Below, piece by piece: positions 1-61,288 of a DNA stretch of 61,288 nt. Source of the DNA: Chthoniobacteraceae bacterium (GTDB lineage Bacteria; Verrucomicrobiota; Verrucomicrobiia; Chthoniobacterales; Chthoniobacteraceae). Location of the stretch: contig CANJZW010000017.1 in NCBI GenBank assembly GCA_947479475.1, forward strand, positions 1-61,288, given 5' to 3'. The translations under genes were made by a program, and so were the position numbers. How positions within the stretch are numbered: position 1 is the first letter of the stretch; each line of letters starts with the position of its first letter. The notes under the pieces were generated by a model that was given only the letters and a program-made list of their open reading frames with translations, had not been told where the DNA came from and ran no database searches.

Positions 1-174
1 AGCGTGCCTGCGCAGAGCCGATTTTCGCGTGTTTTCGCCTGGTATTGTATTTGAGGCCGGAGATGAGCGCCCAAATCTCGAAAAAAACGCGGATTCCAAA
101 CCGCGCGGATCGAACGTTTGTGAAAAACGGCTATTCACGGACAGGCTCTACGCTAAGCCACGGGCAGGCCGAGG

Positions 175-1257
175 CTACTTTTGCGTCGTTTGGAACGTCC
201 TGGAGTGAGAACGGGAGGGAATCGAAATGGTATACGCTGTGCCGTCAGAGCGCACGGAGCATTTTAACCCATGCGCCTCGCAGGCTTCGCCAAGGTCGCC
301 ATGGTTGGCGATGTATTCTTTTGGCGCGTTAGGCGCCCCCTCGCCTGCGAGGTTTTCGTGGACTTGGTACATGGCTTGGAGTCCAGCGACGGCTTTGAGG
401 GCATCCATTGCTACTTTGCTCGTGCCTTTGCGCGGACCGTTGTTCATCACGGAAACCGTGGGGGACAAGCTTCGGACAAGGACGGGATTGTTGCTCACAT
501 GAAGTCCGTGATGGTTGACCTGATAAAGATCAACCGTCCCAACCACGTTTTTTGGACAAACCAGCTTCTCCTCGGCGTTCCAAGTGAGATCGCCGCCATC
601 AAAAAAACGAAACGCTCCAAACTGAAGAAGCAACACGACGCTATTGGCGTTGTCGGAGGTATCCGGGGGCTGTGGATCGGCGCTCCCGCAACACGAGTTT
701 TCAGAAACCTGCCCGGATGTGGCGCTGATAAATTTTTGATTCGCGCCCAGGCAGCGCAGCGAAAGTTTGGGATCTCCAGTTCCCCCGCTTTGGCGCAGCG
801 GCACGAAGTCGCCCGCAGCAAGCGTCACACGCTTCTGCACTTTTGCCTCCCGGTAGGGAGCGCTGACGACGGCCCACAGTTTTGGATTCGCCCCGAGATC
901 GGGCGGACCTTCGGGCAGCCCCTTGTCGTAGAGCGTCCCCACGGGCATCAACTCGGCAAGCTCTGCGGTGCCACCGAAATGATCGATATGAAAATGAGTG
1001 ACCACCAAATGGTCGATTTTTTTCACCCCCGCCGCCGTGGCTACTTTGAAGATGCGGGCGGCATCACGGCCGCCCGGATTTCCCGAATCAATGAGGATAG
1101 ACTCGCCTTCGGGGGTGACCAGAAGGGTCGACCCGCCACCCTCTGAATCAATCCAGTAAATTTCGAGGGCTTTATTAGCAGAAGCAGCGGAGACGGGCTG
1201 CGTCGCCAGGCAAACGAAGATGGCGGTTGCGAGCCAGCGGTGGGGATTTATTTTCAT
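175..1257 (-). CDS. Secreted MBL-fold hydrolase
   Basis: This is a 360-residue protein of the metallo-beta-lactamase fold. Residues 1-25 look like a Sec signal peptide ending near PVSAASA, so it should act in the periplasm or outside the cell. The zinc-binding motif [10 protein letters not shown] (HxHxDH) is clear near residue 88, and a later HG-type motif ([12 protein letters not shown]) and a GGDLTW segment fit the ComEC/Rec2-like MBL branch. Substrate is unknown; such proteins can be phosphodiesterases, nucleases or lactonases. It is divergent from the acyltransferase at 1440 and no operon partner is visible on the left. The fold is confident; the reaction is not. Confidence 0.85.
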
Positions 1258-1439
1258 AAGAGGGGGGAGATTGGCCCGATAACGCAGGCCCTTGTGCAGA
1301 ACTGATGTTCAAGCTTAGCGCAAACCGGTCAATCCTCAAAAGGTGGGGATCGCAGGTGTCCAAGGGTTTTGTTCCGCTCCCCCCGAGCCAGCATTGAACC
1401 GGGGCGTTTGTTTTTTAACGCGGCAGGGATGGTATTTCA

Positions 1440-2675
1440 ATGCGCCGACCCGCCGTTTCGTGGCGCCTGGCCGAATCTGTAGATGTGAAAGATATTTTAT
1501 CTACACAGGCCGCGGTTGGCGGCACTTCCGTGGCGGCGATTGGGGGGGCCTCGGGCAACGTTTTACCAGAAGGGGCTGGCAGCGCCTCGTCTTTAACGGG
1601 TCCGCAAAAGGGAGTGCCCGCGATCGGGAAGGTGCCGCGGTTTTTCTTAGTGGACGCTCTCCGAGGGGTGGCGGCGCTTTGGGTGGTTTTATTCCACGCA
1701 AGCATGCACGTGGAAAACTTCTATGCGGTCCTGCCTGCGTGGCTGAGGAGCGGACTCCTGCTTGGGCACAATGGCGTTCCGATTTTTTTCGTGCTCAGTG
1801 GCTTTGTAATTGCGCATTCCGCAGGGCGAAGCCGTGTGGACGGCGCTTATTGCGGACGCTTTGTGTTGCGCCGCATGCTGCGCCTTGATCCCCCATATTG
1901 GGCGTCGATGGTTGTATCGCTGGGACTAGTGTTCCTTTCCTCGCGGGCTGTTCCAGGCAAGCAGGTGGAAGCTTTTTCTCCGGGACAAGTGGCGGCGCAT
2001 CTTTTTTACCTCCAGGACATCCTCGGTGTAAAACCGATCAACCCTACTTATTGGACCCTGTGTTTGGAGGCTCAGTTTTATGCCGGCTTTTGTCTGCTGG
2101 TGTGGGCCGCACACAAACTGCAGCGCAGGGAAACCGACGAACGCCCGCTGCAGCGGGTGTTTCTGGGAGCAGCGCTGGTATCCTTGCTGTGGCCTCTGCA
2201 GGCCGTCGGCGAAAACGTTTGGCAGGGATTGTTCTTCCCCCTGTGGCACGGCTTTCTCCTCGGAGTGTTCGCGTATTGGGCCTACCGTGGCAGAATCCGG
2301 CGGAGCTGGTTTTACACGTATGCCGGGGTTCTTTTTGCGGGCGGGATCGTGGGCGGATACCAATTTCCGGCGACTTGCGCGGCAACGGCCACCCTGCTGC
2401 TGGAGGCCGGAAGGGCTGGCAAACTGTCTTCGTGGCTCAACTGGCCCTGGCTCCAGTTTCTGGGAGCCTGCTCTTACAGTATCTACCTGCTGCATATGCC
2501 GCTGATGGGGGCCGGTTTTAATGTCGTTTACCGATTCTTGAGGCCGGGCGGCGCGAGGACTGAAGCGGTCGCGTTAGGGCTGGTTCTTGGTCTGGTTTTC
2601 CTTGGCTCCTTTGTCTTCTGGAAGTGCATCGAAACGCCCAGCGCATTACTCAGCCGCCGCTGGGCACGCCGCTAG
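1440..2675 (+). CDS. Acyltransferase 3 family membrane protein (OafA-like)
   Basis: This is a 411-residue polytopic inner-membrane protein of the acyltransferase 3 family, which moves acyl groups onto cell-surface sugars or lipids. The family N-terminal signature is seen as FLVDALRGVAALWVVLFHA, with its conserved Arg and His, followed by the GVPIFFVLSGFVI segment typical of OafA/YrhL proteins and about ten hydrophobic helices. About 55 polar residues precede the signature, longer than usual, so the true start may lie downstream of 1440. The acceptor molecule cannot be read from sequence. No partner gene is adjacent. Confidence 0.87.
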   Translation: MRRPAVSWRLAESVDVKDILSTQAAVGGTSVAAIGGASGNVLPEGAGSASSLTGPQKGVPAIGKVPRFFLVDALRGVAALWVVLFHASMHVENFYAVLPAWLRSGLLLGHNGVPIFFVLSGFVIAHSAGRSRVDGAYCGRFVLRRMLRLDPPYWASMVVSLGLVFLSSRAVPGKQVEAFSPGQVAAHLFYLQDILGVKPINPTYWTLCLEAQFYAGFCLLVWAAHKLQRRETDERPLQRVFLGAALVSLLWPLQAVGENVWQGLFFPLWHGFLLGVFAYWAYRGRIRRSWFYTYAGVLFAGGIVGGYQFPATCAATATLLLEAGRAGKLSSWLNWPWLQFLGACSYSIYLLHMPLMGAGFNVVYRFLRPGGARTEAVALGLVLGLVFLGSFVFWKCIETPSALLSRRWARR

Positions 2676-2693
2676 GCTAAGAGCCTGTATCGC

Positions 2694-2711
2694 GAATGCA
2701 TAAGCGCATTC
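2694..2711. other. Small inverted repeat after the acyltransferase
   Basis: The arms GAATGC and GCATTC flank a 6-base gap just past the acyltransferase stop. There is no T-run, so it is a weak terminator candidate at best. The remaining bases to about 2920 hold nothing I recognise. Confidence 0.25.
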
Positions 2712-2922
2712 ATGAGGTGGCATTGGGCGCAGCGCGGCCGGCGTCGTACAGATTCGTTTTGCTCCGTCCGTGTTCGCCGGGGACGTTCATCCTCTTCCCA
2801 GCATGAACGTTCCCCTAAACGGTGACGTTCTCCTAAATGGCCCCCTCTCCTGGCAACCGGAAAGCCGTGGGATTTTATGACCTTTCCTAACGCCGGTTGG
2901 CGAGATGTGTTAATTTCGACGC

Positions 2923-3672
2923 TTGCGCCCGCCGCCCTCCATTCCGATTTTGAACCCGCCCCTCCCCCTCTTCGCTCCGCCGCCTGGATATCCCAGGGTC
3001 AAAGTCGTGCAAAGTTTCAAGGACCTAGTTTCCACCCCCTTCGAACACGGGGTCAACGCCCTCTGCTGGGAACGCTCGCTAAGCGGTAACTTTGACGAAG
3101 TTGTCCGGAAGCTGGCCATCACCGAGGGAATCGCCACGCTCGACGAGGCTCGGCTTCAAGGTCTTTCCCTCAGCGCAGAGGGAAGAGCCGCAGCGGACGC
3201 GATGCTCGAAGACCTTCGACTACTGGAGGATTTTGGGCTTTCTCCAACCCTCGACTGCATCCACGGCTACCCCCGTGAGGAGGAACCCGCAGCGGTGCGC
3301 ACCGATGTGTACTCTTTCCACGCGGACAGCGCCACCGCCGTCGCCGATACGTATCTTTGCTCTTATAACGGGCCGGCCACCGAAGGGCTCCGCAATGAAG
3401 ACGCCCGGCGGCGCGTCGACGTTCCCGAGACCCGCGCAGAACTCCTCAAGGCTTTCGGGGGGCACGATGACGACAAATTTCTCGAATATCTGGCCGGAAA
3501 TTGTTTCGACCTCCACTACGCTCCCGCGCCCGGGGTGCTGCCGTTTTCCTTTGGTCTGGGCAACCTTTGGAGGATCGCCGTGGATTACCCTGAGAGTCCT
3601 GTTCCTCCGTGTATTCATCGCGCGCCAGAGACCCTCCCCAGCCAGTTGCCCCGGCTGCTTTTGATCAGCTAA
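2923..3672 (+). CDS. Conserved unknown protein, DUF1826-like
   Basis: This ORF encodes up to 249 residues. The core (VNALCWERSL near residue 45, then FHADSATAVADTYLCSYNGP and a following acidic/Arg stretch) reminds me of DUF1826, a cytoplasmic family of unknown function that often carries a His followed by a Tyr-x-Gly-Pro segment. The proline-rich first 25 residues look untranslated; a GTG at 3007 is a better candidate start. No catalytic role can be assigned. It converges on the GlcG-like gene that ends at 3729. The family match is from memory and is moderate at best. Confidence 0.6.
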   Translation: MRPPPSIPILNPPLPLFAPPPGYPRVKVVQSFKDLVSTPFEHGVNALCWERSLSGNFDEVVRKLAITEGIATLDEARLQGLSLSAEGRAAADAMLEDLRLLEDFGLSPTLDCIHGYPREEEPAAVRTDVYSFHADSATAVADTYLCSYNGPATEGLRNEDARRRVDVPETRAELLKAFGGHDDDKFLEYLAGNCFDLHYAPAPGVLPFSFGLGNLWRIAVDYPESPVPPCIHRAPETLPSQLPRLLLIS

Positions 3673-3728
3673 GGTTTCTTACCAGAACCTGCGGGAATCG
3701 GATGCCCCGCCCAACTCAGAGCCGTCCG

Positions 3729-5384
3729 CTATTGAGGATCGCGCGGAAACTTCACGTACGGGAGGCGCGCTCCGCGATAGGTGGACTGGTCGGAGCGAAT
3801 CGCATCGGCGGCCAAGAAGCTGGCACAGCCGCTCGCGCAAATCATGTCGTCCTGGTCGACTCCGTCTCCGGAGACGCCGATGGCGCCGATCAATTCCCCA
3901 TTACGATAAAGAGGCAGGCCGCCAGGGAAGATGGTCATGCCGTTGGGCAGATTGGAATTGCCTGGGTAAATACCTACGGGAGAGGCTTTCAAGGAAATCG
4001 CTTCTTGAAAACCAAACAGCGGACCCCACGCCATGCCATCCAAGCCGGGCGGGAAGAACCGTTGCGAGAGGTATCCCACAGCCCGGGTGCTCATTGCCAT
4101 CTGTTTGTTGGAGAAAAACAAGGCCGTACGAGCCTTTTGGACGCTCACGTCCCAGCTAAACATCGTGGCTTCCCCCACCCGGAACACCCCGAGGACCTTG
4201 GGGGTGCCACCTGCGGCGTTTGGATTACTCACCACAGAAATAAAAACTTTGGCCCTCGTTCCCACAGGCAGACGAATTCCCGCCCGGATCGTGTTACACT
4301 GCTGCGCCGCGAGCGCGAGGATACCCGTCACCTCTGCGGCAGTGAGGCGGGTTGCGGCCCGAGTTCCTATGGTGCTCACGCCAAGAAGAGGATCAGCCAC
4401 GATGGGTTGGCGGACTTCCCCAGAAACTCCACCAAGAGTCCTGACTTCGTACGGATAGGCGGCGGGAGACGCGCGTACAGCGTAGACATAAGCTCCATCC
4501 GTCACAATCGAACCGGCAGCCGCCGTCAAAGCGCCCGCCCCGTTCAGAGGCAGCGGTTTGGGGGGTACCGGGGCATTCCCAGCGACGTAGGGCACCCGGA
4601 TCCCACCGAGCAGGACATTTGTCGCCAGGATGTTGGAGGAGGGACGGAATCCGGATTGGGCTGCTAGGGCGACATTTTCGTCAGAGTCCGCCGCAACTTT
4701 GAATCCCGCAGTGGAACTCTCCGGCGGTGTGCTGCCACTGAGGAGAAATGCGGCGGGGCTCAGATTGGAGGGACTGGAGTCGCCAGTGACGCCAATTCCT
4801 CCAACCAGTTCGCCATTCTTGTACAGCGGCACCCCTCCGGGTGAGTCCGCCAGAGAAGTCAATGGAACGCCCTCGGCTCTGGCTCCAGGAGAAACAGCGA
4901 CGGTGGCCCCGCCGACAAACCCGGCCGGGACCCTTTTAAACCGGTTTACATCGGAAAAGAATAAATTGGAGAAGCCCACCCCCACCAGCGGGCCGGGAGC
5001 CGTGTTGCGGATCCCGGGCGCGAAATGCTGCTGGATGATGTAGCCAGCAGTGCGCGAGGTGAAGGCGTTTTCGTTACTACTGAGAAAGGCGGCTGTCCCA
5101 GCCCTTGAGACAGCTCCCGCAGTGATGCCGGAATTCAAAGGAACACGCTTGGCGACATCCACGACCCCAAGCACGAAGCCCTCCCTGTCCACCACCGCCA
5201 GAACGGACTGGGGACTGTATTTGGCCGCATAGGCCGCTCCCTGGGCAAGGATAAGGCTGACCTCCGCTTGCGTCAGAGATTGTGCCGCAGACGCAGAAGA
5301 AATCAGAACGGAAGCGAACATTAGCCAGAGGCCCGTTTTGATTCTAAATGAATCGGAAAATATCACTTTTTCTCCGTCTTGCAT
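3729..5384 (-). CDS. Exported protein with two GlcG/HbpS-like haem-binding domains
   Basis: This is a 551-residue protein with an N-terminal signal peptide (WLMFASVLISSASAAQS) and two copies of the GlcG/HbpS (DUF336) fold. Domain 1 (about 38-190) opens with LTQAEVSLILAQGAAYAAKY and ends with YKNGELVGGIGVTGD. Domain 2 (about 345-540) has the matching LTAAEVTGILALAAQQC and YRNGELIGAIGVSGDGVDQDD. The family includes extracellular haem-binding sensors and proteins of unknown role, and is normally single-domain, so the duplication is notable. It is divergent from the barrel/decahaem pair starting at 5480 and shares a short intergenic region with it, so a role linked to haem or cytochromes is plausible but inferred. 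Confidence 0.85.
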   Translation of the reverse strand: MQDGEKVIFSDSFRIKTGLWLMFASVLISSASAAQSLTQAEVSLILAQGAAYAAKYSPQSVLAVVDREGFVLGVVDVAKRVPLNSGITAGAVSRAGTAAFLSSNENAFTSRTAGYIIQQHFAPGIRNTAPGPLVGVGFSNLFFSDVNRFKRVPAGFVGGATVAVSPGARAEGVPLTSLADSPGGVPLYKNGELVGGIGVTGDSSPSNLSPAAFLLSGSTPPESSTAGFKVAADSDENVALAAQSGFRPSSNILATNVLLGGIRVPYVAGNAPVPPKPLPLNGAGALTAAAGSIVTDGAYVYAVRASPAAYPYEVRTLGGVSGEVRQPIVADPLLGVSTIGTRAATRLTAAEVTGILALAAQQCNTIRAGIRLPVGTRAKVFISVVSNPNAAGGTPKVLGVFRVGEATMFSWDVSVQKARTALFFSNKQMAMSTRAVGYLSQRFFPPGLDGMAWGPLFGFQEAISLKASPVGIYPGNSNLPNGMTIFPGGLPLYRNGELIGAIGVSGDGVDQDDMICASGCASFLAADAIRSDQSTYRGARLPYVKFPRDPQ

Positions 5385-5479
5385 TCACTCTCAATGATTG
5401 AATTCTTCTTCTTATTCAAGAAGCAAACCGCTAAACATTAGTTTAACGGATGTAATTACTAATCCGCCTGCGGCGTGCC
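5385..5479. promoter_or_regulatory. Divergent intergenic region with palindrome
   Basis: This 95-base AT-rich spacer separates the GlcG-like gene from the barrel/decahaem genes and should hold both promoters. At 5428-5449 the arms CCGCTAAAC and GTTTAACGG form a near-perfect palindrome (8 of 9 pairs, 4-base centre), a good candidate operator. A second weaker inverted repeat, CTTCTT with AAGAAG, lies just before it (about 5407-5423). No bound regulator is encoded next to it. Confidence 0.45.
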
Positions 5480-7876
5480 ATGAGACATTTCCTTCATCCA
5501 AAAATCATTTCCTTGAACCGTTTTCTAGCGGCAAGCTGCCTCTTTTGGGGAGCTGCCTCTGAGGGAAAAGATTTGCATCGCACCAAAGCGACACCCCCTC
5601 CGAAGGCTCCAGCGGTTTTCAACCCGGATCCGGGAAGCTGGGACACCCCCTCAGTTCAAACGGTGGCTGACTCCGTGACGGCGCCCACGCTGCAGGAAGC
5701 GATCCAAAAAATCGGTCGGATTACTCCGGTCGACATCGCTCGAGGGCCGCTTGTGGATCCAGCGCGCAAGCCCGGGGAGTTTGCGCAGAGAGACTATGCC
5801 CTTGCGCTCTCGGGTGGTGGCCTGCCGGCCAACAGCACGGCGGTTCCTGACCGCTGGAAGGTTCCACTGCCACACTGGCAGCGTTATTTGGACCCGAGCC
5901 TCGAGACGCCCTACCTTCAGGAAAAAATCCGCCTCTGGCACCCCTACCAGCAGAGTCGACTAAAGGGGGATGCGCCTATTTTTGGACAGGACATCTTTAC
6001 AAACATAACCGCGAAAAGCTTTTCATTGGCCGAGTTCCGCAGGCTTCCGGTGGCCAGCGGAGTGAGCACCGTGAGTCCCAAGAGTTACGAGTTTTTTGGA
6101 AAAGGCGGGCAATCTCTGTTCTCCACAGACACCTCGGTATCCGTGGACGTTTTTAAGGGGGAGACATCATTCAAGCCGGTGACCTGGCTTGTGCGTATCA
6201 ACGTCGTCGAGAATGAAAACTGGACCCGCACCCGGGAAAACAACCTGCTCAATCCGGACCCGCGCGGAAGTCACTTCAACGACTCTGGAATCTCTCCAAA
6301 TATTTCGGTGCTACAGGGAAAAGGTCCAGACACTTCAGCGCTGCAAGCCTTCCCTGCAAGTTCTACGAACATCAATCCCGTGGTTAACACCACGGCATTC
6401 ACCAGCACGATCAATCCTGAGGATGCGTTCGCCTATCTCCTCAATCAGGGAGTCACCCTCCCCCCAAGTTCCGTCCAAAGTACGCCGCCTGCTCCCGCGC
6501 CGGCTCCCGCGCCGGCTCCCGCGCCGGCTCCCGCGCCGGCTCCCGCGCCGGCTCCCGCACCGGCTCCCGCACCGGCTCCGGCGGCTGCTCCGGCGGCTGC
6601 TCCGGCTGCAACGACTCAGACTGCACCCTCCTCCCAAACGCAGACTCGCTACACCTACCGGCACAAAAACACCACCTCCTTGCAGGAGGCCTTTTTGGAA
6701 GTCCACCTCAGAGATCTTTCCGACAACTACGATTTCATCAGCAGCAAAGTGGGCATCCAGCCCTTCTCCTCTGATTTTCGCGGATTCATCTTCTCCGACA
6801 GCAATCTCGGGGCGCGCGTGTTCGGGAATGCCTCCAATAACAAGTCCCAGTACAACCTCGCGTACTTCAATATGCGGGAAAAGGACACCTACTCTGAACT
6901 CAACACCCTCGACTCGAGGGACCAGCAGGTCTTTGTCGCAAACTTCTACCGGCAGGACTTCCTCACCAAGGGTTACACCACCCAGCTCAGTTTCCACGCA
7001 AACGCCGACGGCGCCGGCACCAAATACGACCGTAATGGCTTCCTCGTGCGCCCGGCGCCCCTGGGAACCGTGCTCCAAAACGAGGCGGACGGCTCCTTGC
7101 TGGGGCACAAGCTCCAGTCCTACTATCTGGGCTGGGCGGGAGACGGACACATTGGAAAGTTCAACATTAACCACGCCTTTTATCAGGTGCTGGGCAAAGA
7201 CGAATTCAACTCTCTGGCCGGGCGCAGTGTGAACATCAACGCCCAGATGGCCGCCCTTGAGCTGAGCCTCGATCGGGACTGGGTGCGCTGGAAAATCTCG
7301 GGTTTCTACGCGAGCGGCGACTCCAACCCCACCGACGGGACGGCTCGGGGATTCGACACAATTTTGGACAATCCCTTCTTCTTTGGCGGACCCTTCAGCT
7401 GGTACGTGCGCGAGGGATTCGGTCTGGCGGGTACCGGGGTCAACTTGAAAGAGCGCAACTCACTGGTGCCTAGTTTTCGCACCAGCAAGACGCAGGGCCA
7501 GTCCAACTTCGTCAACCCCGGCGTGCTCATCGTGGGTCTCGGAACCGATGTGGACGTCACCCCCAAAACCAAGGCCTTTGCCAACCTCAACTACGTCCAA
7601 TTCGCGGAAACCGCCCCAGTCAAGTATGCCCTGCAAACCGACCACGCCCGCTCCGATCTGGGAGTGGATGCCAGTGTCGGGCTCAAATACCGGCCGTTTC
7701 TGACCGAAAACATCATCATCTCCGCCGGCATCGGCTTCTTTTTCCCAGGCGGCGGGTACAAGGATATTTACCGCCAGAACACCAGCAGAGTTCCGGGCTT
7801 CGACGCTCAAGAGAAACCAGGCAAGACGGACTCCTACCTTTACAACGCGCTGCTCACGCTGACGCTTAACTACTAA
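5480..7876 (+). CDS. Putative outer-membrane barrel partner of the decahaem cytochrome
   Basis: This is a 798-residue exported protein. A basic/hydrophobic N-terminus (residues 1-25) looks like a signal peptide. Residues 30-320 form a polar domain, 330-375 a Pro-Ala repeat linker, and 395-798 alternate aromatic and polar residues like a beta-barrel, ending in LTLTLNY with a terminal aromatic, as in outer-membrane proteins. I do not recognise a named family. Its stop is 5 bases before the start of the decahaem cytochrome, so the two are very likely co-translated. By analogy with porin-cytochrome conduits (MtrAB type) it may sheath or anchor the cytochrome in the outer membrane; that role is inference. 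Confidence 0.8.
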   Translation: MRHFLHPKIISLNRFLAASCLFWGAASEGKDLHRTKATPPPKAPAVFNPDPGSWDTPSVQTVADSVTAPTLQEAIQKIGRITPVDIARGPLVDPARKPGEFAQRDYALALSGGGLPANSTAVPDRWKVPLPHWQRYLDPSLETPYLQEKIRLWHPYQQSRLKGDAPIFGQDIFTNITAKSFSLAEFRRLPVASGVSTVSPKSYEFFGKGGQSLFSTDTSVSVDVFKGETSFKPVTWLVRINVVENENWTRTRENNLLNPDPRGSHFNDSGISPNISVLQGKGPDTSALQAFPASSTNINPVVNTTAFTSTINPEDAFAYLLNQGVTLPPSSVQSTPPAPAPAPAPAPAPAPAPAPAPAPAPAPAPAPAAAPAAAPAATTQTAPSSQTQTRYTYRHKNTTSLQEAFLEVHLRDLSDNYDFISSKVGIQPFSSDFRGFIFSDSNLGARVFGNASNNKSQYNLAYFNMREKDTYSELNTLDSRDQQVFVANFYRQDFLTKGYTTQLSFHANADGAGTKYDRNGFLVRPAPLGTVLQNEADGSLLGHKLQSYYLGWAGDGHIGKFNINHAFYQVLGKDEFNSLAGRSVNINAQMAALELSLDRDWVRWKISGFYASGDSNPTDGTARGFDTILDNPFFFGGPFSWYVREGFGLAGTGVNLKERNSLVPSFRTSKTQGQSNFVNPGVLIVGLGTDVDVTPKTKAFANLNYVQFAETAPVKYALQTDHARSDLGVDASVGLKYRPFLTENIIISAGIGFFFPGGGYKDIYRQNTSRVPGFDAQEKPGKTDSYLYNALLTLTLNY
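6486..6610 (+). repeat. Pro-Ala coding tandem repeat
   Basis: A 12-base unit (GCTCCCGCGCCG and variants) repeats about eight times and encodes a run of Pro-Ala dipeptides followed by Ala-Ala-Pro variants. It lies between the N-terminal domain and the predicted barrel of the 5480 gene and probably encodes an extended, stiff linker. Near-identical DNA units suggest copy number may vary between strains. Confidence 0.85.
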
Positions 7877-7881
7877 TTTTG

Positions 7882-10800
7882 ATGCGTGTGCTCCGTTCCA
7901 TTTTTCAAAAGAAGGCGCCCCGCCTCCTCATTCCGCTATTCCTCCTGCTCGCCGGAGCGTGGTGCGCTCTGGCCCAGGCTCCCGCCAATCGCGGAGTAGG
8001 TCCCGCCACATCGGCACCCGCCGCCGAGGCTCCCTCCCTCTTTCGCGACAGGGGCGCCGCCATTGCGCCTTCGCGTGTTTACTTCGCCCCGGCGGATGCC
8101 GAACCCGGGGCAGCCCCCCTTACCGGGTCGGGTTCGGGGCCGGCCACCGCCGCCCCGCCAGCCTCCACTCCCCCCAAAAACCTACCGGCTAAAAGCCCGA
8201 CCGGCCCGATCGCCTCGCAACCTCTTCCACACGGCAACTCTTCCGGGTTCCCCTTCGGCCCGCACACCGCGGGTAAGGTCCCCGCCGTCCATGCCGCGCC
8301 CCGGCCGCCCAAAAACTGGATCGACCAGAGTCCTGAGGAGGCCAAACGCAAAAGCGCGGGCTGTATGGAGTGCCACACCCAGACCGACTCCCACACCATG
8401 CACGCCTCGCCCACCGTTGTGCTCGGGTGCACGGACTGCCACGGCGGCGACCCAGCCAAGGGACTGCCCATTTTAAAAGCCCACGTCCAGCCACTGAATC
8501 CCGAGTTTTGGAAAGGCTCCGCCAACCCTCCAAACTCCACCGTGGCGCTCAACCACGAATCCCCGGAGTTTATCCGCTTCATGAACCCCGGCGACCTACG
8601 CGCGGCCAAAGCCGCTTGCGGCCTCTGCCACAGCGACATCGTGGACCGGGTTTCCAATTCCATGATGACCCACGGGGGTATGCTCTGGAATGCCGCCGCC
8701 TACAACAACGGCGCCATCAATATCAAGGATGCGGTCGTTGGCCAGGCCTACGGCGCCGACGGGGTGCCGCTTTCACTCCAGAACCCCTTCAAGCCCACCG
8801 AAGAGGAAACCAGGACCCTGGGAATTCTCCCCTCCCTCAGCCCCCTGCCCCGGTTCAACATCACCCAGCCCGGCAACCTGTTTCGCGTCTTTGAAAAGGG
8901 CGGCATTGACCCGCTGACCCTGGGCGTTCCCACCGCCGACGAAGCTCCCGGCAAACCCGAAAAACGGCTCTCCTCCCGGGGCCTTGGCACCCTGAGCCGG
9001 ACCGACCCCGTCTTCCTCGGGGCTCAAAAAACCCGGCTACACGACCCGCTCCTCGGGTTTATGGGCTCCAACGATCGGCCCGGCGATTACCGCTCCAGCG
9101 GCTGCACCGCGTGCCACGTCGTCTACGCCAACGACCGTTCCCCAAGCAATTCAGGGTGGTGGAGCCAGTATGGAAACCAGGGGCTGAGTTTTTCCAAAGA
9201 CCCGACTATCCCCAAAAACGAGCGGGGGCACCCGATCGTGCACCAGTTCACGCGGGCGGTGCCGTCCAGCCAGTGTATGAACTGCCACATGCACCAGGGC
9301 AACGCGTTCGTGAACCCCTACCTGGGCTACATCTGGTGGGATCAGGAAACCGATGCCGAGTTCATGTACCCCAAAACTCAGCACGACCCTTCCGACGACG
9401 AACTGGTCCGTGCCAATGTGAAAAACCCGGAGGCAGCCTCCGCCAGAGGGTTGTGGGGGGATTTGGGTTTCCTGGAAAAGGTCGCGGAACTCAACCCAAA
9501 GCTCAAACACACTCAGTTCGCGGACTACCACGGGCATGGTTGGATATTCCGGGCCATCTTCAAACAGGACCGCAAGGGCAACCGACTCGACCTCGAGGAC
9601 AACGTCGTGGCGCATTCGGACTTCAAACGGGCCGTGCATTTGAAGGACATCCATCTCACCAAAGGCATGCAGTGCGTGGACTGCCATTTCAACGTGGACG
9701 TCCACGGCAACGGGAACCTGTACGGGGAGGTTCGCAACGCGGAAACCATCGAGTGCATCGACTGCCACGGCACCGTCTCAGAACGCCCGCGCAAGATGGT
9801 CGAGGGCCGCATCACGATGCCCACCTCGGGCGCCAGCGGGGAAACCACTCCAAAAGACCGGCGCACCATCAAGCCCGTGGATTTGATGACGACAAAAACC
9901 TCCTGGCGCCCGCGCTTCGAATGGGACGGGGACCGCTTATTTCAAAACTCCACGATGTCTCCCGACATCCGCTGGGAAGTGCCGCAAACCGTGGACGTGA
10001 TCAACCCCGCCTCGCCCAAATACAACGCGAAGGCGCGTTATGCGAAAACCATCGAGCGGGACGGCGTCACCTGGGGGGCGGATGGGGAAACGGACGCCGC
10101 CGCGTGCGAACGCATGGCGCACAACAACAAAAAAATGGACTGCCAGGTTTGCCACACCGCGTGGGCCACCAGTTGTTTCGGATGTCATCTGCCCATGAAG
10201 GCCAACACCCGGGTTGCCCAAAACAAATACGAAGGCGCCGTGGACCGCAACTTCATCACCTACAATCCGCAGGTGGTCAGAGACGACGTCTTCATGTTGG
10301 GAATGGACGGCACAGTGAAAAAGAACCGACTCGCGGTCATCCGCTCCTCCAGCGCCATTCTGGTCGGTTCCCAAAACAACAACCGGGAATGGGTCTACTC
10401 GCAGCAGCAGACCGTCAGCGCAGAAGGGTACAGCGGGCAGGCTTTCAACCCGCATTTTGCCCATACCACCAGCGGAAAAGGCACCACAAAGAACTGTACC
10501 GACTGCCACCTCGCCAAGTCAGGGGACAACAACGCCTGGATGACCCAGTTGCTGGGATTCGGCACGGGGACGGTGAACTTTTTCGGCCGGTACGCTTATG
10601 TGGGCGGGGAAAAGGCGCTGCACGGCGTGGTCTGGACGGAGGCGGAGGAACCGCAGAGCGCTTTAGGCAGCTCGTTTCACAAGATCGCCTATCCCCGCAA
10701 TTTTGCCGAGCACCTGGCCAGAAACAGGCGCCTGGACGAGGCCTACGAGCACCACGCGCACACCATCAACGATCTCACCCTGCGCGGGGAATACCTCTAC

Positions 10801-11985
10801 ACCGCCAATGGGCCGGGCGGACTGGAAGTCTTCGATGTGGCCAATATCGACAACAAGGGCTTCAGCGAGCGGATCACCAGTTCACCCGTCTCCCCGCTGG
10901 GCGGCCAGAGCACGGTGGTGCGCTCCAAGTTTGCGACCTCCGTCGCCCTGCCCAGCACGCTGATGATCGATCCGGAACGCACGCACCTTCCTCGCAACGA
11001 GGAAACCCCGATCCACCCCTCCTATGGGTACGTCTACGTGACCGACCGCGAGGAAGGGCTCATCATCGTCAAAACAACCTCGCTGCTGGATGGGGATCCG
11101 AAAAACAACTTCCTCTCCCGCAGCCAGCTCAAGAACGCTGAAGGGAAGAAAATAGGCGATCACTTCAACCCCGACGGCAAGTTGTCGGGCGCTGAATTCG
11201 CCATCTACGCGGGCCACCGTCTGTACGTGTGCACCAAACGCGGGCTGGCCGTGGTGGACATCAGCGAACCGGAGCGGCCGCTCCTTGTGGGCGAACTGGC
11301 CGACGGCTCCCTGCGCAACCCGAAAGCGGTCGCCATTCAGTTTCAGTACGGGTTTGTGACCGACGATGACGGGCTCAAGGTGATCAGTCTGGAGAATCCA
11401 AAAGCTCCAAAGCTGGTATCCCGCGCAACGGTGCCCTTGAAACACGCCCACAAACTCTACGTGGCCCGGACCTACGTTTACGTCGCAAACGGCCCCGAGG
11501 GAATTGCCATCGTCAACATCGAAAAGCCCGCCCAGCCGCGCCTCGAGCGCATGTACAACGCCGACGGAGCGCTCAACGACACTCACGCCCTGCAACTCGG
11601 CTCCATCGCGGCCTCCATGTACGCTCTGGTGGCGGATGGCAAAAACGGACTGCGTGTGATCCAGATGATCTCGCCAGACACGGTGGATGGCGCCGCAGGA
11701 TTCAGTCCGGCGCCCGCGCCCCGCCTGATTGCCACCTACCCGACACCGACGCCGATGCTCGCCGTTTCCCGCGGTCTGGACCGCGACCGGGTGGTGGACG
11801 AAACCGGCAAACAAACCGTCGTCTTCGGCCGCCGCGGCTCCAAACCGCTCACTCTGGAAGAGATGTCCCGCTTCCTCAAACACGCCAACGGTTCCTTCTT
11901 CAGGGTAGAGGACGTGACGGGCTCGGGGGACGTTGTACGAACCAAGTCCGGCGCGCCGCTACCGCCTCCGGTGGAGAAACGCTAG
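7882..11985 (+). CDS. Ten-haem c-type cytochrome fused to LVIVD-type beta-propeller
   Basis: This is a 1367-residue exported protein with a signal peptide (LLIPLFLLLAGAWCALAQA). I count ten CXXCH haem-attachment motifs: CMECH, CTDCH, CGLCH, CTACH, CMNCH, CVDCH, CIDCH, CQVCH, CFGCH and CTDCH, between about residue 155 and 875. The C-terminal third carries repeated blocks of the LVIVD type (YLYTANGPGGLEVFDVANI, LYVCTKRGLAVVDISEPERP, YVYVANGPEGIAIVNIEKP, ALVADGKNGLRVIQM), expected to form a beta-propeller. ATG at 7882 is preferred to the TTG three bases before it. Location is periplasmic or cell surface. With the barrel upstream it could move electrons across the outer membrane or act as a multihaem oxidoreductase; the substrate is unknown. 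Confidence 0.92.
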   Translation: MRVLRSIFQKKAPRLLIPLFLLLAGAWCALAQAPANRGVGPATSAPAAEAPSLFRDRGAAIAPSRVYFAPADAEPGAAPLTGSGSGPATAAPPASTPPKNLPAKSPTGPIASQPLPHGNSSGFPFGPHTAGKVPAVHAAPRPPKNWIDQSPEEAKRKSAGCMECHTQTDSHTMHASPTVVLGCTDCHGGDPAKGLPILKAHVQPLNPEFWKGSANPPNSTVALNHESPEFIRFMNPGDLRAAKAACGLCHSDIVDRVSNSMMTHGGMLWNAAAYNNGAINIKDAVVGQAYGADGVPLSLQNPFKPTEEETRTLGILPSLSPLPRFNITQPGNLFRVFEKGGIDPLTLGVPTADEAPGKPEKRLSSRGLGTLSRTDPVFLGAQKTRLHDPLLGFMGSNDRPGDYRSSGCTACHVVYANDRSPSNSGWWSQYGNQGLSFSKDPTIPKNERGHPIVHQFTRAVPSSQCMNCHMHQGNAFVNPYLGYIWWDQETDAEFMYPKTQHDPSDDELVRANVKNPEAASARGLWGDLGFLEKVAELNPKLKHTQFADYHGHGWIFRAIFKQDRKGNRLDLEDNVVAHSDFKRAVHLKDIHLTKGMQCVDCHFNVDVHGNGNLYGEVRNAETIECIDCHGTVSERPRKMVEGRITMPTSGASGETTPKDRRTIKPVDLMTTKTSWRPRFEWDGDRLFQNSTMSPDIRWEVPQTVDVINPASPKYNAKARYAKTIERDGVTWGADGETDAAACERMAHNNKKMDCQVCHTAWATSCFGCHLPMKANTRVAQNKYEGAVDRNFITYNPQVVRDDVFMLGMDGTVKKNRLAVIRSSSAILVGSQNNNREWVYSQQQTVSAEGYSGQAFNPHFAHTTSGKGTTKNCTDCHLAKSGDNNAWMTQLLGFGTGTVNFFGRYAYVGGEKALHGVVWTEAEEPQSALGSSFHKIAYPRNFAEHLARNRRLDEAYEHHAHTINDLTLRGEYLYTANGPGGLEVFDVANIDNKGFSERITSSPVSPLGGQSTVVRSKFATSVALPSTLMIDPERTHLPRNEETPIHPSYGYVYVTDREEGLIIVKTTSLLDGDPKNNFLSRSQLKNAEGKKIGDHFNPDGKLSGAEFAIYAGHRLYVCTKRGLAVVDISEPERPLLVGELADGSLRNPKAVAIQFQYGFVTDDDGLKVISLENPKAPKLVSRATVPLKHAHKLYVARTYVYVANGPEGIAIVNIEKPAQPRLERMYNADGALNDTHALQLGSIAASMYALVADGKNGLRVIQMISPDTVDGAAGFSPAPAPRLIATYPTPTPMLAVSRGLDRDRVVDETGKQTVVFGRRGSKPLTLEEMSRFLKHANGSFFRVEDVTGSGDVVRTKSGAPLPPPVEKR

Positions 11986-11988
11986 GAC

Positions 11989-12711
11989 TCAGCGGGGAAC
12001 GCGCGGGGGGAGGCCGGCGTCTTTCCTCGCCTGAAGGAGGGCCTCCCAGTTTTGGGCATCCAATTTAAAATCCTCCCCCAGAAGAAGCCGGAGATTGTCG
12101 AGGGCGAACGGCTCCAACGGGTGCGAGGGCACGCCAGCCACCTGCCTGAGGCTGGGGAGGGAAACTTCGTCGGGACGCTCCATTAAATCGGCGAACAGCG
12201 CACTGAGAACGCGCCCGTGCGCTTGCGGGTTGAGGAGAAACGGCAACGCCACGTCCCTCCATATCTTGTCAGGAAGGCGGTTCATTGCTTGCTCCACGGC
12301 TGTCTCGAGGGCCTCTTCTGGCAAATAGGCCAGCAGCCCCAAGATGGCCTTTGCCGCAGCAGTGCCATCCCGGGCCTGGGCCGTCACCGCTTTGATCTGC
12401 ATCTCCCAAGGCAGCGCACCCTTGCCGAACTGCAACTGTAGCAGAGGTGCCCCGTTGGGGGTCGTGAGTATTCCCCCTGCGCCTGCGAGTGGCACCTGGC
12501 CTGTGAAAACAGGCTCAATCGGAGGGTTCGTTGCCAGCGCATTCAACGGAACCGGCTCTGCATGCACTCGCTCCGGGGGTGCGGTTGCCTCAGGAGCGGT
12601 TTGCCGAGGGCCAACCGCGCTTCCCCTCCAATCAAAGCCGCTGATTGACCAAAAAAGAAAAGCAGCCACCAGGCAAAAAAGGGCAAATTTGGCTGCGACG
12701 GAAAGCTTCAT
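11989..12711 (-). CDS. Unknown protein with one N-terminal membrane segment
   Basis: This 240-residue protein begins with a hydrophobic anchor or signal (FALFCLVAAFLFWSISGF), then a Pro/Ala-rich stretch to about residue 60, then a helical domain (about 95-235) rich in Leu, Ala and Glu that may form HEAT-like helices. I do not recognise the family. Its stop lies only 3 bases from the stop of the decahaem cytochrome gene, so the two are tightly convergent. Function unknown; probably periplasmic. Confidence 0.7.
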   Translation of the reverse strand: MKLSVAAKFALFCLVAAFLFWSISGFDWRGSAVGPRQTAPEATAPPERVHAEPVPLNALATNPPIEPVFTGQVPLAGAGGILTTPNGAPLLQLQFGKGALPWEMQIKAVTAQARDGTAAAKAILGLLAYLPEEALETAVEQAMNRLPDKIWRDVALPFLLNPQAHGRVLSALFADLMERPDEVSLPSLRQVAGVPSHPLEPFALDNLRLLLGEDFKLDAQNWEALLQARKDAGLPPRVPR

Positions 12712-13321
12712 AAATTGTCACAATTAGAGATCTAACAACTGTCGATGGAATACGGATTCCCCTGCGCTACACAGTTCTTTATGCAGAGTTCCTTGAAAAA
12801 CTGAGCCCTCAGAATCCGAACGCCCGGCGTGGGCGCGCGGTGAGCACGCACCGTATTGCAAAAACCAAAATCCCGCCGTTTTCCTCGAAACAGAAAAACA
12901 CCTCCGCTGCAAGCCGTCCTCGAAATGAAAGGAGGGTGGGTGCGCACTCACGCTAAAGTTCGCCTCGTTCACTAAGATCTTCAACACCTTCGAATTCCAC
13001 CCGATGCCAAGCCACCCAAGGAACTCTTGGCCTGCTCTGAGAGTCTGTGCTCAGAGTAATGGTGGACTTTGAGTCTGCTTTTGAGCCCACAAATCCTCAT
13101 CAAAAGCGCCGGGCATTTCCTTCCCCTTTTGAACCACTCCGAAAACAAGTCCGGGCAAATCAGATCGGGGGAGTCCCGACCTGAGCTGTTCTGAGGAAGC
13201 TCCCCATGGAGCCTGTCTGGGCTGGTCTTCGGCGCCGGATAAAGCCTATTCAGAGACCAGTCTGAAACTTGTTCCGCTGCTGGGGGAGTCATAATAACCT
13301 TAGAACGACCGGAAAAAGTTC

Positions 13322-13399
13322 ATGGAAAGAATCTACATCGGCATGACCATTGATGTCCTCCATCACGGCCTAATCTACAACGCATCGGACTCAGAATAG
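13322..13399 (+). pseudogene. N-terminal remnant of a cytidylyl/adenylyltransferase-like gene
   Basis: A 25-codon frame starts with MERIYIGMTIDVLHHGLIYN and then hits a stop. The segment resembles the start of nucleotidyltransferases of the HxGH superfamily (typical form: YxGM-x-D-x-x-H-x-GH-x-N); the second motif His is Leu here. I see no continuation in any frame downstream. It is best read as the stub of a lost activation enzyme, for example from cell-surface polysaccharide or phosphonate synthesis. A chance match cannot be excluded on so short a segment. Confidence 0.4.
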
Positions 13400-13600
13400 T
13401 CACTTGCGCACGTTATGCAGATGGTCGCAACGATCATGCTTTTGGGGTCAACCCGCTCGTGGTTTTTAGCAGTAAAAACGCCGCCCAAAATCCCCAACCC
13501 CGCTTTATTGTAAGCGAAGCGCAGAACAGGTGCGGCGGAGAAAGTCATCCCGGACGTTGCTGTACTTTTAAGTTTTACAAATTAAGGAGGGGGACCGGCC

Positions 13601-13642
13601 GACAAGCACGCGGGAACAACAAATGGCTTGTCCCCTTTTTTT
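13601..13642 (+). terminator. Rho-independent terminator-like hairpin
   Basis: The arms GACAAGC (13601-13607) and GCTTGTC (13626-13632) are followed by CCC and a long T-run. The loop of 18 bases is large. It has no gene directly before it, so it may be left from a lost gene or end an unseen small RNA. Confidence 0.45.
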
Positions 13643-13884
13643 CTCCCCAGAAAAGACGCTTGCTAGAAGTGTTTTTTTCGCCAATCATTCAAGCGCTTCC
13701 ATGACATCACATGTCATTTATCTTTATTGAAAGCCGCTATACTTTTTATTCAATACCTGATAGATTTTACAACTGAATTCCCCGGATCCACGGACAGATC
13801 GCAATAATTGGCTTTATTTTCAAATAATACAAGAGAATCAGGACATTCTATCAAATTCCTTTACAAGAGCTCAACACACAGCGA

Positions 13885-14697
13885 ATGAAGTATTGTATAT
13901 TTATAATATCATTTAATCGAATTACTGTTTTGCGGCGCTCCTTGGAGTCCTATCTCAAGCTGGACAGGATAAAGCCAAGCAATATTCATATTATTGATAC
14001 GGGCTCGACAAATCTTGAATTACTCCAATATTACGAAGATTTAAAGCAGATGGGGGTATTTGTTTCAATGATCGGAAGTCTCACAGGAGGAGCTGACGAT
14101 CTGAACTGCGTCTCTGATGTCATCGAAACGGCAAAAAAAGTGCATGATTTTGATTATTATGCAGTTACAGATCCCGACGTATCTCTAGAAGAGGCTCCAT
14201 CCGATGTTTTGGACGTGTATCGGAGCCTTCTAGATGCAGATAGTCGGCTCGAGATCGTGGGCCCGATGCTGCGCATCGAAGATATTCCTGCCGAATATCC
14301 TGCACGAGCCGCTTGCTTCAAGAGGCACAGGGATCAATTTTGGCACAAGAACCCTGCTTGCGTTGAGCTAAATCAAAAGAGAATTCATTATCAGATTGCC
14401 CCAATAGACACAACTTTTGGACTTTTGAGACGGGAACAGAAATTTCGCAGGCTTTTGATGGGAGCCCGAGTCTACAGGCCATATGAGGCGTTACATTTAG
14501 ATTGGTATTTCACACCACTGAACATCCCTGAAGATCAGATAAATTATATAAAGACGGCTAATCCAAAAATATCCCACTGGGCACCTTGGTTTATTAATTC
14601 ACCCAATGAACAACTCAGGGATGATGAGAAAATAATATTTACAGTACAGAAAATTAATGGAAAAGGCTTTGTCCCAACCCCCTTTGTTCTGCCCTGA
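13885..14697 (+). CDS. AT-rich glycosyltransferase-like protein
   Basis: This is a 270-residue protein with a GT-A-like layout. The N-terminus CIFIISFNRITVLRRSLESY resembles the nucleotide-binding strand of family 2 glycosyltransferases, and YYAVTDPDVSLEEAP near residue 92 offers a DxD-like metal site (DPD). A HLDWYFTP segment follows near 210. It would transfer a sugar during surface polysaccharide or glycoprotein synthesis; donor and acceptor are unknown. Its base composition and codon use (many AAT, ATA, TTA codons) are far more AT-rich than all neighbours, which indicates recent horizontal transfer. It stands alone, without other polysaccharide genes. Confidence 0.72.
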   Translation: MKYCIFIISFNRITVLRRSLESYLKLDRIKPSNIHIIDTGSTNLELLQYYEDLKQMGVFVSMIGSLTGGADDLNCVSDVIETAKKVHDFDYYAVTDPDVSLEEAPSDVLDVYRSLLDADSRLEIVGPMLRIEDIPAEYPARAACFKRHRDQFWHKNPACVELNQKRIHYQIAPIDTTFGLLRREQKFRRLLMGARVYRPYEALHLDWYFTPLNIPEDQINYIKTANPKISHWAPWFINSPNEQLRDDEKIIFTVQKINGKGFVPTPFVLP

Positions 14698-15021
14698 AAA
14701 TTCACGGTGAACTAATAGAATTCATTTGCATGCAAGCCGATAAACCTTCGGTTGCTTTTGTGGAATTAAATGGAGTTCCAGTAAGGGCTTTCATTCGTCC
14801 GGAGCGCCTTCACTTTTGGAGCGTTGCGACAAGCGTCAGCTGGTAGCGTAATACATGGAAAGTTTTTGATGGATTTTTGAATCCAGACAAACCTTTTTTA
14901 CCATTGGCTCGTGGATTGGTCCGAATCTATTGCCTGCGGCCAGTCACTCTATTCGAAACGGCACGCTCTGTAGAATCGCTTTCAATCGACTTTCTTCTCA
15001 CCGCACTCAGAAGCGACGTGC
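14698..15021. other. Gene-free stretch after the glycosyltransferase
   Basis: This 324-base region separates the AT-rich glycosyltransferase from the 3' end of the minus-strand cyclase gene. Composition returns gradually to the GC-rich background. I see no gene, hairpin with T-run or repeat that I can support. Confidence 0.5.
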
Positions 15022-17115
15022 TTACTTCGAGTCCATTTTCCAAACACCCTTCCAATCAGGAGGCGGGTTGAGTGCAAGGTGTTCACACCGTTTCCCCAGC
15101 GTACGGCTGGCGCCGTCGGAGAACGTTTCATGCAGTTTTTTAAATGCCGCTTGCGCCTCGGCAAAGTGTCCTGCGGAATAAATCGCGTAGGCGGCGGTAT
15201 AAGCCTCACACAACTGGGCGTAGTTGGGGGGCGTGCAAGGGTTCTCGCATTCCAACAATTCGATCGGCTCGGTCTTTCCTTTAACGATGGCCCTGTCCAC
15301 CAGGCGGTGAGTCCCAGGGTTTGTAAACTGCGCAAAAGTTTCGCGCGAAACGAGCAGGCGCACCCCGTAGTACTTCGTGAGCCCCTCGATGCGTGAGGCC
15401 GCGTTCACGCTGTCGCCTACCAGCCCATAATCCAACCGCTTTGCGGAACCCTTGTTGCCCACGAGGACCCGCCCGCTGTGCAAGGCCACGCCGTATCCAA
15501 AGATCTCCAGAATCTCCGCTGAAAAGGAAGCCCGCAACGCCTCCATGGCCGTGATGAGGGCAGAGGCCGCACGCAAGGCCCTGTCTGCAGCGTCAGGCTG
15601 AGGCTTGGGCGCACCCCAATAACTCAGGAACTGATCGCCCAGAAAGTGCTCAAGGTTTCCCTGCTGCTTCATGATGGCGTTCGTCTGCGCCTCGAAGACT
15701 TTGTTGAGCAAGTCAAACATCCCCTGCGGACCGAGGATTTCTGCCAGAGGCGTGGAGTTTCGCAAGTCCGTGAGCAACAGCGTCACGTCCGCGTGTTTGG
15801 GCTGCATCGAACCGGGATCCGCCAGAACCGCCTCCAGGACCGTGGGGGAAAAATACAGGCCCATGGTGTGCTTGAGTTTCACGCGGTCGAGCCGTTCCCG
15901 AAAAAAGTCGTAGAAAAGGATCAGCACGCCGCCTCCCATCAGTGCAAAAAGAGGTGCCGCCACGGGAACCACCCAGCCCATCCGGTCGTAGCACCACTGC
16001 GCCAGCACCCAGTAACTGGCGACACTCATGACCACGGTGCCCAGTCGCTGCAAGGGCTGGAAGTTGTGGAAGGACAGCGCGCCCGCGAGCATCCCCGAAA
16101 GGAGAATGATCGCTATGGCGAGAGATTTGGGGGTTTCATGCAAAAACTCTTTCTGCAGCGCCGCCGCCAGAATGTTCAAATGCACCTCCGGACCGTTCAT
16201 CTGGCGCTCGGTAAAGGGGGTGTCGTGCTCGTCGTGGAAGATCCCGGCGGTCGGCCCGATCAACACAATCTTGTTTCGAAAAAAGGCTCCGTTGCCGTAG
16301 TTTTTCTCCCAGACTTGGGGTACTAGCACGTCGCCAATGGGATGGACTTTATAGCCCGTTCCAGGCGCGCTGCCATAGCGGAAGCGCGTCATTTCAAAAG
16401 CGGAGGGAATAGCGTCGAACCTGCCGAATTTTTCTAGCACTCTGGAGGCGAGGGATTCCATCACGACCGTTTCCTCCACCACAAACCCCGCCTGCGCTCC
16501 GGTTTGGCGAAACCGGTTGCGTCTGACCACCCCGTCAGGGTCCTTGGGGATATTCACATAGGCGACCCTGTCGTCCTGGACGAGCGCCTCGTTGTCGGCG
16601 GCGGGCAGCACCACCGAGTTCGGGGAGATGAGGTGCAGGAAATCACCACGGTCTGTCTTTTGCGTGCTCAGGGTGCAGCCAATCACAACCTTGTTCTTAT
16701 GCTTAACGAGGGCCTCCGCCAGCCGCGCATCTCCGACATTGGGCGAGCCAAACACTAGATCGAAGGCGATCACCTTTGCCCCCGCCCCGGCAAGTTTATC
16801 GATGAGCTCCGCCCAGACCGCGCGCGACCAGGGGAAATCCTTCTGTAACTCCCTTAAAATGGGGGCCCTTTCCAGATCCTCGTCCTTGAAATCGCTTGCG
16901 GGATAAGTGGGCCGGTCAATGCCAATGAGCACCAACTCAGGTGAGACCGGGGTTTTCCTCCCCAGCCGGGTCCGGACGTCCCCAGTGAAGATTTCCAAAT
17001 CCCGCAAAGGAGCGTAAGGAATGCCTTCGATCAAACCGGAAAGCACAAGAGCCAGAATCGAACATCCCAAACAGATGCCGATGAAAGCTTGGCGGCGGTC
17101 AATTTCTTTACTCAT
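15022..17115 (-). CDS. CHASE2-domain class III adenylate/guanylate cyclase
   Basis: This is a 697-residue inner-membrane protein. One N-terminal helix (about 10-30) is followed by a periplasmic CHASE2 sensor domain (about 35-330), three transmembrane helices (about 335-415) and a C-terminal class III cyclase domain (about 440-610). Metal-binding Asp residues are present in LLLTDLRNST and FLGDQFLSYWGAP, and the transition-state Asn and Arg in GDSVNAASRIE. The Lys that normally selects adenine in the KFxGD segment is replaced by His (LEHFLGD), while the partner Asp in LDYGLVGD is kept, so substrate choice is not certain. It is the last gene of the minus-strand block that also encodes a cyclic-nucleotide-binding ferredoxin. 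FecR next to CHASE2-cyclase is a common pairing. Confidence 0.92.
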   Translation of the reverse strand: MSKEIDRRQAFIGICLGCSILALVLSGLIEGIPYAPLRDLEIFTGDVRTRLGRKTPVSPELVLIGIDRPTYPASDFKDEDLERAPILRELQKDFPWSRAVWAELIDKLAGAGAKVIAFDLVFGSPNVGDARLAEALVKHKNKVVIGCTLSTQKTDRGDFLHLISPNSVVLPAADNEALVQDDRVAYVNIPKDPDGVVRRNRFRQTGAQAGFVVEETVVMESLASRVLEKFGRFDAIPSAFEMTRFRYGSAPGTGYKVHPIGDVLVPQVWEKNYGNGAFFRNKIVLIGPTAGIFHDEHDTPFTERQMNGPEVHLNILAAALQKEFLHETPKSLAIAIILLSGMLAGALSFHNFQPLQRLGTVVMSVASYWVLAQWCYDRMGWVVPVAAPLFALMGGGVLILFYDFFRERLDRVKLKHTMGLYFSPTVLEAVLADPGSMQPKHADVTLLLTDLRNSTPLAEILGPQGMFDLLNKVFEAQTNAIMKQQGNLEHFLGDQFLSYWGAPKPQPDAADRALRAASALITAMEALRASFSAEILEIFGYGVALHSGRVLVGNKGSAKRLDYGLVGDSVNAASRIEGLTKYYGVRLLVSRETFAQFTNPGTHRLVDRAIVKGKTEPIELLECENPCTPPNYAQLCEAYTAAYAIYSAGHFAEAQAAFKKLHETFSDGASRTLGKRCEHLALNPPPDWKGVWKMDSK

Positions 17116-17199
17116 GGGAATGGGATTTAACAGAACGCCGTAGCCTAGGACCCTTCCCTAGCCGATCGGCCTTCGCAACAGAGGGGGCGCGGGACTCCG

Positions 17200-18195
17200 T
17201 TAAAACTGCATCCTAAAGGAGAACCCTACGCCCGTATCCACCTTCTGATAATCTTCAATAGTGACGTCGCTCGAGTCGCGCGCCTCAAAGTTGGCGAAGG
17301 TGCGCAAACTGATATCATTGGTCAGGGCGTAAGCCAGAACGAGGCCAACCGTTTGAATCACTTCTTTGCGCGCGTGATTGCGCGTGTACTGGGTGAGCTG
17401 CGCGCGATAAAAAGGCTGGCACACCAGACCCTGCAAAAGTTCCCGCGTATAGGTCAGTGTGGCTGCTTCGTCCACGCGGTCGTAGTGGTCGGTATAAGGG
17501 GCGTCGACATGCGAGATGTGCCCGCCAACGCCAATACTTGCTGAGAACGCCGACTTTTTGCCCAGCTCAAAGGAGCGCTGAAGGCTCATATTGGGGGCGA
17601 ATTCGCTGTAGAATTCTTCGTAGGTGCCTCCATCGGCACTCAGGAGGCGGTTATGATCCAGCCCAACCATTGCCACCCATTTTTCATGAAACAGGTAACG
17701 CCACTGCATGAAAATAGAGCTCACATCGAAGTCCGAGTCATTGATGGAAACCTCGCTTCCTCCAGTCCCCAAACCGTAATTAAACTTCTGGTGGCGGTAG
17801 CCCAGCTTGGTGGACAACTCGCCTCCAGGCACCTGCCAGGCGGGCGGCGTCACCGCAGCCTGCACCGTCGAAATCATCAGGGACGTTTCAGTCTTTGCGT
17901 TCTCGTACTGCGTCGCGTTTGAGGTGGAGCCGAACTGGACATCCGTGGAAGCCTCCAGCCAGGAGTGGCGGGGCTTTTGGCGGATAAGCACCTGCGGCCC
18001 CACGTCCTTGTCTTCATCCTCGTACAGGGAGGAGATCGCCTGGGTGGCGGGTGTTTGCAAACGGGGAACGAGGTTCAAGCGCTCGATCTGCTGGGTAGCC
18101 GAATCGATGCGGTTTTGAGCAGAGCTGACTTCCGAGAGGGCACCCAAAGCGGCAAGCGCCAGGCAGGGACCGAGGCGATGAAAACGTGATTTCAT
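17200..18195 (-). CDS. Putative outer-membrane beta-barrel protein
   Basis: This is a 331-residue exported protein with signal peptide (CLALAALGALSEVSSAQN). After a short polar lead with an acidic stretch (YEDEDKDVGPQVL), the sequence alternates as in a beta-barrel, with many aromatic girdle residues, and ends in VDTGVGFSFRMQF, with a terminal Phe typical of outer-membrane proteins. The start at 18195 is chosen over an upstream frame opening because it gives a clean signal peptide and a 19-base gap to the FecR gene. Such barrels are often found between FecR and CHASE2-cyclase genes. The role, perhaps export or anchoring of the FecR/beta-helix protein, is inferred. Confidence 0.8.
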   Translation of the reverse strand: MKSRFHRLGPCLALAALGALSEVSSAQNRIDSATQQIERLNLVPRLQTPATQAISSLYEDEDKDVGPQVLIRQKPRHSWLEASTDVQFGSTSNATQYENAKTETSLMISTVQAAVTPPAWQVPGGELSTKLGYRHQKFNYGLGTGGSEVSINDSDFDVSSIFMQWRYLFHEKWVAMVGLDHNRLLSADGGTYEEFYSEFAPNMSLQRSFELGKKSAFSASIGVGGHISHVDAPYTDHYDRVDEAATLTYTRELLQGLVCQPFYRAQLTQYTRNHARKEVIQTVGLVLAYALTNDISLRTFANFEARDSSDVTIEDYQKVDTGVGFSFRMQF

Positions 18196-18214
18196 AGAGA
18201 AGAACACTAGTGGA

Positions 18215-20233
18215 TTATCTGCCGTTTGACGCCTTGGTGACACCGACCGGCAGTGCGCCCGCGTAGATTGGAACGCTGTTATATTTCACCCCGCCAATAA
18301 AGTTGATGGAGCGCTCCACGCTGGAGCCCACGTTGATTTGACCATTGCCAGATTTGAGCGCTACGGTGGATCCCGGCCCTCCCTTGAAATCCACGTTCCT
18401 CAGGTTGATGGTCCGACCATTCAGCAGAACGTTTGCGGCGTTCACCTCGACGTTCGTCAGGTTGATCGTTCTTGCATCTACAGAAATGCTGGCCGCATTC
18501 AACTTCATCGCGGGACCGGAGCTGGCGATGTTAACATCCCCGCCGGCCACCATACGCAGCGTTGCATTGGGGGCCGTGAACTCCCTCGCCCAGGCGCTGT
18601 TGAAGGAAATGTCGTTGATGGCCGTCATCGTCACATTACCCCGCGCATAAACGCTCGTATTGGTCGCGGTGATGGAGTTCCCGGCGATTTCAACGGAACC
18701 GGAACGGTTAAACAGGATGGATTCGGTGAGCGCGATTGTCGAAGCCACGGAGGCGTCGGCGATGCCAAGCACAAAGGCCTCGGATTTTGCGTTGAGGAGA
18801 GTTCTGTTCACCGTCACAGATCTGCCCTGGATCAAAAGCAGTTTTTCCGTCGCGACAGGTCCCTGGGCGCCGGCCAGTTCGGCGGTGAAATCGGCCAAAC
18901 CGAGGCCTTCCACCGGGGGGCCAACCGGCCGCGGAGCGCCCGGCATGGGAGTGCTCGGATTTAAGTCAGCATCTGTTCTTGCGTCGTCGATGAGAACCGC
19001 CCCGGCAGCCGCAATGATTTTTAAGTCGATGCGCAGGTCGGGGAACAGAAACTCCGCGAGGCTTCCCCCCTCGGTGAAGTGCTCCAGCGGAGGTGTTGGC
19101 AATTCCCCTGGGAGCGGCGGGATAAAGTCCAGCCCCGTCACCCGCAGGTTGTTTGCCAGCAAGAGCCGTGTGAATTTGTCCCCGTAGTCCAGCTTCAGCT
19201 TGCTATAACTTGCCGCTCCAAAGACGGAGGCAAGGGACTGAGGCACGCTGGAACCGGCGGACAACGTGAGGCGGCTCAACAAGCTGTTAAAACTCAGGCG
19301 AGTTTGGCCCGAACCAAACAGGCTCGAGCCGGGTTCCTTCCCATGCTGGCCCAAAACCGACACGTCCTGCGCCAAGGCAAAGCGAATCGTGGCGTCCGTC
19401 GCGATATCGGTATTGATCCCCTTGGCTTTTTCGGTGGGTCGAACGTCCGCCCGGCGCAGGGGCGGCGCCCCGTTCCCATCCTCCATCAGATGTTCGCCCC
19501 GCACTCTGAGTCGGGTGGGTTCCGCCCGGCCGTCAGTAATCATTCGCTCCTGCTTCTCCATCGAGGCCATTACCTTGCCTTCAGAGGCCACCGGGGCGCG
19601 GAACCCCTTCAGCAAACTGGAACCCGCCACCTGGTCTTTGAGCCGGAAGTTGAGCACCGGTCCAAATTCAGTTTTCCCTGGAGACACCACCGTGAGTTGG
19701 CCCGCGGTGACGGCGATTGAATTGCCGCTGGGCAGCGTGGCCTTGGCCTTGCCTTCGAGAACGAGCAGTTTGAATCCTCCGCTGGGGGTTGCCGTGACAA
19801 TGAGCGTGGTTCCCATGACAGCCGCCTGTGCGCCCTCAGAGGAAATCACACCGCCCCCCTTCCCCGTGGGCGAATGGAAGAGGATGCTCCCCTTTTGCAT
19901 TTTGACCTCTCTTTTGTCCGCCGCGAAGGAAAACACGGTGTTGGCGCCCACGCGGGTCACCGTGCCGTCGGGCGCGATAAGTTCCGCCCTCGAGTTTGCG
20001 CCGGTGGAGACCTGGTCGGGCACCTTGAAAGCTTCATTGACCACCGCCGGCCGAGACCGCTGGGAGGCGGAGTCAATGACCATGACTTTGTCTACAACCT
20101 CGCTAAACTTGAGCGTGTTGAAGTTCGCCGGCGCCGCGCCAATGGCGGGAGAACCCAACGCAGGAAGAGCGAGCAACGCCGCGGTGATTCGCATCCAATA
20201 AGCAGCGTAGGAGGTCGTAAACGGGAAGGACAT
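18215..20233 (-). CDS. FecR-domain exported protein with beta-helix-like tail
   Basis: This is a 672-residue exported protein. The signal peptide (MRITAALLALPALGSPAIG) is followed by a FecR domain (about 50-190), with VSTGANSRAELIAPDGTVTR, VGANTVFSF and VMGTTLIVTATPSGGF blocks as usual for the family. The C-terminal third (about 430-640) is made of short Asn/Thr/Val-rich repeats (SITATNTSVYARGNVTMTA, SISVDARTINLTNVEVNA, VLLNGRTINLRNVDF) that should fold as a parallel beta-helix, as in filamentous haemagglutinin-like proteins. ATG at 20233 is preferred to a TTG at 20311. It sits between the cNMP-binding ferredoxin and the barrel/cyclase pair. It has no sigma or FecI gene nearby, so this is not a TonB-type regulator. 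Confidence 0.87.
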   Translation of the reverse strand: MSFPFTTSYAAYWMRITAALLALPALGSPAIGAAPANFNTLKFSEVVDKVMVIDSASQRSRPAVVNEAFKVPDQVSTGANSRAELIAPDGTVTRVGANTVFSFAADKREVKMQKGSILFHSPTGKGGGVISSEGAQAAVMGTTLIVTATPSGGFKLLVLEGKAKATLPSGNSIAVTAGQLTVVSPGKTEFGPVLNFRLKDQVAGSSLLKGFRAPVASEGKVMASMEKQERMITDGRAEPTRLRVRGEHLMEDGNGAPPLRRADVRPTEKAKGINTDIATDATIRFALAQDVSVLGQHGKEPGSSLFGSGQTRLSFNSLLSRLTLSAGSSVPQSLASVFGAASYSKLKLDYGDKFTRLLLANNLRVTGLDFIPPLPGELPTPPLEHFTEGGSLAEFLFPDLRIDLKIIAAAGAVLIDDARTDADLNPSTPMPGAPRPVGPPVEGLGLADFTAELAGAQGPVATEKLLLIQGRSVTVNRTLLNAKSEAFVLGIADASVASTIALTESILFNRSGSVEIAGNSITATNTSVYARGNVTMTAINDISFNSAWAREFTAPNATLRMVAGGDVNIASSGPAMKLNAASISVDARTINLTNVEVNAANVLLNGRTINLRNVDFKGGPGSTVALKSGNGQINVGSSVERSINFIGGVKYNSVPIYAGALPVGVTKASNGR

Positions 20234-20323
20234 GGCGACGGTAATAGTTGGATCGGGGCGGCGGCGGGACCGCAGTTCAGTCGGCGGCAGTCTGTGGGTG
20301 GAGTCAGGCAATTCAGGAAAAAC

Positions 20324-22837
20324 TCACTTCCTGTTCGGATCCGAATTGCCGGAGAGAACCAACTGCAGGAGTTCCTCCCCCGTATAGCGGTCGGCGGCAT
20401 CGTGCGGGCAGGAGGAGACGCAACGCGGTTCGGGGATGTCTTTTTCCCCCTCCGCATCGCAGAGGTCACAAGCCACGGCCTTGGGCTGAGCCAGGCGCAG
20501 GGTCTGGCCGGGCTGCGTAGAGACCGCCTTGACCGGCGCGTTTTCATTGGGCACCATGAAGATACTGCCGTAGGGGCAATTATTGGCGCAGAGACCGCAG
20601 CCGATGCAGTGGTCTTCAATGACGATCTGCAGATGTTTGCCCCTGTGAATGGAGTCGACGGGACAACCCACCATGCAGTGGGCCTCCACGCAAGAGCGGC
20701 AGGAAGTGGCCACCATGAAGTTGCCCAAACGCATGCCATCGCGAAGCAACCGGGTGACAGGCACACCGTGCGAATGGGTGCCGTGTTGCTCCACGCACCC
20801 CTTGGTGCATTCGTCGCAGCGGATGCAAAGGTCCATGTTCAGGGCCAGAATACTGCGCCCCTCGTAGAGCCCCTGGCCCACGTAATTGTCGAGAATCGGG
20901 TCCGAATTGTTATCCCCCTTCAAGAAACTCAGAGAACGCACAATGAGATTGCGACGCAGGGTGGGAAAGGCGCGCAGCATGGGAAGGAAGTCCTCGCGAC
21001 TCAACCGGGCCACCTCCAATTGTCCGAGCGCCGAGCAACTAGCCGAGCGAACTCCGGTGGGGAGCACTTTGGCAAGATCGACCCCGTCCTGATTGAGTAC
21101 CTCCACCAAGGACCGCTCCACCTCCTCCGCGCTTCTGTAAGCGTCGCCCGCATCCAAGCCGAGCATGCCGATTTCACCAATCAGTCCTCCCGGCCCGCGA
21201 GAGACCACCCTGGACTCCTGCTCGTAACGACGGATCCCGATACGAGTGTAGCCCAAACGCACGATGTAAAGGCAGTCGGCGGAATCCCCTTGATTGAAGA
21301 GTACCTGGCCGGGATTGATCTTCAAAAAGCTGATGCGCGGCCGCATATAGTCGATGAGCCGCGTGTACTCCTCCTTGGGAATCCCCTCGAAGATGCTCAA
21401 GGACTGCAAAGCGAGGTTGAGGGAACGCTCCCGGTAGGCGGATTCAAACTTCTGGCGCTGGCTGGGCAGGCGCATCAGGCGGTCCAGAACGTTCCGGCGG
21501 ATTTCCCATACCTCGCCGTCTTCGAGCACCTTGAGATCCGCGCTTCTGGGTGAACCACTCAGGCAGGACATTTCGCCCACGATCACATCGGCGGGCGTGA
21601 CCTCGACCTCAAAGACAACCTCCTTGCTCGAGTTCGCCATCCAGGCGCTGAAAAAGCCCTTCTTATCCGGCGCGACAGACTTGTAAACGGTGGTCTGATA
21701 CCGACCGGAGCGCAGAATGAAAGCCGTGTTTCCAGGATCGCCCTGGTGCACAAGAAGACTGCCCGCCTTCACCTTGCGCCGCACGACCAACCCCTCCTGC
21801 CACAACAAAAACTTTGGAGGAACCCCCGCAAACAAGGGGTCCTTGAGGAGTTCTTCGGCGGAAATTTTCTCCACCGTCCCCTGCCTGGGCACCGGCTTCA
21901 CCGAGGCGACCGGGTTGAAGGTAATGGCGCTGGTGGGGCAGGAAATCATGCATTCCCCACACTGCACGCAGCCGCTTTCCCCCATGGGTTCGTCCAGGTC
22001 AAACCCAATGGAGGCCTGGGCACCCTTGCCGGTGCGGCCAATGATGTTGTTGCCCTTCACCTCGTTGCAGGCGCGCACGCAGCGGTCGCAAAGCACGCAG
22101 GCGCTGTGGTCGGTCACAAACACTGGGGACGAGGTATCAACGCGCTGCCTGTGGGCAATGGCCTCAGGTTGGAGGGGGGAGAAAACTTCGCTTTTGAGCC
22201 GCGAGGGGTCGGCGCCGCAGCGCGACAATAAACGGCCCAGTTCGTTGAAGGGGGCCAGTTCTTTATCCAGTTCCGCACGGGGCGCCGGCTTGAGGTGGTC
22301 GACCGCCAGCAACTCGGTGAGCGTCTTGACGGATTTCCGCACCCGTTCGCCGTCGGGCCCGGCGTCCTGCATCGTGAACACCTCCATGCCCTCCTTGACC
22401 TGGTGCTGGCAGGCGGGGAGCAGCTTGCGTTCAGCCGCGCGTTTGCCGCGCTTCTGACCGTAAATTTGAACCACGCACAGCCTGCACACCGCCACAGGTT
22501 TCATGTGCGCCTGATGGCACAACACAGGGATGGGGATCTTCACCTCGTCGCCCGGTTGTTTGACGTAAAGCTTGGTGGCGGCGTCGTAGATGGTCGTGTA
22601 GCGGGGCGTGGTGCGGCCCTCCAAATCCAGAATGATGTTCCCGTTGGCGTCCTGGGAAGGCTCCGCCATCGGCACAGTCACGCTCTGGCCGTCAATCTGC
22701 AGGGTGATGTTCCGGCCGTAATCCCGCTCCACAGGGGCGTCCAGACGCACCAACTGTCCATTGATGTCGCGGCTGAAGAGTCCTTCGTCTTCGTCTTCGC
22801 GGGCTAGGGTCGCGGGAAAGTCGGTTGTCGGTAACAT
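20324..22837 (-). CDS. NuoG/HoxU-like polyferredoxin with two cyclic-nucleotide-binding domains
   Basis: This is an 837-residue cytoplasmic iron-sulfur protein. An N-terminal [2Fe-2S] domain uses C107, C118, C121 and C143. Two [4Fe-4S] sites follow (C247/250/253/257 and C290/293/296/300). Two CAP_ED cyclic-nucleotide domains lie at about 340-460 and 480-625; the first has GEM (421-423) and the phosphate-binding PRSAD (R431), the second has GEI and VRSAS (R597) split by an extra 25-30 residues. The C-terminus (671-820) is a four-cluster ferredoxin like DmsB/HybA. The His-Cys3 cluster of NuoG is not visible. It probably receives electrons from the NuoEF-like protein and passes them to membrane cytochromes, gated by cAMP or cGMP (inferred). 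AGGAGG lies about 8 bases before ATG. Confidence 0.93.
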   Translation of the reverse strand: MLPTTDFPATLAREDEDEGLFSRDINGQLVRLDAPVERDYGRNITLQIDGQSVTVPMAEPSQDANGNIILDLEGRTTPRYTTIYDAATKLYVKQPGDEVKIPIPVLCHQAHMKPVAVCRLCVVQIYGQKRGKRAAERKLLPACQHQVKEGMEVFTMQDAGPDGERVRKSVKTLTELLAVDHLKPAPRAELDKELAPFNELGRLLSRCGADPSRLKSEVFSPLQPEAIAHRQRVDTSSPVFVTDHSACVLCDRCVRACNEVKGNNIIGRTGKGAQASIGFDLDEPMGESGCVQCGECMISCPTSAITFNPVASVKPVPRQGTVEKISAEELLKDPLFAGVPPKFLLWQEGLVVRRKVKAGSLLVHQGDPGNTAFILRSGRYQTTVYKSVAPDKKGFFSAWMANSSKEVVFEVEVTPADVIVGEMSCLSGSPRSADLKVLEDGEVWEIRRNVLDRLMRLPSQRQKFESAYRERSLNLALQSLSIFEGIPKEEYTRLIDYMRPRISFLKINPGQVLFNQGDSADCLYIVRLGYTRIGIRRYEQESRVVSRGPGGLIGEIGMLGLDAGDAYRSAEEVERSLVEVLNQDGVDLAKVLPTGVRSASCSALGQLEVARLSREDFLPMLRAFPTLRRNLIVRSLSFLKGDNNSDPILDNYVGQGLYEGRSILALNMDLCIRCDECTKGCVEQHGTHSHGVPVTRLLRDGMRLGNFMVATSCRSCVEAHCMVGCPVDSIHRGKHLQIVIEDHCIGCGLCANNCPYGSIFMVPNENAPVKAVSTQPGQTLRLAQPKAVACDLCDAEGEKDIPEPRCVSSCPHDAADRYTGEELLQLVLSGNSDPNRK

Positions 22838-22849
22838 GGAAAAAGCCTC

Positions 22850-24904
22850 CTAGGATTGGGGTTGCGGTTTTACCACGGGAGCGGTGAGGTGTTTGGCGAC
22901 GTCCTCGGGGAAAAAATTCACGAGCGAGCGCAGAGGCGCGGGCACGGAACGGCCAAGGCCGCAGATGGAGGAGAGTTCGATGGCCCCCAGCAGATCCTTC
23001 ATCAGGGGCAGCAACTCCTCCTTCCACGTCGTGGCGTCAATCTTTCCGGCAAATAGGCTGTCCGCAAGCGAAGTCATTTTCTGGGATCCCAACCGGCAGG
23101 GCACACATTTGCCGCAGGATTCATTCCGGTAAAACTCCATGGAATAGAGCGTCTGCTCGGCCATATCGCGCCCCTCCGCGTAGACGACAAGCCCAGCCCC
23201 CAGCGCCTGCGTCGGGCTCAGAGCGCGGAACAGGTTCAGCTCCAGTTCCAGGTCCAGAATGTCGATCTCGGGGCTGGCCGGGTCGATCCCACGCCGGGCG
23301 GCGAGGGCGATCCAGGCTTTGTTGTTCACGTGGTCCCGAGGCAAGCCGGCACCCGCTTTGAGCTTGGCAGGAAGAAACCCGCCGGAGGGACCCGAAGGCG
23401 CAAACGCCTTCATCGGCAGATCCCTGACGATCCCGCCACAGTAGTTCTCGCCGTAAATAAGTTCGCGCAGGGTCATCCCCATGGGAACCTCGTAGACCCC
23501 CGGCTTTTTGACATCCCCCGAGATGGAGAAAAACCGCCGTCCCTTCCATCCGTTCACCCCGAGGCCGGCGTACGTGGCGCCCCCTTTGACGAAGATGTAG
23601 GGCATCCAGCCGTAGGTCTCCACATTGCTGACGATGGTGGGAAGATCCTGCAGTCCGTTAGTCTCCAGCTTGGGGGGCATGTTTCTCGGTTCGGCACGCC
23701 GGTCCGACATGGCCTCAATCAGGGCGCTCTGCTCCCCGCAGATGTAACCGCCCGGGCTGACAAAGACGCTGACGGGAAAGGCTCTCCCCAGAACCGACGC
23801 GTCCGAACCACACATCCCGAGGCTCTCGGCCCGCCGGATTTCAGCGCGGCAGGCTTCGATTTGCTCGGTGTATTCGTGCCGGATGTAGATGAACCCTTGG
23901 GAGGCTCCCGTCAAAAGTCCAGAGAGGATCACTGCCTCCACAATCAGATGAGGAGTGCGCAGTAAAAGCTCACGGTCCTTGAATGTGCCCGGCTCGCTTT
24001 CATCTCCGTTGACGACCACAAAAGCCCGGGTGTCGGTGCCTCGCACGAGCGCGGTGCGCACGGCATCGCGCACGTCACGAAGCTTTGTGGCGACCGGAAT
24101 ACCTGCCCCGCCCATCCCTCGGAGGTCCGCGGCTTCAAACTCTTCGAGAACAAGCTCCGACCAACCGCCCAGTTCCTTGCCCTTGGCCCAATCCTTGTCG
24201 GTCTGCCACGCGAGCACCGCAGCCGCCACTTCCAACTCCGCCAATATTCCAGCGCGAGCCTCCCCTACCGCTCCCTGCCGGAAGGCCTCCATCTGGTGGG
24301 GGCCAAGGCTGAACTTTTCAGAGGCCAGTTTGGCAGCCGCCAGAATCGAGGCGTCCCGGGCCAATACCGCCTTGCGCACCGCCGAGTAGTCGGAGGGTTT
24401 TCCCTCGTAAAGATCGATTTGAAACGCCGCAGCGCCTTCGGACAAACCGGCGTCTGTGTCCTGTACCGGCGGGCTGCCCCCTAAAGCGCCGCGCACGATG
24501 GACTCCAACTCGGCGGCACTGCGCCCCAAATGGTAGGGCTCGTGCTCTTCACCGGCCATCCCCAGACAAGCGGCCGGTGCCCGGTCGCAGCGGCCCAGAC
24601 AGGAGACCCCCTTGACTTCGACCCCTTCGGGAAGGGATTTCTTGAGCGCATCCATCGTTTTACGCGAACCCGCCATCTGGCAGGCCATATCCCGACACAC
24701 ATGCAGCGTCACCTTGGGTGGCGGGGAGAAGCGGAAGTGTGGGAAAAAACTACCCACCGCCTGAAGCCGGGCTAGGGGGATGCCACTTTCCTTGGCGAAC
24801 TGCTCCATCGCGTCGACCTGCAGATAGCCGAACTGATGCTGAATGCGCTGCAATGCCGGAACAAGAACGGCGGCGTACGGAGGCTGGGGTGCCGAAACAC
24901 TCAT
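22850..24904 (-). CDS. Fused NuoE-NuoF-like NADH-oxidising flavoprotein
   Basis: This is a 684-residue cytoplasmic protein. The N-terminal NuoE-like thioredoxin fold binds [2Fe-2S] with C70 and C75 (CX4C) and C102 and C106 (CX3C). The NuoF part carries the FMN/NADH Gly-rich segment (LRGMGGAGIPVATKLRDV), VNGDESEPGTFKDREL, an SLBB-like stretch, and the C-terminal [4Fe-4S] motif SCGKCVPCRLGS with the distal Cys in SSICGLGRS. It should oxidise NAD(P)H and feed the adjacent ferredoxin, as HoxFU or the N-module of complex I do. Its ATG overlaps the TGA of the decahaem gene (ATGA, 24901-24904), so translation is coupled. No other complex I subunits are present in the window. Confidence 0.94.
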   Translation of the reverse strand: MSVSAPQPPYAAVLVPALQRIQHQFGYLQVDAMEQFAKESGIPLARLQAVGSFFPHFRFSPPPKVTLHVCRDMACQMAGSRKTMDALKKSLPEGVEVKGVSCLGRCDRAPAACLGMAGEEHEPYHLGRSAAELESIVRGALGGSPPVQDTDAGLSEGAAAFQIDLYEGKPSDYSAVRKAVLARDASILAAAKLASEKFSLGPHQMEAFRQGAVGEARAGILAELEVAAAVLAWQTDKDWAKGKELGGWSELVLEEFEAADLRGMGGAGIPVATKLRDVRDAVRTALVRGTDTRAFVVVNGDESEPGTFKDRELLLRTPHLIVEAVILSGLLTGASQGFIYIRHEYTEQIEACRAEIRRAESLGMCGSDASVLGRAFPVSVFVSPGGYICGEQSALIEAMSDRRAEPRNMPPKLETNGLQDLPTIVSNVETYGWMPYIFVKGGATYAGLGVNGWKGRRFFSISGDVKKPGVYEVPMGMTLRELIYGENYCGGIVRDLPMKAFAPSGPSGGFLPAKLKAGAGLPRDHVNNKAWIALAARRGIDPASPEIDILDLELELNLFRALSPTQALGAGLVVYAEGRDMAEQTLYSMEFYRNESCGKCVPCRLGSQKMTSLADSLFAGKIDATTWKEELLPLMKDLLGAIELSSICGLGRSVPAPLRSLVNFFPEDVAKHLTAPVVKPQPQS

Positions 24905-26424
24905 GGTTGCAATTTCAAAGGGGTGGACGGGACGGCAGGGCGGGACGAAGCCTCCAGAGGCGGGGCCGTGTAGGAACTGTGGAAATGGTGGCAGTTTTGG
25001 CAGGAGAACTTCACCCCCTCCTTGCCCGCAGCGACGGGCTGGTGGCACTCGGTGCAGGACTGTTGGGTGGGCAGCAGGATGTCGCTGGTCAACTTGCTCT
25101 TGGTCGCCGCCCCGTGGCAGTCGATACAAGCGGATGCCTTGTGAGGCAGGTGATTAAACGCCCCTTTGGAAAGCCACCGTTTGGGAATCTGCGGCGCCTG
25201 CACGGCCATTTCCAACCCGTTTCCACCCGCGTTTACCGTGTGACACTTGGCGCACTCTGTTAAAAACTTGGGCTTCCCGGAGCGCATCAGGCGTTCCCCG
25301 CTCACGTCCTGGGGGTCGCCCTGGAGAAAAACCCGCTTCTGAAGGTCCTCAAGAGAGAACAAGCCGCGCTGCCGCAGCGCCTCCTTCTCCTCCTTGACCC
25401 GGTTGGAAACGGCCACCGGTTCCTTCACCCCCGTTGCGCGCACGCTGGATTCAATCGAGGACTCCAAACCCGCGAGGAAAAGCCGCACCTTCTGAGAATC
25501 CCCGTGCGGAATATGGAGATTCGGGAGGCTTTGCTGAATCTGCAGCGAGTGACACTCCTGACAATGTTTCTCGTATTGCACAGGCTGGTAGAATGCGCCA
25601 TCCGCCTCGGGCTGGTGGCAGGAAGCGCAATCCAGCTTTGCGTTGTTGAGCTTGGGAATATCGGAACGAAAATGACGCGCGTGGTTGAATTTGAGGTCGT
25701 CCGGATCCACCGCTCCCGGCCGCTCGTACCCGAAGCCGGGATGGCCCTGGGCGAAACTCTCAAAGGCGGGGACGGCTCCCGCTGGGGCTGCCGGCGGAAG
25801 AAACACAATCACTCCACCCCCCAGATCGAGCGCACCGCCACCATTCCCGGCAGCCTGGAGGACGGTGGGGCGCTGCGCCTGGGCGGGACGGGAGGCCTCC
25901 ATTTTGGACACAGAGCCGTGGCAGTCGGTGCAGGTCTGGCTGGAAGGCAGCGCCATCCGGTGCGGCCCTGCGTGCTCCCGGTGGCAACTCGCGCAGGAGG
26001 AAGCATGCACAAGGCCCGCTGGCGGCGCGAGGTTCAGTCCGATGTTCCGCACCTGGGGCGCATGGAGGCCGGAACCCGCGTGGCACTTCAAACAGGCCGC
26101 GTCCATGGCTTCCAGTGAACCGATTTTTGCAAACTTCACCAGGGCATCCCCAACGCCGTCCCATCCCGCCTTGGCGTCCACCCCGGTGTGACAAGTGTCG
26201 CAGCGGTCCTCCAAATGGGCGTGGTTCTGCGAGAGGCGACCGGTGCTGAAGACTTTTTGGGAGCCCCATTTATCAAACCCCAACACCCCAAGAACACAGA
26301 GAGTCAAAGTGGCTGCGAAACACCAAAACTTCAGGCTGCGCAGGTAGTGAGGGCGGCGGAAATACGCGAGATTACCGGAGTACCCCTTGGAGATTTTCTT
26401 CTGAGAATCAGGAATTTCAGGCAT
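24901..26424 (-). CDS. Membrane-anchored decahaem c-type cytochrome
   Basis: This is a 507-residue protein. A cytoplasmic tail of about 28 residues leads into a single transmembrane anchor (FWCFAATLTLCVLGVLGF), and the rest is periplasmic. I count ten CXXCH motifs: CDTCH, CLKCH, CASCH, CTDCH, CASCH, CQECH, CAKCH, CIDCH, CTECH and CQNCH. Spacing resembles cytochrome c7/c3-type electron-transfer proteins. ATG at 26424 is preferred because it follows the cytochrome b stop by 4 bases and yields a normal anchor. It should take electrons from the cytochrome b next door and hand them to periplasmic or outer-membrane cytochromes. It overlaps the NuoEF-like gene by 4 bases. Confidence 0.93.
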   Translation of the reverse strand: MPEIPDSQKKISKGYSGNLAYFRRPHYLRSLKFWCFAATLTLCVLGVLGFDKWGSQKVFSTGRLSQNHAHLEDRCDTCHTGVDAKAGWDGVGDALVKFAKIGSLEAMDAACLKCHAGSGLHAPQVRNIGLNLAPPAGLVHASSCASCHREHAGPHRMALPSSQTCTDCHGSVSKMEASRPAQAQRPTVLQAAGNGGGALDLGGGVIVFLPPAAPAGAVPAFESFAQGHPGFGYERPGAVDPDDLKFNHARHFRSDIPKLNNAKLDCASCHQPEADGAFYQPVQYEKHCQECHSLQIQQSLPNLHIPHGDSQKVRLFLAGLESSIESSVRATGVKEPVAVSNRVKEEKEALRQRGLFSLEDLQKRVFLQGDPQDVSGERLMRSGKPKFLTECAKCHTVNAGGNGLEMAVQAPQIPKRWLSKGAFNHLPHKASACIDCHGAATKSKLTSDILLPTQQSCTECHQPVAAGKEGVKFSCQNCHHFHSSYTAPPLEASSRPAVPSTPLKLQP

Positions 26425-26428
26425 GCCT

Positions 26429-27337
26429 TCAGAAGGGTTTGGAGACCAAAAAATGGAGGCCGGCCCAAGCGTGCCAGCCTGTGACAATGATCAGCGCAAG
26501 CGAGCTGGGGACGTGCAGCAAGAGCCAGCCGTGCAACCAGTGCTGGAACCTCGTCTGCAAATCCATCATCCGGCGGGATTGGCACCAGTTCTCCATGGCC
26601 GCCACGCGGGGCCGCCATTCGGAGCGAACGTTGATTCTCAGGTTCTTGAACATCTCAGCCGCATTCCGTTCGTTCCCAAGGCGGCAAGAGCCCGCGGACT
26701 TAAGCGTGAGATATGGCAGGCACTCCTCGTCCAAAAAACGGGCCAGAATCCTCGGGGAACCATCCCCGTCCACCCCCAAAGCGAGCGCTTCGGCCACATC
26801 CGCCCGCAACCGGCTGGCCTCCTCCAAAAGCTCTGCGCGCAGGAACGGGATTTGCTCGAAAACAACCTCCCTCTGCAGGCTGTTCTTCATCAGGGATGGC
26901 AAAAAGTGCTGCAGCACGACTCCAAAAACCCCACTGGCCATCACCACGGCGTAAAGGGCCACCAACCCGGTCGTGTGTGGCCCACCCAAGCGGAATCCAG
27001 AGTGCAAAAAGACAAGTGGCACGGTCAAAATCGTTAGCCACAGGTGCGCTTTCAACCAGGTTTGGACGCTTCCCAGCGGCCACAGTCTTTTCTTTTTCCG
27101 CACCCCCAAAGCCGCCGCGAACAGGAAAATCCCAAACGCCACACCCCCAAACAAAAGGCCAAGCGGCGTCCCTCCATAGGTGACGCTCGCGGGAGGCACC
27201 GGCCCTAGGAAAGAAGGGAGATGGAGTCCCAGAGGCAGAAAAACCACATGTTGGTTCGCTGCGTACAAGAGGGCAGCCAAAGCTGCCACCCCTGTCACAG
27301 TCAGAAACCATGGTAGGTGCGAACGATCGATCCTCAT
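26429..27337 (-). CDS. Dihaem cytochrome b-like membrane protein
   Basis: This is a 302-residue inner-membrane protein with about five helices. Helix 3 has the pair AHLW...FLHSG and the last helix LLHVP...GWHAW; in each case the two His are separated by 13 residues (HX13H), the arrangement used to ligate two stacked b haems in the cytochrome bc1/b6 fold. Between helices 4 and 5 there is a soluble loop of about 110 residues rich in Glu and Arg. ATG at 27337 is chosen; an upstream frame opening at 27466 crosses the divergent promoter region. It is the first gene of the minus-strand block and probably links the quinone pool to the decahaem cytochrome. No named family is certain. Confidence 0.85.
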   Translation of the reverse strand: MRIDRSHLPWFLTVTGVAALAALLYAANQHVVFLPLGLHLPSFLGPVPPASVTYGGTPLGLLFGGVAFGIFLFAAALGVRKKKRLWPLGSVQTWLKAHLWLTILTVPLVFLHSGFRLGGPHTTGLVALYAVVMASGVFGVVLQHFLPSLMKNSLQREVVFEQIPFLRAELLEEASRLRADVAEALALGVDGDGSPRILARFLDEECLPYLTLKSAGSCRLGNERNAAEMFKNLRINVRSEWRPRVAAMENWCQSRRMMDLQTRFQHWLHGWLLLHVPSSLALIIVTGWHAWAGLHFLVSKPF

Positions 27338-27541
27338 AAGGGCCAGCGGAAAACACTCGAAACAACGGCCTTCAATTCGAGGGCCGCATAAAGACTGGCG
27401 GGTTTTAAATAGATAAAGTACCTCATTGTAAAAAACAAACTTTCCTAAGAGTTTACTAACAATCACTAGGATACAGATGAGGCCTCCTGAATCTTACCGT
27501 CCAGCCTCACACAGGACAGAGGTGCCTCACTCGTTTGCCTT
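27338..27541. promoter_or_regulatory. Divergent promoter region of the cytochrome genes
   Basis: This 204-base AT-rich spacer lies between the minus-strand electron-transfer block and the plus-strand four-haem cytochrome. It must hold the block's promoter. A short inverted repeat AAACT...AGTTT is visible near 27435-27455. I cannot assign -35/-10 boxes or a regulator with confidence. Confidence 0.4.
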
Positions 27542-28702
27542 GTGCCAAAATTGGAAATGAAAGCTCTAACCCTTCTCTCACTGCTCAGCCTCTCACTCTC
27601 ATTCTCTGCGACCGCCGCCGATGGCGGAGAGATTGTCGCCAGCAGAAAGTTCACCGGCAACCAGTCCTGCGGCACCACGGGTTGCCATGGCGGCGGCACC
27701 CTCCACAACGAATCCATCATTTACGCGCGGAAAGACCCCCATGCGATCGCCCACGGGATTCTGGGCAAGGGAACTTCCCTCCGTATCGCCGAGGCTCTCG
27801 GCATCAAGGGAGACCCGATCAAGGACGTCCAGTGCAACGTTTGCCACTCCCCCATGCAGGGCGTCAGCGCCGACCTTTTTGTGAAAGATCTGAAGCCCGA
27901 TCTGGGCGTCGGCTGCGAGTCCTGCCACGGGGCAGCTGAAAACTGGCTGCGATTTCACACCCGCTCGGACGTGGTTTTCTCCCAAATCATCGCCGCCGGG
28001 ATGCGCGACCTCAACGACATCTACGGGCGCGCCAACTCCTGTGTGGGCTGCCACCTCAACCTGGACGATTCCCTGCGCAAAGCCGGCCATCCTGAACTCT
28101 TTTTCGAACTCGATGGCCAGTGTATGGCCCAGCCCCCGCACTACAAGGATGCCCGCCCCTCCCTCGGGCCCCGCTCTTGGCTGACAGGACAGGCAACGGC
28201 CCTTCGGGAAATGAGCTGGAAACTCTCCCAGAAAAACGACGAACACTTCCTCCCTCGCTGGAAGGCCTTAGTCTGGCTCCTGCAAAAAACGGAGCTCGGA
28301 AAAACCGAACTCCCCGCCACAGAAGCCTTCCCCGCCATGCAAAAGGCGGCTGACGAAATGGCGCGCAAAGCCTCCCAGAAGCTGTGGACCACCGCCGCCG
28401 TCCAAGCACAACTCCGCGAACTCTCCGCCCTCCACGGCGACTTCGAAGGCGCACAGTCGGACAAAACCCTGCTCCAAAGAAAAGCCGAAGTCCTCGTTCC
28501 AGCCCTGGACCGCCTCTGGCGCGACCTGCGCAAGGGCGGCGCACCCAACCAGTCTGAATGTGAAAGCGCCATCCAAACCCTTCATCTCCTCGCGATGGAT
28601 CATGAGGACTTTGACCCTGCCAAGTTTGCCAACACTTTGGGCCAGCTTAAGGTGGCCCTCTCGGCCACAGCGCAATCCACCCCCGCCCCAAAGCTTAAAT
28701 AA
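27542..28702 (+). CDS. Four-haem cytochrome c, cytochrome c554-like
   Basis: This is a 386-residue exported protein; residues 1-21 form a signal peptide (LTLLSLLSLSLSFSATAADG, first part). Four haem sites are visible in the first 170 residues: an unusual CX4CH (CGTTGCH near residue 42) and three normal ones (CNVCH, CESCH, CVGCH). The order and spacing fit the cytochrome c554 family. The C-terminal half (about 200-370) is haem-free and helical. It is divergent from the seven-gene block and should act as a soluble periplasmic carrier for it. The start could also be ATG at 27557 (MKALTLLS). Confidence 0.88.
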   Translation: MPKLEMKALTLLSLLSLSLSFSATAADGGEIVASRKFTGNQSCGTTGCHGGGTLHNESIIYARKDPHAIAHGILGKGTSLRIAEALGIKGDPIKDVQCNVCHSPMQGVSADLFVKDLKPDLGVGCESCHGAAENWLRFHTRSDVVFSQIIAAGMRDLNDIYGRANSCVGCHLNLDDSLRKAGHPELFFELDGQCMAQPPHYKDARPSLGPRSWLTGQATALREMSWKLSQKNDEHFLPRWKALVWLLQKTELGKTELPATEAFPAMQKAADEMARKASQKLWTTAAVQAQLRELSALHGDFEGAQSDKTLLQRKAEVLVPALDRLWRDLRKGGAPNQSECESAIQTLHLLAMDHEDFDPAKFANTLGQLKVALSATAQSTPAPKLK

Positions 28703-28808
28703 CTTCGCAGTTCTGCTACCCCGCAGCGAATGCGGCCAATAGCCGCCTCGACAAAAACCAGCCGTTACGGCGGTTGACTCTCTGTTCCGCTTTTGCCATC
28801 CTGTGCTT

Positions 28809-29411
28809 ATGAACCGTTCCCTCCCGATCGCTTCGCTCCTTCTGGCGGCGCCCGTCCTCCTGAGTTTCACTAGCTGCGATACCGTTTATTCGCGGACTTA
28901 TTCGTACCAGAAGACCCAGTTTGCGGTGATCACAAAGAGGGACGGCACACAGGTCCTCCAGAAGAGCTACAAGTTTGAGCCGTACGAACAGGTCGCCATG
29001 GCGCGGGCTGAAATGGATAAAGAAAAGCGCGAAGTGGACCGGTTGAGGATGGCCGCGCAAAGCTCCCAAAAAACGTCTGCCGACCGCATCGGCACAGATT
29101 CGCCCTCCCTCAGAATGGACTCCGGCTTGGACGGAGGATTGGGAAGCTTGAGCGGCTCAGCTTCCATCCCCGGTCTGGACGCTCCTTCGGGTGGAGCGGC
29201 CGCAAAGTCCAGCGGTATTCCCGGATTGGATACTCCTTCGATGTCGGGAGCGCCTTCAATGTCCGGAGCTCCTTCGATGTCCGGAGCGCCTTCAATGTCC
29301 GGAGCTTCCATGGAAGGTTCCAGCATGATGGCGCCTGCGGGCGGGATGGCGCCGGCTCCTGCTGCGGGAGCACCACCAAAGCCCGCGACCACAATGCTCC
29401 CAGGCCTTTGA
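28809..29411 (+). CDS. Lipoprotein with Ser-Met-Ser-Gly-Ala-Pro repeats
   Basis: This is a 200-residue exported protein. The signal sequence (IASLLLAAPVLLSFTSC) ends in a lipobox-like FTSC, so it is probably lipidated. Residues 20-80 are charged and helical; residues 140-175 hold four copies of a six-residue SMSGAP repeat, and the tail is Ala/Pro/Met-rich. ATG at 28809 is preferred over a GTG six bases earlier. I recognise no family. It precedes the FHA-kinase by 67 bases on the same strand. Confidence 0.75.
   Translation: MNRSLPIASLLLAAPVLLSFTSCDTVYSRTYSYQKTQFAVITKRDGTQVLQKSYKFEPYEQVAMARAEMDKEKREVDRLRMAAQSSQKTSADRIGTDSPSLRMDSGLDGGLGSLSGSASIPGLDAPSGGAAAKSSGIPGLDTPSMSGAPSMSGAPSMSGAPSMSGASMEGSSMMAPAGGMAPAPAAGAPPKPATTMLPGL
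29239..29312 (+). repeat. 18-base tandem repeat in lipoprotein gene
   Basis: About four copies of an 18-base unit encode Ser-Met-Ser-Gly-Ala-Pro in the 28809 lipoprotein. Near-identity of the copies suggests recent expansion by slippage. Confidence 0.8.
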
Positions 29412-29478
29412 GCCTCTCCTCTGCCCTCAAATTTAGGGGGCGTTCAGGAATCAGTTTCGGCAGCTTCGAAACTGGATT

Positions 29479-31542
29479 ATGCCAACCTCCCCTCTTTCTT
29501 CCACACCCGAGGCGGATGTTGATGCGGCTGCACTTCAGGTAGACGTCCAAGTTTGGATCGGCGCAGAGTGCAGGGTCATCTATAGCCTGGCCACCGGGGT
29601 CTACCTGATCGGCAGCGATTCCAGTTGCCATCTGCAAATCGAGGCGGACCGCATCGACCGCATGCACGCGAGACTCTCCTTTCTCGGCCACAGACTCACG
29701 ATCGAAGATTTGGAGAGTGAGGGCGGAGTTTTTATCGGGGGGGTTCGAACAAGCCTGCCGACGCCCATTCAGAACGGCACGGAAGTACACCTTGGAGCGG
29801 CCAGACTGCTTTTTGAGTTCAGCGCTCAAACCCTCGTGCGTATCAGAGAGGAACTCAACGACGTCAGCCTTGGCCTAAAGGCGATACGCAGCGGAATCAC
29901 GCAGGAAACGCATCAAGTGGATGGAATGCTTGGGGAGGGAGGCATGGGCCTCGTCCTCAAGGCCCGCGACCAGCGCGTGCAACGCTCTGTGGCGATGAAA
30001 GTATTGCGCAGCGGCAACGAATTTTCCGCCGACAAGCTTCTGCGTTTCGTGGGCGAAGCCCAGCTCACCGGACAACTCGAGCACCCCAATATCGTTCCCG
30101 TCTACCAACTTGGCATCACCGCGGACGAAGAGGTGTTTTACACCATGAAACACGTGAAAGGGCAGACCCTGGATGCGGTCCTCAAAAAACTCCGCCAAGG
30201 CGATGCCGATACGTGCCTGCACTTTCCACTTTCCGCCCTCGTAACGGCTTTCTTGAAAGTCACCGACGCGATGGCTTTTGCCCACTCCCACAACGTAATC
30301 CACCGGGATTTGAAACCCGGCAACATCATGTTAGGCGCCTTCGGGGAGGTTCTGGTCATGGACTGGGGACTAGCCAAACGGCTCACCGACACCGCCGGCC
30401 AACCCTCGGCCGCCAGCACCGTCGAATTCCCCCTCCAGCTTCCTTCGGAGGGACGATTCGAAACGGTTGAGGGTTCGGTCATTGGAACACCACCCTTCCT
30501 CTCCCCCGAACAAGCCGCTGGTAAGGCGGATCTTGATACCCGCTCCGATATTTTTGTGCTGGGGATGATTTTGTACGAAATTCTCGCGCTCAGGCCCCCC
30601 GTGGAACTGTACGACAGCAGCCAGGTCATCGAGGCGATTCGCTCCGGCAAAATCATTCCCTTGGAGGAACGAATCCTGATGCCGGGCGAATTTGGAGAAC
30701 CGCCCCCGGAATTGATCCATTGCCCCCGAGGCCTGCTCCCCGAGGGTCTCACCGCCGTGGTCCAAAAGGCGATGCGCCACATCCCCTCAGAACGTTACCA
30801 AACCGTGGAGGCCTTGCAGGCGGATATTATCGCCTGCCAAAACGGGTTCGCCCCTACCGCAGAGCAGGCGGGGTGGATTCGCCAACTCCAGCTTCTCCTC
30901 GGCCGCCGCCGCCGCGAGGCGCTCACCGTGGTTGCCTTCCTCGTTTTCTCCCAACTGCTGCTGACTTATTTCTTGGGCAGGATCGCCTCCGACCGCAAAA
31001 TCCTCCGCAACAGCGAGAGCGCCCTGGGCTCGAGTCTGCAGGAGGTGAAAGCCGCCAACCAACGACTCGAACAAATCGTCTTCCAGTTGCGAGCCACCGC
31101 AGACGTCAACTACCGAGACGCCATTTTGCAACTGCGACAAAAACGTCCCGCCCAAGCCCTTGAACAGATCAACCTGGCACTCGTGGGGGTTGCGGACTCC
31201 CCTGAACGGCAAGCCAAGTACCTCATCGTGCACGGACACGCCAACACCCAACTCGGCTTTTATTCCGAGGCACTCGACGACTACCGGCAGGTCGCCCACC
31301 TTGCGCCCGCCGCCCTTCCCATCAGCGAAATTGAAACCGACCTCGCTCGCGCCCTCGATGACGGCTTTCGGCCGCAGCAGGGCTGGCCTTGGGAGAAAAT
31401 CCATCTCGCCCCCTCCGCAAAACCCACCGCCATCACGCGCCTTCAGGAAACCCCGCCCTTGCCCCACTCGCAAATTCCGGCAGACCCCAAAATCAAACCA
31501 ACCCCTCCCATGCCGACTTTCAGGACTCCCCCTCAAAACTAA
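29479..31542 (+). CDS. Ser/Thr protein kinase with N-terminal FHA domain and TPR-like tail
   Basis: This is a 687-residue membrane-linked kinase. An FHA phosphothreonine-binding domain (about 25-115; IGSDSSCHLQI, RMHARLSF) comes first, then a Hanks-type kinase (about 148-440) with the Gly loop LGEGGMGLV, Lys in SVAMKVL, catalytic HRDLKPGN, and DWG in place of the usual DFG. GTPPFLSPEQ replaces the APE region. One transmembrane helix follows (about 475-497), then a coiled-coil/TPR-like part (about 520-640). FHA fused directly ahead of the kinase is the less common order and suggests self-regulation by phosphothreonine. DWG is seen in several bacterial Pkn kinases that are active, so activity is likely. 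Targets unknown. Confidence 0.92.
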   Translation: MPTSPLSSTPEADVDAAALQVDVQVWIGAECRVIYSLATGVYLIGSDSSCHLQIEADRIDRMHARLSFLGHRLTIEDLESEGGVFIGGVRTSLPTPIQNGTEVHLGAARLLFEFSAQTLVRIREELNDVSLGLKAIRSGITQETHQVDGMLGEGGMGLVLKARDQRVQRSVAMKVLRSGNEFSADKLLRFVGEAQLTGQLEHPNIVPVYQLGITADEEVFYTMKHVKGQTLDAVLKKLRQGDADTCLHFPLSALVTAFLKVTDAMAFAHSHNVIHRDLKPGNIMLGAFGEVLVMDWGLAKRLTDTAGQPSAASTVEFPLQLPSEGRFETVEGSVIGTPPFLSPEQAAGKADLDTRSDIFVLGMILYEILALRPPVELYDSSQVIEAIRSGKIIPLEERILMPGEFGEPPPELIHCPRGLLPEGLTAVVQKAMRHIPSERYQTVEALQADIIACQNGFAPTAEQAGWIRQLQLLLGRRRREALTVVAFLVFSQLLLTYFLGRIASDRKILRNSESALGSSLQEVKAANQRLEQIVFQLRATADVNYRDAILQLRQKRPAQALEQINLALVGVADSPERQAKYLIVHGHANTQLGFYSEALDDYRQVAHLAPAALPISEIETDLARALDDGFRPQQGWPWEKIHLAPSAKPTAITRLQETPPLPHSQIPADPKIKPTPPMPTFRTPPQN

Positions 31543-31630
31543 TTCCCCTCCTTTCCCTGCAGATTCTGCTATCAGCAAACGTTGATTTGCCCGATAAACA
31601 CCCCTTCGGCCTCCCCATTTATTTTATCCC

Positions 31631-33262
31631 ATGAGCGATCCGCTCTCCTCACTCGACCTCAAGTTCCTGCCCGACTGGCTCAAAGACACCACCGCACCCA
31701 AAAAGTACGCGGATCACCCGGGAGCGTCCCCCCGTGATACACGCGACAACTTTTCAAGGGGAGGCCAGGGACAGGGTGGACCGCGCAGAGATGGCGGCGG
31801 CGGCGGACCCCGTCGCGATGGGGGACCAGGTGGGCGCAAAGACGATCGCCGCAGCGGCCCACCAAGCCGAGGCCCGCGCCAAGATTCCCGAGGCGACGAC
31901 CGCCGCCACGAACCGCGGCCTGCACCTTCGCGCCCCGAAACGCTTCCGGTTCCCGTCAAAATCCAATTTCTGCCCGAACCCAACGCCGCAGCCAACATCG
32001 CCAAGCAAATCCGCCAAAGCGCCAAGGCCTACCCCCTTTTCGGCACAGCGCGCATGTTCCTGGAGAAACCAGAACGCCATGCGCTCCGGATCACCTCGAC
32101 AGACGCCGCCCATCCCCTTTACCAACTCGACAACGGGCCCATCGGGTTTGATCCCGCGCTCTTGGATCGAAACGCGTTCCGGACACTCTGGCAGGAGTAT
32201 TACAAAGAAGAAGTCACCGAAGTGGAGCCGCCAAAGGGCAACTACACCAGCGTGGCTCTTTGCCGTTCCACAGGCACTCTCCTCGGCCCAACCAGCTACC
32301 ACGCCTACCAGGTCGCCCTCCGGCGCCTTTACGAAGAGCGTTTCAGCAGGCGCATGAGTTTCCCCGAGTTTCAACGCTCCGAAGTCGAACTCGTCACTTC
32401 CGAAGAAGCCGTGGCCGATTGGAAGGCTGAGGTCAGCAAGCAGACCGCGTTCGTCACCCTCAAGGAAGCCGAGCCCCTTCAATTCAAAACGCTTCAAGAG
32501 GCCGAAGCCCATTTCAGAAAGCACTACCTTCCGAAACTCTTAAAGAAGGCAACCACGCTGGAATGCAGTGGCAAAGCAGCCCGTGACCTCCCCGAACGCC
32601 CCCTTCTCAATGCTGCGCGAGAAGCCTTCGATAAGGAACTCGCCTACCCGGGCGGCCTCGTCCACGGCCTGCGCAGCTTCTTTGACGAACAGGGCATTCA
32701 GGTCTTTAAACACCGCAAACGCGTCCTCTATGTCTCCGCCGTCCGCCCCAAACGTGCCTCCGATACCGCTGGCTTTGCAGACGGACCGGCCACCCTTTTG
32801 AGCGTCATAGGCGAATCCCCTCGGATCACCAAAAGAGATCTGGCCATCAAGATTATCGGCGCCACAAATCCCGACGAACCGGAAACCCCGGAACACGCCG
32901 CCCGCAAGACCCAACTCGCTTCCGACCTGCACTACCTCATCCATGCAGGGCATGTTCTCGAGTTCGCGGATGGCCGCCTCGACTTGCCCCTCGCCCCCAC
33001 GCCGCCGAGCGGCAAAGGCGGTGCCGCAAACCCCGAGGCCGAAGACCTTACGGAAGAAGATTCCGAAGAGGCTTCCGAAGAGCCCTTCACGCCAGAAGCC
33101 GCCATTGAGACCGTTGAAGCAGATCAAACGGTTGACGCCGTCGAAGCGGTCACGGCCCCTGAAACGGTTGCAACCGTTGAAAGCAGCGCGATGGAAACGG
33201 AACCGGAGACGGCCCCAGCCTCCCTCCCCCGGGAACCTGAGACGCCTCAGGAAAACGCCTAG
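31631..33262 (+). CDS. Conserved unknown protein with Gly/Arg-rich disordered region
   Basis: This is a 543-residue cytoplasmic protein. Residues 1-30 carry a conserved-looking FLPDWLKD motif. Residues 38-105 are a Gly/Arg/Asp-rich low-complexity stretch like RNA-binding RGG regions. Residues 110-400 form a globular part (IQFLPEPNAAANIAKQIRQS, YPLFGTARMFLEKPERHALR), and the last 90 residues are acidic. I have the impression of a protein kept in Verrucomicrobiota, but no function is known to me. The RGG-like part and globular core suggest nucleic-acid binding; this is inference. It lies 88 bases after the kinase gene. Confidence 0.82.
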   Translation: MSDPLSSLDLKFLPDWLKDTTAPKKYADHPGASPRDTRDNFSRGGQGQGGPRRDGGGGGPRRDGGPGGRKDDRRSGPPSRGPRQDSRGDDRRHEPRPAPSRPETLPVPVKIQFLPEPNAAANIAKQIRQSAKAYPLFGTARMFLEKPERHALRITSTDAAHPLYQLDNGPIGFDPALLDRNAFRTLWQEYYKEEVTEVEPPKGNYTSVALCRSTGTLLGPTSYHAYQVALRRLYEERFSRRMSFPEFQRSEVELVTSEEAVADWKAEVSKQTAFVTLKEAEPLQFKTLQEAEAHFRKHYLPKLLKKATTLECSGKAARDLPERPLLNAAREAFDKELAYPGGLVHGLRSFFDEQGIQVFKHRKRVLYVSAVRPKRASDTAGFADGPATLLSVIGESPRITKRDLAIKIIGATNPDEPETPEHAARKTQLASDLHYLIHAGHVLEFADGRLDLPLAPTPPSGKGGAANPEAEDLTEEDSEEASEEPFTPEAAIETVEADQTVDAVEAVTAPETVATVESSAMETEPETAPASLPREPETPQENA

Positions 33263-33336
33263 CCAGACTTATAGGGGGCGGTGCCGCATGGCCGCCTCCA
33301 TTTATTGACCCCCTTTGGACCGTTTCTTGGCCCCCC

Positions 33337-33383
33337 TCAAAGAAGGCTAAGCCATCCCCTTGGGATCCGGCGCCCTTCTTTGA
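33337..33383. terminator. Nested inverted repeat between convergent genes
   Basis: Outer arms TCAAAGAAGG (33337-33346) and CCTTCTTTGA (33374-33383) enclose an inner hairpin ATCCC/GGGAT (33354-33366). It lies between convergent stops at 33262 and 33392 and may terminate both transcripts. No long T-run is present. Confidence 0.5.
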
Positions 33384-33391
33384 CTTCCTTC

Positions 33392-34729
33392 CTAGTCGTC
33401 TGTTTTCTTTGCCCGCCTGAAGCGAACCTCCAGAACCCTCCGACCGTCCGCCTTGGTCACGGTGACTTCGAAAGGTTCCACCCGCACCTGATCGCCCACC
33501 GAAGGCAGATTGCCCGCCAGGTGCGTGACATAGCCACCCACGGTGCTGACGTCTTCGCTTTCCAGATCCAGCCCGGCAAGATCCTTTAATTCATAGAGGG
33601 CCATGCCCCCGTCCACGACAAATTCATCCGCATTAACGCGTTTGAATTCTGGCAATTCCGTGTCGAACTCGTCCTGAATATCCCCGACAATTTCAGCAAG
33701 AACATTGTCAAGGGTCACCACTCCCACCGTCCCGCCGTATTCGTCCACCACAAGAGCGAGGTGCGCGTGTTTGCTCAAAAAGAAAGTCAGCAACCTCTCC
33801 AGCGGCATCATCTCCGGCACAGGCAAAATCTCCCGCTTCGAACGCATCAGATCCGGTTGAATCTCGCGCATCTCCACAAGCAAATCCTTGATATGCACAA
33901 GACCGGTGGCGTTGTCCAAATGCCCTTCGCACACCGGAAACCGCGTGTGCCGCGACTCCACCGCGCGTTTGAGATTTTCCTCGAACGTGTCCTCCGTGTT
34001 AAGGAAAATCACCTCCTTACGGGGCGTGGTGATATCCCGCACAACGCGTTTCCTGAGATCCAGCGCGTTGATAAGGATTTCCTTGCCGATGGGCGTAACC
34101 TGCCTGGCATCCTCGCTCTCGGTCAAAATCACCCGCAACTCCTCCTCGGAATGCGCCAGTTCATGCTCCCCCACGGGACTAATTCGCAGAATTTTGCGCA
34201 AAAAAACGTTGGCAGAGGCGTTCAAAAACCAGATCGCGGGGCGGAAAATCTGGTAGAACAAAGCCAGCGGTACACTGACCCACACGGTGGTGGGTACGGG
34301 CTTGGAAATGGCCAGCGTTTTGGGTGCCAGTTCCCCTAGAACAATGTGGAGAAACGTGATCACAGCGAAGGCCAGCCCCACTGAAACCGTATGCAGCACC
34401 GTTTCCGATGAAACCCCAATCATCTGGAGCAGCGGCATGATGAGCCGCGCCATACACGGTTCGCCCACCCATCCCAAGGCCAGGCTCGCCAGCGTAATCC
34501 CCAACTGCGTTGCGGAGAGGTACGCATCCAGGTTTTCAGTCACCTCGATGGCCCGCCTCGCCTTTTTGTCGCCCGAAGCTTCAAGGGCCTCCAGTTGGCT
34601 GGACCGGACCTTGACGATCGCGAATTCTGAAGCGACGAAAAAACCGTTCAGTCCGACAAGGACTAGAACTGCGCTTAATTGAAAAAATACTGGAATCCCC
34701 TGCGGGTCCGAACCAACTTCTGATGACAT
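33392..34729 (-). CDS. CNNM/CorC-HlyC family membrane protein with CBS domains
   Basis: This is a 445-residue inner-membrane protein. An N-terminal DUF21/CNNM domain has four hydrophobic segments (LSAVLVLVGLNGFFVASEFA with the EF-A signature; LGITLASLALGWVGEP). A CBS pair spans about 215-345, and the C-terminal CorC_HlyC domain about 365-440 (FVVDGGMALYELKDLAGLD). Related proteins export or sense Mg2+ or other divalent cations; some are miscalled haemolysins. ATG at 34729 is chosen because it starts right before the first helix; the upstream opening adds unrelated residues. It follows S14 on the same strand after a strong terminator, so it probably has its own promoter. Confidence 0.92.
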   Translation of the reverse strand: MSSEVGSDPQGIPVFFQLSAVLVLVGLNGFFVASEFAIVKVRSSQLEALEASGDKKARRAIEVTENLDAYLSATQLGITLASLALGWVGEPCMARLIMPLLQMIGVSSETVLHTVSVGLAFAVITFLHIVLGELAPKTLAISKPVPTTVWVSVPLALFYQIFRPAIWFLNASANVFLRKILRISPVGEHELAHSEEELRVILTESEDARQVTPIGKEILINALDLRKRVVRDITTPRKEVIFLNTEDTFEENLKRAVESRHTRFPVCEGHLDNATGLVHIKDLLVEMREIQPDLMRSKREILPVPEMMPLERLLTFFLSKHAHLALVVDEYGGTVGVVTLDNVLAEIVGDIQDEFDTELPEFKRVNADEFVVDGGMALYELKDLAGLDLESEDVSTVGGYVTHLAGNLPSVGDQVRVEPFEVTVTKADGRRVLEVRFRRAKKTDD

Positions 34730-34798
34730 ACTTGAGCGCTTGAACAGCGCGAACACTAGACGAACACTGTTTAATTCAGTGCTCTCACAAAATACAGA

Positions 34799-34840
34799 CA
34801 AAAAAGAACCGAGTCACAGGAACTCCCTGCGACTCGGTTC
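34799..34840 (-). terminator. Rho-independent terminator of rpsN
   Basis: Read on the minus strand, arms GAACCGAGTCGCAGG and CCTGTGACTCGGTTC (one mismatch, 5-base loop) are followed by TTTTTT. It lies 48 bases past the S14 stop. Confidence 0.88.
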
Positions 34841-34887
34841 TCGCGAAATCAAAAATCAAAAACCGAACAAGCCTACCAACCGGAGGC

Positions 34888-35157
34888 CTACCAACTGGAC
34901 TTGGTCACCCCAGGGATCAACCCGTGCGAAGCCAGTTCCCGAAAGGCAATACGCGAAAGTTTGAAGCGGCCGATGAAGGCGCGTTTGCGGCCCGTCTGCA
35001 GGCAGCGCTTCGACATCCGTACTGGACTCGCATTACGGGGCAGGAGAGAAAGCCCGACGTAATCGCCTTTTGCTTTCAATTCTGCGCGCACTGTTGCGTA
35101 TTTAGCGACCGTAGCCGCCTTCTTTTTTTCACGTTCAATCCAACTCGTCTTCGCCAT
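34888..35157 (-). CDS. rpsN: 30S ribosomal protein S14 (zinc-free type)
   Basis: This 89-residue protein is S14 of the small ribosomal subunit. It starts MAKTSWIEREKKK and has the long-form signature RCLQTGRKRAFIGRFKLSR, ending in GLIPGVTKSSW. Three of the four zinc Cys of the short form are missing, so it is the zinc-independent type. It is encoded alone, outside any ribosomal operon, and divergent from ureG with 60 bases between starts. Stand-alone zinc-free S14 genes can be controlled by zinc (Zur) elsewhere; no such site is evident here. Confidence 0.97.
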   Translation of the reverse strand: MAKTSWIEREKKKAATVAKYATVRAELKAKGDYVGLSLLPRNASPVRMSKRCLQTGRKRAFIGRFKLSRIAFRELASHGLIPGVTKSSW

Positions 35158-35217
35158 AAAATGTACTTGGTGGGCCGAGAAAACTAACCGATCCATTGCC
35201 GCACGCAACCTTTTTCC

Positions 35218-35868
35218 ATGCCTAACTTAATTTCCACCCCCTCGGCCGCCCCTCAGCACACCCGGCGCCCAGTACGCATCGGCATAGGCGGCCCCGTGGG
35301 CTCGGGTAAAACCATGCTGCTCTTGCGGCTATGCCAGTGGCTCCGTAACGAAATCTCCCTGGCCATCGTCACCAACGACATCTACACACGCGAAGACGCC
35401 GAATTCCTCACCCGCAACAACGCCCTGCCCGCCGACCGAATCCTCGGCGTCGAAACCGGAGGCTGCCCTCACACCGCCATCCGCGACGACACCAGCATGA
35501 ATCTCGCGGCCATCGCTGAACTCGAACGCCGCCACCCAGATGCGCGCCTCATTCTGGTCGAAAGCGGGGGAGACAACCTCTCCGCCACCTTTTCCCCGGA
35601 ACTTGTCGACGCCTTCATTTACGTCATCGATGTCGCCCAGGGCGACAAAATCCCCCGCAAAGGCGGCCCCGCCATCCGGCATAGCGATTTACTCCTCATT
35701 AACAAAACCGACCTCGCCCCCTACGTCGGCGCCGATCTGGACGTGATGGCCCGCGACGCCAAACTCATGCGGGGCGAACGCCCCTTCCTCTTTGCAGATC
35801 TCCGCTCGGAAAAAGGCAGGGAGCCCCTTCTGGAATGGATCCGGCGGGAGGCGCTTTTTACGCTGTGA
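35218..35868 (+). CDS. ureG: Urease accessory GTPase UreG
   Basis: This 216-residue protein is UreG, a SIMIBI-class GTPase that delivers Ni2+ to urease. It has the P-loop GGPVGSGKT, the metal-binding Cys-Pro-His in [30 protein letters not shown] and the guanine-selecting NKTDLAP. Length is normal. It overlaps ureD by 4 bases if ureD starts at GTG 35865. The urease structural genes and ureE/ureF are not in the window. Confidence 0.97.
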
Positions 35869-36710
35869 AAACGGCGACTCTTTCCCAAGGCATCCAAGGC
35901 CATCTGCGACTGGTTTGCACCCTGGATTCCAGAGGCCTCCCCTGCTTGCGCGAGCAGTCGTTTCGCGCCCCCATCCACCTCAGCAAACCCCACTGGGAGG
36001 AAGACACCCTCGTTTTAAACGTCGTCAATCCCACCGCAGGACTCCTCGAGGACGACCGCATCACTCAGGAGGCCACCGTGAAAACGGGCGCGCGCCTGCT
36101 CCTCACCATGCCCGGCGCCAGCCGCGCTCACAGGGTCAGAAACGGTTGGGCGCAAGTGCAGCAGTCTTTTACGGTCGAGAACGGCGCCTTTTTGGAGGTT
36201 CTACCCGAGATTTTCATCCCTCAGGCGGGCGCCTGTTACAAACAATCCACACGCCTAGAGGTCGCTGAAGGCGGCGAGTTGCTTTTTTTTGAATCGCTGG
36301 CCCCAGGCAGAACCGCCGCAGGTGAGCTTTTCCAGTACCGCTGGCTGGACTGGCGCACCGACCTTTTTATTGGCCCCCAGCACGCCGCAAGAGAGCGGTT
36401 GTCGCTTGAACCCGGGACACCCACGATCGCGGCGCTGACCGCCCTTTTCCCCTCCGCCTATTACGCATCAGTGCTCGCAGTGAGCGAAAAATTTTCGGTT
36501 TCTGCCCACTTGTTGTCTTCGCTCAATGACTTGCAGAGCAATGAAGTCTGGATCGGGCAGAGCCGGCTGGCGCACCCTTCGGGCTGGAGCCTTCGGATAT
36601 TGGCGCAAACAGCTCCAGCGCTTAGAGCTACGATTGAATCAGCAAGGGCTGCCCTGTACTCCGCTCTAGGCCGGAATCCTCCGGGGTTGCGACGCATTGC
36701 CGGGCGCTAA
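35865..36710 (+). CDS. ureD: Urease accessory protein UreD/UreH
   Basis: This protein of about 281 residues is UreD, the scaffold that binds apo-urease and docks UreF/UreG for nickel insertion. Family blocks are visible: [32 protein letters not shown] (typically PPGGxxxGD), [11 protein letters not shown] and [16 protein letters not shown]. The start is taken as GTG at 35865, whose last bases form the TGA of ureG (GTGA); an ATG at 35835 would give a longer overlap. It is somewhat divergent from proteobacterial UreD. Coupled translation with ureG is likely. Confidence 0.9.
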
Positions 36711-36862
36711 GCGCCCATTGGCGCCCTCCTCCGGCCGAAAGGTGACACCGAAATGTAACATTTTGCTCTTGCGCTTGTGCTCCTTTCGTTGGCAGGAAGG
36801 GGACTGACAGGCTGTGAACAGCCCCCCCGGCTGAGCCTGTCGAAACACAAAACACACCACCT

Positions 36863-37765
36863 ATGACCAAAAAATCCGTGACTCAGATCTGCACCGTTGC
36901 CGCCGTTCTTGCCCTTCCCACCCTTTCCTGGGCTGGCTCCGCAACCAAATCCAAGAAGGCCCCAGCACCCGCGCCCGCACCCGAAAAAGTGCTGGAAAGC
37001 GCCATCACCGGTGACATCGGTCTGAACGTGGTCACCTCGTACTACTACCATGGGGCAATCCAGCAGAACCACTCTGCCAGCTTCCAGCCCTACGCAGACA
37101 TCAACTTCAAGGCCTTTGAGGGCGACGGCTTCCTCAACAAGGCCACCGTTAATTTCGGAATCTGGAACTCCCTGACCAATCCGAAAACCTCGACTTCCCC
37201 TTCGGGTAATGGAAATTGGAAAAACCCGAAAGCTTGGGTCGAATCCGATTTCACCCCCGGCGTTTCGCTGACCTTCGGCAAGGTGACCCTGACGGAAAGC
37301 TACCAGTTCATGTTTTTCCCGAACAACAGCACAACGGAAACCTCGGAATCCATCGTTTCAAAGCTAGCCTTCGACGATTCCGATCTTCTGGGAGCTCTTG
37401 CCCTGCACCCCACTCTCACACACCAGCATGAAGTCAGCGGCAAGGCAGCACTAGTCGGTGTCGCGAACCAGGGTCGGCACGGCAATTACTGGGAAGCCGC
37501 TGTGGCTCCCAGCGTCGCTGCAGGCCCCGTCACTGTGACGGCCCCCATCACACTGGCCTTTGGTTCCTCCAAATATTACCTCGAAGACGGCTACGCCTAC
37601 TTCTCCGCAGGCGTCAACCTGGGCTACGCCCTCCCCATCTCCAAGCAGTTCGGAGTCTGGACAGCCAACCTCGGCGGCACCTACTACAACCTCAACAAGT
37701 CTGCCGTCGGTGGCAATGCAGACAATGATGTGGTTGGAAATATCGGCCTCGGCGTCGCATTCTAA
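36863..37765 (+). CDS. TorF-like putative porin
   Basis: This is a 300-residue exported protein with signal peptide (VAAVLALPTLSWAGSA) and a short Lys/Pro/Ala linker, then a 12- to 14-strand-like alternating pattern (GDIGLNVVTSYYYHGAIQQ, VNLGYALPISKQFGVWTANL) ending in VGNIGLGVAF with the C-terminal Phe of outer-membrane barrels. It resembles the TorF family of putative porins. A clear terminator follows. Substrate unknown; it is 152 bases after ureD and may be independent of it. Confidence 0.83.
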   Translation: MTKKSVTQICTVAAVLALPTLSWAGSATKSKKAPAPAPAPEKVLESAITGDIGLNVVTSYYYHGAIQQNHSASFQPYADINFKAFEGDGFLNKATVNFGIWNSLTNPKTSTSPSGNGNWKNPKAWVESDFTPGVSLTFGKVTLTESYQFMFFPNNSTTETSESIVSKLAFDDSDLLGALALHPTLTHQHEVSGKAALVGVANQGRHGNYWEAAVAPSVAAGPVTVTAPITLAFGSSKYYLEDGYAYFSAGVNLGYALPISKQFGVWTANLGGTYYNLNKSAVGGNADNDVVGNIGLGVAF

Positions 37766-37788
37766 TTCCGCCTGACGTTTCTTTTTGG

Positions 37789-37820
37789 AAAGGGCAGTCC
37801 TCAGGGGCTGCCCTTTTTAT
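37789..37820 (+). terminator. Rho-independent terminator after the porin gene
   Basis: Arms AAAGGGCAG (37789-37797) and CTGCCCTTT (37808-37816) form a 9-bp stem with a 10-base loop, followed by a T-rich run. Confidence 0.9.
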
Positions 37821-37866
37821 TTTCCACTGCTGGATTCCTCGCACCGCCGCCGCTACACCTCTTTCC

Positions 37867-38991
37867 ATGCCCACCCGCATCGATGTCGCCCTCGGGCCGC
37901 GCTCCTACCCTGTCCTCGTCCACTCCGAGTGCCTCCCGCAACTCGGCGCCACCCTGCGCACGCACGGCCTCGCACAAACCAATGCCTTTGTCCTGACCAA
38001 TCCAGACGTCGCCGCCCTCTACTTTCCAGCCCTGGAAACCTCCCTCAAAAACGCAGGCTTTCTCCGCATCGTACGCCACGAAATCCCAGCCTCTGAGGAG
38101 GGCAAAAACTGGGAGATTTTCTCGGCCACCTGCGCCGCGCTCCTCGAACATTTCCCAGATGCGGGCGCCTCCCCCCTCGTCCTCCTTCTGGGCGGTGGCG
38201 TCGTCGGTGACCTGGGTGGTTTCGCCGCGGCCGTCTACCGTCGGGGGGTTCCCTTTGTCCAAATCCCCACCACGCTGCTCGCCGCCGTGGACTCCAGCGT
38301 TGGGGGCAAAGTCGCCGTCAATTTCGGCGGCGTCAAAAACATCATGGGCGCATTCTCACAGCCACGCCTCGTCTTCTGCGACCTCGCCACACTCAAAACC
38401 CTCCCCCCCCGCGAACTGCGCTCCGGCACCGCCGAAATCATCAAATACGGCGCCGTTTGTTCCAGCGCCCTCTTTGACGAACTGGAAGCGGGCGCCCTCG
38501 AAAAACTCCTCGCCCAAGACCCCGACACCCTCGTGGACGTCGTCTCCAAATGCGTGCGACTCAAAGCGGCCGTCGTCGAACAGGACGAATTCGACAAACT
38601 AGGCATCCGAAACGTTCTCAACTTCGGACACACCGTCGGCCACGCCCTGGAACTTAGCGCCCACTACGCCCTCACCCACGGAGAAGCCATCTCCATCGGC
38701 ATGGCCGCCGCCACGCGCCTCGCACTGCGCCTGGGCCTCTGCAGCCCCGATTTCCAAACGCGTCTCGAAGCCCTCCTGCGCCGCGCCGGACTCCCCCTCT
38801 CCCACCCAGGCCATCCTGAACTCTTCGAACCCATGCTGCGCGCCCTCCAGCTCGACAAAAAATTCCGCAGTGGCAAAAATCTCTTCGTCCTCCCCACCGC
38901 CCCCGGAGCTTGGAAACAAGTCGAGGACATCCCCTGGCCCTTGATTCATTCCGTGATGCGGGAAGCGCTCGAAGAAACCACCCGCCCCTAA
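37867..38991 (+). CDS. aroB: 3-dehydroquinate synthase
   Basis: This 374-residue cytoplasmic enzyme converts DAHP to 3-dehydroquinate, the second step of the shikimate pathway, using NAD+ and a divalent metal. The NAD-binding GGGVVGDLGGFAAAVYRRG and the following PTTLLAAVDSSVGGK are nearly canonical. Metal ligands are expected from Glu in GTAEIIKYG and the His residues of NFGHTVGHALE and LTHGEAIS. It starts 47 bases after a terminator and is followed by purC after 15 bases, suggesting an aroB-purC-xerD transcript. Confidence 0.97.
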   Translation: MPTRIDVALGPRSYPVLVHSECLPQLGATLRTHGLAQTNAFVLTNPDVAALYFPALETSLKNAGFLRIVRHEIPASEEGKNWEIFSATCAALLEHFPDAGASPLVLLLGGGVVGDLGGFAAAVYRRGVPFVQIPTTLLAAVDSSVGGKVAVNFGGVKNIMGAFSQPRLVFCDLATLKTLPPRELRSGTAEIIKYGAVCSSALFDELEAGALEKLLAQDPDTLVDVVSKCVRLKAAVVEQDEFDKLGIRNVLNFGHTVGHALELSAHYALTHGEAISIGMAAATRLALRLGLCSPDFQTRLEALLRRAGLPLSHPGHPELFEPMLRALQLDKKFRSGKNLFVLPTAPGAWKQVEDIPWPLIHSVMREALEETTRP

Positions 38992-39006
38992 CCTCACCCC
39001 TCTCCC

Positions 39007-39888
39007 ATGCTCCTGCACGCACCCGAACTCCCTGGAATCCCCAAAGTAGCCTCCGGCAAAGTCCGCGACATTTACGACCTCGGCGAACACCTGCTGCTGG
39101 TCGCCTCGGATCGCATCTCCGCTTTCGACTGTATTTTGCCCACGGCGATTCCCAGAAAGGGCGAGGTTCTCACTCGGCTTTCAGCCTTCTGGTTTGAGAA
39201 GTTTGATTTCTTAGAAAACCACACCGTTGCCACCGAATTCTCCGGCTTCCCCCCCGCGCTCGCGCCCTTCCGCGACCAACTCGAAGGCCGCTCAATGCTC
39301 GTGAAAAAGGCGCAGCCCCTGCCCGTGGAATGCGTCGTCCGGGGCTACCTTGCCGGCTCGGGCTGGAAAGAGTACCAGGCCAGCCGGAGCGTTTGCGGTA
39401 TCCCGCTGGCCCCCGGCCTCCTCCAGGCAAGCAAACTGCCGGAAACTCTCTTCACTCCCTCCACCAAGGCGGCCTCGGGCCACGACGAAAACATTCCCTG
39501 GTCAGAATGCCAGCGCCTGCTCGGAAGCGACATCGCAGCCCAAGTGCGGGACCACTCCATCGCCCTCTACGAGGCAGGCCGCACCTGGGCCGCAGCCAAA
39601 GGCATCCTCATCGCCGACACCAAATTTGAATTCGGACTTCTGAACGGCAAAGTCATCCTCATCGACGAATGCCTCACCCCAGACTCCTCCCGCTTCTGGC
39701 CCGCCTCCGAATACACTCCGGGCATGAGCCCGCCCAGTTTTGACAAACAATTCGTGCGCGACTACCTTGAAACTCTGGACTGGGACAAAACACCGCCGGC
39801 CCCAAGCCTACCCGCCGCCATCGTCGAGCGCACTAGCGCCAAATACCAGGAAGCCTACGAACGCCTCACCGGCACCCCACTGCCCTAG
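39007..39888 (+). CDS. purC: SAICAR synthetase (phosphoribosylaminoimidazole-succinocarboxamide synthase)
   Basis: This 293-residue enzyme joins CAIR and aspartate with ATP in purine synthesis. The start GIPKVASGKVRDIYDLG and SDRISAFDCILPTAIPRKG are characteristic, as are SMLVKKAQPLPVECVVRGYLAG (first 20 read) and LIDECLTPDSSRFWP. The length matches the eukaryote-like single-domain form of about 300 residues. It lies between aroB and xerD. Confidence 0.97.
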   Translation: MLLHAPELPGIPKVASGKVRDIYDLGEHLLLVASDRISAFDCILPTAIPRKGEVLTRLSAFWFEKFDFLENHTVATEFSGFPPALAPFRDQLEGRSMLVKKAQPLPVECVVRGYLAGSGWKEYQASRSVCGIPLAPGLLQASKLPETLFTPSTKAASGHDENIPWSECQRLLGSDIAAQVRDHSIALYEAGRTWAAAKGILIADTKFEFGLLNGKVILIDECLTPDSSRFWPASEYTPGMSPPSFDKQFVRDYLETLDWDKTPPAPSLPAAIVERTSAKYQEAYERLTGTPLP

Positions 39889-39987
39889 CTCCGAATCCCC
39901 CCCTCCATACACCCCTCCTTCCCGCCTCGGTCTTTCCCCCTTTAAGTCAACCCGTCATCCCAAGGCTCCTTCCCCAAAAGTCCCTGC

Positions 39988-40881
39988 ATGCAATCTGACA
40001 TCGAGGACTTCATCATCTACCTTGCCACCGAGAGGGGCTTGTCAGACCACTACCAACTCTCCACCCGAATCTCGCTGGAGACTTTCGCCGCATGGCTGCT
40101 CAAAACCAGCGGGGTCTCCAGCGTCACTGCCGTTGTCCGCGACCATTTCATCGGTTTTCTTGAACACCGCAAACGCGCCGGCATGGCCGCGGCCTCCCTC
40201 AAACTCAACGTCGTCGCCCTTAAAATCTTTTTCCGCTGGCTCCGCGCCCGCGAACGCGTCGCCTCGGATCCCGCCGAATTGCTCGTTCTTCCCCGCCTCG
40301 AGCGCTACCTGCCCGAGACTCTCAACGAACAACAGGTGGAAACCCTTCTGGAAGCCATCGGCGAGGGCGAACCGCTAGGATTGCGCAACCGCGCCATTTT
40401 TGAAACCCTGTACGCCTGCGGCCTGCGAGTCTCCGAATTGTGCGGAGCGCGCCTCGAACACCTCAACCTGGATGTGCGCCTCCTGCGCGTGACCGGCAAG
40501 GGCGACAAAATGCGGGTCGTCCCCGTAGGCACAAAAGCCGCGACCGCCCTCCAAGCCTATCTTCAGGGCGAGCGCCCCGAGTTAGTGCGCAAACACACCC
40601 GCAGCCACGTGTTTTTGTCCAACCGCGGCCGCGCCCTCACGCCCGACAGAATCTGGCAACTCACCAAGGAGGCGGCTGCCAGGGCGGGCCTCTCCGAAGG
40701 CGTCTACCCCCACCTCCTGCGCCATTCCTTCGCCACACACCTCCTGAGCAATGGCGCCGATTTGCGCGTGATCCAAGAACTCCTCGGCCACGCAGACATC
40801 GCCACCACCCAGATCTACACCCACGTCGACTCTCAGCGCCTCAAATCCGTGCACTACCGCTTCCATCCACGGGCAAAATAA
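39988..40881 (+). CDS. xerD: Tyrosine recombinase XerD/XerC
   Basis: This is a 297-residue site-specific recombinase expected to resolve chromosome dimers at dif with a Xer partner. An N-terminal SAM-like DNA-binding domain (1-95) precedes the catalytic domain. Active-site residues are all visible: Arg in CGLRVSELCG, Lys in GKGDKMRVVP, HLLRHSFATHLL (HxxR), His in LLGHADIATTQ, and Tyr in IYTHV. XerD versus XerC cannot be settled from one copy. No integron or phage genes surround it, so a housekeeping role is likely. Confidence 0.93.
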   Translation: MQSDIEDFIIYLATERGLSDHYQLSTRISLETFAAWLLKTSGVSSVTAVVRDHFIGFLEHRKRAGMAAASLKLNVVALKIFFRWLRARERVASDPAELLVLPRLERYLPETLNEQQVETLLEAIGEGEPLGLRNRAIFETLYACGLRVSELCGARLEHLNLDVRLLRVTGKGDKMRVVPVGTKAATALQAYLQGERPELVRKHTRSHVFLSNRGRALTPDRIWQLTKEAAARAGLSEGVYPHLLRHSFATHLLSNGADLRVIQELLGHADIATTQIYTHVDSQRLKSVHYRFHPRAK

Positions 40882-40973
40882 CAGCACCTCCCCAAGCCCG
40901 CCCCCGTCTTCCCCGAAAACAAAAATCACCCTCAGCGAAGCCGGACCAAACGCAGCCCCCCGTTCAACGCCGT

Positions 40974-41627
40974 TTACGGGACCAAGTACGGATTCGCCAC
41001 CCTCTCCCTGCCGATCGTCGTCACCGGCCCGTGCCCGGAAAGCACCTTCACCGTGTCCCCCAACGGAAATAACTTCTCCCGAATTCCAGTCAAAAGCAAA
41101 TCCCGGTCGCCTCCAGGAAGATCCCACCGGCCCACCCCGCCCGCAAACAGGACGTCCCCTCCAAAGACAATGCCCGACGGAGCGTGGTAAAAACACAACG
41201 ACCCAGGACAGTGCCCCGGCACCTCCAGCACCTGAAATTCCAGCCCTCCAAAAATGCGGCCCTCACACGCCTCCAAAAAATGACCCGGCACCACTGGGGC
41301 GACACTCCAGGGAAACCCGTGCCGCTCATAAAATTTCGGGTCCAAAATCATGGGAGCCGTGTCCGGATGATAATAAAGGGCCGCCTTGTGCTCCCTCTGG
41401 ATCTGGGCGGCGTCCCAGACATGGTCCACATGCCCGTGGGTAAGAAGAAGGATGTCCACTGCATGCCCCTTCTCCTCCAACCAAGCGGCGGCGCCCTCGG
41501 GAGCATCCACCAAGATCCGGGCCTCTGCGAGATAGTAGGCGTTCGTTTCGAACAATCCGCCCGTGTAAGTGTCGATGGAAAGGGTATGCACCCCCCCATC
41601 CCTCCCAAGACCGCCGGCGTTCGTCAA
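40974..41627 (-). CDS. Glyoxalase II-like MBL-fold hydrolase
   Basis: This is a 217-residue cytoplasmic metallo-beta-lactamase-fold protein. Motif THGHVDHVWDAAQIQ gives HxHxDH, VPGHCPGSLCFY the next His, GGDVLFAGGVGRWDLPGG the bridging Asp, and LSGHGPVTTIGRER the last His. This set is typical of the YcbL/glyoxalase II-like branch, thiolester hydrolases. It converges on xerD. The true substrate is unknown; there is no glyoxalase I gene nearby. Confidence 0.92.
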   Translation of the reverse strand: MTNAGGLGRDGGVHTLSIDTYTGGLFETNAYYLAEARILVDAPEGAAAWLEEKGHAVDILLLTHGHVDHVWDAAQIQREHKAALYYHPDTAPMILDPKFYERHGFPWSVAPVVPGHFLEACEGRIFGGLEFQVLEVPGHCPGSLCFYHAPSGIVFGGDVLFAGGVGRWDLPGGDRDLLLTGIREKLFPLGDTVKVLSGHGPVTTIGRERVANPYLVP

Positions 41628-42138
41628 CCCCAGCTTTCCTGCCTGAAGCCTTTCGATCGGACGCAGACGCTTTTCTGCAAACTGAATGTGCAGAGATCAC
41701 CCCCTTGTTTTTTATGGAGCGAAATTGATTTAAGTACGACTTTCTTCCTCTCCGCCCCGTAGAAAGGATAAAGCGCCTTTGATTCGCAGCCAAAGTTGTG
41801 TCAAATGTGCACATCCTGAGACTCTCAAAAGCAAACGAACAACAACCACGAAGACCACGACGATAAAATAACGACAAGCCCAACGAACCCTGGAACCCTC
41901 TAGGAACGGCGGAACCCTCTGAGAACGCAGGAACGGCGGAACCCTCTAAAAACGCCGCAGAGTCTTTGCAAAACTCCCGCCAAGAGAACCTTTATTCTCC
42001 AACGGAAGGCGTCTTTGTTTCAGTATCTAGTTCACTTTTAGGTTCAGTTGTCTAGTTCAGCCATCCCGCTAGCTCCTCTTCGAAAATTTTCCGCCTCGAT
42101 TCGCTTTCTCCACGCCCCGCTCTCAACCCGTTTTTCCA
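41628..42138. other. Intergenic region with direct repeats before prc
   Basis: This 511-base stretch separates divergent MBL and prc genes and holds no gene. The 10-base word GGAACCCTCT occurs three times (41892, 41911, 41938) with GGAACGGC or GAGAACGC between copies. Nearer to prc, CTAGTTCA occurs twice (about 42027 and 42051). Promoters for both genes should lie here, but I cannot assign boxes. Confidence 0.5.
41892..41947. repeat. Short direct repeats GGAACCCTCT
   Basis: Three exact copies of a 10-base word at 19- and 27-base spacing in non-coding DNA. The pattern is too short and irregular for CRISPR. Confidence 0.7.
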
Positions 42139-44373
42139 ATGAAGCTGCTACGCTCTTTTTGCCTCTCACTCGCGGCGTTCGGCTTCGCCTCATTCGCTTC
42201 GTTCGCCCCTTTCGCCCCATTTAAAGCCTCCGGGGCGGGCGACCCTGACCCAGGCCAAGTCTCCATCGCCGTAGCCCGCCTCCTCGAAAACGTCCACTAC
42301 TCCAAGCTCCCGCTTAACGACGCCATGTCCCAGCGCCTGCTGCGCAACTACTTGGACGCGCTGGATTACAACCACCTTTTTTTCACCCAAGAGGATGTGG
42401 ATACCTTCACCAAACAGTGGGGGGACAAACTCGACGACGAGATTCTCGCCGGACGCACCCTGGCCCCCCACCAGATCCACGATCTCTTCCGCAAAAGGGT
42501 CGAAGAACGCGTCGCCTACGCCAAGGAACTGCTCTCCACCGATCTCAGCTTCAAGGAAGATCGTTTCGTAGAAATCAACCGCCAGAAAGTTCCATGGCCA
42601 GCCTCCGAGAGCGCGGCCCGGCAAGTGTGGAAGGACCGCATCACCTCCGAACTGTTGCAGGAACGTCTCGCGAAGAAAAAAACCGTGCCCGCTCAGGCCG
42701 TGGGAAAACGCTACGACCAGTTCATCCGCAACCTTCAGGAACAATCCAGCGAGGACGTCGTCAAAACCTTCCTTCTCAGTCTCGCTCAAACATACGACCC
42801 GCATTCCGAGTACCTTAGCAAAAACGACCTCGAACAGTTCAGCATCAACATGCGCCTCTCCCTCTTCGGCATCGGAGCCAAACTCCGCTCCGAGGACGGC
42901 TACGCCAAGATCTGGGAACTGGTGCCCGGCGGCCCCGCTCTCAAGTCAGGAAAAATCAAAGCCGGGGACCGAATCGTCGCCGTAGCCCAAGGCGACAAGG
43001 AGTTTGTGGACTGCGTGGACATGAAATTGGACAAAATCGTCAACATGATCCGCGGCAAAAAAGACACGATCGTCCGGATCCAACTCATTCCCGTGGACGC
43101 CACCAACGGAACCGAGCGCCATACTGTTGAAATCAAAAGGGACGAGGTGAAACTCAAGGACGAGGAGGCTCGGGCCGAACTGATCGAGTGGACCAAGCCC
43201 AGCGGGCAAACCGTAAAACTGGGAATTATCGTCCTCCCCTCCTTTTACGGAGACCCCGAACGCAACAGCAATCCCAACGCCAAAAGCACGACCCGCGACG
43301 TCCTCGCACTCCTCAACCGCCTCAAGCAGGAAGGCATTCAAGGCCTTGTGATGGATCTGCGCAGGGACGGGGGCGGCTTTCTCGACGAGGCCGTCAATCT
43401 CACCGGGCTCTTCATTAAAAAGGGCCCCGTGGTCCAGGCCCGCAGTTGGAACGGCGAAGTCACTCTGTCCAGAGACAAGGATCCGTCCATCGCCTACGAC
43501 GGCCCCATGCTCGTGCTCGTAAACCGCCAGAGCGCCTCGGCCAGCGAAATCTTCGCCGGAGCGATGCAGGACTACGGAAGAGCCATCATCGTGGGCGACA
43601 CCAAAACCTTCGGCAAGGGCACCGTCCAGCAAATGATCGAACTGAGCCGGGCCGTCCCCTTCCTCGCCAACGGTTCGGAAGCCGGCGCAGTGAAACTCAC
43701 GATCCAGAAATTCTACCGCGTGGCGGGGGGATCCACCCAGTTAAGGGGCGTGGAAAGCGACATCGTCCTTCCATCCATCTACGACCAGCCTGAAATCGGA
43801 GAGGAATCCCTCAAGGATCCCCTGCCCTACGACACCTTCAACGCCCTCGAGTTCGACAAGTGGGAAAAACCGCTTCACCTGGACGAACTGCGCCGCCGCT
43901 CGGGCGCCCGAATTCCCCTCAACCCCGAGTTTACCTACGTCTCAGACGATCTCATCCGCATCCGCAAAAGGATGACTGAAAACCGGATATCGCTCAACGA
44001 GGCAACCCGCCAAACGGAGCTCGACGATGACAAAATGCGCAAGGATAAGCGGGAAACGGAACGCCAGGAGCGGGCCAAGGACAAAGATCCCAAGGTCTAC
44101 CGTCTGACCTTGGAGAACGTTGTGAAAAAGGATCTCGTTCCCGTGCGGTTTGTAGAACCAAAACAGAGCAAGGACGCAGCCACTGTTTCCGACGAAGATG
44201 ACGCACCTCCCACCGACGCCCTGAGCGAGCCCCAACAGGACAAGGACGGTCGCACCGTTTTCAAAAGCGCCCCCATCCGTTTGGACCCCGTCAAACAGGA
44301 GACGCTCAATATCCTATCCGAATTAGTCGATCTCGCCAAAATGGACGGTTCCTCCACCGCGAAGAAAAAATAG
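42139..44373 (+). CDS. prc: Tail-specific periplasmic protease Prc
   Basis: This is a 744-residue exported protease of the S41 family that cleaves proteins from their C-terminus. The signal peptide is Ala/Phe-rich (SFCLSLAAFGFASFASF). Family parts are in order: an N-terminal TSP domain (about 40-240, with YDPHSEYLS), a PDZ domain (about 245-330, VPGGPALKSGKIKAGDRIV), the S41 domain with Gly-rich MDLRRDGGGFLDEAV, catalytic Ser in QSASASEIFAGAMQDYG and catalytic Lys in TKTFGKGTVQ, and a long charged C-terminal domain (DUF3340-like). Length matches E. coli Prc (about 680). It probably trims envelope proteins or peptidoglycan hydrolases. Confidence 0.95.
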   Translation: MKLLRSFCLSLAAFGFASFASFAPFAPFKASGAGDPDPGQVSIAVARLLENVHYSKLPLNDAMSQRLLRNYLDALDYNHLFFTQEDVDTFTKQWGDKLDDEILAGRTLAPHQIHDLFRKRVEERVAYAKELLSTDLSFKEDRFVEINRQKVPWPASESAARQVWKDRITSELLQERLAKKKTVPAQAVGKRYDQFIRNLQEQSSEDVVKTFLLSLAQTYDPHSEYLSKNDLEQFSINMRLSLFGIGAKLRSEDGYAKIWELVPGGPALKSGKIKAGDRIVAVAQGDKEFVDCVDMKLDKIVNMIRGKKDTIVRIQLIPVDATNGTERHTVEIKRDEVKLKDEEARAELIEWTKPSGQTVKLGIIVLPSFYGDPERNSNPNAKSTTRDVLALLNRLKQEGIQGLVMDLRRDGGGFLDEAVNLTGLFIKKGPVVQARSWNGEVTLSRDKDPSIAYDGPMLVLVNRQSASASEIFAGAMQDYGRAIIVGDTKTFGKGTVQQMIELSRAVPFLANGSEAGAVKLTIQKFYRVAGGSTQLRGVESDIVLPSIYDQPEIGEESLKDPLPYDTFNALEFDKWEKPLHLDELRRRSGARIPLNPEFTYVSDDLIRIRKRMTENRISLNEATRQTELDDDKMRKDKRETERQERAKDKDPKVYRLTLENVVKKDLVPVRFVEPKQSKDAATVSDEDDAPPTDALSEPQQDKDGRTVFKSAPIRLDPVKQETLNILSELVDLAKMDGSSTAKKK

Positions 44374-44689
44374 AGAAGCTCAGCCACCGATCCGGCGCAG
44401 TGGCCGCGGTGCCGGTGCCACAGCGGCGCCAACCGCTTCCGCCGGCCGGCCGGGGACAACCGGGGACAACCGGGGACAACCGGGGACAACCGGGCGGTTG
44501 CTGGTGGTTGGACGGGGGCCAACCCCATTCAGAGCCGGGCTATCAGACGGCGGAGTGTCGGCCTTTTAAAAAGACCGCGCCTTTTCAAGCTCCCCGTTCA
44601 ATGTCAGTCCCACCGCAGTGCACCCTACCACGATGCCTCCCGGCGGCGCCAAAAGCACACGCCGAAAGTAAACAGACTTTCCTAACGGA
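44374..44689. other. Non-coding stretch between prc and guaA
   Basis: This 316-base convergent spacer has a 10-base tandem repeat (44451-44490) and otherwise no gene. No clear terminator with a T-run is visible for either transcript. Confidence 0.5.
44451..44490. repeat. 10-base tandem repeat, four exact copies
   Basis: CGGGGACAAC is repeated four times without change, followed by a partial unit and preceded by a GGCCGGCCGG palindrome. Exact copies point to recent slippage. Confidence 0.92.
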
Positions 44690-46279
44690 CTACTCCCACT
44701 CGATCGTCGCCGGCGGTTTCGAGGAGATATCGTACACGACTCGGTTGACTCCCTTGACCTCGTTAATGATCCGAGTCGAAATCCGAGCCAGAAGCTCGTA
44801 GGGGAGCTTCACCCAGTCCGCGGTCATGCCGTCCTGACTCTCCACCACGCGCAGGGCCACAGTGTTTTCATAGGTCCGTTCGTCTCCCATCACCCCAACA
44901 GAGCGCACGGGGAGAAGCACGGCAAAACTCTGCCAGACACGGTAATACCAGTCGGAAGCCTTCATCTCTGCAACCACGATGGAGTCGGCCTCCCGCAAGA
45001 CGGAAAGGCGTTCCTTGGTGATGTCACCCAAAATGCGGACGGCTAGGCCGGGGCCGGGAAATGGCTGCCGTTGGACCACTTCCTTTGGCAGCCCTAACTG
45101 CGCTCCCACCTCGCGCACCTCGTCCTTGAAGAGTTCACGCAGGGGTTCCACAAGCTGGAACTTCATATTCTTGGGCAGCCCACCCACATTGTGGTGGCTC
45201 TTGATGAGCGCGGCCGGGTTCCCAGCAATCGCAACGCTTTCGATCACATCGGGGTACAGGGTCCCTTGGGCAAGGAATTTAAACTTTGGCGCCTGCCCTT
45301 TCCCTCTCTTAACGGAAAGCTTTTTAACAGCAGCCTCGAAAACATGGATGAACTCCCTGCCGATGATGCGCCGCTTGCGCTCAGGGTCGGTGACCCCTTT
45401 GAGTTTCTTGAGAAACTGGGCGGAAGCGTTGACCACCTTCAGCTTCATCTGAAAGTTGTCGCCAAAAAGTTTGCGCACAGCCTCCTCTTCATTCGCGCGC
45501 AGGAGGCCATTGTTGACGAACACGCAGGTCAATTGGTCCCCAATCGCCCGGTGAATCAGCGCGGCCGCGACGCTGGAGTCCACCCCCCCGCTGAGCCCAA
45601 GAATCACGTGGTCGCTTCCCACCTGCTCGCGGATGCCCTTGCAGGTCTCCTCAATGAAAGACCCCATCGTCCAGTCCTGCTTGAAGCCACAGATTTTAAA
45701 CAGGAAGTTCGAAATAATTTCCCTGCCCTTGGGTGTGTGAACCACCTCGGGATGAAACTGGAGTCCAAAGAACTTCTTTTTGGGATGCTCAATCGCGGCG
45801 TAGGGGCTGTTGCTAGTTTTTGCCACCGTCCGGAAGCCTATGGGCAGCTTGGTGAGCTTGTCCCCGTGGGAATTCCAAATATCGAGGGAATCTTTGAGGC
45901 CGTCGAAGAGAGCGCATTTTTGCACTAGCACCAACTCCCCCATTCCGTATTCACGCTGCTCCGAATGCTCCACTTTGCCTCCCAAGTGATGCCCCATCAA
46001 CTGCATCCCGTAGCAGATTCCAAGCACAGGAATGCCAAGGTTGAAAAGCTCGGGATCCGGTTGCGGTGCTTTTTTGCCGTACACACTGGAAGGTCCCCCT
46101 GAGAGAATAATTCCCTTGGGCGCCAGTTTCTTGATGGCAGCCGCCGAGGTGTCAAAGGGTACGATCTGCGAATACACCTTAGCCTCGCGCACGCGCCGCG
46201 CTATGACTTGGGTGTACTGCGAGCCGAAATCGAGGATCAACAAACGACTGTGGACGGTTGGAGCGGGCAGGGTAGACAT
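44690..46279 (-). CDS. guaA: GMP synthase (glutamine-hydrolysing)
   Basis: This 529-residue enzyme aminates XMP to GMP. The N-terminal class I glutamine amidotransferase has [17 protein letters not shown] and the nucleophile in [16 protein letters not shown], with His/Glu in [10 protein letters not shown]. The ATP pyrophosphatase domain has the PP-loop [13 protein letters not shown] and [14 protein letters not shown], and the C-terminal dimerisation part ends in KPPATIEWE. It is complete and of normal length. The small lipoprotein gene just upstream ends 15 bases before its start, so both may share a transcript. Confidence 0.98.
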
Positions 46280-46294
46280 GAAAAAATGAACTGG

Positions 46295-46477
46295 CTAGCG
46301 AGGAGGATTAAGAGAAGCATCCTGTTCAGGAACAGGAATATAAAGAGAGCCCTGCCCGCGGATTCCGCGCTGCAGCTTTTCACCTAAACCTGGCTCACGC
46401 GAGGGGAGTTCCGATTCGCACGCGCAGAGTCCGGCAGCCAGAACGGTAGCGCCAACAAGTTTAAAGAAGGCTTTCAT
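46295..46477 (-). CDS. Small lipoprotein
   Basis: This 60-residue protein starts MKAFFKLVGATVLAAGLCAC; the hydrophobic segment ends in a lipobox-like LCAC. The mature part is polar with ELPSREPGLGEKL and a Pro-rich end (IPVPEQDASLNPP). Verrucomicrobial genomes often carry such short lipoproteins with a Gly-Gln-Gly-Ser motif; the role is unknown. The longer frame open upstream is rejected because the lipoprotein signal fits this start. It lies 15 bases before guaA. Confidence 0.68.
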   Translation of the reverse strand: MKAFFKLVGATVLAAGLCACESELPSREPGLGEKLQRGIRGQGSLYIPVPEQDASLNPPR

Positions 46478-46611
46478 CGGGACTTTATAGATGCGCCAGA
46501 GCGGGAAGTCTAACCGGTAAAATCGTCGTCTTAACCTTTGCCGCGGAAATCCTCCCGCCCTCAGGGGGGATTCTAGAGATTCTAATTCCGCATTAGCTTC
46601 CAAGCCCCCCT

Positions 46612-47109
46612 TCAGTGAACCGCGCCACCCTGCCGGAAAAGCACGCAGCTTCTCGGGAGCAGCGAAGCGCCCGACGAGGAAACCAGCTGCCACCTCAACT
46701 TGTCCCCGTTCAAAGTCAGAAGCGCCTCCCCCGCCCCAGCGCCCTTGCGGAGTTGAAACTGAACCAGGGCCTTCCCCTCGCTTCCAATCTGGCCATGGAT
46801 GGAAGGCGGTTCCCGGTCCGAGCGCAACGCAGCCTCAATCTGAGCGGTTTTTCCCACAAGGGCCGCATGGTACCCTTCAACAGCCGTGCCTGTCTGGACA
46901 AGATCCAGCTCAAAGGACGTTTTATCCGTCTCCGGAACCACCCATAACCCCGTAAAAGAGGGTTTGGCACCCGGTTGGGCCGCTGCCCTGGACGCCCCCT
47001 CAGAAGCACAACCCTGGAAAAAAAGGAACGAAAGCAATAGCAACACGCTCCGATTGAGTTTTTTAACCTGATTTAAAAAACTCAGGTTTAGATAAGAATG
47101 ACGTTTCAT
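46612..47109 (-). CDS. Lipoprotein of unknown function
   Basis: This protein of up to 165 residues has a signal sequence (RSVLLLLSFLFFQGC) with the lipobox FQGC. The mature part (about 130 residues) is beta-rich: FTGLWVVPETDKTSFELDL, an Ile-Glu-Ala stretch, GKALVQFQLRKG and DKLRWQLV. The layout resembles small lipocalin-like or DUF-type envelope proteins that begin with a GxW motif. A start at MKRHSYLN (47109) is plausible. No specific family is recognised. Confidence 0.72.
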   Translation of the reverse strand: MKRHSYLNLSFLNQVKKLNRSVLLLLSFLFFQGCASEGASRAAAQPGAKPSFTGLWVVPETDKTSFELDLVQTGTAVEGYHAALVGKTAQIEAALRSDREPPSIHGQIGSEGKALVQFQLRKGAGAGEALLTLNGDKLRWQLVSSSGASLLPRSCVLFRQGGAVH

Positions 47110-47246
47110 AACAGCCGCTTTCCTGATGACACAGACCCATAACGGAAGGGAACAGGAACCCTCCCGCTTGCGTCGTGTTAAGACGGGGATTGTGCAGAAA
47201 AAAAGGAGGAGGAGGCACGAATCTTTTTAGCGATAATTTAATAAAA

Positions 47247-47278
47247 AAGAGCGCCTCCCGCGAAAGGAAGGCGCTCTT
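47247..47278 (-). terminator. Rho-independent terminator of the coiled-coil regulator gene
   Basis: Perfect 10-bp arms AAGAGCGCCT and AGGCGCTCTT with a 12-base loop; on the minus strand the stem is followed by TTTTATTAAAT. It lies 51 bases past the stop at 47329. Confidence 0.92.
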
Positions 47279-47328
47279 ATTTGAATCCGCAGGGAAGCCA
47301 GATTGAATTCAGCAGAACTCAGTAAAAA

Positions 47329-48081
47329 TCAAAACCCTGAAGCGACCAGTTGCAAATCAAGATTCCCATCCAGTTTGTAGGTCCCCCTTGCCAAACGAAC
47401 GACCAATTTGTTTTTCTTTCCGGTGCTCGAAAGCCAGACGTGCACCCTGCGATAGCTTGACCCAATGTGACTGGCCAACTCGCTCACCGACAACCCAGTC
47501 GCTCCCGCTTTTTGAAGCGCGTTCAAAATGGCCCGGGTGACCTCGCCACGCCGCGTCCCTGAGGCATTGGAAATGGAATCTGTGCCCCGCGCTGCTGTTT
47601 TTGCCTGAAGCGAGGAATCCACGTTGTCCGAGGAAAGATGATAATGGCTCGGACCGGACTTGCGAATTTGCGGGAACCGCTTGAGCGCGGTGTGGAACCA
47701 GGAGTGAATATTTACGGCTTTCATTCCCAGCCTAGCGGCAATGGCGTGTACAGTGACTCCATCATCGCCAGCAATTTGGAGTTGCTGAATGATTTGCGCA
47801 CGAAGTTCGCCGCGTGCCATCCTTCGACGGTTGGACATTCTGGGACGGCGCGATTCCTTCAACCTGGAGCGAACGTGTCTATTTTCAGAGGTGAAAAGTT
47901 CGCGCTGAATGGTGTCTATTCTGTTCTGAAGGGTCTGCAGGGTGTTTTCCAGGCCAGACCGCTGCTCTTCCAGTTCCATGAGTTCCTTGAGCGAAGTCAT
48001 GCGCCCGCCGCCAGGGGATGCGGTGTATGCACCTGATTTCAATTGAGTTGAAGCTTTATTTTGAGTCATGAGGTCCATTCG
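47329..48081 (-). CDS. Putative DNA-binding protein with coiled coil and two winged-helix-like domains
   Basis: This is a roughly 250-residue cytoplasmic protein. A coiled coil (about 30-75; LMELEEQRSGLENTLQTLQ) and an Arg-rich linker come first. Two similar helical domains follow: one with ELRAQIIQQLQIAGDDGVTV, AIAARLGMKAVNIHSWFHTA, and one with AILNALQKAGATGLSVSELA, HIGSSYRRVHVWLSSTG, each ending in a short basic hairpin (SHYHL; GTYKL). This is the layout of duplicated winged helices. I recognise no named family. The start is set at the ATG giving MDLMTQNK; an upstream opening reaches 48150. A strong terminator follows, so it is transcribed alone. Confidence 0.78.
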   Translation of the reverse strand, partial: RMDLMTQNKASTQLKSGAYTASPGGGRMTSLKELMELEEQRSGLENTLQTLQNRIDTIQRELFTSENRHVRSRLKESRRPRMSNRRRMARGELRAQIIQQLQIAGDDGVTVHAIAARLGMKAVNIHSWFHTALKRFPQIRKSGPSHYHLSSDNVDSSLQAKTAARGTDSISNASGTRRGEVTRAILNALQKAGATGLSVSELASHIGSSYRRVHVWLSSTGKKNKLVVRLARGTYKLDGNLDLQLVASGF

Positions 48082-48498
48082 TTGATGTTTAATGTTGGGT
48101 GTTGGGGATACAGTTGACGCACTGTCATCTGAACATCGCACCCGACACATGATGCGGATGCCGCGGACCTCGTTTATTTAGATAAAGGGCAATATTTCAT
48201 TACTTCTGGGGGGGCTTGGTTGATTTTACTGGGCGTCTGAAAGACAACGCGCCCGCCTAAAAGAGGCCTTTTTCACGGCAACACAGGCGTTGGAACGGAA
48301 GATGAGACCTCTTTTTATTTGACGCCTCAGCGAACCTATGGAACTTTTACTTTGTCATGAGAGGGGCATCCTGAGGATGTGTTGTCCCCCATGGCCTCCC
48401 AGCAGACGGGAAACCCAGTGAAGAAACTTTCGGGGAATCTCTGGACGCTTCGATGAGGTGCCTCCCTTAAGGTTACATTCATCAGAAGACCGGATTTT

Positions 48499-48546
48499 CG
48501 AAAGCGATGTCGAAAGCGATGTCGAAAGCGATGTCGAAAACGTTGA
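48499..48546. repeat. 12-base tandem repeat, three copies plus degenerate fourth
   Basis: CGAAAGCGATGT occurs three times in tandem from 48499, followed by CGAAAACGTTGA. It sits in the non-coding region before rho. Confidence 0.9.
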
Positions 48547-48737
48547 TTTCTTAACAGCAGGGTTTTTGCAATGTTGTGTGTTCCTGCGGCTCCCCAGCGC
48601 GCCAGCGTGTGAGAGAAAAAGGAACCGTCCGGGAGGTCAGCAGACAGACATCCTCTGAGGCATTCTCTTTGTGGTGATTGCCACTGTGTTTTGACGTTCC
48701 GACCTTGTTCCGACCTCGTGCCGAGGCTGGGATCTTT

Positions 48738-48770
48738 CCCAGTTCGATCCCAGTTCGATCCCAGTTCGAT
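48738..48770. repeat. 11-base tandem repeat, three copies
   Basis: CCCAGTTCGAT is repeated three times without change, 215 bases before the rho start. The 11-base period matches one helical turn, so protein binding to one face of DNA is conceivable. Confidence 0.9.
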
Positions 48771-48984
48771 CCATTTGTTAAAAAAACAGAAGCCTGCCGT
48801 TTGACGCGGCGCCGCCCACCGTTATCCCGTTTTTAGTTACAAACCCGCTCCTGCCGCGGGTTCATTCCATTCTCACCGTCTTTCCAAAGGCCCGAAGCGT
48901 CATTAGCCGTCTACAGGCGCTTGGGGGGACCCCCCTCCAAGGCAGCGACCGAGCTTGCCGTTTACTCCCTTTTTCCATTTTAAA

Positions 48985-51285
48985 ATGACAGATTCCACGA
49001 CTGCGCCATCCCCAGAAACCCCTCCCACAAGCGCGAAGCGTCCCGTGAAACGCAAACTAAAAACACCTGCAGCGGCAGTCCTCCCCAAGGAAGCCGCGAC
49101 AGCTGAAATCGCCTCCCCCGCGCCCAAGGTGCGCGCTGTTCGCAAGGCGACACCCAGCCCAAAAGGAGCCGCCGCTGAATCCGTCTTGTCCCCGCTCACC
49201 TCCGGCGCCCTCTCCTCCCTTTCCTCAGTCAGCCCAGTTGGTTCAGCGGCACCAAAGACGGTCCGAGCCAGAAAACCGTCCGCTAAAAAGACGGCCTCTC
49301 CGGCAGAGGTTAAGGAAGCGTTCCCCCATCCCTCGCCTAGGGTTGCGGAACCAGCACACGACGACGGCGCCGCTCCGGAAAACAACAAAGTGCCGGGCGC
49401 CAAGGTCAGCCGCAAAAAGGGGTCCTCTACCCCTGCGCTCTCCCCGGCGGAAACCGCCCCCTCCACGCCGGAACCCACGCCAGATCGCGTTTCCGGTGAA
49501 CCATCCACTCCTGACAGAACGCCTCCAGACAAAAAAGCGAAGGCCCCTTCACGGAGAAGAAAAGAGGTGCAGCCAACAGCAACCTCAGAGGTGCATCCAG
49601 TCGCAGTCCCTGAACCAAAGGAGGCGGCAATCCACGCCCCCATTGAAACGTGGTCTCCGGGAGCGCGCTCCGCGTCGCCTTCCGCAGAGCCCGCGCGCAA
49701 ACCGTACCCGGTGTATGTCCCCCTTCACGTTGCCAAACAGATGGAGCAGGAAGGCAAGGCCGCTCCTTTGGCCGTCGCAGCCGATGCTCACCAAGCCGCA
49801 GAAATTCGTGCGGCCTCGTACGAGAACCGCCATGGCGGTTCGCAGTCGGGCCCATCTCAGGCAACCACGCAGCCCCGCGATGATCAGGGACGCGGATCAC
49901 GCCGCGAACGTTCCAACGAACGCCCCAACGAACGTTCCGGAGAGCGCCCCAACGAACGCTTTGCAGAACGCTCCGGAGAACGCCGACCCCAGGAACGCGG
50001 AGATCGTGGCGGGGACCGCGGACCGGAAAACCGCTCTGGGGACCGCAACGAGCGCCATGACCGGAAACGGGGCAGGCATGAGCGGCGCAGGGACGGGCGC
50101 GAGGACGCGCCCCAGAGGCACGGAGACAGCCAGCAGCAACCGCACGAAAACAACCGCGAATTACCGCCTCCAACTCCCGAGGAGCTTTCCGACGGGGAGG
50201 GCATCATCGAAATTTCAGGCAAGGGCTTCGGCTTCTTGCGAGATAAGAGCCGCAATTTCGCGCAAAGTCCGGCTGACATCTTTGTCTCCCCCGAAATGGT
50301 CCGCCGGTTCAACCTGCGGGACGGTCAGTGGATCAAGGGAACGGTGCGGAAAAGCGGCCGCGGCCACCAGATGCATGAAATCCAGTCCGTCAATGGGGAT
50401 GCCCCAGAGGCCTCCCGGATGCAGCCCTCTTTTGACGAATTGACGGTGATCAACCCGAGTGAACCACTGTGGATGGCGACGACGCCGGATCGTTATACGA
50501 CGCGGATCATCGACATGGTTTCGCCCATTGGAAAGGGACAGAGGGGCTTGATTGTGGCGCCGCCACGCACCGGCAAAACAACGCTGCTCCAGCATATTGC
50601 CGATGCAATGATGAAGAACCATCCGGAGGTGCAGCTCATCATGCTGCTCGTTGATGAACGGCCGGAAGAAGTGACTGAAATCAGGCATACCGTTCCGAAG
50701 GCGGAGATCATGGCTAGCTCCAACGACATGGATGTTCGCAGCCATACCCGCATCGCTGAACTCGCCATTGAAAGAGCCAAACGCCTAGTCGAAGCGGGCA
50801 AAGACGTCTTTATCCTGCTTGATTCAATCACGCGGCTGGGTCGGGCGTTCAACAACGCCATGACCAACGGCGGCCGCACGATGTCCGGCGGGATCGACGC
50901 TCGGGCGATGGAAATTCCCCGCAAACTCTTTGCGGCCGCCCGCAACACGGAGGAGGCTGGATCACTCACCATCATTGCAACCGCCCTGATTGAAACTGGG
51001 AGCCGCATGGATGAAATCATCTTTCAAGAGTTCAAAGGCACCGGAAACATGGAGCTCGTGCTGGACCGTAAAATCGCAGAACAGCGCATTTACCCGGCCG
51101 TGGATATCTTCCAGAGCGGCACACGGCGCGAGGAACTGCTGGTTCCCGCGGACACTCTACACAAGATTCATTTCCTGCGCAGGGGTCTGGCCGGCAGCCG
51201 CCCCTCCGACGCGATTGACCGGTTGCTTTTCTATCTCAAGAAATTCCCTACCAACGAACAGATGCTTCGAGAAATCCGCGGGTAA
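48985..51285 (+). CDS. rho: Transcription termination factor Rho with long N-terminal extension
   Basis: This is a 766-residue RNA-dependent ATPase/helicase. The conserved part starts near residue 398: the RNA-binding OB fold (GIIEISGKGFGFLRD, DIFVSPEMVRRFNLRDGQ), then the ATPase with Walker A APPRTGKTTLLQ (about 525), Walker B DVFILLDSITR, the Q-loop and GTRREELL at the end. The first ~395 residues are disordered: a Lys/Pro/Ala-rich half, then an Arg/Glu/Asn-rich half with repeated NERPNERSGERP-like units (about 305-375). E. coli Rho is 419 residues, so the extension nearly doubles it. Such extensions occur in several phyla and may bind RNA. ATG at 48985 is preferred to an upstream frame opening. 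Confidence 0.96.
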   Translation: MTDSTTAPSPETPPTSAKRPVKRKLKTPAAAVLPKEAATAEIASPAPKVRAVRKATPSPKGAAAESVLSPLTSGALSSLSSVSPVGSAAPKTVRARKPSAKKTASPAEVKEAFPHPSPRVAEPAHDDGAAPENNKVPGAKVSRKKGSSTPALSPAETAPSTPEPTPDRVSGEPSTPDRTPPDKKAKAPSRRRKEVQPTATSEVHPVAVPEPKEAAIHAPIETWSPGARSASPSAEPARKPYPVYVPLHVAKQMEQEGKAAPLAVAADAHQAAEIRAASYENRHGGSQSGPSQATTQPRDDQGRGSRRERSNERPNERSGERPNERFAERSGERRPQERGDRGGDRGPENRSGDRNERHDRKRGRHERRRDGREDAPQRHGDSQQQPHENNRELPPPTPEELSDGEGIIEISGKGFGFLRDKSRNFAQSPADIFVSPEMVRRFNLRDGQWIKGTVRKSGRGHQMHEIQSVNGDAPEASRMQPSFDELTVINPSEPLWMATTPDRYTTRIIDMVSPIGKGQRGLIVAPPRTGKTTLLQHIADAMMKNHPEVQLIMLLVDERPEEVTEIRHTVPKAEIMASSNDMDVRSHTRIAELAIERAKRLVEAGKDVFILLDSITRLGRAFNNAMTNGGRTMSGGIDARAMEIPRKLFAAARNTEEAGSLTIIATALIETGSRMDEIIFQEFKGTGNMELVLDRKIAEQRIYPAVDIFQSGTRREELLVPADTLHKIHFLRRGLAGSRPSDAIDRLLFYLKKFPTNEQMLREIRG

Positions 51286-51404
51286 CTTCCCTCCAGATTT
51301 AGCCCCACAAAATTAGCCCGCCGAAACGCACACAAAGAGGCGGGTTCCCTTGGGTTATCGGGCGCACTTCGGATCAGCTCCCGACACCGCCAGCCGTTTT
51401 TCAT

Positions 51405-51442
51405 GGGATCCGGCTGGGCCTCAGGGATCCGGTTGGGCCTAT
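51405..51442. repeat. 19-base direct repeat at the larE 3' end
   Basis: GGGATCCGG(C/T)TGGGCCT occurs twice in tandem (51405-51423 and 51424-51442), with the second copy overlapping the larE stop codon. It lies in the convergent gap between rho and larE. Confidence 0.75.
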
Positions 51443-52239
51443 TGGTACCCTGCGGGATCGATTTCAACCTCACTGTAACCAACCGCCCGTAGCCCGCCTT
51501 CCAACTGGGCTCGCAGCGCGGGCAGACGCCCCATCTCAGCGGGAGCGATCTGGAGCCTGGCGCCAGTCACGCCAATCCCACCAAAATCCGCGAGATGCCG
51601 CACGCGGAACACTGAAAAGCCAAGAGTTCTCACCCATTCTTCACCAGCTTCCACCATAGCCAGGGCGTCTCGAGTGACCGGGGTCCCGTGAGGAATCCGC
51701 GAGGACAAACAAGGTTGCGCAGGTGCATCCGCCGTGGGAAGCCCAAGCTCGCGCGATGCCGTCCGGATTTCCTCCTTGCTCAACCCGGCATCCCGAAGCG
51801 GTGCCACAACACTAAATTCTGTGGCAGCAAGGCGCCCGGGACGCACCTGCTTCATATCGTCCGCATTTTCTCCATACGCGAGGGCGCGGAACGTTTTGCT
51901 GGAGGCGAGTTTTTCCAGTTTCGAAAACAATTCGGCCTTGCAAAAGTAGCAGCGGTTCAGCGGATTCTTGGCGTAATCCGGATTCTCCAGTTCCTCTGTC
52001 GGCACAACCTCTACGGGGGCGTCTAAGGATGCGGCGAGTTCCAAGGCCGCCTCCAGCGCCTTGCGCGGCAGACTGGCGCTGTCAGCGATAACCCCCAGCA
52101 TGGCGTCCCTCCCCAAAGTGCGGCGCGCCTCAGCCAGAAGGTAGGCACTATCGACTCCCCCCGAGTAGGCGATGAGCAGGGGCGCATGCGCTCTCAATAT
52201 GTCGCGAAGTGCCTTTTGTTTAGAGCGAAGCGTTTCCAT
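51439..52239 (-). CDS. larE: LarE-like sacrificial sulfur transferase
   Basis: This 266-residue cytoplasmic PP-loop enzyme resembles LarE, which donates sulfur from its own Cys to the nickel-pincer cofactor of lactate racemase-type enzymes. The ATP motif SGGVDSAYLL, the Cys-rich NPLNRCYFCKAELF and PCLSSRIPHGTPV, which includes the expected sulfur-donor Cys position, are all present. Some homologues use an iron-sulfur cluster instead. LarB, LarC and LarA are not in the window. ATG at 52239 leaves a 16-base gap after hemQ; it is the last gene of the adenylate kinase-like/fmt/hemQ/larE run. Confidence 0.9.
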   Translation of the reverse strand: METLRSKQKALRDILRAHAPLLIAYSGGVDSAYLLAEARRTLGRDAMLGVIADSASLPRKALEAALELAASLDAPVEVVPTEELENPDYAKNPLNRCYFCKAELFSKLEKLASSKTFRALAYGENADDMKQVRPGRLAATEFSVVAPLRDAGLSKEEIRTASRELGLPTADAPAQPCLSSRIPHGTPVTRDALAMVEAGEEWVRTLGFSVFRVRHLADFGGIGVTGARLQIAPAEMGRLPALRAQLEGGLRAVGYSEVEIDPAGYQ

Positions 52240-52255
52240 GGCGGGGGTCCAATTT

Positions 52256-53107
52256 TTAGAGTAAGACGCGTCGAAACAACTCATCCAAAGGCAGGCTCAG
52301 CCCGATATAAAAATCGCCAAAGTCTGCATACTTCGCACTCACGGTATCGAAGCGCATCTTATAAACGATCTCCTTAATATAGTAGGTATCGTGCGCGAAA
52401 AGGGTCACCCCCCATTCGGCGTCATCCAGGCCCGTACTCCCCGTGATCAACTGCAACACCCTGCCGTGATACTGCTTCCCGATCCTGCCATGACCCGCCA
52501 TCAAACTTTTCCGCACCTCAAGGCTCAGGTCATACCAGTTCTGTTCCGTCTGGCGGCGTTTGCTCATCGGATAAAAACAGAACACCTCCCAATTTGGCAA
52601 CTTGGGATAGAGCTTGTCCTTGGCGTACTTCAGCATTCGCAGCCGGAATTCCGTCATCTCTTTTTCAAACGCTTCGGAGCCCGGCGACAGAGATTGCTCC
52701 TTTTCCAACGTGAGAGCGTATTCCGTATCGGTAGAGAAATATTCGCTTTCCTCCGTGAGGGAGAGAAAGCTGTAGACGGCTTGCAGGACATCAGGACCGA
52801 GCCCAAGGCTGAGCCGTTTTTCGTAAGCGTTGGCCACCTGTAGATCAGGTGTAAGCAACATGAAGCCGATGTCTGCCTTTGGAGACACCATGCTAAAGAT
52901 CAGCAACTGCGTCTTATCCGTCGCCCTGATTTCCTGAATCAACTCGCTCAGCTGAGTTTTGGCCGCAATTTTCTCCTCCGTCGTAAGCAGCGACCATTGG
53001 CCGTGTTCGATCCGGTAAAAAAGATGGAGAACATGCCACCCTTTTTCAGGAATAACGGCATCTGTGGCAACTCGGGTCATGCGCCCATGATGCTCCCCTG
53101 AAAGCAT
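52256..53107 (-). CDS. hemQ: Chlorite dismutase-family haem enzyme, HemQ-like
   Basis: This is a 283-residue protein of the chlorite dismutase superfamily. It fits HemQ, which decarboxylates coprohaem to haem b in the coproporphyrin pathway. Seen features: a ferredoxin-like first domain (GWHVLHLFYRIEHGQW, FSMVSPKADIGFML) and the haem domain with FCFYPMSKRR, LMAGHGRIGKQYHGR (likely proximal His) and TGSTGLDDAEWGVTLFAHD. The Arg used by true chlorite dismutases is not evident in the usual place, so chlorite breakdown is less likely. A start at ATG 53080, preceded by AGGGGAG, is an alternative. The local demand for haem by the cytochromes in this window makes sense of this gene. Confidence 0.9.
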   Translation of the reverse strand: MLSGEHHGRMTRVATDAVIPEKGWHVLHLFYRIEHGQWSLLTTEEKIAAKTQLSELIQEIRATDKTQLLIFSMVSPKADIGFMLLTPDLQVANAYEKRLSLGLGPDVLQAVYSFLSLTEESEYFSTDTEYALTLEKEQSLSPGSEAFEKEMTEFRLRMLKYAKDKLYPKLPNWEVFCFYPMSKRRQTEQNWYDLSLEVRKSLMAGHGRIGKQYHGRVLQLITGSTGLDDAEWGVTLFAHDTYYIKEIVYKMRFDTVSAKYADFGDFYIGLSLPLDELFRRVLL

Positions 53108-53110
53108 CGG

Positions 53111-54085
53111 TCAAGGAAGCGCCGCAGCTCCCAGCACAATCCCGAGGGGCAACGCGGTTCCGCGCAAAAACTCGGAGGCGCGCAACCGTCGCTTTCCTTC
53201 TAATTGGACCTCGGTGAGCCAAACCGAACGGGCCCCGGAGGCAACCAGCACGCCTCGCCCCTCCGTGGCCAAGACCGTCCCCGGCAAAGCCCCCCCCGAT
53301 TCGGTGCGGCTCTGAATGACAGAATACACCTTTAACTTTCTCTCCGGATGCCCGCCCCCCTGAGGCAGCACCGTGTAGGCTCCGGGCCACGGGTTCATCG
53401 CCCGCACACGCCGGTCCACGGCCTGCGCGGACTCCCAGGAAATAAGCCCGTGCTCGCGCAATAGTTTTCCAGCGTAGGTGGCCTCTGCATTGTCCTGCGG
53501 AACTCTTGGCGCCGTTCCTTTTGAGAGTAGGGCAAGAGCCTCCGCGAGGGCTTCCGGAGCCAGAAGACCGAGTCTGTCGTGCAGGCTTCCTCCCGTCTCA
53601 CGTCGGCGCAAGTGCAGCCGCTTTTCGAGCAAAACATCCCCAGTATCGAGTCCCTCCGCCATGTACATAACCGTGATTCCAGACTCTGCATCACCGGCTT
53701 CGATCGCAGCCTGAATGGGCGCGGCCCCTCTGTGCTTGGGCAAGAGTGAAGCGTGCAAATTTAAGCACGCCACCTTCGGCAGGTCCAAAACACTCCTCGG
53801 CAAAATCTGGCCATATGCCATCACCACTAGCACGTCGGGCGCCAAGAAACGCAGAGCCTCCAACGCCGCTGGCTCCCGCATTTTCAGAGGTTGTTGAACC
53901 GCAAGCCCCTCCCTCAGTGCCACCCCCTTGATTGCAGAGGCGCTCAGCGTTTGATGCCGCCCCACCGGTTTGTCGGGCTGCGTCACCACTCCTACCACTT
54001 CGAATCCAAGGGCTTTTTGTGAGGACACCAACCATTCGAGCGTGGGCACGCCGATGTCCCCCGTTCCCGCAAACACGAGCCTCAT
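53111..54085 (-). CDS. fmt: Methionyl-tRNA formyltransferase
   Basis: This 324-residue enzyme formylates initiator Met-tRNA with 10-formyl-THF. It begins MRLVFAGTGDIGVPTLEWL and has the catalytic block NLHASLLPKHRGAAPIQAAI and GITVMYMAEGLDTGDVL; the C-terminal OB domain includes RVRAMNPWPGAYTVL. No def (peptide deformylase) gene sits beside it. It follows the adenylate kinase-like gene by 11 bases and precedes hemQ by 3 bases. Confidence 0.97.
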   Translation of the reverse strand: MRLVFAGTGDIGVPTLEWLVSSQKALGFEVVGVVTQPDKPVGRHQTLSASAIKGVALREGLAVQQPLKMREPAALEALRFLAPDVLVVMAYGQILPRSVLDLPKVACLNLHASLLPKHRGAAPIQAAIEAGDAESGITVMYMAEGLDTGDVLLEKRLHLRRRETGGSLHDRLGLLAPEALAEALALLSKGTAPRVPQDNAEATYAGKLLREHGLISWESAQAVDRRVRAMNPWPGAYTVLPQGGGHPERKLKVYSVIQSRTESGGALPGTVLATEGRGVLVASGARSVWLTEVQLEGKRRLRASEFLRGTALPLGIVLGAAALP

Positions 54086-54096
54086 AAGCCTCGAAA

Positions 54097-54678
54097 TCAG
54101 CCGGTGATTAGTTCACTCAAAATATCGTAGGTCACTTTGACCGGCGACTGAGTCGCGTCAATATGGCGAACTTTGGAAGGCCCGTAAAAGTCCAGCACCG
54201 GCTTTGATTCCTCTTCGTAGGTAAACAAACGGCGGCGGATAGTCTCCTCGTTGGCATCGTCAAACCGATTCTCTTTTAGAGCCCTTTTTTTCAATCGCGA
54301 AATCAGCGCCTCGCGGTCGGGACAGCTCAGGTGGAACACTTTCCTCACGTCAAGAATGTCCCGCATAATCTCGGCCTGCTGGACGTTGCGCGGAATGCCA
54401 TCAAGAATTAAAGCGTCCAGGTCAGGCTTGAATTTGTGCATGCCAACCATGTCGCCGATGACCGCCATCCAAAGCTTCACCGTGATTTCATCGGGCACCA
54501 GTTCCCCTCGGCTGGAGTAGTCTAGAAACGCCTGCCCGATGGGAGTCCGAGTGTCCAGGGAACGAAAGACGTCTCCACAGGCACAGTGAAAAAAGCGAGG
54601 GATGGTGCCAAGGACCTTACCTTGGGTCCCCTTGCCAGCGCCAGGCGCCCCAAAAATAAGGTAGGTACGGTACTTCAT
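54097..54678 (-). CDS. Adenylate kinase-like nucleoside monophosphate kinase, short LID
   Basis: This 193-residue enzyme has the P-loop FGAPGAGKGTQGKVLG, CGDVFRSLDTRTPIG, ILDGIPRNVQQAE and LKENRFDDANEETIRRRL. It should phosphorylate AMP or another NMP with ATP. The LID region between KKRALKENR and the following helix is short and lacks the zinc Cys of long adenylate kinases. The normal RTxxQ pattern (here PRNVQQAE) is kept. It is divergent enough from typical Adk that a second, canonical adk elsewhere is possible. ATG at 54678 is chosen; the upstream opening adds an unrelated Lys-rich lead. Confidence 0.87.
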   Translation of the reverse strand: MKYRTYLIFGAPGAGKGTQGKVLGTIPRFFHCACGDVFRSLDTRTPIGQAFLDYSSRGELVPDEITVKLWMAVIGDMVGMHKFKPDLDALILDGIPRNVQQAEIMRDILDVRKVFHLSCPDREALISRLKKRALKENRFDDANEETIRRRLFTYEEESKPVLDFYGPSKVRHIDATQSPVKVTYDILSELITG

Positions 54679-54788
54679 CTTGGTCTGATTCTTGCCAAAA
54701 AAGGAAGTTTTGGCAAGAAGCCGAATCCACATCTTTGTGGATTTAAGGCCGCAAGGGCGGACGTTTCACCCCGCCTGCACTCGGATAT

Positions 54789-54859
54789 CCACCCGTAGGG
54801 GGGGCGGATTAAAAACACCCGTAGGGGGGGCGGTTTAAGAACACCCGTAAGGGTGGCGG
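54789..54859. repeat. 26-base tandem repeat, two and a half copies
   Basis: A unit of the form ACACCCGTAGGGGGGGCGG plus about 7 A/T-rich bases occurs at 54789 and 54815, with a diverged partial copy at 54841. It lies between the adenylate kinase-like gene and a small lipoprotein gene. G-rich runs could form structure in DNA or RNA. Confidence 0.85.
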
Positions 54860-54877
54860 CACAAGAAATCCACCCGC

Positions 54878-55051
54878 CTATCGGCCATCCATCATCATCA
54901 TCCCACCCAAAGGCCCGCGCCCCTCCCACGTCGCTGGTCGGTTCCAAGGAATGGTGCTCAAACTGTCAGACTCCTCCTTGGGCGCTGAAGCGCACCCAAC
55001 CAACCCGCCGGAGACCAGCAACAAGGCCAAAAACAAACGTACAAAATCCAT
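54878..55051 (-). CDS. Small lipoprotein with WNRPATWEG motif
   Basis: This 57-residue lipoprotein starts MDFVRLFLALLLVSGGLVGC; LVGC is a good lipobox. The mature part is only about 38 residues: SAPKEESDSLSTIPWNRP then ATWEGRGPLGGMMMMDGR. The IPWNRPxxWEGxGxLGG pattern looks familiar from short lipoproteins of verrucomicrobial genomes, which makes a real gene likely despite its size. Function is unknown. Confidence 0.68.
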   Translation of the reverse strand: MDFVRLFLALLLVSGGLVGCASAPKEESDSLSTIPWNRPATWEGRGPLGGMMMMDGR

Positions 55052-55191
55052 AAAAGGGGTGGGGAAAAGAAAAGGGGGGAAAGCCGCATCAAATAACGAC
55101 AAAAACGAAAGACTGAACCCGCTCGCCTGATTCATCGGCCAGTCTCCCAGCCGACTAGTCCAATCGCCTAGTCCAATCTATTAGCCCGGTG

Positions 55192-56058
55192 CTATTGGCC
55201 CGGTACCGCCTTTGGGAAAAGATTGCTGACATTAAACCCAGCGCGATCGGCTTCCGGCTCAATGTCTACCTTCGGAACAAATACAACGGTGTCTCCCGGC
55301 CGGACCCTCTCCTTAGCAGAGATCCCCGGGGCGTAGACAATGCCCGCAGTCACAAATTTGGGTTGCACCTCGGTGATTTCCAACCGCGCGAGCATCTTCC
55401 CGCCCCGTTGAATCATCAGCTTGCTCTCGGGGGTGACCCCCTGTTTATCGCCCAAATTGACCACCACGAAGTTCCAGCCCTCGTTGTACGCGACAACCTC
55501 GCCCGAGGGTGGCTGCTTGCCTGACCCATTCTTCCACGAGGCAACGGCAGGCTTGGGCATCATCTGAGACATCTTCGCCTCCACCTCTTGAATCTTTTGC
55601 GCGGCCTTCTGCTGCTCCTCAGTGGCCGTCTGCCTCGTTTTTTCCAGATCTGACTTCAAGCTTGCCACGAGCTGCTCGGTTGCGGGATCCACCAACGGAG
55701 CGGGAGGCGGCACAGGCTTCTCCGCGAGTTTTTTCTCCAAATCCGCAGCCTTGGCAGCCCCCGCTTGGACGTCTGTTTTCAACTTGGCCACTTCAGCAGC
55801 CTGCGCAGCGGAAGCCGTCTTCAGTTTTTCGAGTTCGTCCTTCTGCTGTTGGGTGAGCCCCCCAAGCTCGTCCACCTTGGAAGTAGCCGCTTGTTTTTCC
55901 TCTTTGAGCTTGGAGTTTTCCGTCTTCAAAACACCCGAAAGCTGGGAGGTTGTAGACAGTTTGTCATTGAGCTGCGTCGCTTTTTCCTTGGTCAAAAAAG
56001 CAAGCACGGCAGATGCAAGCGATAACGCAATTGTGAAAAACAGTAGAGACCGGATCAT
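55192..56058 (-). CDS. Coiled-coil envelope protein
   Basis: This 288-residue protein starts with a hydrophobic anchor (LLFFTIALSLASAVLAFL), then a long coiled coil (about 30-175) with heptad Leu and many Lys, Glu and Ala, interrupted by a Pro-rich break (KPVPPPAPLVDP). The C-terminal 95 residues form a small beta domain (VVAYNEGWNFVVVNLGDKQG, RPGDTVVF), like MreC/NlpC-neighbour beta domains found after coiled coils. Probably periplasmic and anchored to the inner membrane. It resembles the general MreC layout but I do not see enough to call it. Role unknown. Confidence 0.78.
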   Translation of the reverse strand: MIRSLLFFTIALSLASAVLAFLTKEKATQLNDKLSTTSQLSGVLKTENSKLKEEKQAATSKVDELGGLTQQQKDELEKLKTASAAQAAEVAKLKTDVQAGAAKAADLEKKLAEKPVPPPAPLVDPATEQLVASLKSDLEKTRQTATEEQQKAAQKIQEVEAKMSQMMPKPAVASWKNGSGKQPPSGEVVAYNEGWNFVVVNLGDKQGVTPESKLMIQRGGKMLARLEITEVQPKFVTAGIVYAPGISAKERVRPGDTVVFVPKVDIEPEADRAGFNVSNLFPKAVPGQ

Positions 56059-56370
56059 ACTCTTTTTTTCTGGGGCCTGGACTTGAACGGAATGAGGAAA
56101 CGAAGGGAGGGGAACGAAACGGGGGAAAATAGGGGAAACAAAGGAGAACGGGCAGCCTGAAGGAACTCCTTGCTTGGGACAAGTTGCCCTCAGAACTAAA
56201 AAACCACCCTCCTCCCTAAAGCTTACAAGGCAAAGGGACCGAGTGCAATTCCAACAGGTGGCACTGACTTGCTCTCGTATAATCGCTTCTCTCCGCGCGC
56301 TTGCAAGCGGGATATGCTGAAAAAAAGGCGCCGCCGCTGTTGAGTTCCGTCAAAATACCCATCATAGTGA
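56059..56370. other. Non-coding stretch before the SRP RNA
   Basis: These 312 bases separate the divergent coiled-coil gene from the SRP RNA. I see no gene here; the promoter of the SRP RNA should lie in its right part (near 56330-56370). Confidence 0.5.
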
Positions 56371-56373
56371 AGC

Positions 56374-56451
56374 TGCCGTCAGGGGATGCGGATTAAGGGC
56401 GGGCGAACCCCGCCAGGGCCGGAAGGCAGCAACGGCAGCCTGACCCTTTTT
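56374..56451 (+). ncRNA. ffs: Signal recognition particle RNA, small bacterial type
   Basis: The sequence GCCAGGGCCGGAAGGCAGC followed by AACGGC is the conserved apical domain of the bacterial 4.5S RNA: the GGAA tetraloop and the asymmetric loop that binds Ffh. The flanks GTCAGG (56378-56383) and CCTGAC (56439-56444) pair as the outer stem, and CCC then TTTTT follows as a terminator-like end. This RNA and Ffh target membrane proteins to the translocon. Ends are estimated from the outer stem; the true 5' end may be a few bases further left. Confidence 0.85.
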
Positions 56452-56473
56452 GTCGCACGCCCCTGGCGGCACC

Positions 56474-56520
56474 CCCCTCAAAAGCCCATGGCGCCCCAAA
56501 AAAAGCCCATGGCGGCGCCC
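56474..56520. repeat. Direct repeat AAAGCCCATGGCG after the SRP RNA
   Basis: The 13-base word AAAGCCCATGGCG occurs twice about 22 bases apart, with C- and A-rich filler. The stretch to 56839 has no gene; frames open through it look like chance. Confidence 0.55.
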
Positions 56521-56839
56521 AAAAAACCCACGACCGGGCACGCTGCCGCCGCTTCTTCAAAGCGTATTTGAACCCCTTTTGAGCTACCCTTCCTCCCCGC
56601 CGCCCCTTCGATTTGCCATTCAAAAGCGGGTGCTTTTCCGGGCTCTTATTCCCTCAAAAAACTTCGGAACACCCCGTTTTGCCGCGCCTCCCCCCGCCTT
56701 CTCACGCGGCGCTCTAGTGGCCTTCTGGCATTGAGGTTGCCCTCCAGCCTCGCATCCTTCATTCTCCGCGGCCCGCTCCACCTCCGCCGCCTTTCATCCA
56801 CACCCTGCCACTTTTGCCGATTCAGGCTTCTCAGCTCTC

Positions 56840-58228
56840 ATGTCCAATCTCCGTTTTACTAATCTCACCCGCCAAATTGAAATCGGCGCCAATTGTTACC
56901 TGATTGAAGCAGGGGGGCGCCGTATCGTTTTAGACTGCGGCGCACATCCTAAGATGGAAGGCCGCGAAAGCCTCCCCCTTCTGGAGCACCTCGCCGGAAA
57001 ACCTCTGGACGCGATTATCCTCACACACGCGCATCAGGACCATCTGGGTTCCTTGCCCGTGCTGATGCGCCAGCATCCAAACACCCCCGCCTTCATGACG
57101 GACGCCACGCTGCATCTGGCCGATGTGATGCTCCACAACTCCGTCAACGTGATGATGAAACGCCACGAGAACGGAGAAGGCGACGCCCCGACCTTTTCCC
57201 ACCGCGAAGCCACAAACTGCGTCCGCCGCTTCAGACCCCTTCCCTTAGGGCAGCGCTTCAATCTAGCCGGCGACAGGCTCGGCTTCGACGAACCCGCAGA
57301 CGTTTCCTTCCGTTTGGAGGATGCAGGCCATATTCTTGGGTCGGCCGCCGTGCTGATTGAAGCCGAGAACCGCCGCATCCTCTACACTGGCGACATCAAC
57401 TTCCACGACCAATCCCTCATGCTGGGGGCGAAGCTTCCCGTGGATAACATCGATACCCTGATCATCGAGTGCACCCGCGGCGCGGTCCCGCAACCCGAGG
57501 GTTTCACTCGAGAAAAGGAGGAAGAGCGTTTCGCAGGGGCCATTCGCGAAATCTTCGCGCAAGGCGGGAGCGTGCTCGTGCCCGTGTTTGCCTTGGGCAA
57601 AAGCCAGGAACTGCTCATCATGCTCCATACCCTGCGCAAAAAGGGCCTTCTTCCAGAGTGTCCCGTTTACATCGGCGGCCTCAGCACCAAGCTGAGCGAA
57701 ATCCACGACCGCCTGGCCAACGAAAGCCACCGCCAGCATCAGGGTTTGGATCTGCTTGAAACCGTCGCCCCGTTCACCATTAGCGGCCGCGAAATTAACC
57801 AATACCCCGTCCGACCCGGCCGCATCTACGCCCTTTCCAGCGGGATGATGACAGAGCACACGCTCTCCAACATCATCGCTCCGCACTTCCTCCCCAACCC
57901 GGCGCACGGCATCTTTTTCGTAGGCTACGCCGACCCGCAATCGCCCGCCGGGCGGCTGCGCACGACTAAACTCGGGGAATCTTTCCAGGTGGCACCCGAC
58001 ATCCAGCCTGAAACCCTCCGGTGTAGGGTGGAAGTCTTCGGCTTCAGCGCGCACGGAGACCGTGACAGCTTCGTCGACTACGTCGAAAGGGCCGCTCCCC
58101 GCCAAGTTCTCTTTGTCCACGGCGACCCCGACGCACGGGCGTGGATGCGCGAAACCCTCGCCCCAAAGATTCCTTCCACTCGTATTTTGGACTCCACTCC
58201 CGGAGTCCCTCTGAACCTGGGGGAATAA
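56840..58228 (+). CDS. Beta-CASP metallo-ribonuclease (CPSF73-like)
   Basis: This 462-residue protein has the MBL fold with H63, H65, D67 and H68 in THAHQDHLG, the His in AGHILGSAAV, the bridging Asp in YTGDINFHD, and an inserted beta-CASP domain (about 205-380; VFALGKSQELLIMLHTL). The C-terminal part has the CASP motifs with GFSAHGDRDSF and LFVHGDPDA. This set marks nucleases that process or degrade RNA, related to archaeal/eukaryal CPSF subunits and RNase J. It lies 388 bases after the SRP RNA; whether it acts on that RNA is unknown. Confidence 0.95.
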   Translation: MSNLRFTNLTRQIEIGANCYLIEAGGRRIVLDCGAHPKMEGRESLPLLEHLAGKPLDAIILTHAHQDHLGSLPVLMRQHPNTPAFMTDATLHLADVMLHNSVNVMMKRHENGEGDAPTFSHREATNCVRRFRPLPLGQRFNLAGDRLGFDEPADVSFRLEDAGHILGSAAVLIEAENRRILYTGDINFHDQSLMLGAKLPVDNIDTLIIECTRGAVPQPEGFTREKEEERFAGAIREIFAQGGSVLVPVFALGKSQELLIMLHTLRKKGLLPECPVYIGGLSTKLSEIHDRLANESHRQHQGLDLLETVAPFTISGREINQYPVRPGRIYALSSGMMTEHTLSNIIAPHFLPNPAHGIFFVGYADPQSPAGRLRTTKLGESFQVAPDIQPETLRCRVEVFGFSAHGDRDSFVDYVERAAPRQVLFVHGDPDARAWMRETLAPKIPSTRILDSTPGVPLNLGE

Positions 58229-58426
58229 ACGCCCTTCGTCGGTGCGCGGGAGCGGCCCCTCACCGCTTTCCCGCCCTCGCGCCCAGCCCCTAGCGCGTTT
58301 TGCGGCGCGACGTTTGGCCCACCGGTCTACGCGAACGGCTCACTGGATTGCACCGCAGTTTGAGTTTGAGGCAAGGCCGCCCATTGCCAGCATTGCTTTT
58401 GCAGGAAAAAATCGTATGCTCCCTGA

Positions 58427-58657
58427 ATGACACTACTTTCCGTACCCGTAACGGAAGAGGATTTTGCTTTCCTGCAAACTTGGGCCTCCAAACAGGGGAC
58501 TACGATCGAGTCATTTCTCGCAGAACAGGCGCACACCCTGATTATACAGCTTCAGCAACCCATACACGCAGCTGTTATCTCCGCCACTGGCGTGCTTGAG
58601 AAAGTGGGCAGTGAAAGAGCAGAGCACCTCGAATATCTCGAGAAAAAACATGCATGA
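58427..58657 (+). CDS. Putative antitoxin of a PIN-domain toxin
   Basis: This 76-residue protein is mostly helical (EEDFAFLQTWASKQGTTIES) with an acidic/basic C-terminus. A short N-terminal strand followed by helix-turn-helix-like helices fits ribbon-helix-helix-type antitoxins, but the motif is not clear. Its last 4 bases overlap the start of the PIN-domain gene (ATGA), the classic toxin-antitoxin arrangement. Assignment rests mainly on context. Confidence 0.72.
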   Translation: MTLLSVPVTEEDFAFLQTWASKQGTTIESFLAEQAHTLIIQLQQPIHAAVISATGVLEKVGSERAEHLEYLEKKHA

Positions 58658-59073
58658 CCGTGGTTGTGGACATCAATGTGTTGTTGGATGTCTTTCAAAA
58701 CCGCCAACCCCATTACGAAGCCTCCGCCAGAGTGCTGAGCCTTGTCTGTGAAGGACGCTTAAAGGGGGTGTTTCCCTCGCATGGGGTGACAACTCTCTTT
58801 TATCTGATTGCAAAATATGGAACGCACTCGGACGCAATGGGTGCGGTTGATCGAGTCCTTTCATTTTTTGAAGTGCGATGTTTAGATAAAAACGGCTGGC
58901 TCTTTGCTCGCCGCTTGCCGATGGCAGATTTTGAGGATGCCGTGGTGGCGGGTCTAGCTGCAGAGGAGGGTGCATCTTTTATCATTACGCGGAACGTTTT
59001 TGATTTTTCAAATGCTCCAGTTCAGGCGATCAATCCTGCAAATTTCTTGAGCGGGCTGCCGGCACCTTTTTGA
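58654..59073 (+). CDS. PIN-domain toxin (VapC-like)
   Basis: This 139-residue protein is a PIN-domain ribonuclease. The first catalytic Asp is in VVVDINVLLDVF (D6), the middle acidic residues in ADFEDAVVAGLA, and the last in FIITRNVFDFS. Such toxins cut tRNA or other RNA when the antitoxin is degraded. It overlaps the antitoxin gene by 4 bases. A perfect hairpin follows 40 bases past the stop. Confidence 0.88.
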   Translation: MTVVVDINVLLDVFQNRQPHYEASARVLSLVCEGRLKGVFPSHGVTTLFYLIAKYGTHSDAMGAVDRVLSFFEVRCLDKNGWLFARRLPMADFEDAVVAGLAAEEGASFIITRNVFDFSNAPVQAINPANFLSGLPAPF

Positions 59074-59112
59074 AAAGGCGCGCAAAACAGAGCAAAAGTT
59101 CGGCAAGAGTGA

Positions 59113-59130
59113 AGGGCATTCCGATGCCCT
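59113..59130. other. Perfect hairpin after the toxin gene
   Basis: AGGGCAT and ATGCCCT pair perfectly around a TCCG tetraloop. No T-run follows, so it is a possible transcript end or processing site rather than a standard terminator. The surrounding non-coding stretch (59074-59385) shows nothing else. Confidence 0.5.
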
Positions 59131-59385
59131 ATAATCACAAACTGGGGCTCTCCAGAATCAACCGTGCTCAATACCCCACTGAGGCAGCGCAGGGTGAGGG
59201 ACCACTCTTTCATCTGCATTACTCTTGTCGGAATAAACAAAATGAGAAAATGCGCGCATTCAAACCGGAGGCGCCGCCGCTTTTGCAGACGAAAAAGCGC
59301 CTTTTCACTCGAAAAACGATTCCAGCGTGGGACACCAACACCGCCTCTTCACCCGGGCCTTTTTCAAACCTCGGGTCGAGAGCGG

Positions 59386-60366
59386 ATGCGGGATGCCAAA
59401 CCTCCGTTTCACTCAAAAGACACTCCCCCCCCTGTGGCAACGCGTTTAAACCAGCCCAACCCGTTCCAACCGCTTCCTCTGCCGGCCCCCCCCCTCAAAA
59501 AGCGCCCTCAAAAAACCGGCGGCGCCTCCCTTCTCCGAAGCCTCTTTTGGGTTGTCAGTTGCCTGTCCGCCGCGCTGGCCACGCTGACTCCCTCCCACCT
59601 TCCCGCGCAAACAGCGACTCCTGCGCCGCGGCTCCCCCCCGATGGCCCTTTGTGGAAGGCTCCCGGAACTTCGGCCGCCTGGTCAGTCGTTTTTAAATAC
59701 ACCACCCCTGCCTCCGAGCTGGCGGCAGACTTCCGCCCCTCCATCGTGAATGTGACACTGGCCGGGGAAAACTCCCACTACTCCGTTCAATTCCGTCGCC
59801 ATGGAGTCGAGGTCTGGAGAGTCGCCGGACTCGCCTTTATTTCGGAAATTGGGAGCGACAGCGTTTTTCCACACAGCCCTGTAGAAACAGCGCCAGCCCC
59901 TATCGAGGATGGCCAGACAACCGAATCAAAAGCCTCATTTTCCAGCCCCCAACCCGAAGACATTTCTGCACAAGACACCGATTGGGCCACTTTTGGGGAG
60001 CTCGCGTGGGTGACACCCCAGATGTACCGGGGCAGAATCCCTCTGGGAAACCAGTCCGCCTTTATTTACGCAGACGTCCCCTCAGAACTGTCTGCCCCCG
60101 GCGCTAAAACCACATCCGCCTCAACCTGGCCCGCTGGTCCCCTGGGCGGAATTCCACTGCAACCCGGAATCCGGGTGCTCGCCGTCGACGAAGAGTCCCG
60201 GCTGCCGATGGTTCTGCAGTTTGGCGATGAACTCCGCCAGTACCGCTTCAAAAAGGCAACGCCGCTCAAAATCGAATTTCCAGCCAAGGTCCGCCAGTTT
60301 CTCAAAAGCCCGCTTCCGGCGGACAACCAGGTCCCCTCGCTCGCCTCGGAGAAGTCTCCCTCATAA
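59386..60366 (+). CDS. Unknown exported or membrane-linked protein
   Basis: This 326-residue protein has an N-terminal Pro-rich, basic lead (about 1-45), then a hydrophobic segment (LLRSLFWVVSCLSAALATL) that may be a signal anchor. The rest (about 85-320) has a beta-rich part (VNVTLAGENSHYSVQFRRHG) and the conserved-looking MYRGRIPLGNQSAFIYADVP. The last third is Pro/Ser-rich. I recognise no family. The start is set at the ATG preceded by GAGAGCGG; a longer frame reaches 59164. It converges on the HtrA-type protease ending at 60424, with 57 bases between stops. Confidence 0.68.
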   Translation: MRDAKPPFHSKDTPPPVATRLNQPNPFQPLPLPAPPLKKRPQKTGGASLLRSLFWVVSCLSAALATLTPSHLPAQTATPAPRLPPDGPLWKAPGTSAAWSVVFKYTTPASELAADFRPSIVNVTLAGENSHYSVQFRRHGVEVWRVAGLAFISEIGSDSVFPHSPVETAPAPIEDGQTTESKASFSSPQPEDISAQDTDWATFGELAWVTPQMYRGRIPLGNQSAFIYADVPSELSAPGAKTTSASTWPAGPLGGIPLQPGIRVLAVDEESRLPMVLQFGDELRQYRFKKATPLKIEFPAKVRQFLKSPLPADNQVPSLASEKSPS

Positions 60367-60423
60367 CCCCCTGCGCCCGCCCGCAAGCCCCCTGCGCGTG
60401 GTAGGACCCTGCCTAACCTGGGT

Positions 60424-61288
60424 TTAGTTCCCCTGCAACTCGGCGACCTCTGCAGTGACCGTGTACTCCCGGCCCTTTCGGACAACGTTCACTTGAACGG
60501 GAGTTCCGACTTTTTTATCAGCTAAAAACTTGGGCAGCGCAGCCGGTGTTTCAACAATTTCGCCGTTGATGCGCACGATGACATCACCGGGCTGGATTCC
60601 CACCCTTTCCGCAGGAGAACCGGCCCAGACCTGGGTCACTAGTGCTCCAACCACCGCCCGCAGCCCCACCTGACTCGCGAGCTCGGGCGTGAGTGGCATC
60701 GTGGCAACCCCCAGCGTCTGTCTCTGGACGCGGCCCGTGCGCAGGAGACTTTCCATCGAATGCTTGGCCACATTGGATGGGATGGCGAAGGAGATCCCCA
60801 GCCACGTCCCCGTGTTGGCCGAGTAAATCGCGCTGTTAATCCCGATGACCTCGCCTTTGAAATTCAGAAGCGGCCCTCCCGAATTGCCCTGGTTCACGGC
60901 CGCGTCCGTCTGCAAAAACTCCACCCCGCTGTCGCGCACCGCCCGTCCCTTGGCGCTGATAATCCCCTGGGTGACTGTCTCCTGCAGTCCAAAGGGGTTG
61001 CCGACCGCCAAAACAGGCTGCCCGACCCGGACTTTGTCTGAATCCGCAAATCCCAAGGCGGGGACTGGCCCCTTGATTTTTAAAACGGCGATGTCCGTCG
61101 CCGCGTCACTACCAATGAGCTCAGCAGGCTCCACCCGACCGTCGGTGAGCTGGACGCGGATTTCCTCCATCCCGGAAATGACGTGATGGTTGGTCAAAAC
61201 GTGCCCCTCTTTGGAAACAATCACGCCGGATCCCAGCCCCGTCGCCTTCTGTTCCACCACGCGTTTGCGCGGGCCAAAAATCAAATCG
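60424..61288 (-). CDS. HtrA/DegP-like trypsin-type protease with PDZ domain, 5'-truncated by the window
   Basis: This is a partial protein of about 287 residues; the N-terminus, including any signal or membrane anchor, runs off the right end of the window. The protease domain has the full triad: His in LTNHHVIS, Asp in AATDIAVLKI, and Ser in VNQGNSGGPLLN. A PDZ domain follows (about 195-280) with AGSPAERVGIQPGDVIVRING. HtrA proteins degrade or refold damaged envelope proteins. The reading frame continues before the first listed codon, so the start seen inside the window is not real. Confidence 0.94.
   Translation of the reverse strand, partial: DLIFGPRKRVVEQKATGLGSGVIVSKEGHVLTNHHVISGMEEIRVQLTDGRVEPAELIGSDAATDIAVLKIKGPVPALGFADSDKVRVGQPVLAVGNPFGLQETVTQGIISAKGRAVRDSGVEFLQTDAAVNQGNSGGPLLNFKGEVIGINSAIYSANTGTWLGISFAIPSNVAKHSMESLLRTGRVQRQTLGVATMPLTPELASQVGLRAVVGALVTQVWAGSPAERVGIQPGDVIVRINGEIVETPAALPKFLADKKVGTPVQVNVVRKGREYTVTAEVAELQGN

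Follow-up and report, generated by a model that had tools for sequence, protein, structure and literature searches.

A conserved NADH-to-cytochrome gene module with tandem cyclic-nucleotide-binding domains in its ferredoxin, and the CHASE2 cyclase unit beside it in one verrucomicrobial genus

Results

The window analysed here is a 61,288-nucleotide stretch of DNA from a Chthoniobacteraceae bacterium, for which we computed gene content, conservation, co-occurrence, haem and cluster motifs, cyclic-nucleotide-binding (CNB) fold and pocket residues. ORF calling places seven same-strand genes on the minus strand, with starts at 27337, 26424, 24904, 22837, 20233, 18195 and 17115, and these starts bear out the gaps of 4, -4, 12, 90, 19 and 84 bases given in the original prediction. 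The block consists of two units, an electron-transfer module of four genes and an envelope-sensor unit of three. Transcript limits were not indicated by a promoter and terminator scan, which returned 3 promoter-like and 12 terminator-like sites against expectations of 2.8 and 15.9.

The electron-transfer module

The first module gene (26429-27337, minus strand) encodes a cytochrome b subunit of 302 aa with homologues in both Verrucomicrobia and Planctomycetes. Its description as dihaem is supported because four histidines (98, 112, 275 and 289) form two bis-His pairs, each with its members 14 residues apart, that are invariant in all 27 aligned rows (excluding L071, which is nearly identical to L072). 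The protein matched no Pfam or NCBIfam family; its AF2 model is all-helical (pLDDT 83.9) and found no clear structural match in the PDB. The second gene (24901-26424, minus strand) encodes a 507-aa decahaem c-type cytochrome, and here too the predicted identity, a membrane decahaem cytochrome, agrees with what is seen: Pfam matches to Cytochrome_C7 and Cytochrom_c3_2, 10 CXXCH motifs and a single N-terminal hydrophobic segment (residues 30-51). Of 30 homologues, 28 have exactly 10 CXXCH motifs and two (L031 and L059) are contig-end fragments. The window protein also has weak NCBIfam matches to HmcA, DmsE and QrcA.

The third gene (22850-24904, minus strand) encodes a HoxF-like protein of 684 aa in which Pfam recognizes the expected NuoE-NuoF fusion. 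With matches to Complex1_51K, 2Fe-2S_thioredx and NADH_4Fe-4S, an NADH/FMN site, and 2Fe-2S and N3-type 4Fe-4S motifs, it has the domains for NADH-FMN-FeS input, and it is colinear with HoxF of C. necator (BLASTP, 29% over 250-667 and 21% over 14-111). The fourth gene (20324-22837, minus strand) encodes an 837-aa ferredoxin, in which the claimed pair of CAP_ED domains was recovered by Pfam as two cNMP_binding stretches alongside Fer2_4 and 4Fe-4S domains. The tandem CNB domains, at about residues 335-645, lie between a NuoG/HoxU-like 2Fe-2S + 4Fe-4S dicluster N-terminal part, which matches HoxU, and a HydN/DmsB-like four-cluster C-terminal ferredoxin.

Among the 20 window genes scanned, there was neither a HoxYH hydrogenase partner nor a match to the complex I membrane arm; a NuoH-type gene of the same genome sits elsewhere, on contig C5. 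For the His-Cys3 (N5) ligands of NuoG, no conserved Cys was found between ferredoxin residues 143 and 247. At position 207, 13 of 16 Verrucomicrobia-type rows carry Cys, whereas planctomycetes most often have Leu, Val or Thr. As the N5 ligands and the membrane arm are missing, we rejected an assignment of the module to complex I.

Both CNB pockets of the ferredoxin retain the Glu and Arg of the phosphate-binding cassette, which we take to serve in cyclic-nucleotide binding, unlike HoxI, which carries His at the pocket Arg position (alignment read by eye). In the CNB1 cassette (residues 421-431, positions 21545-21577, minus strand) Gly421, Glu422 and Arg431 occur in every one of the 39 aligned rows. 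The CNB2 cassette (residues 554-599, positions 21041-21178, minus strand) is split by an insertion between Gly554-Glu555 and Arg597-Ser-Ala599; Gly, Glu and Ala are invariant in the same 39 rows and Arg is kept in 38, with seven partial ferredoxins (L029, L030, L041, L045, L052, L066 and L068) left out of the alignment. The pocket Gly, Glu and Arg are retained in both phyla at 31-36% overall identity. In a predicted model of moderate quality (pLDDT 70.9, pTM 0.52) the CNB fold is present, and the best Foldseek matches of the tandem are the tandem CNB domains of PKA regulatory subunits and PKG, on which it could not be superposed as one body (rmsd 9.3-14.6). These domains probably bind a cyclic nucleotide.

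Distribution of the module

The module of cytochrome b, decahaem cytochrome, NuoEF and ferredoxin is conserved in Verrucomicrobia and Planctomycetes, and its four genes very probably encode one electron-transfer complex. Of 45 loci, 41 have NuoEF next to the ferredoxin, and the remaining four start at or inside the ferredoxin gene. At six loci (L033, L034, L036, L038, L039 and L043) the cytochrome pair lies elsewhere in the genome, as judged on the examined flanks only, those of L041 and L046 being too short to judge. Across 57 genomes, cytochrome b and CNB ferredoxin occur together in 22, ferredoxin alone in 1 and neither in 34; ferredoxins in relatives were called at E 1e-30, a cut that weaker short forms would escape, and five distant hydrogenase-like or ferredoxin matches (L073-L077) were left out of the counts. 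This short form is a second version of the module, which lacks the NADH part and retains the CNBs, the ferredoxin and the cytochromes. Among named cultured relatives, Zavarzinella formosa DSM 19928 and Limnoglobus roseus PX52 carry the module.

The original prediction knew of no described system with the full gene set, and our literature search, which included FecR/CHASE2 and HoxI, likewise found no description of the electron module. An electron-transfer complex with two CNB domains in its Fe-S relay is apparently undescribed.

The FecR, barrel and CHASE2 unit

The sensor unit, a genus-specific neighbour of the module, begins with a 672-aa FecR-domain envelope protein (18215-20233, minus strand). 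It had been described as a FecR/beta-helix protein; FecR is the sole Pfam match above the cut-off, so that the first half of the description stands and the second does not. The next gene (17200-18195, minus strand, 331 aa) had been labelled an outer-membrane barrel, a name that we keep as putative only: there is no Pfam match, a weak EpsL match (E 0.0035) and a C-terminal Phe. On contig C14 of the same genome, a paralogue follows another CHASE2 cyclase gene. The last gene (15022-17115, minus strand, 697 aa) encodes the CHASE2 class III nucleotide cyclase that was predicted, with Pfam CHASE2 and Guanylate_cyc domains. By motif alignment it keeps the two metal Asp and the Asn/Arg, and in 6 of 6 triad-type rows it has His and Gly in place of what we take to be the purine(adenine)-selecting Lys and Thr/Asp. 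Because the purine-selecting residues are replaced, the product could be cAMP or cGMP. No sigma factor, such as the ECF type of FecIR signalling, was found among the 20 window genes scanned.

The triad adjoins the module in 6 of the 8 module-bearing genomes of the genus, and triad-type cyclases occur in 6 of 8 genus members with the module versus 0 of 4 without it (Fisher p 0.06). Against a cyclase link, this co-occurrence could reflect joint loss of linked genes. Outside the genus, the examined flanks of 12 loci hold a CHASE2 cyclase in two (L035 and L040), in each case with FecR and from one separate clade. Roughly 0.11 CHASE2 genes are expected in these flanks from gene counts made by hand; a P of 0.006 for two chance occurrences was rejected because the two cyclases belong to one clade and count as one event (P 0.11). 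The cyclase tree comprises 29 loci and not all CHASE2 places, several of its rows being long-branched, and leaves out L101 (413 aa), L106 and L107 (the last two with no cyclase match at 1e-5). A cyclase profile found nothing in 11 short-form stretches or in 8 around unlinked cytochrome b-decahaem genes; the same profile is also blind to weak TPR-cyclases picked up by Pfam in L035 and L040.

The view of all seven genes as a single system was rejected, since the linkage of this triad is bound to the genus, no CHASE2 turned up in any of the 26 planctomycete genomes that carry the module, many of which are drafts, and one member of the genus (G008) has the module without a triad-type cyclase. Of the synteny proposed originally, the ferredoxin-NuoEF pairing holds in both phyla and that with the triad in this genus only. 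The adjacent cyclase seems to have been added to the module later and locally, and its link to the ferredoxin is only suggestive.

Other neighbours

A gene overlooked in the original prediction, divergent from the block (27542-28702, plus strand), encodes a C554-type multihaem cytochrome by Pfam (386 aa, 3 CXXCH). It too is syntenic with the module: of the loci that have at least 5 kb upstream, 9 of the 15 that are Verrucomicrobia-type and 14 of the 18 from planctomycetes contain it. Two further genes are tentative output partners: a candidate outer-membrane porin of 798 aa (5480-7876, plus strand), also module-linked in L028, L029, L032, L035 and L040 and with similar regions in planctomycete loci L054, L069 and L070, and a large multihaem protein of 1368 aa with 10 CXXCH motifs and LVIVD repeats (7879-11985, plus strand), which likewise follows the 798-aa gene in G057, G061, G064 and L040. 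The pair (5480-11985) is linked to the module in several genomes. Ser/Thr kinases are common in planctomycetes, and a kinase at 29479-31542 was dropped as a partner: kinase matches were seen near planctomycete modules, without a computed background.

Discussion

For the order and direction of electron flow, the ligand, gating and the cyclase-ferredoxin link, we infer the following scheme. The first unit would be a membrane NADH:multihaem-cytochrome oxidoreductase, in which electrons from NADH would enter the FMN and Fe-S centres of the HoxF-like NuoEF and pass through the 2Fe-2S and 4Fe-4S clusters of the ferredoxin N-terminal part to its four-cluster C-terminal part. From there they would reach the dihaem cytochrome b, the periplasmic decahaem cytochrome and then the C554-type cytochrome, perhaps with an outer-membrane barrel/multihaem conduit. 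Cyclic nucleotide bound by the CNB tandem between the two Fe-S parts would move them relative to each other and turn transfer up or down, as a PKA-R-like switch on an electron relay. The second unit would sense the envelope and make cyclic nucleotide; it would have been added on the same strand in this genus, and its product would probably reach several receptors, the ferredoxin being one of them.

NADH-to-cytochrome transfer under cyclic-nucleotide control, which we did not find in the literature, is plausible. We give an even chance to cyclic-nucleotide binding controlling electron flow, and see a comparable prospect for the layout as a whole, an oxidoreductase with a CNB switch next to an envelope-sensing cyclase unit. 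More tentatively, the module may represent a second-messenger-gated respiratory oxidoreductase, conserved in two phyla, in which a PKA-R-like tandem switch in the ferredoxin controls flow from NADH (another soluble donor in the short form) to a dihaem b/decahaem c exit, with CHASE2 cyclases recruited in two separate lineages.

The ligand need not be a second messenger. The module shares its front end with the NAD-reducing hydrogenase (HoxF with NuoEF, HoxU with the ferredoxin N-terminal part), whose CNB protein HoxI is proposed to bind NADP, and the CNBs of a single complex could likewise bind NAD(P)H and sense redox state. Short-form CNBs do match HoxI, with E down to 3e-8; the window ferredoxin barely does (E 0.056), and the His of HoxI is set against near-invariant Glu and Arg in the module CNBs. 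Class III cyclase domains in 45 of 45 module genomes also speak for a cyclic nucleotide, a count over module-bearing genomes only, and we consider the NAD(P)H alternative unlikely. Ligand-free CNB domains are known in other proteins, and the tandem might be a structural remnant that scaffolds the two Fe-S parts; retention of the pocket Gly, Glu and Arg in two phyla and in the short form makes this very improbable. Every electron step is reversible in principle, and with C554-type cytochromes syntenic, a periplasmic or extracellular donor could feed the decahaem cytochrome while the module makes NADH. Such inward flow is quite improbable, since the block has no visible energy-coupling membrane subunit and uphill NAD reduction from c-type haems would thus be unlikely.

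The triad might also be a self-contained envelope sensor that lies beside the module by accident, with the ferredoxin supplied from other cyclases or not at all. FecR-CHASE2 or barrel-CHASE2 neighbours occur away from the module in this and related genomes, and the genome encodes four other CNB receptors as possible targets; the confinement of the triad linkage to one genus and the planctomycete module genomes in which no CHASE2 was found fit the same view. Against it stand the position of the triad on the module's strand at gaps of only 90, 19 and 84 bases, the restriction of its cyclase type to genus members with the module, and the second CHASE2/FecR set in L035 and L040. We rate such an accident a little below an even chance, and that the neighbouring cyclase is the relevant nucleotide source in this genus appears possible, if somewhat doubtful.

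Cyclic nucleotides in bacteria are known mainly for their action on transcription and channels. If the proposed gating is true, a switch within an electron carrier would reroute respiration instantly without new protein synthesis, and a large orphan gene set would gain a function in Verrucomicrobia and Planctomycetes, which are frequent in soil and fresh water; it would also hint at possible outer-membrane or extracellular respiration in both phyla. With an intact pocket and the module present in named relatives in culture, the idea is directly testable.

The module resembles the complex I peripheral arm (NuoEFG) in its NADH/FMN site and Fe-S relay, and differs in that no quinone or proton-pumping subunits are seen in the block. 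With HoxFUYHI2, the NAD-reducing soluble hydrogenase of Cupriavidus necator, it shares a NuoE-NuoF fusion, a NuoG-type ferredoxin and the association of CNB with a diaphorase. There, however, a small subunit of its own forms the CNB, His replaces the pocket Arg and a hydrogenase is the partner, whereas here two CNBs lie inside the ferredoxin and the partners are cytochrome b and decahaem c. Hmc, Qrc and DmsE-type membrane complexes likewise combine a four-cluster ferredoxin with a multihaem c cytochrome; unlike them, the module has a cytochrome b outside Pfam and NCBIfam families, NADH input and tandem CNBs. PKA regulatory subunits and PKG carry the same two tandem CNB domains with phosphate-binding cassettes, but serve a kinase, while this tandem sits inside an electron-carrying protein and its mutual domain placing is unmatched. 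In freshwater Verrucomicrobia, a porin gene beside multihaem genes has been proposed for extracellular electron transfer (PMC5615132), a pairing like that of the candidate porin and the multihaem protein at 5480-11985; the partner there has eight haems, and the main text of that paper does not use the terms 'cytochrome b' or 'cyclic'. The sensor unit in turn recalls the BiofilmReg operon of Burkholderia, where a LysM/FecR protein lies next to a CHASE2 histidine kinase (PMC5192318): in both, a FecR-domain protein adjoins a CHASE2 sensor, which in BiofilmReg is a histidine kinase with a response regulator and here a nucleotide cyclase with a putative barrel.

Gene assignments and conservation of the module

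The original prediction placed seven genes in a single system, in which the product of a CHASE2 cyclase gates electron flow from NADH to cytochromes. An ORF check recovered all seven at the claimed position with the claimed gaps, and Pfam agreed with the labels for the decahaem cytochrome (24901..26424), the NuoE-NuoF fusion (NuoEF, 22850..24904), the ferredoxin with two cyclic-nucleotide-binding (CNB) stretches (20324..22837), the FecR protein (18215..20233) and the CHASE2 cyclase (15022..17115), all on the reverse strand. The description of the cytochrome b (26429..27337, reverse strand) as dihaem is also supported: all 27 aligned rows share four His in two pairs, each spaced 14 residues, the pattern expected of two bis-His b haems. 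No family was found for this protein in Pfam or NCBIfam. Neither the beta-helix label of the FecR protein nor the outer-membrane barrel label of the reverse-strand gene at 17200..18195 could be confirmed.

A ferredoxin scan across one genome per species returned 50 loci, of which five distant ones (L073-L077) were set aside. The remaining 45 either match across most of the protein's length or are contig-end fragments; sorted by record title and similarity, they comprise 19 Verrucomicrobia-type loci (one labelled Riflebacteria) and 26 planctomycete-type loci (one labelled only Bacterium). NuoEF adjoins the ferredoxin gene in 41 of the 45, and the other four (L030, L052, L066, L068) start at or within the ferredoxin gene. 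Where at least 5 kb of upstream sequence is available, 18/18 planctomycete and 9/15 Verrucomicrobia-type loci carry the cytochrome b and decahaem genes, and 14/18 and 9/15 a C554-type cytochrome (27542..28702, forward strand, in the window). The six exceptions to the local cytochrome pair (L033, L034, L036, L038, L039, L043) all have these two genes adjacent on another stretch, as do the genomes of L041 and L046, two loci too short to judge. Exactly ten CXXCH motifs occur in 28 of 30 decahaem homologues, the remaining two being fragments. The parts of the module are present and conserved.

In seven planctomycete loci (L048, L049, L050, L051, L055, L062, L070) two or three C554-type multihaem genes follow one another and run divergently from cytochrome b. 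The locus labelled Riflebacteria (L042) encodes a ferredoxin 55% identical to that of the window, in a genome with 24 class III cyclase matches, and reflects either transfer or a mislabelled bin. Behind the window's C554 gene lies an FHA-Ser/Thr kinase (29479-31542, forward strand); kinases also lie near a number of planctomycete modules, in a group where Ser/Thr kinases are common.

In 57 genomes, our own and relatives, cytochrome b (E up to 1e-3) was detected in 22 and the ferredoxin, whole or C-terminal part (E up to 1e-30), in 23. Both occur in 22 genomes, neither in 34, and the ferredoxin alone in one that is 68% complete, at a contig edge (G007). The Fisher p of 7e-15 is too small, as relatives are not independent.

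Ferredoxin architecture and NADH input

The ferredoxin runs from a 2Fe-2S site (Cys107/118/121/143) through a 4Fe-4S dicluster (eight Cys, residues 247-300), CNB1 and CNB2 to a four-cluster part (sixteen Cys, residues 671-810), with all of these cluster Cys invariant in 39/39 aligned rows. Unlike NuoG with its His-Cys3 cluster, it lacks conserved Cys ligands for that cluster in the aligned rows. A shorter form without the NuoG part occurs in 10 of the 23 ferredoxin-bearing genomes; it has two CNBs in nine (Pfam run on one), the tenth (L153) being truncated by the contig end, and its gene adjoins cytochrome b in nine, the exception being G016. Hence CNB-CNB-ferredoxin, cytochrome b and decahaem cytochrome form the constant set, with NuoEF and NuoG added to it as an NADH input. 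Since a NuoH-type gene (PF00146) lies outside the window in our own genome (and was found in all but one of the 33 module genomes checked for it, ours among the 32), the window NuoEF looks like an additional NADH entry.

Linkage of the cyclase unit to the module

The FecR-barrel-cyclase triad with a window-type cyclase adjoins the module in the window, at L028, L030, L031 and L044, and, across a contig break, in G009, which amounts to 6/8 module-bearing genomes of the genus. The two exceptions are G008, with a module and no window-type cyclase, and G010, which is 62% complete. Window-type cyclases occur in none of the four genus members without the module, two of which have barrel homologues (42-46% identity); the association within the genus gives a Fisher p of 0.06.

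Two loci outside the genus, L035 and L040, also have a CHASE2 cyclase beside the module, with FecR-TPR genes as its neighbours. These two cyclases group together in the cyclase tree, apart from the genus cyclases, so linkage to the module arose at least twice. Either recruitment or chance could account for this, the chance expectation being roughly 0.11 CHASE2 genes for the 12 flanks outside the genus. Among genomes with the module, CHASE2 was found in 19/19 of Verrucomicrobia type and in 0/26 planctomycetes. Some CHASE2 cyclases that neighbour FecR or barrel genes lie away from the module. Class III cyclase domains are present in 45/45 module-bearing genomes.

Other signalling genes accompany the module. 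The module clusters of L035 (1610-4036) and L040 (13230-15683) each include a protein that combines many TPRs with a weak class III cyclase domain, and in one genus member a CNB-only 234-aa ORF (L044:14505-15209) overlaps the cyclase gene end. In two genomes a CNB-bearing histidine kinase (L039:6323-7780, L043:6695-7816), a further cyclic-nucleotide gene next to the module, lies directly upstream of the NuoEF-ferredoxin pair.

In the window cyclase the metal and transition-state residues are intact, but His and Gly occupy the positions that select the purine, so its product may be either cAMP or cGMP. Our own genome (93% complete) encodes six class III cyclase domains. Five CNB proteins were found in it, namely the ferredoxin and four others at L109-L112 (an ion channel, a CNB-only protein, a SulP-STAS transporter and a UPF0261 protein), and none gave a Pfam match to a DNA-binding domain, the CRP type included. 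The receptors competing for the messenger are few.

Proposed electron path and comparison with known systems

Our best reading is a NADH-to-periplasm chain with a CNB switch, its order, direction, ligand and gating all being inferred. Electrons would pass from NADH through NuoEF to the N-terminal part of the ferredoxin, across the switch to the four-cluster part, and on through cytochrome b and the decahaem cytochrome to the periplasm; cyclic nucleotide bound at the CNBs would determine how closely the two Fe-S parts approach each other. A barrel-like 798-aa protein and a 1368-aa LVIVD protein with ten CXXCH (5480-11985, forward strand) are candidates for an exit through the outer membrane, a pair also linked to the module in genomes G057, G061 and G064 and at L040. 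Module linkage of pairs of this type was seen at L028, L029, L032, L035 and L040, and in three planctomycete loci (L054, L069, L070) the ferredoxin gene has a similar barrel region about 3.6-5 kb away.

A literature search, mostly on the electron module, found this gene set described nowhere; subscription journals were largely outside its coverage, so a description may exist. FecR/CHASE2 kinase operons are already published (PMC5192318). A porin-multihaem system has been proposed for freshwater Verrucomicrobia (PMC5615132); the terms 'cytochrome b' and 'cyclic' do not occur in the main text of that paper.
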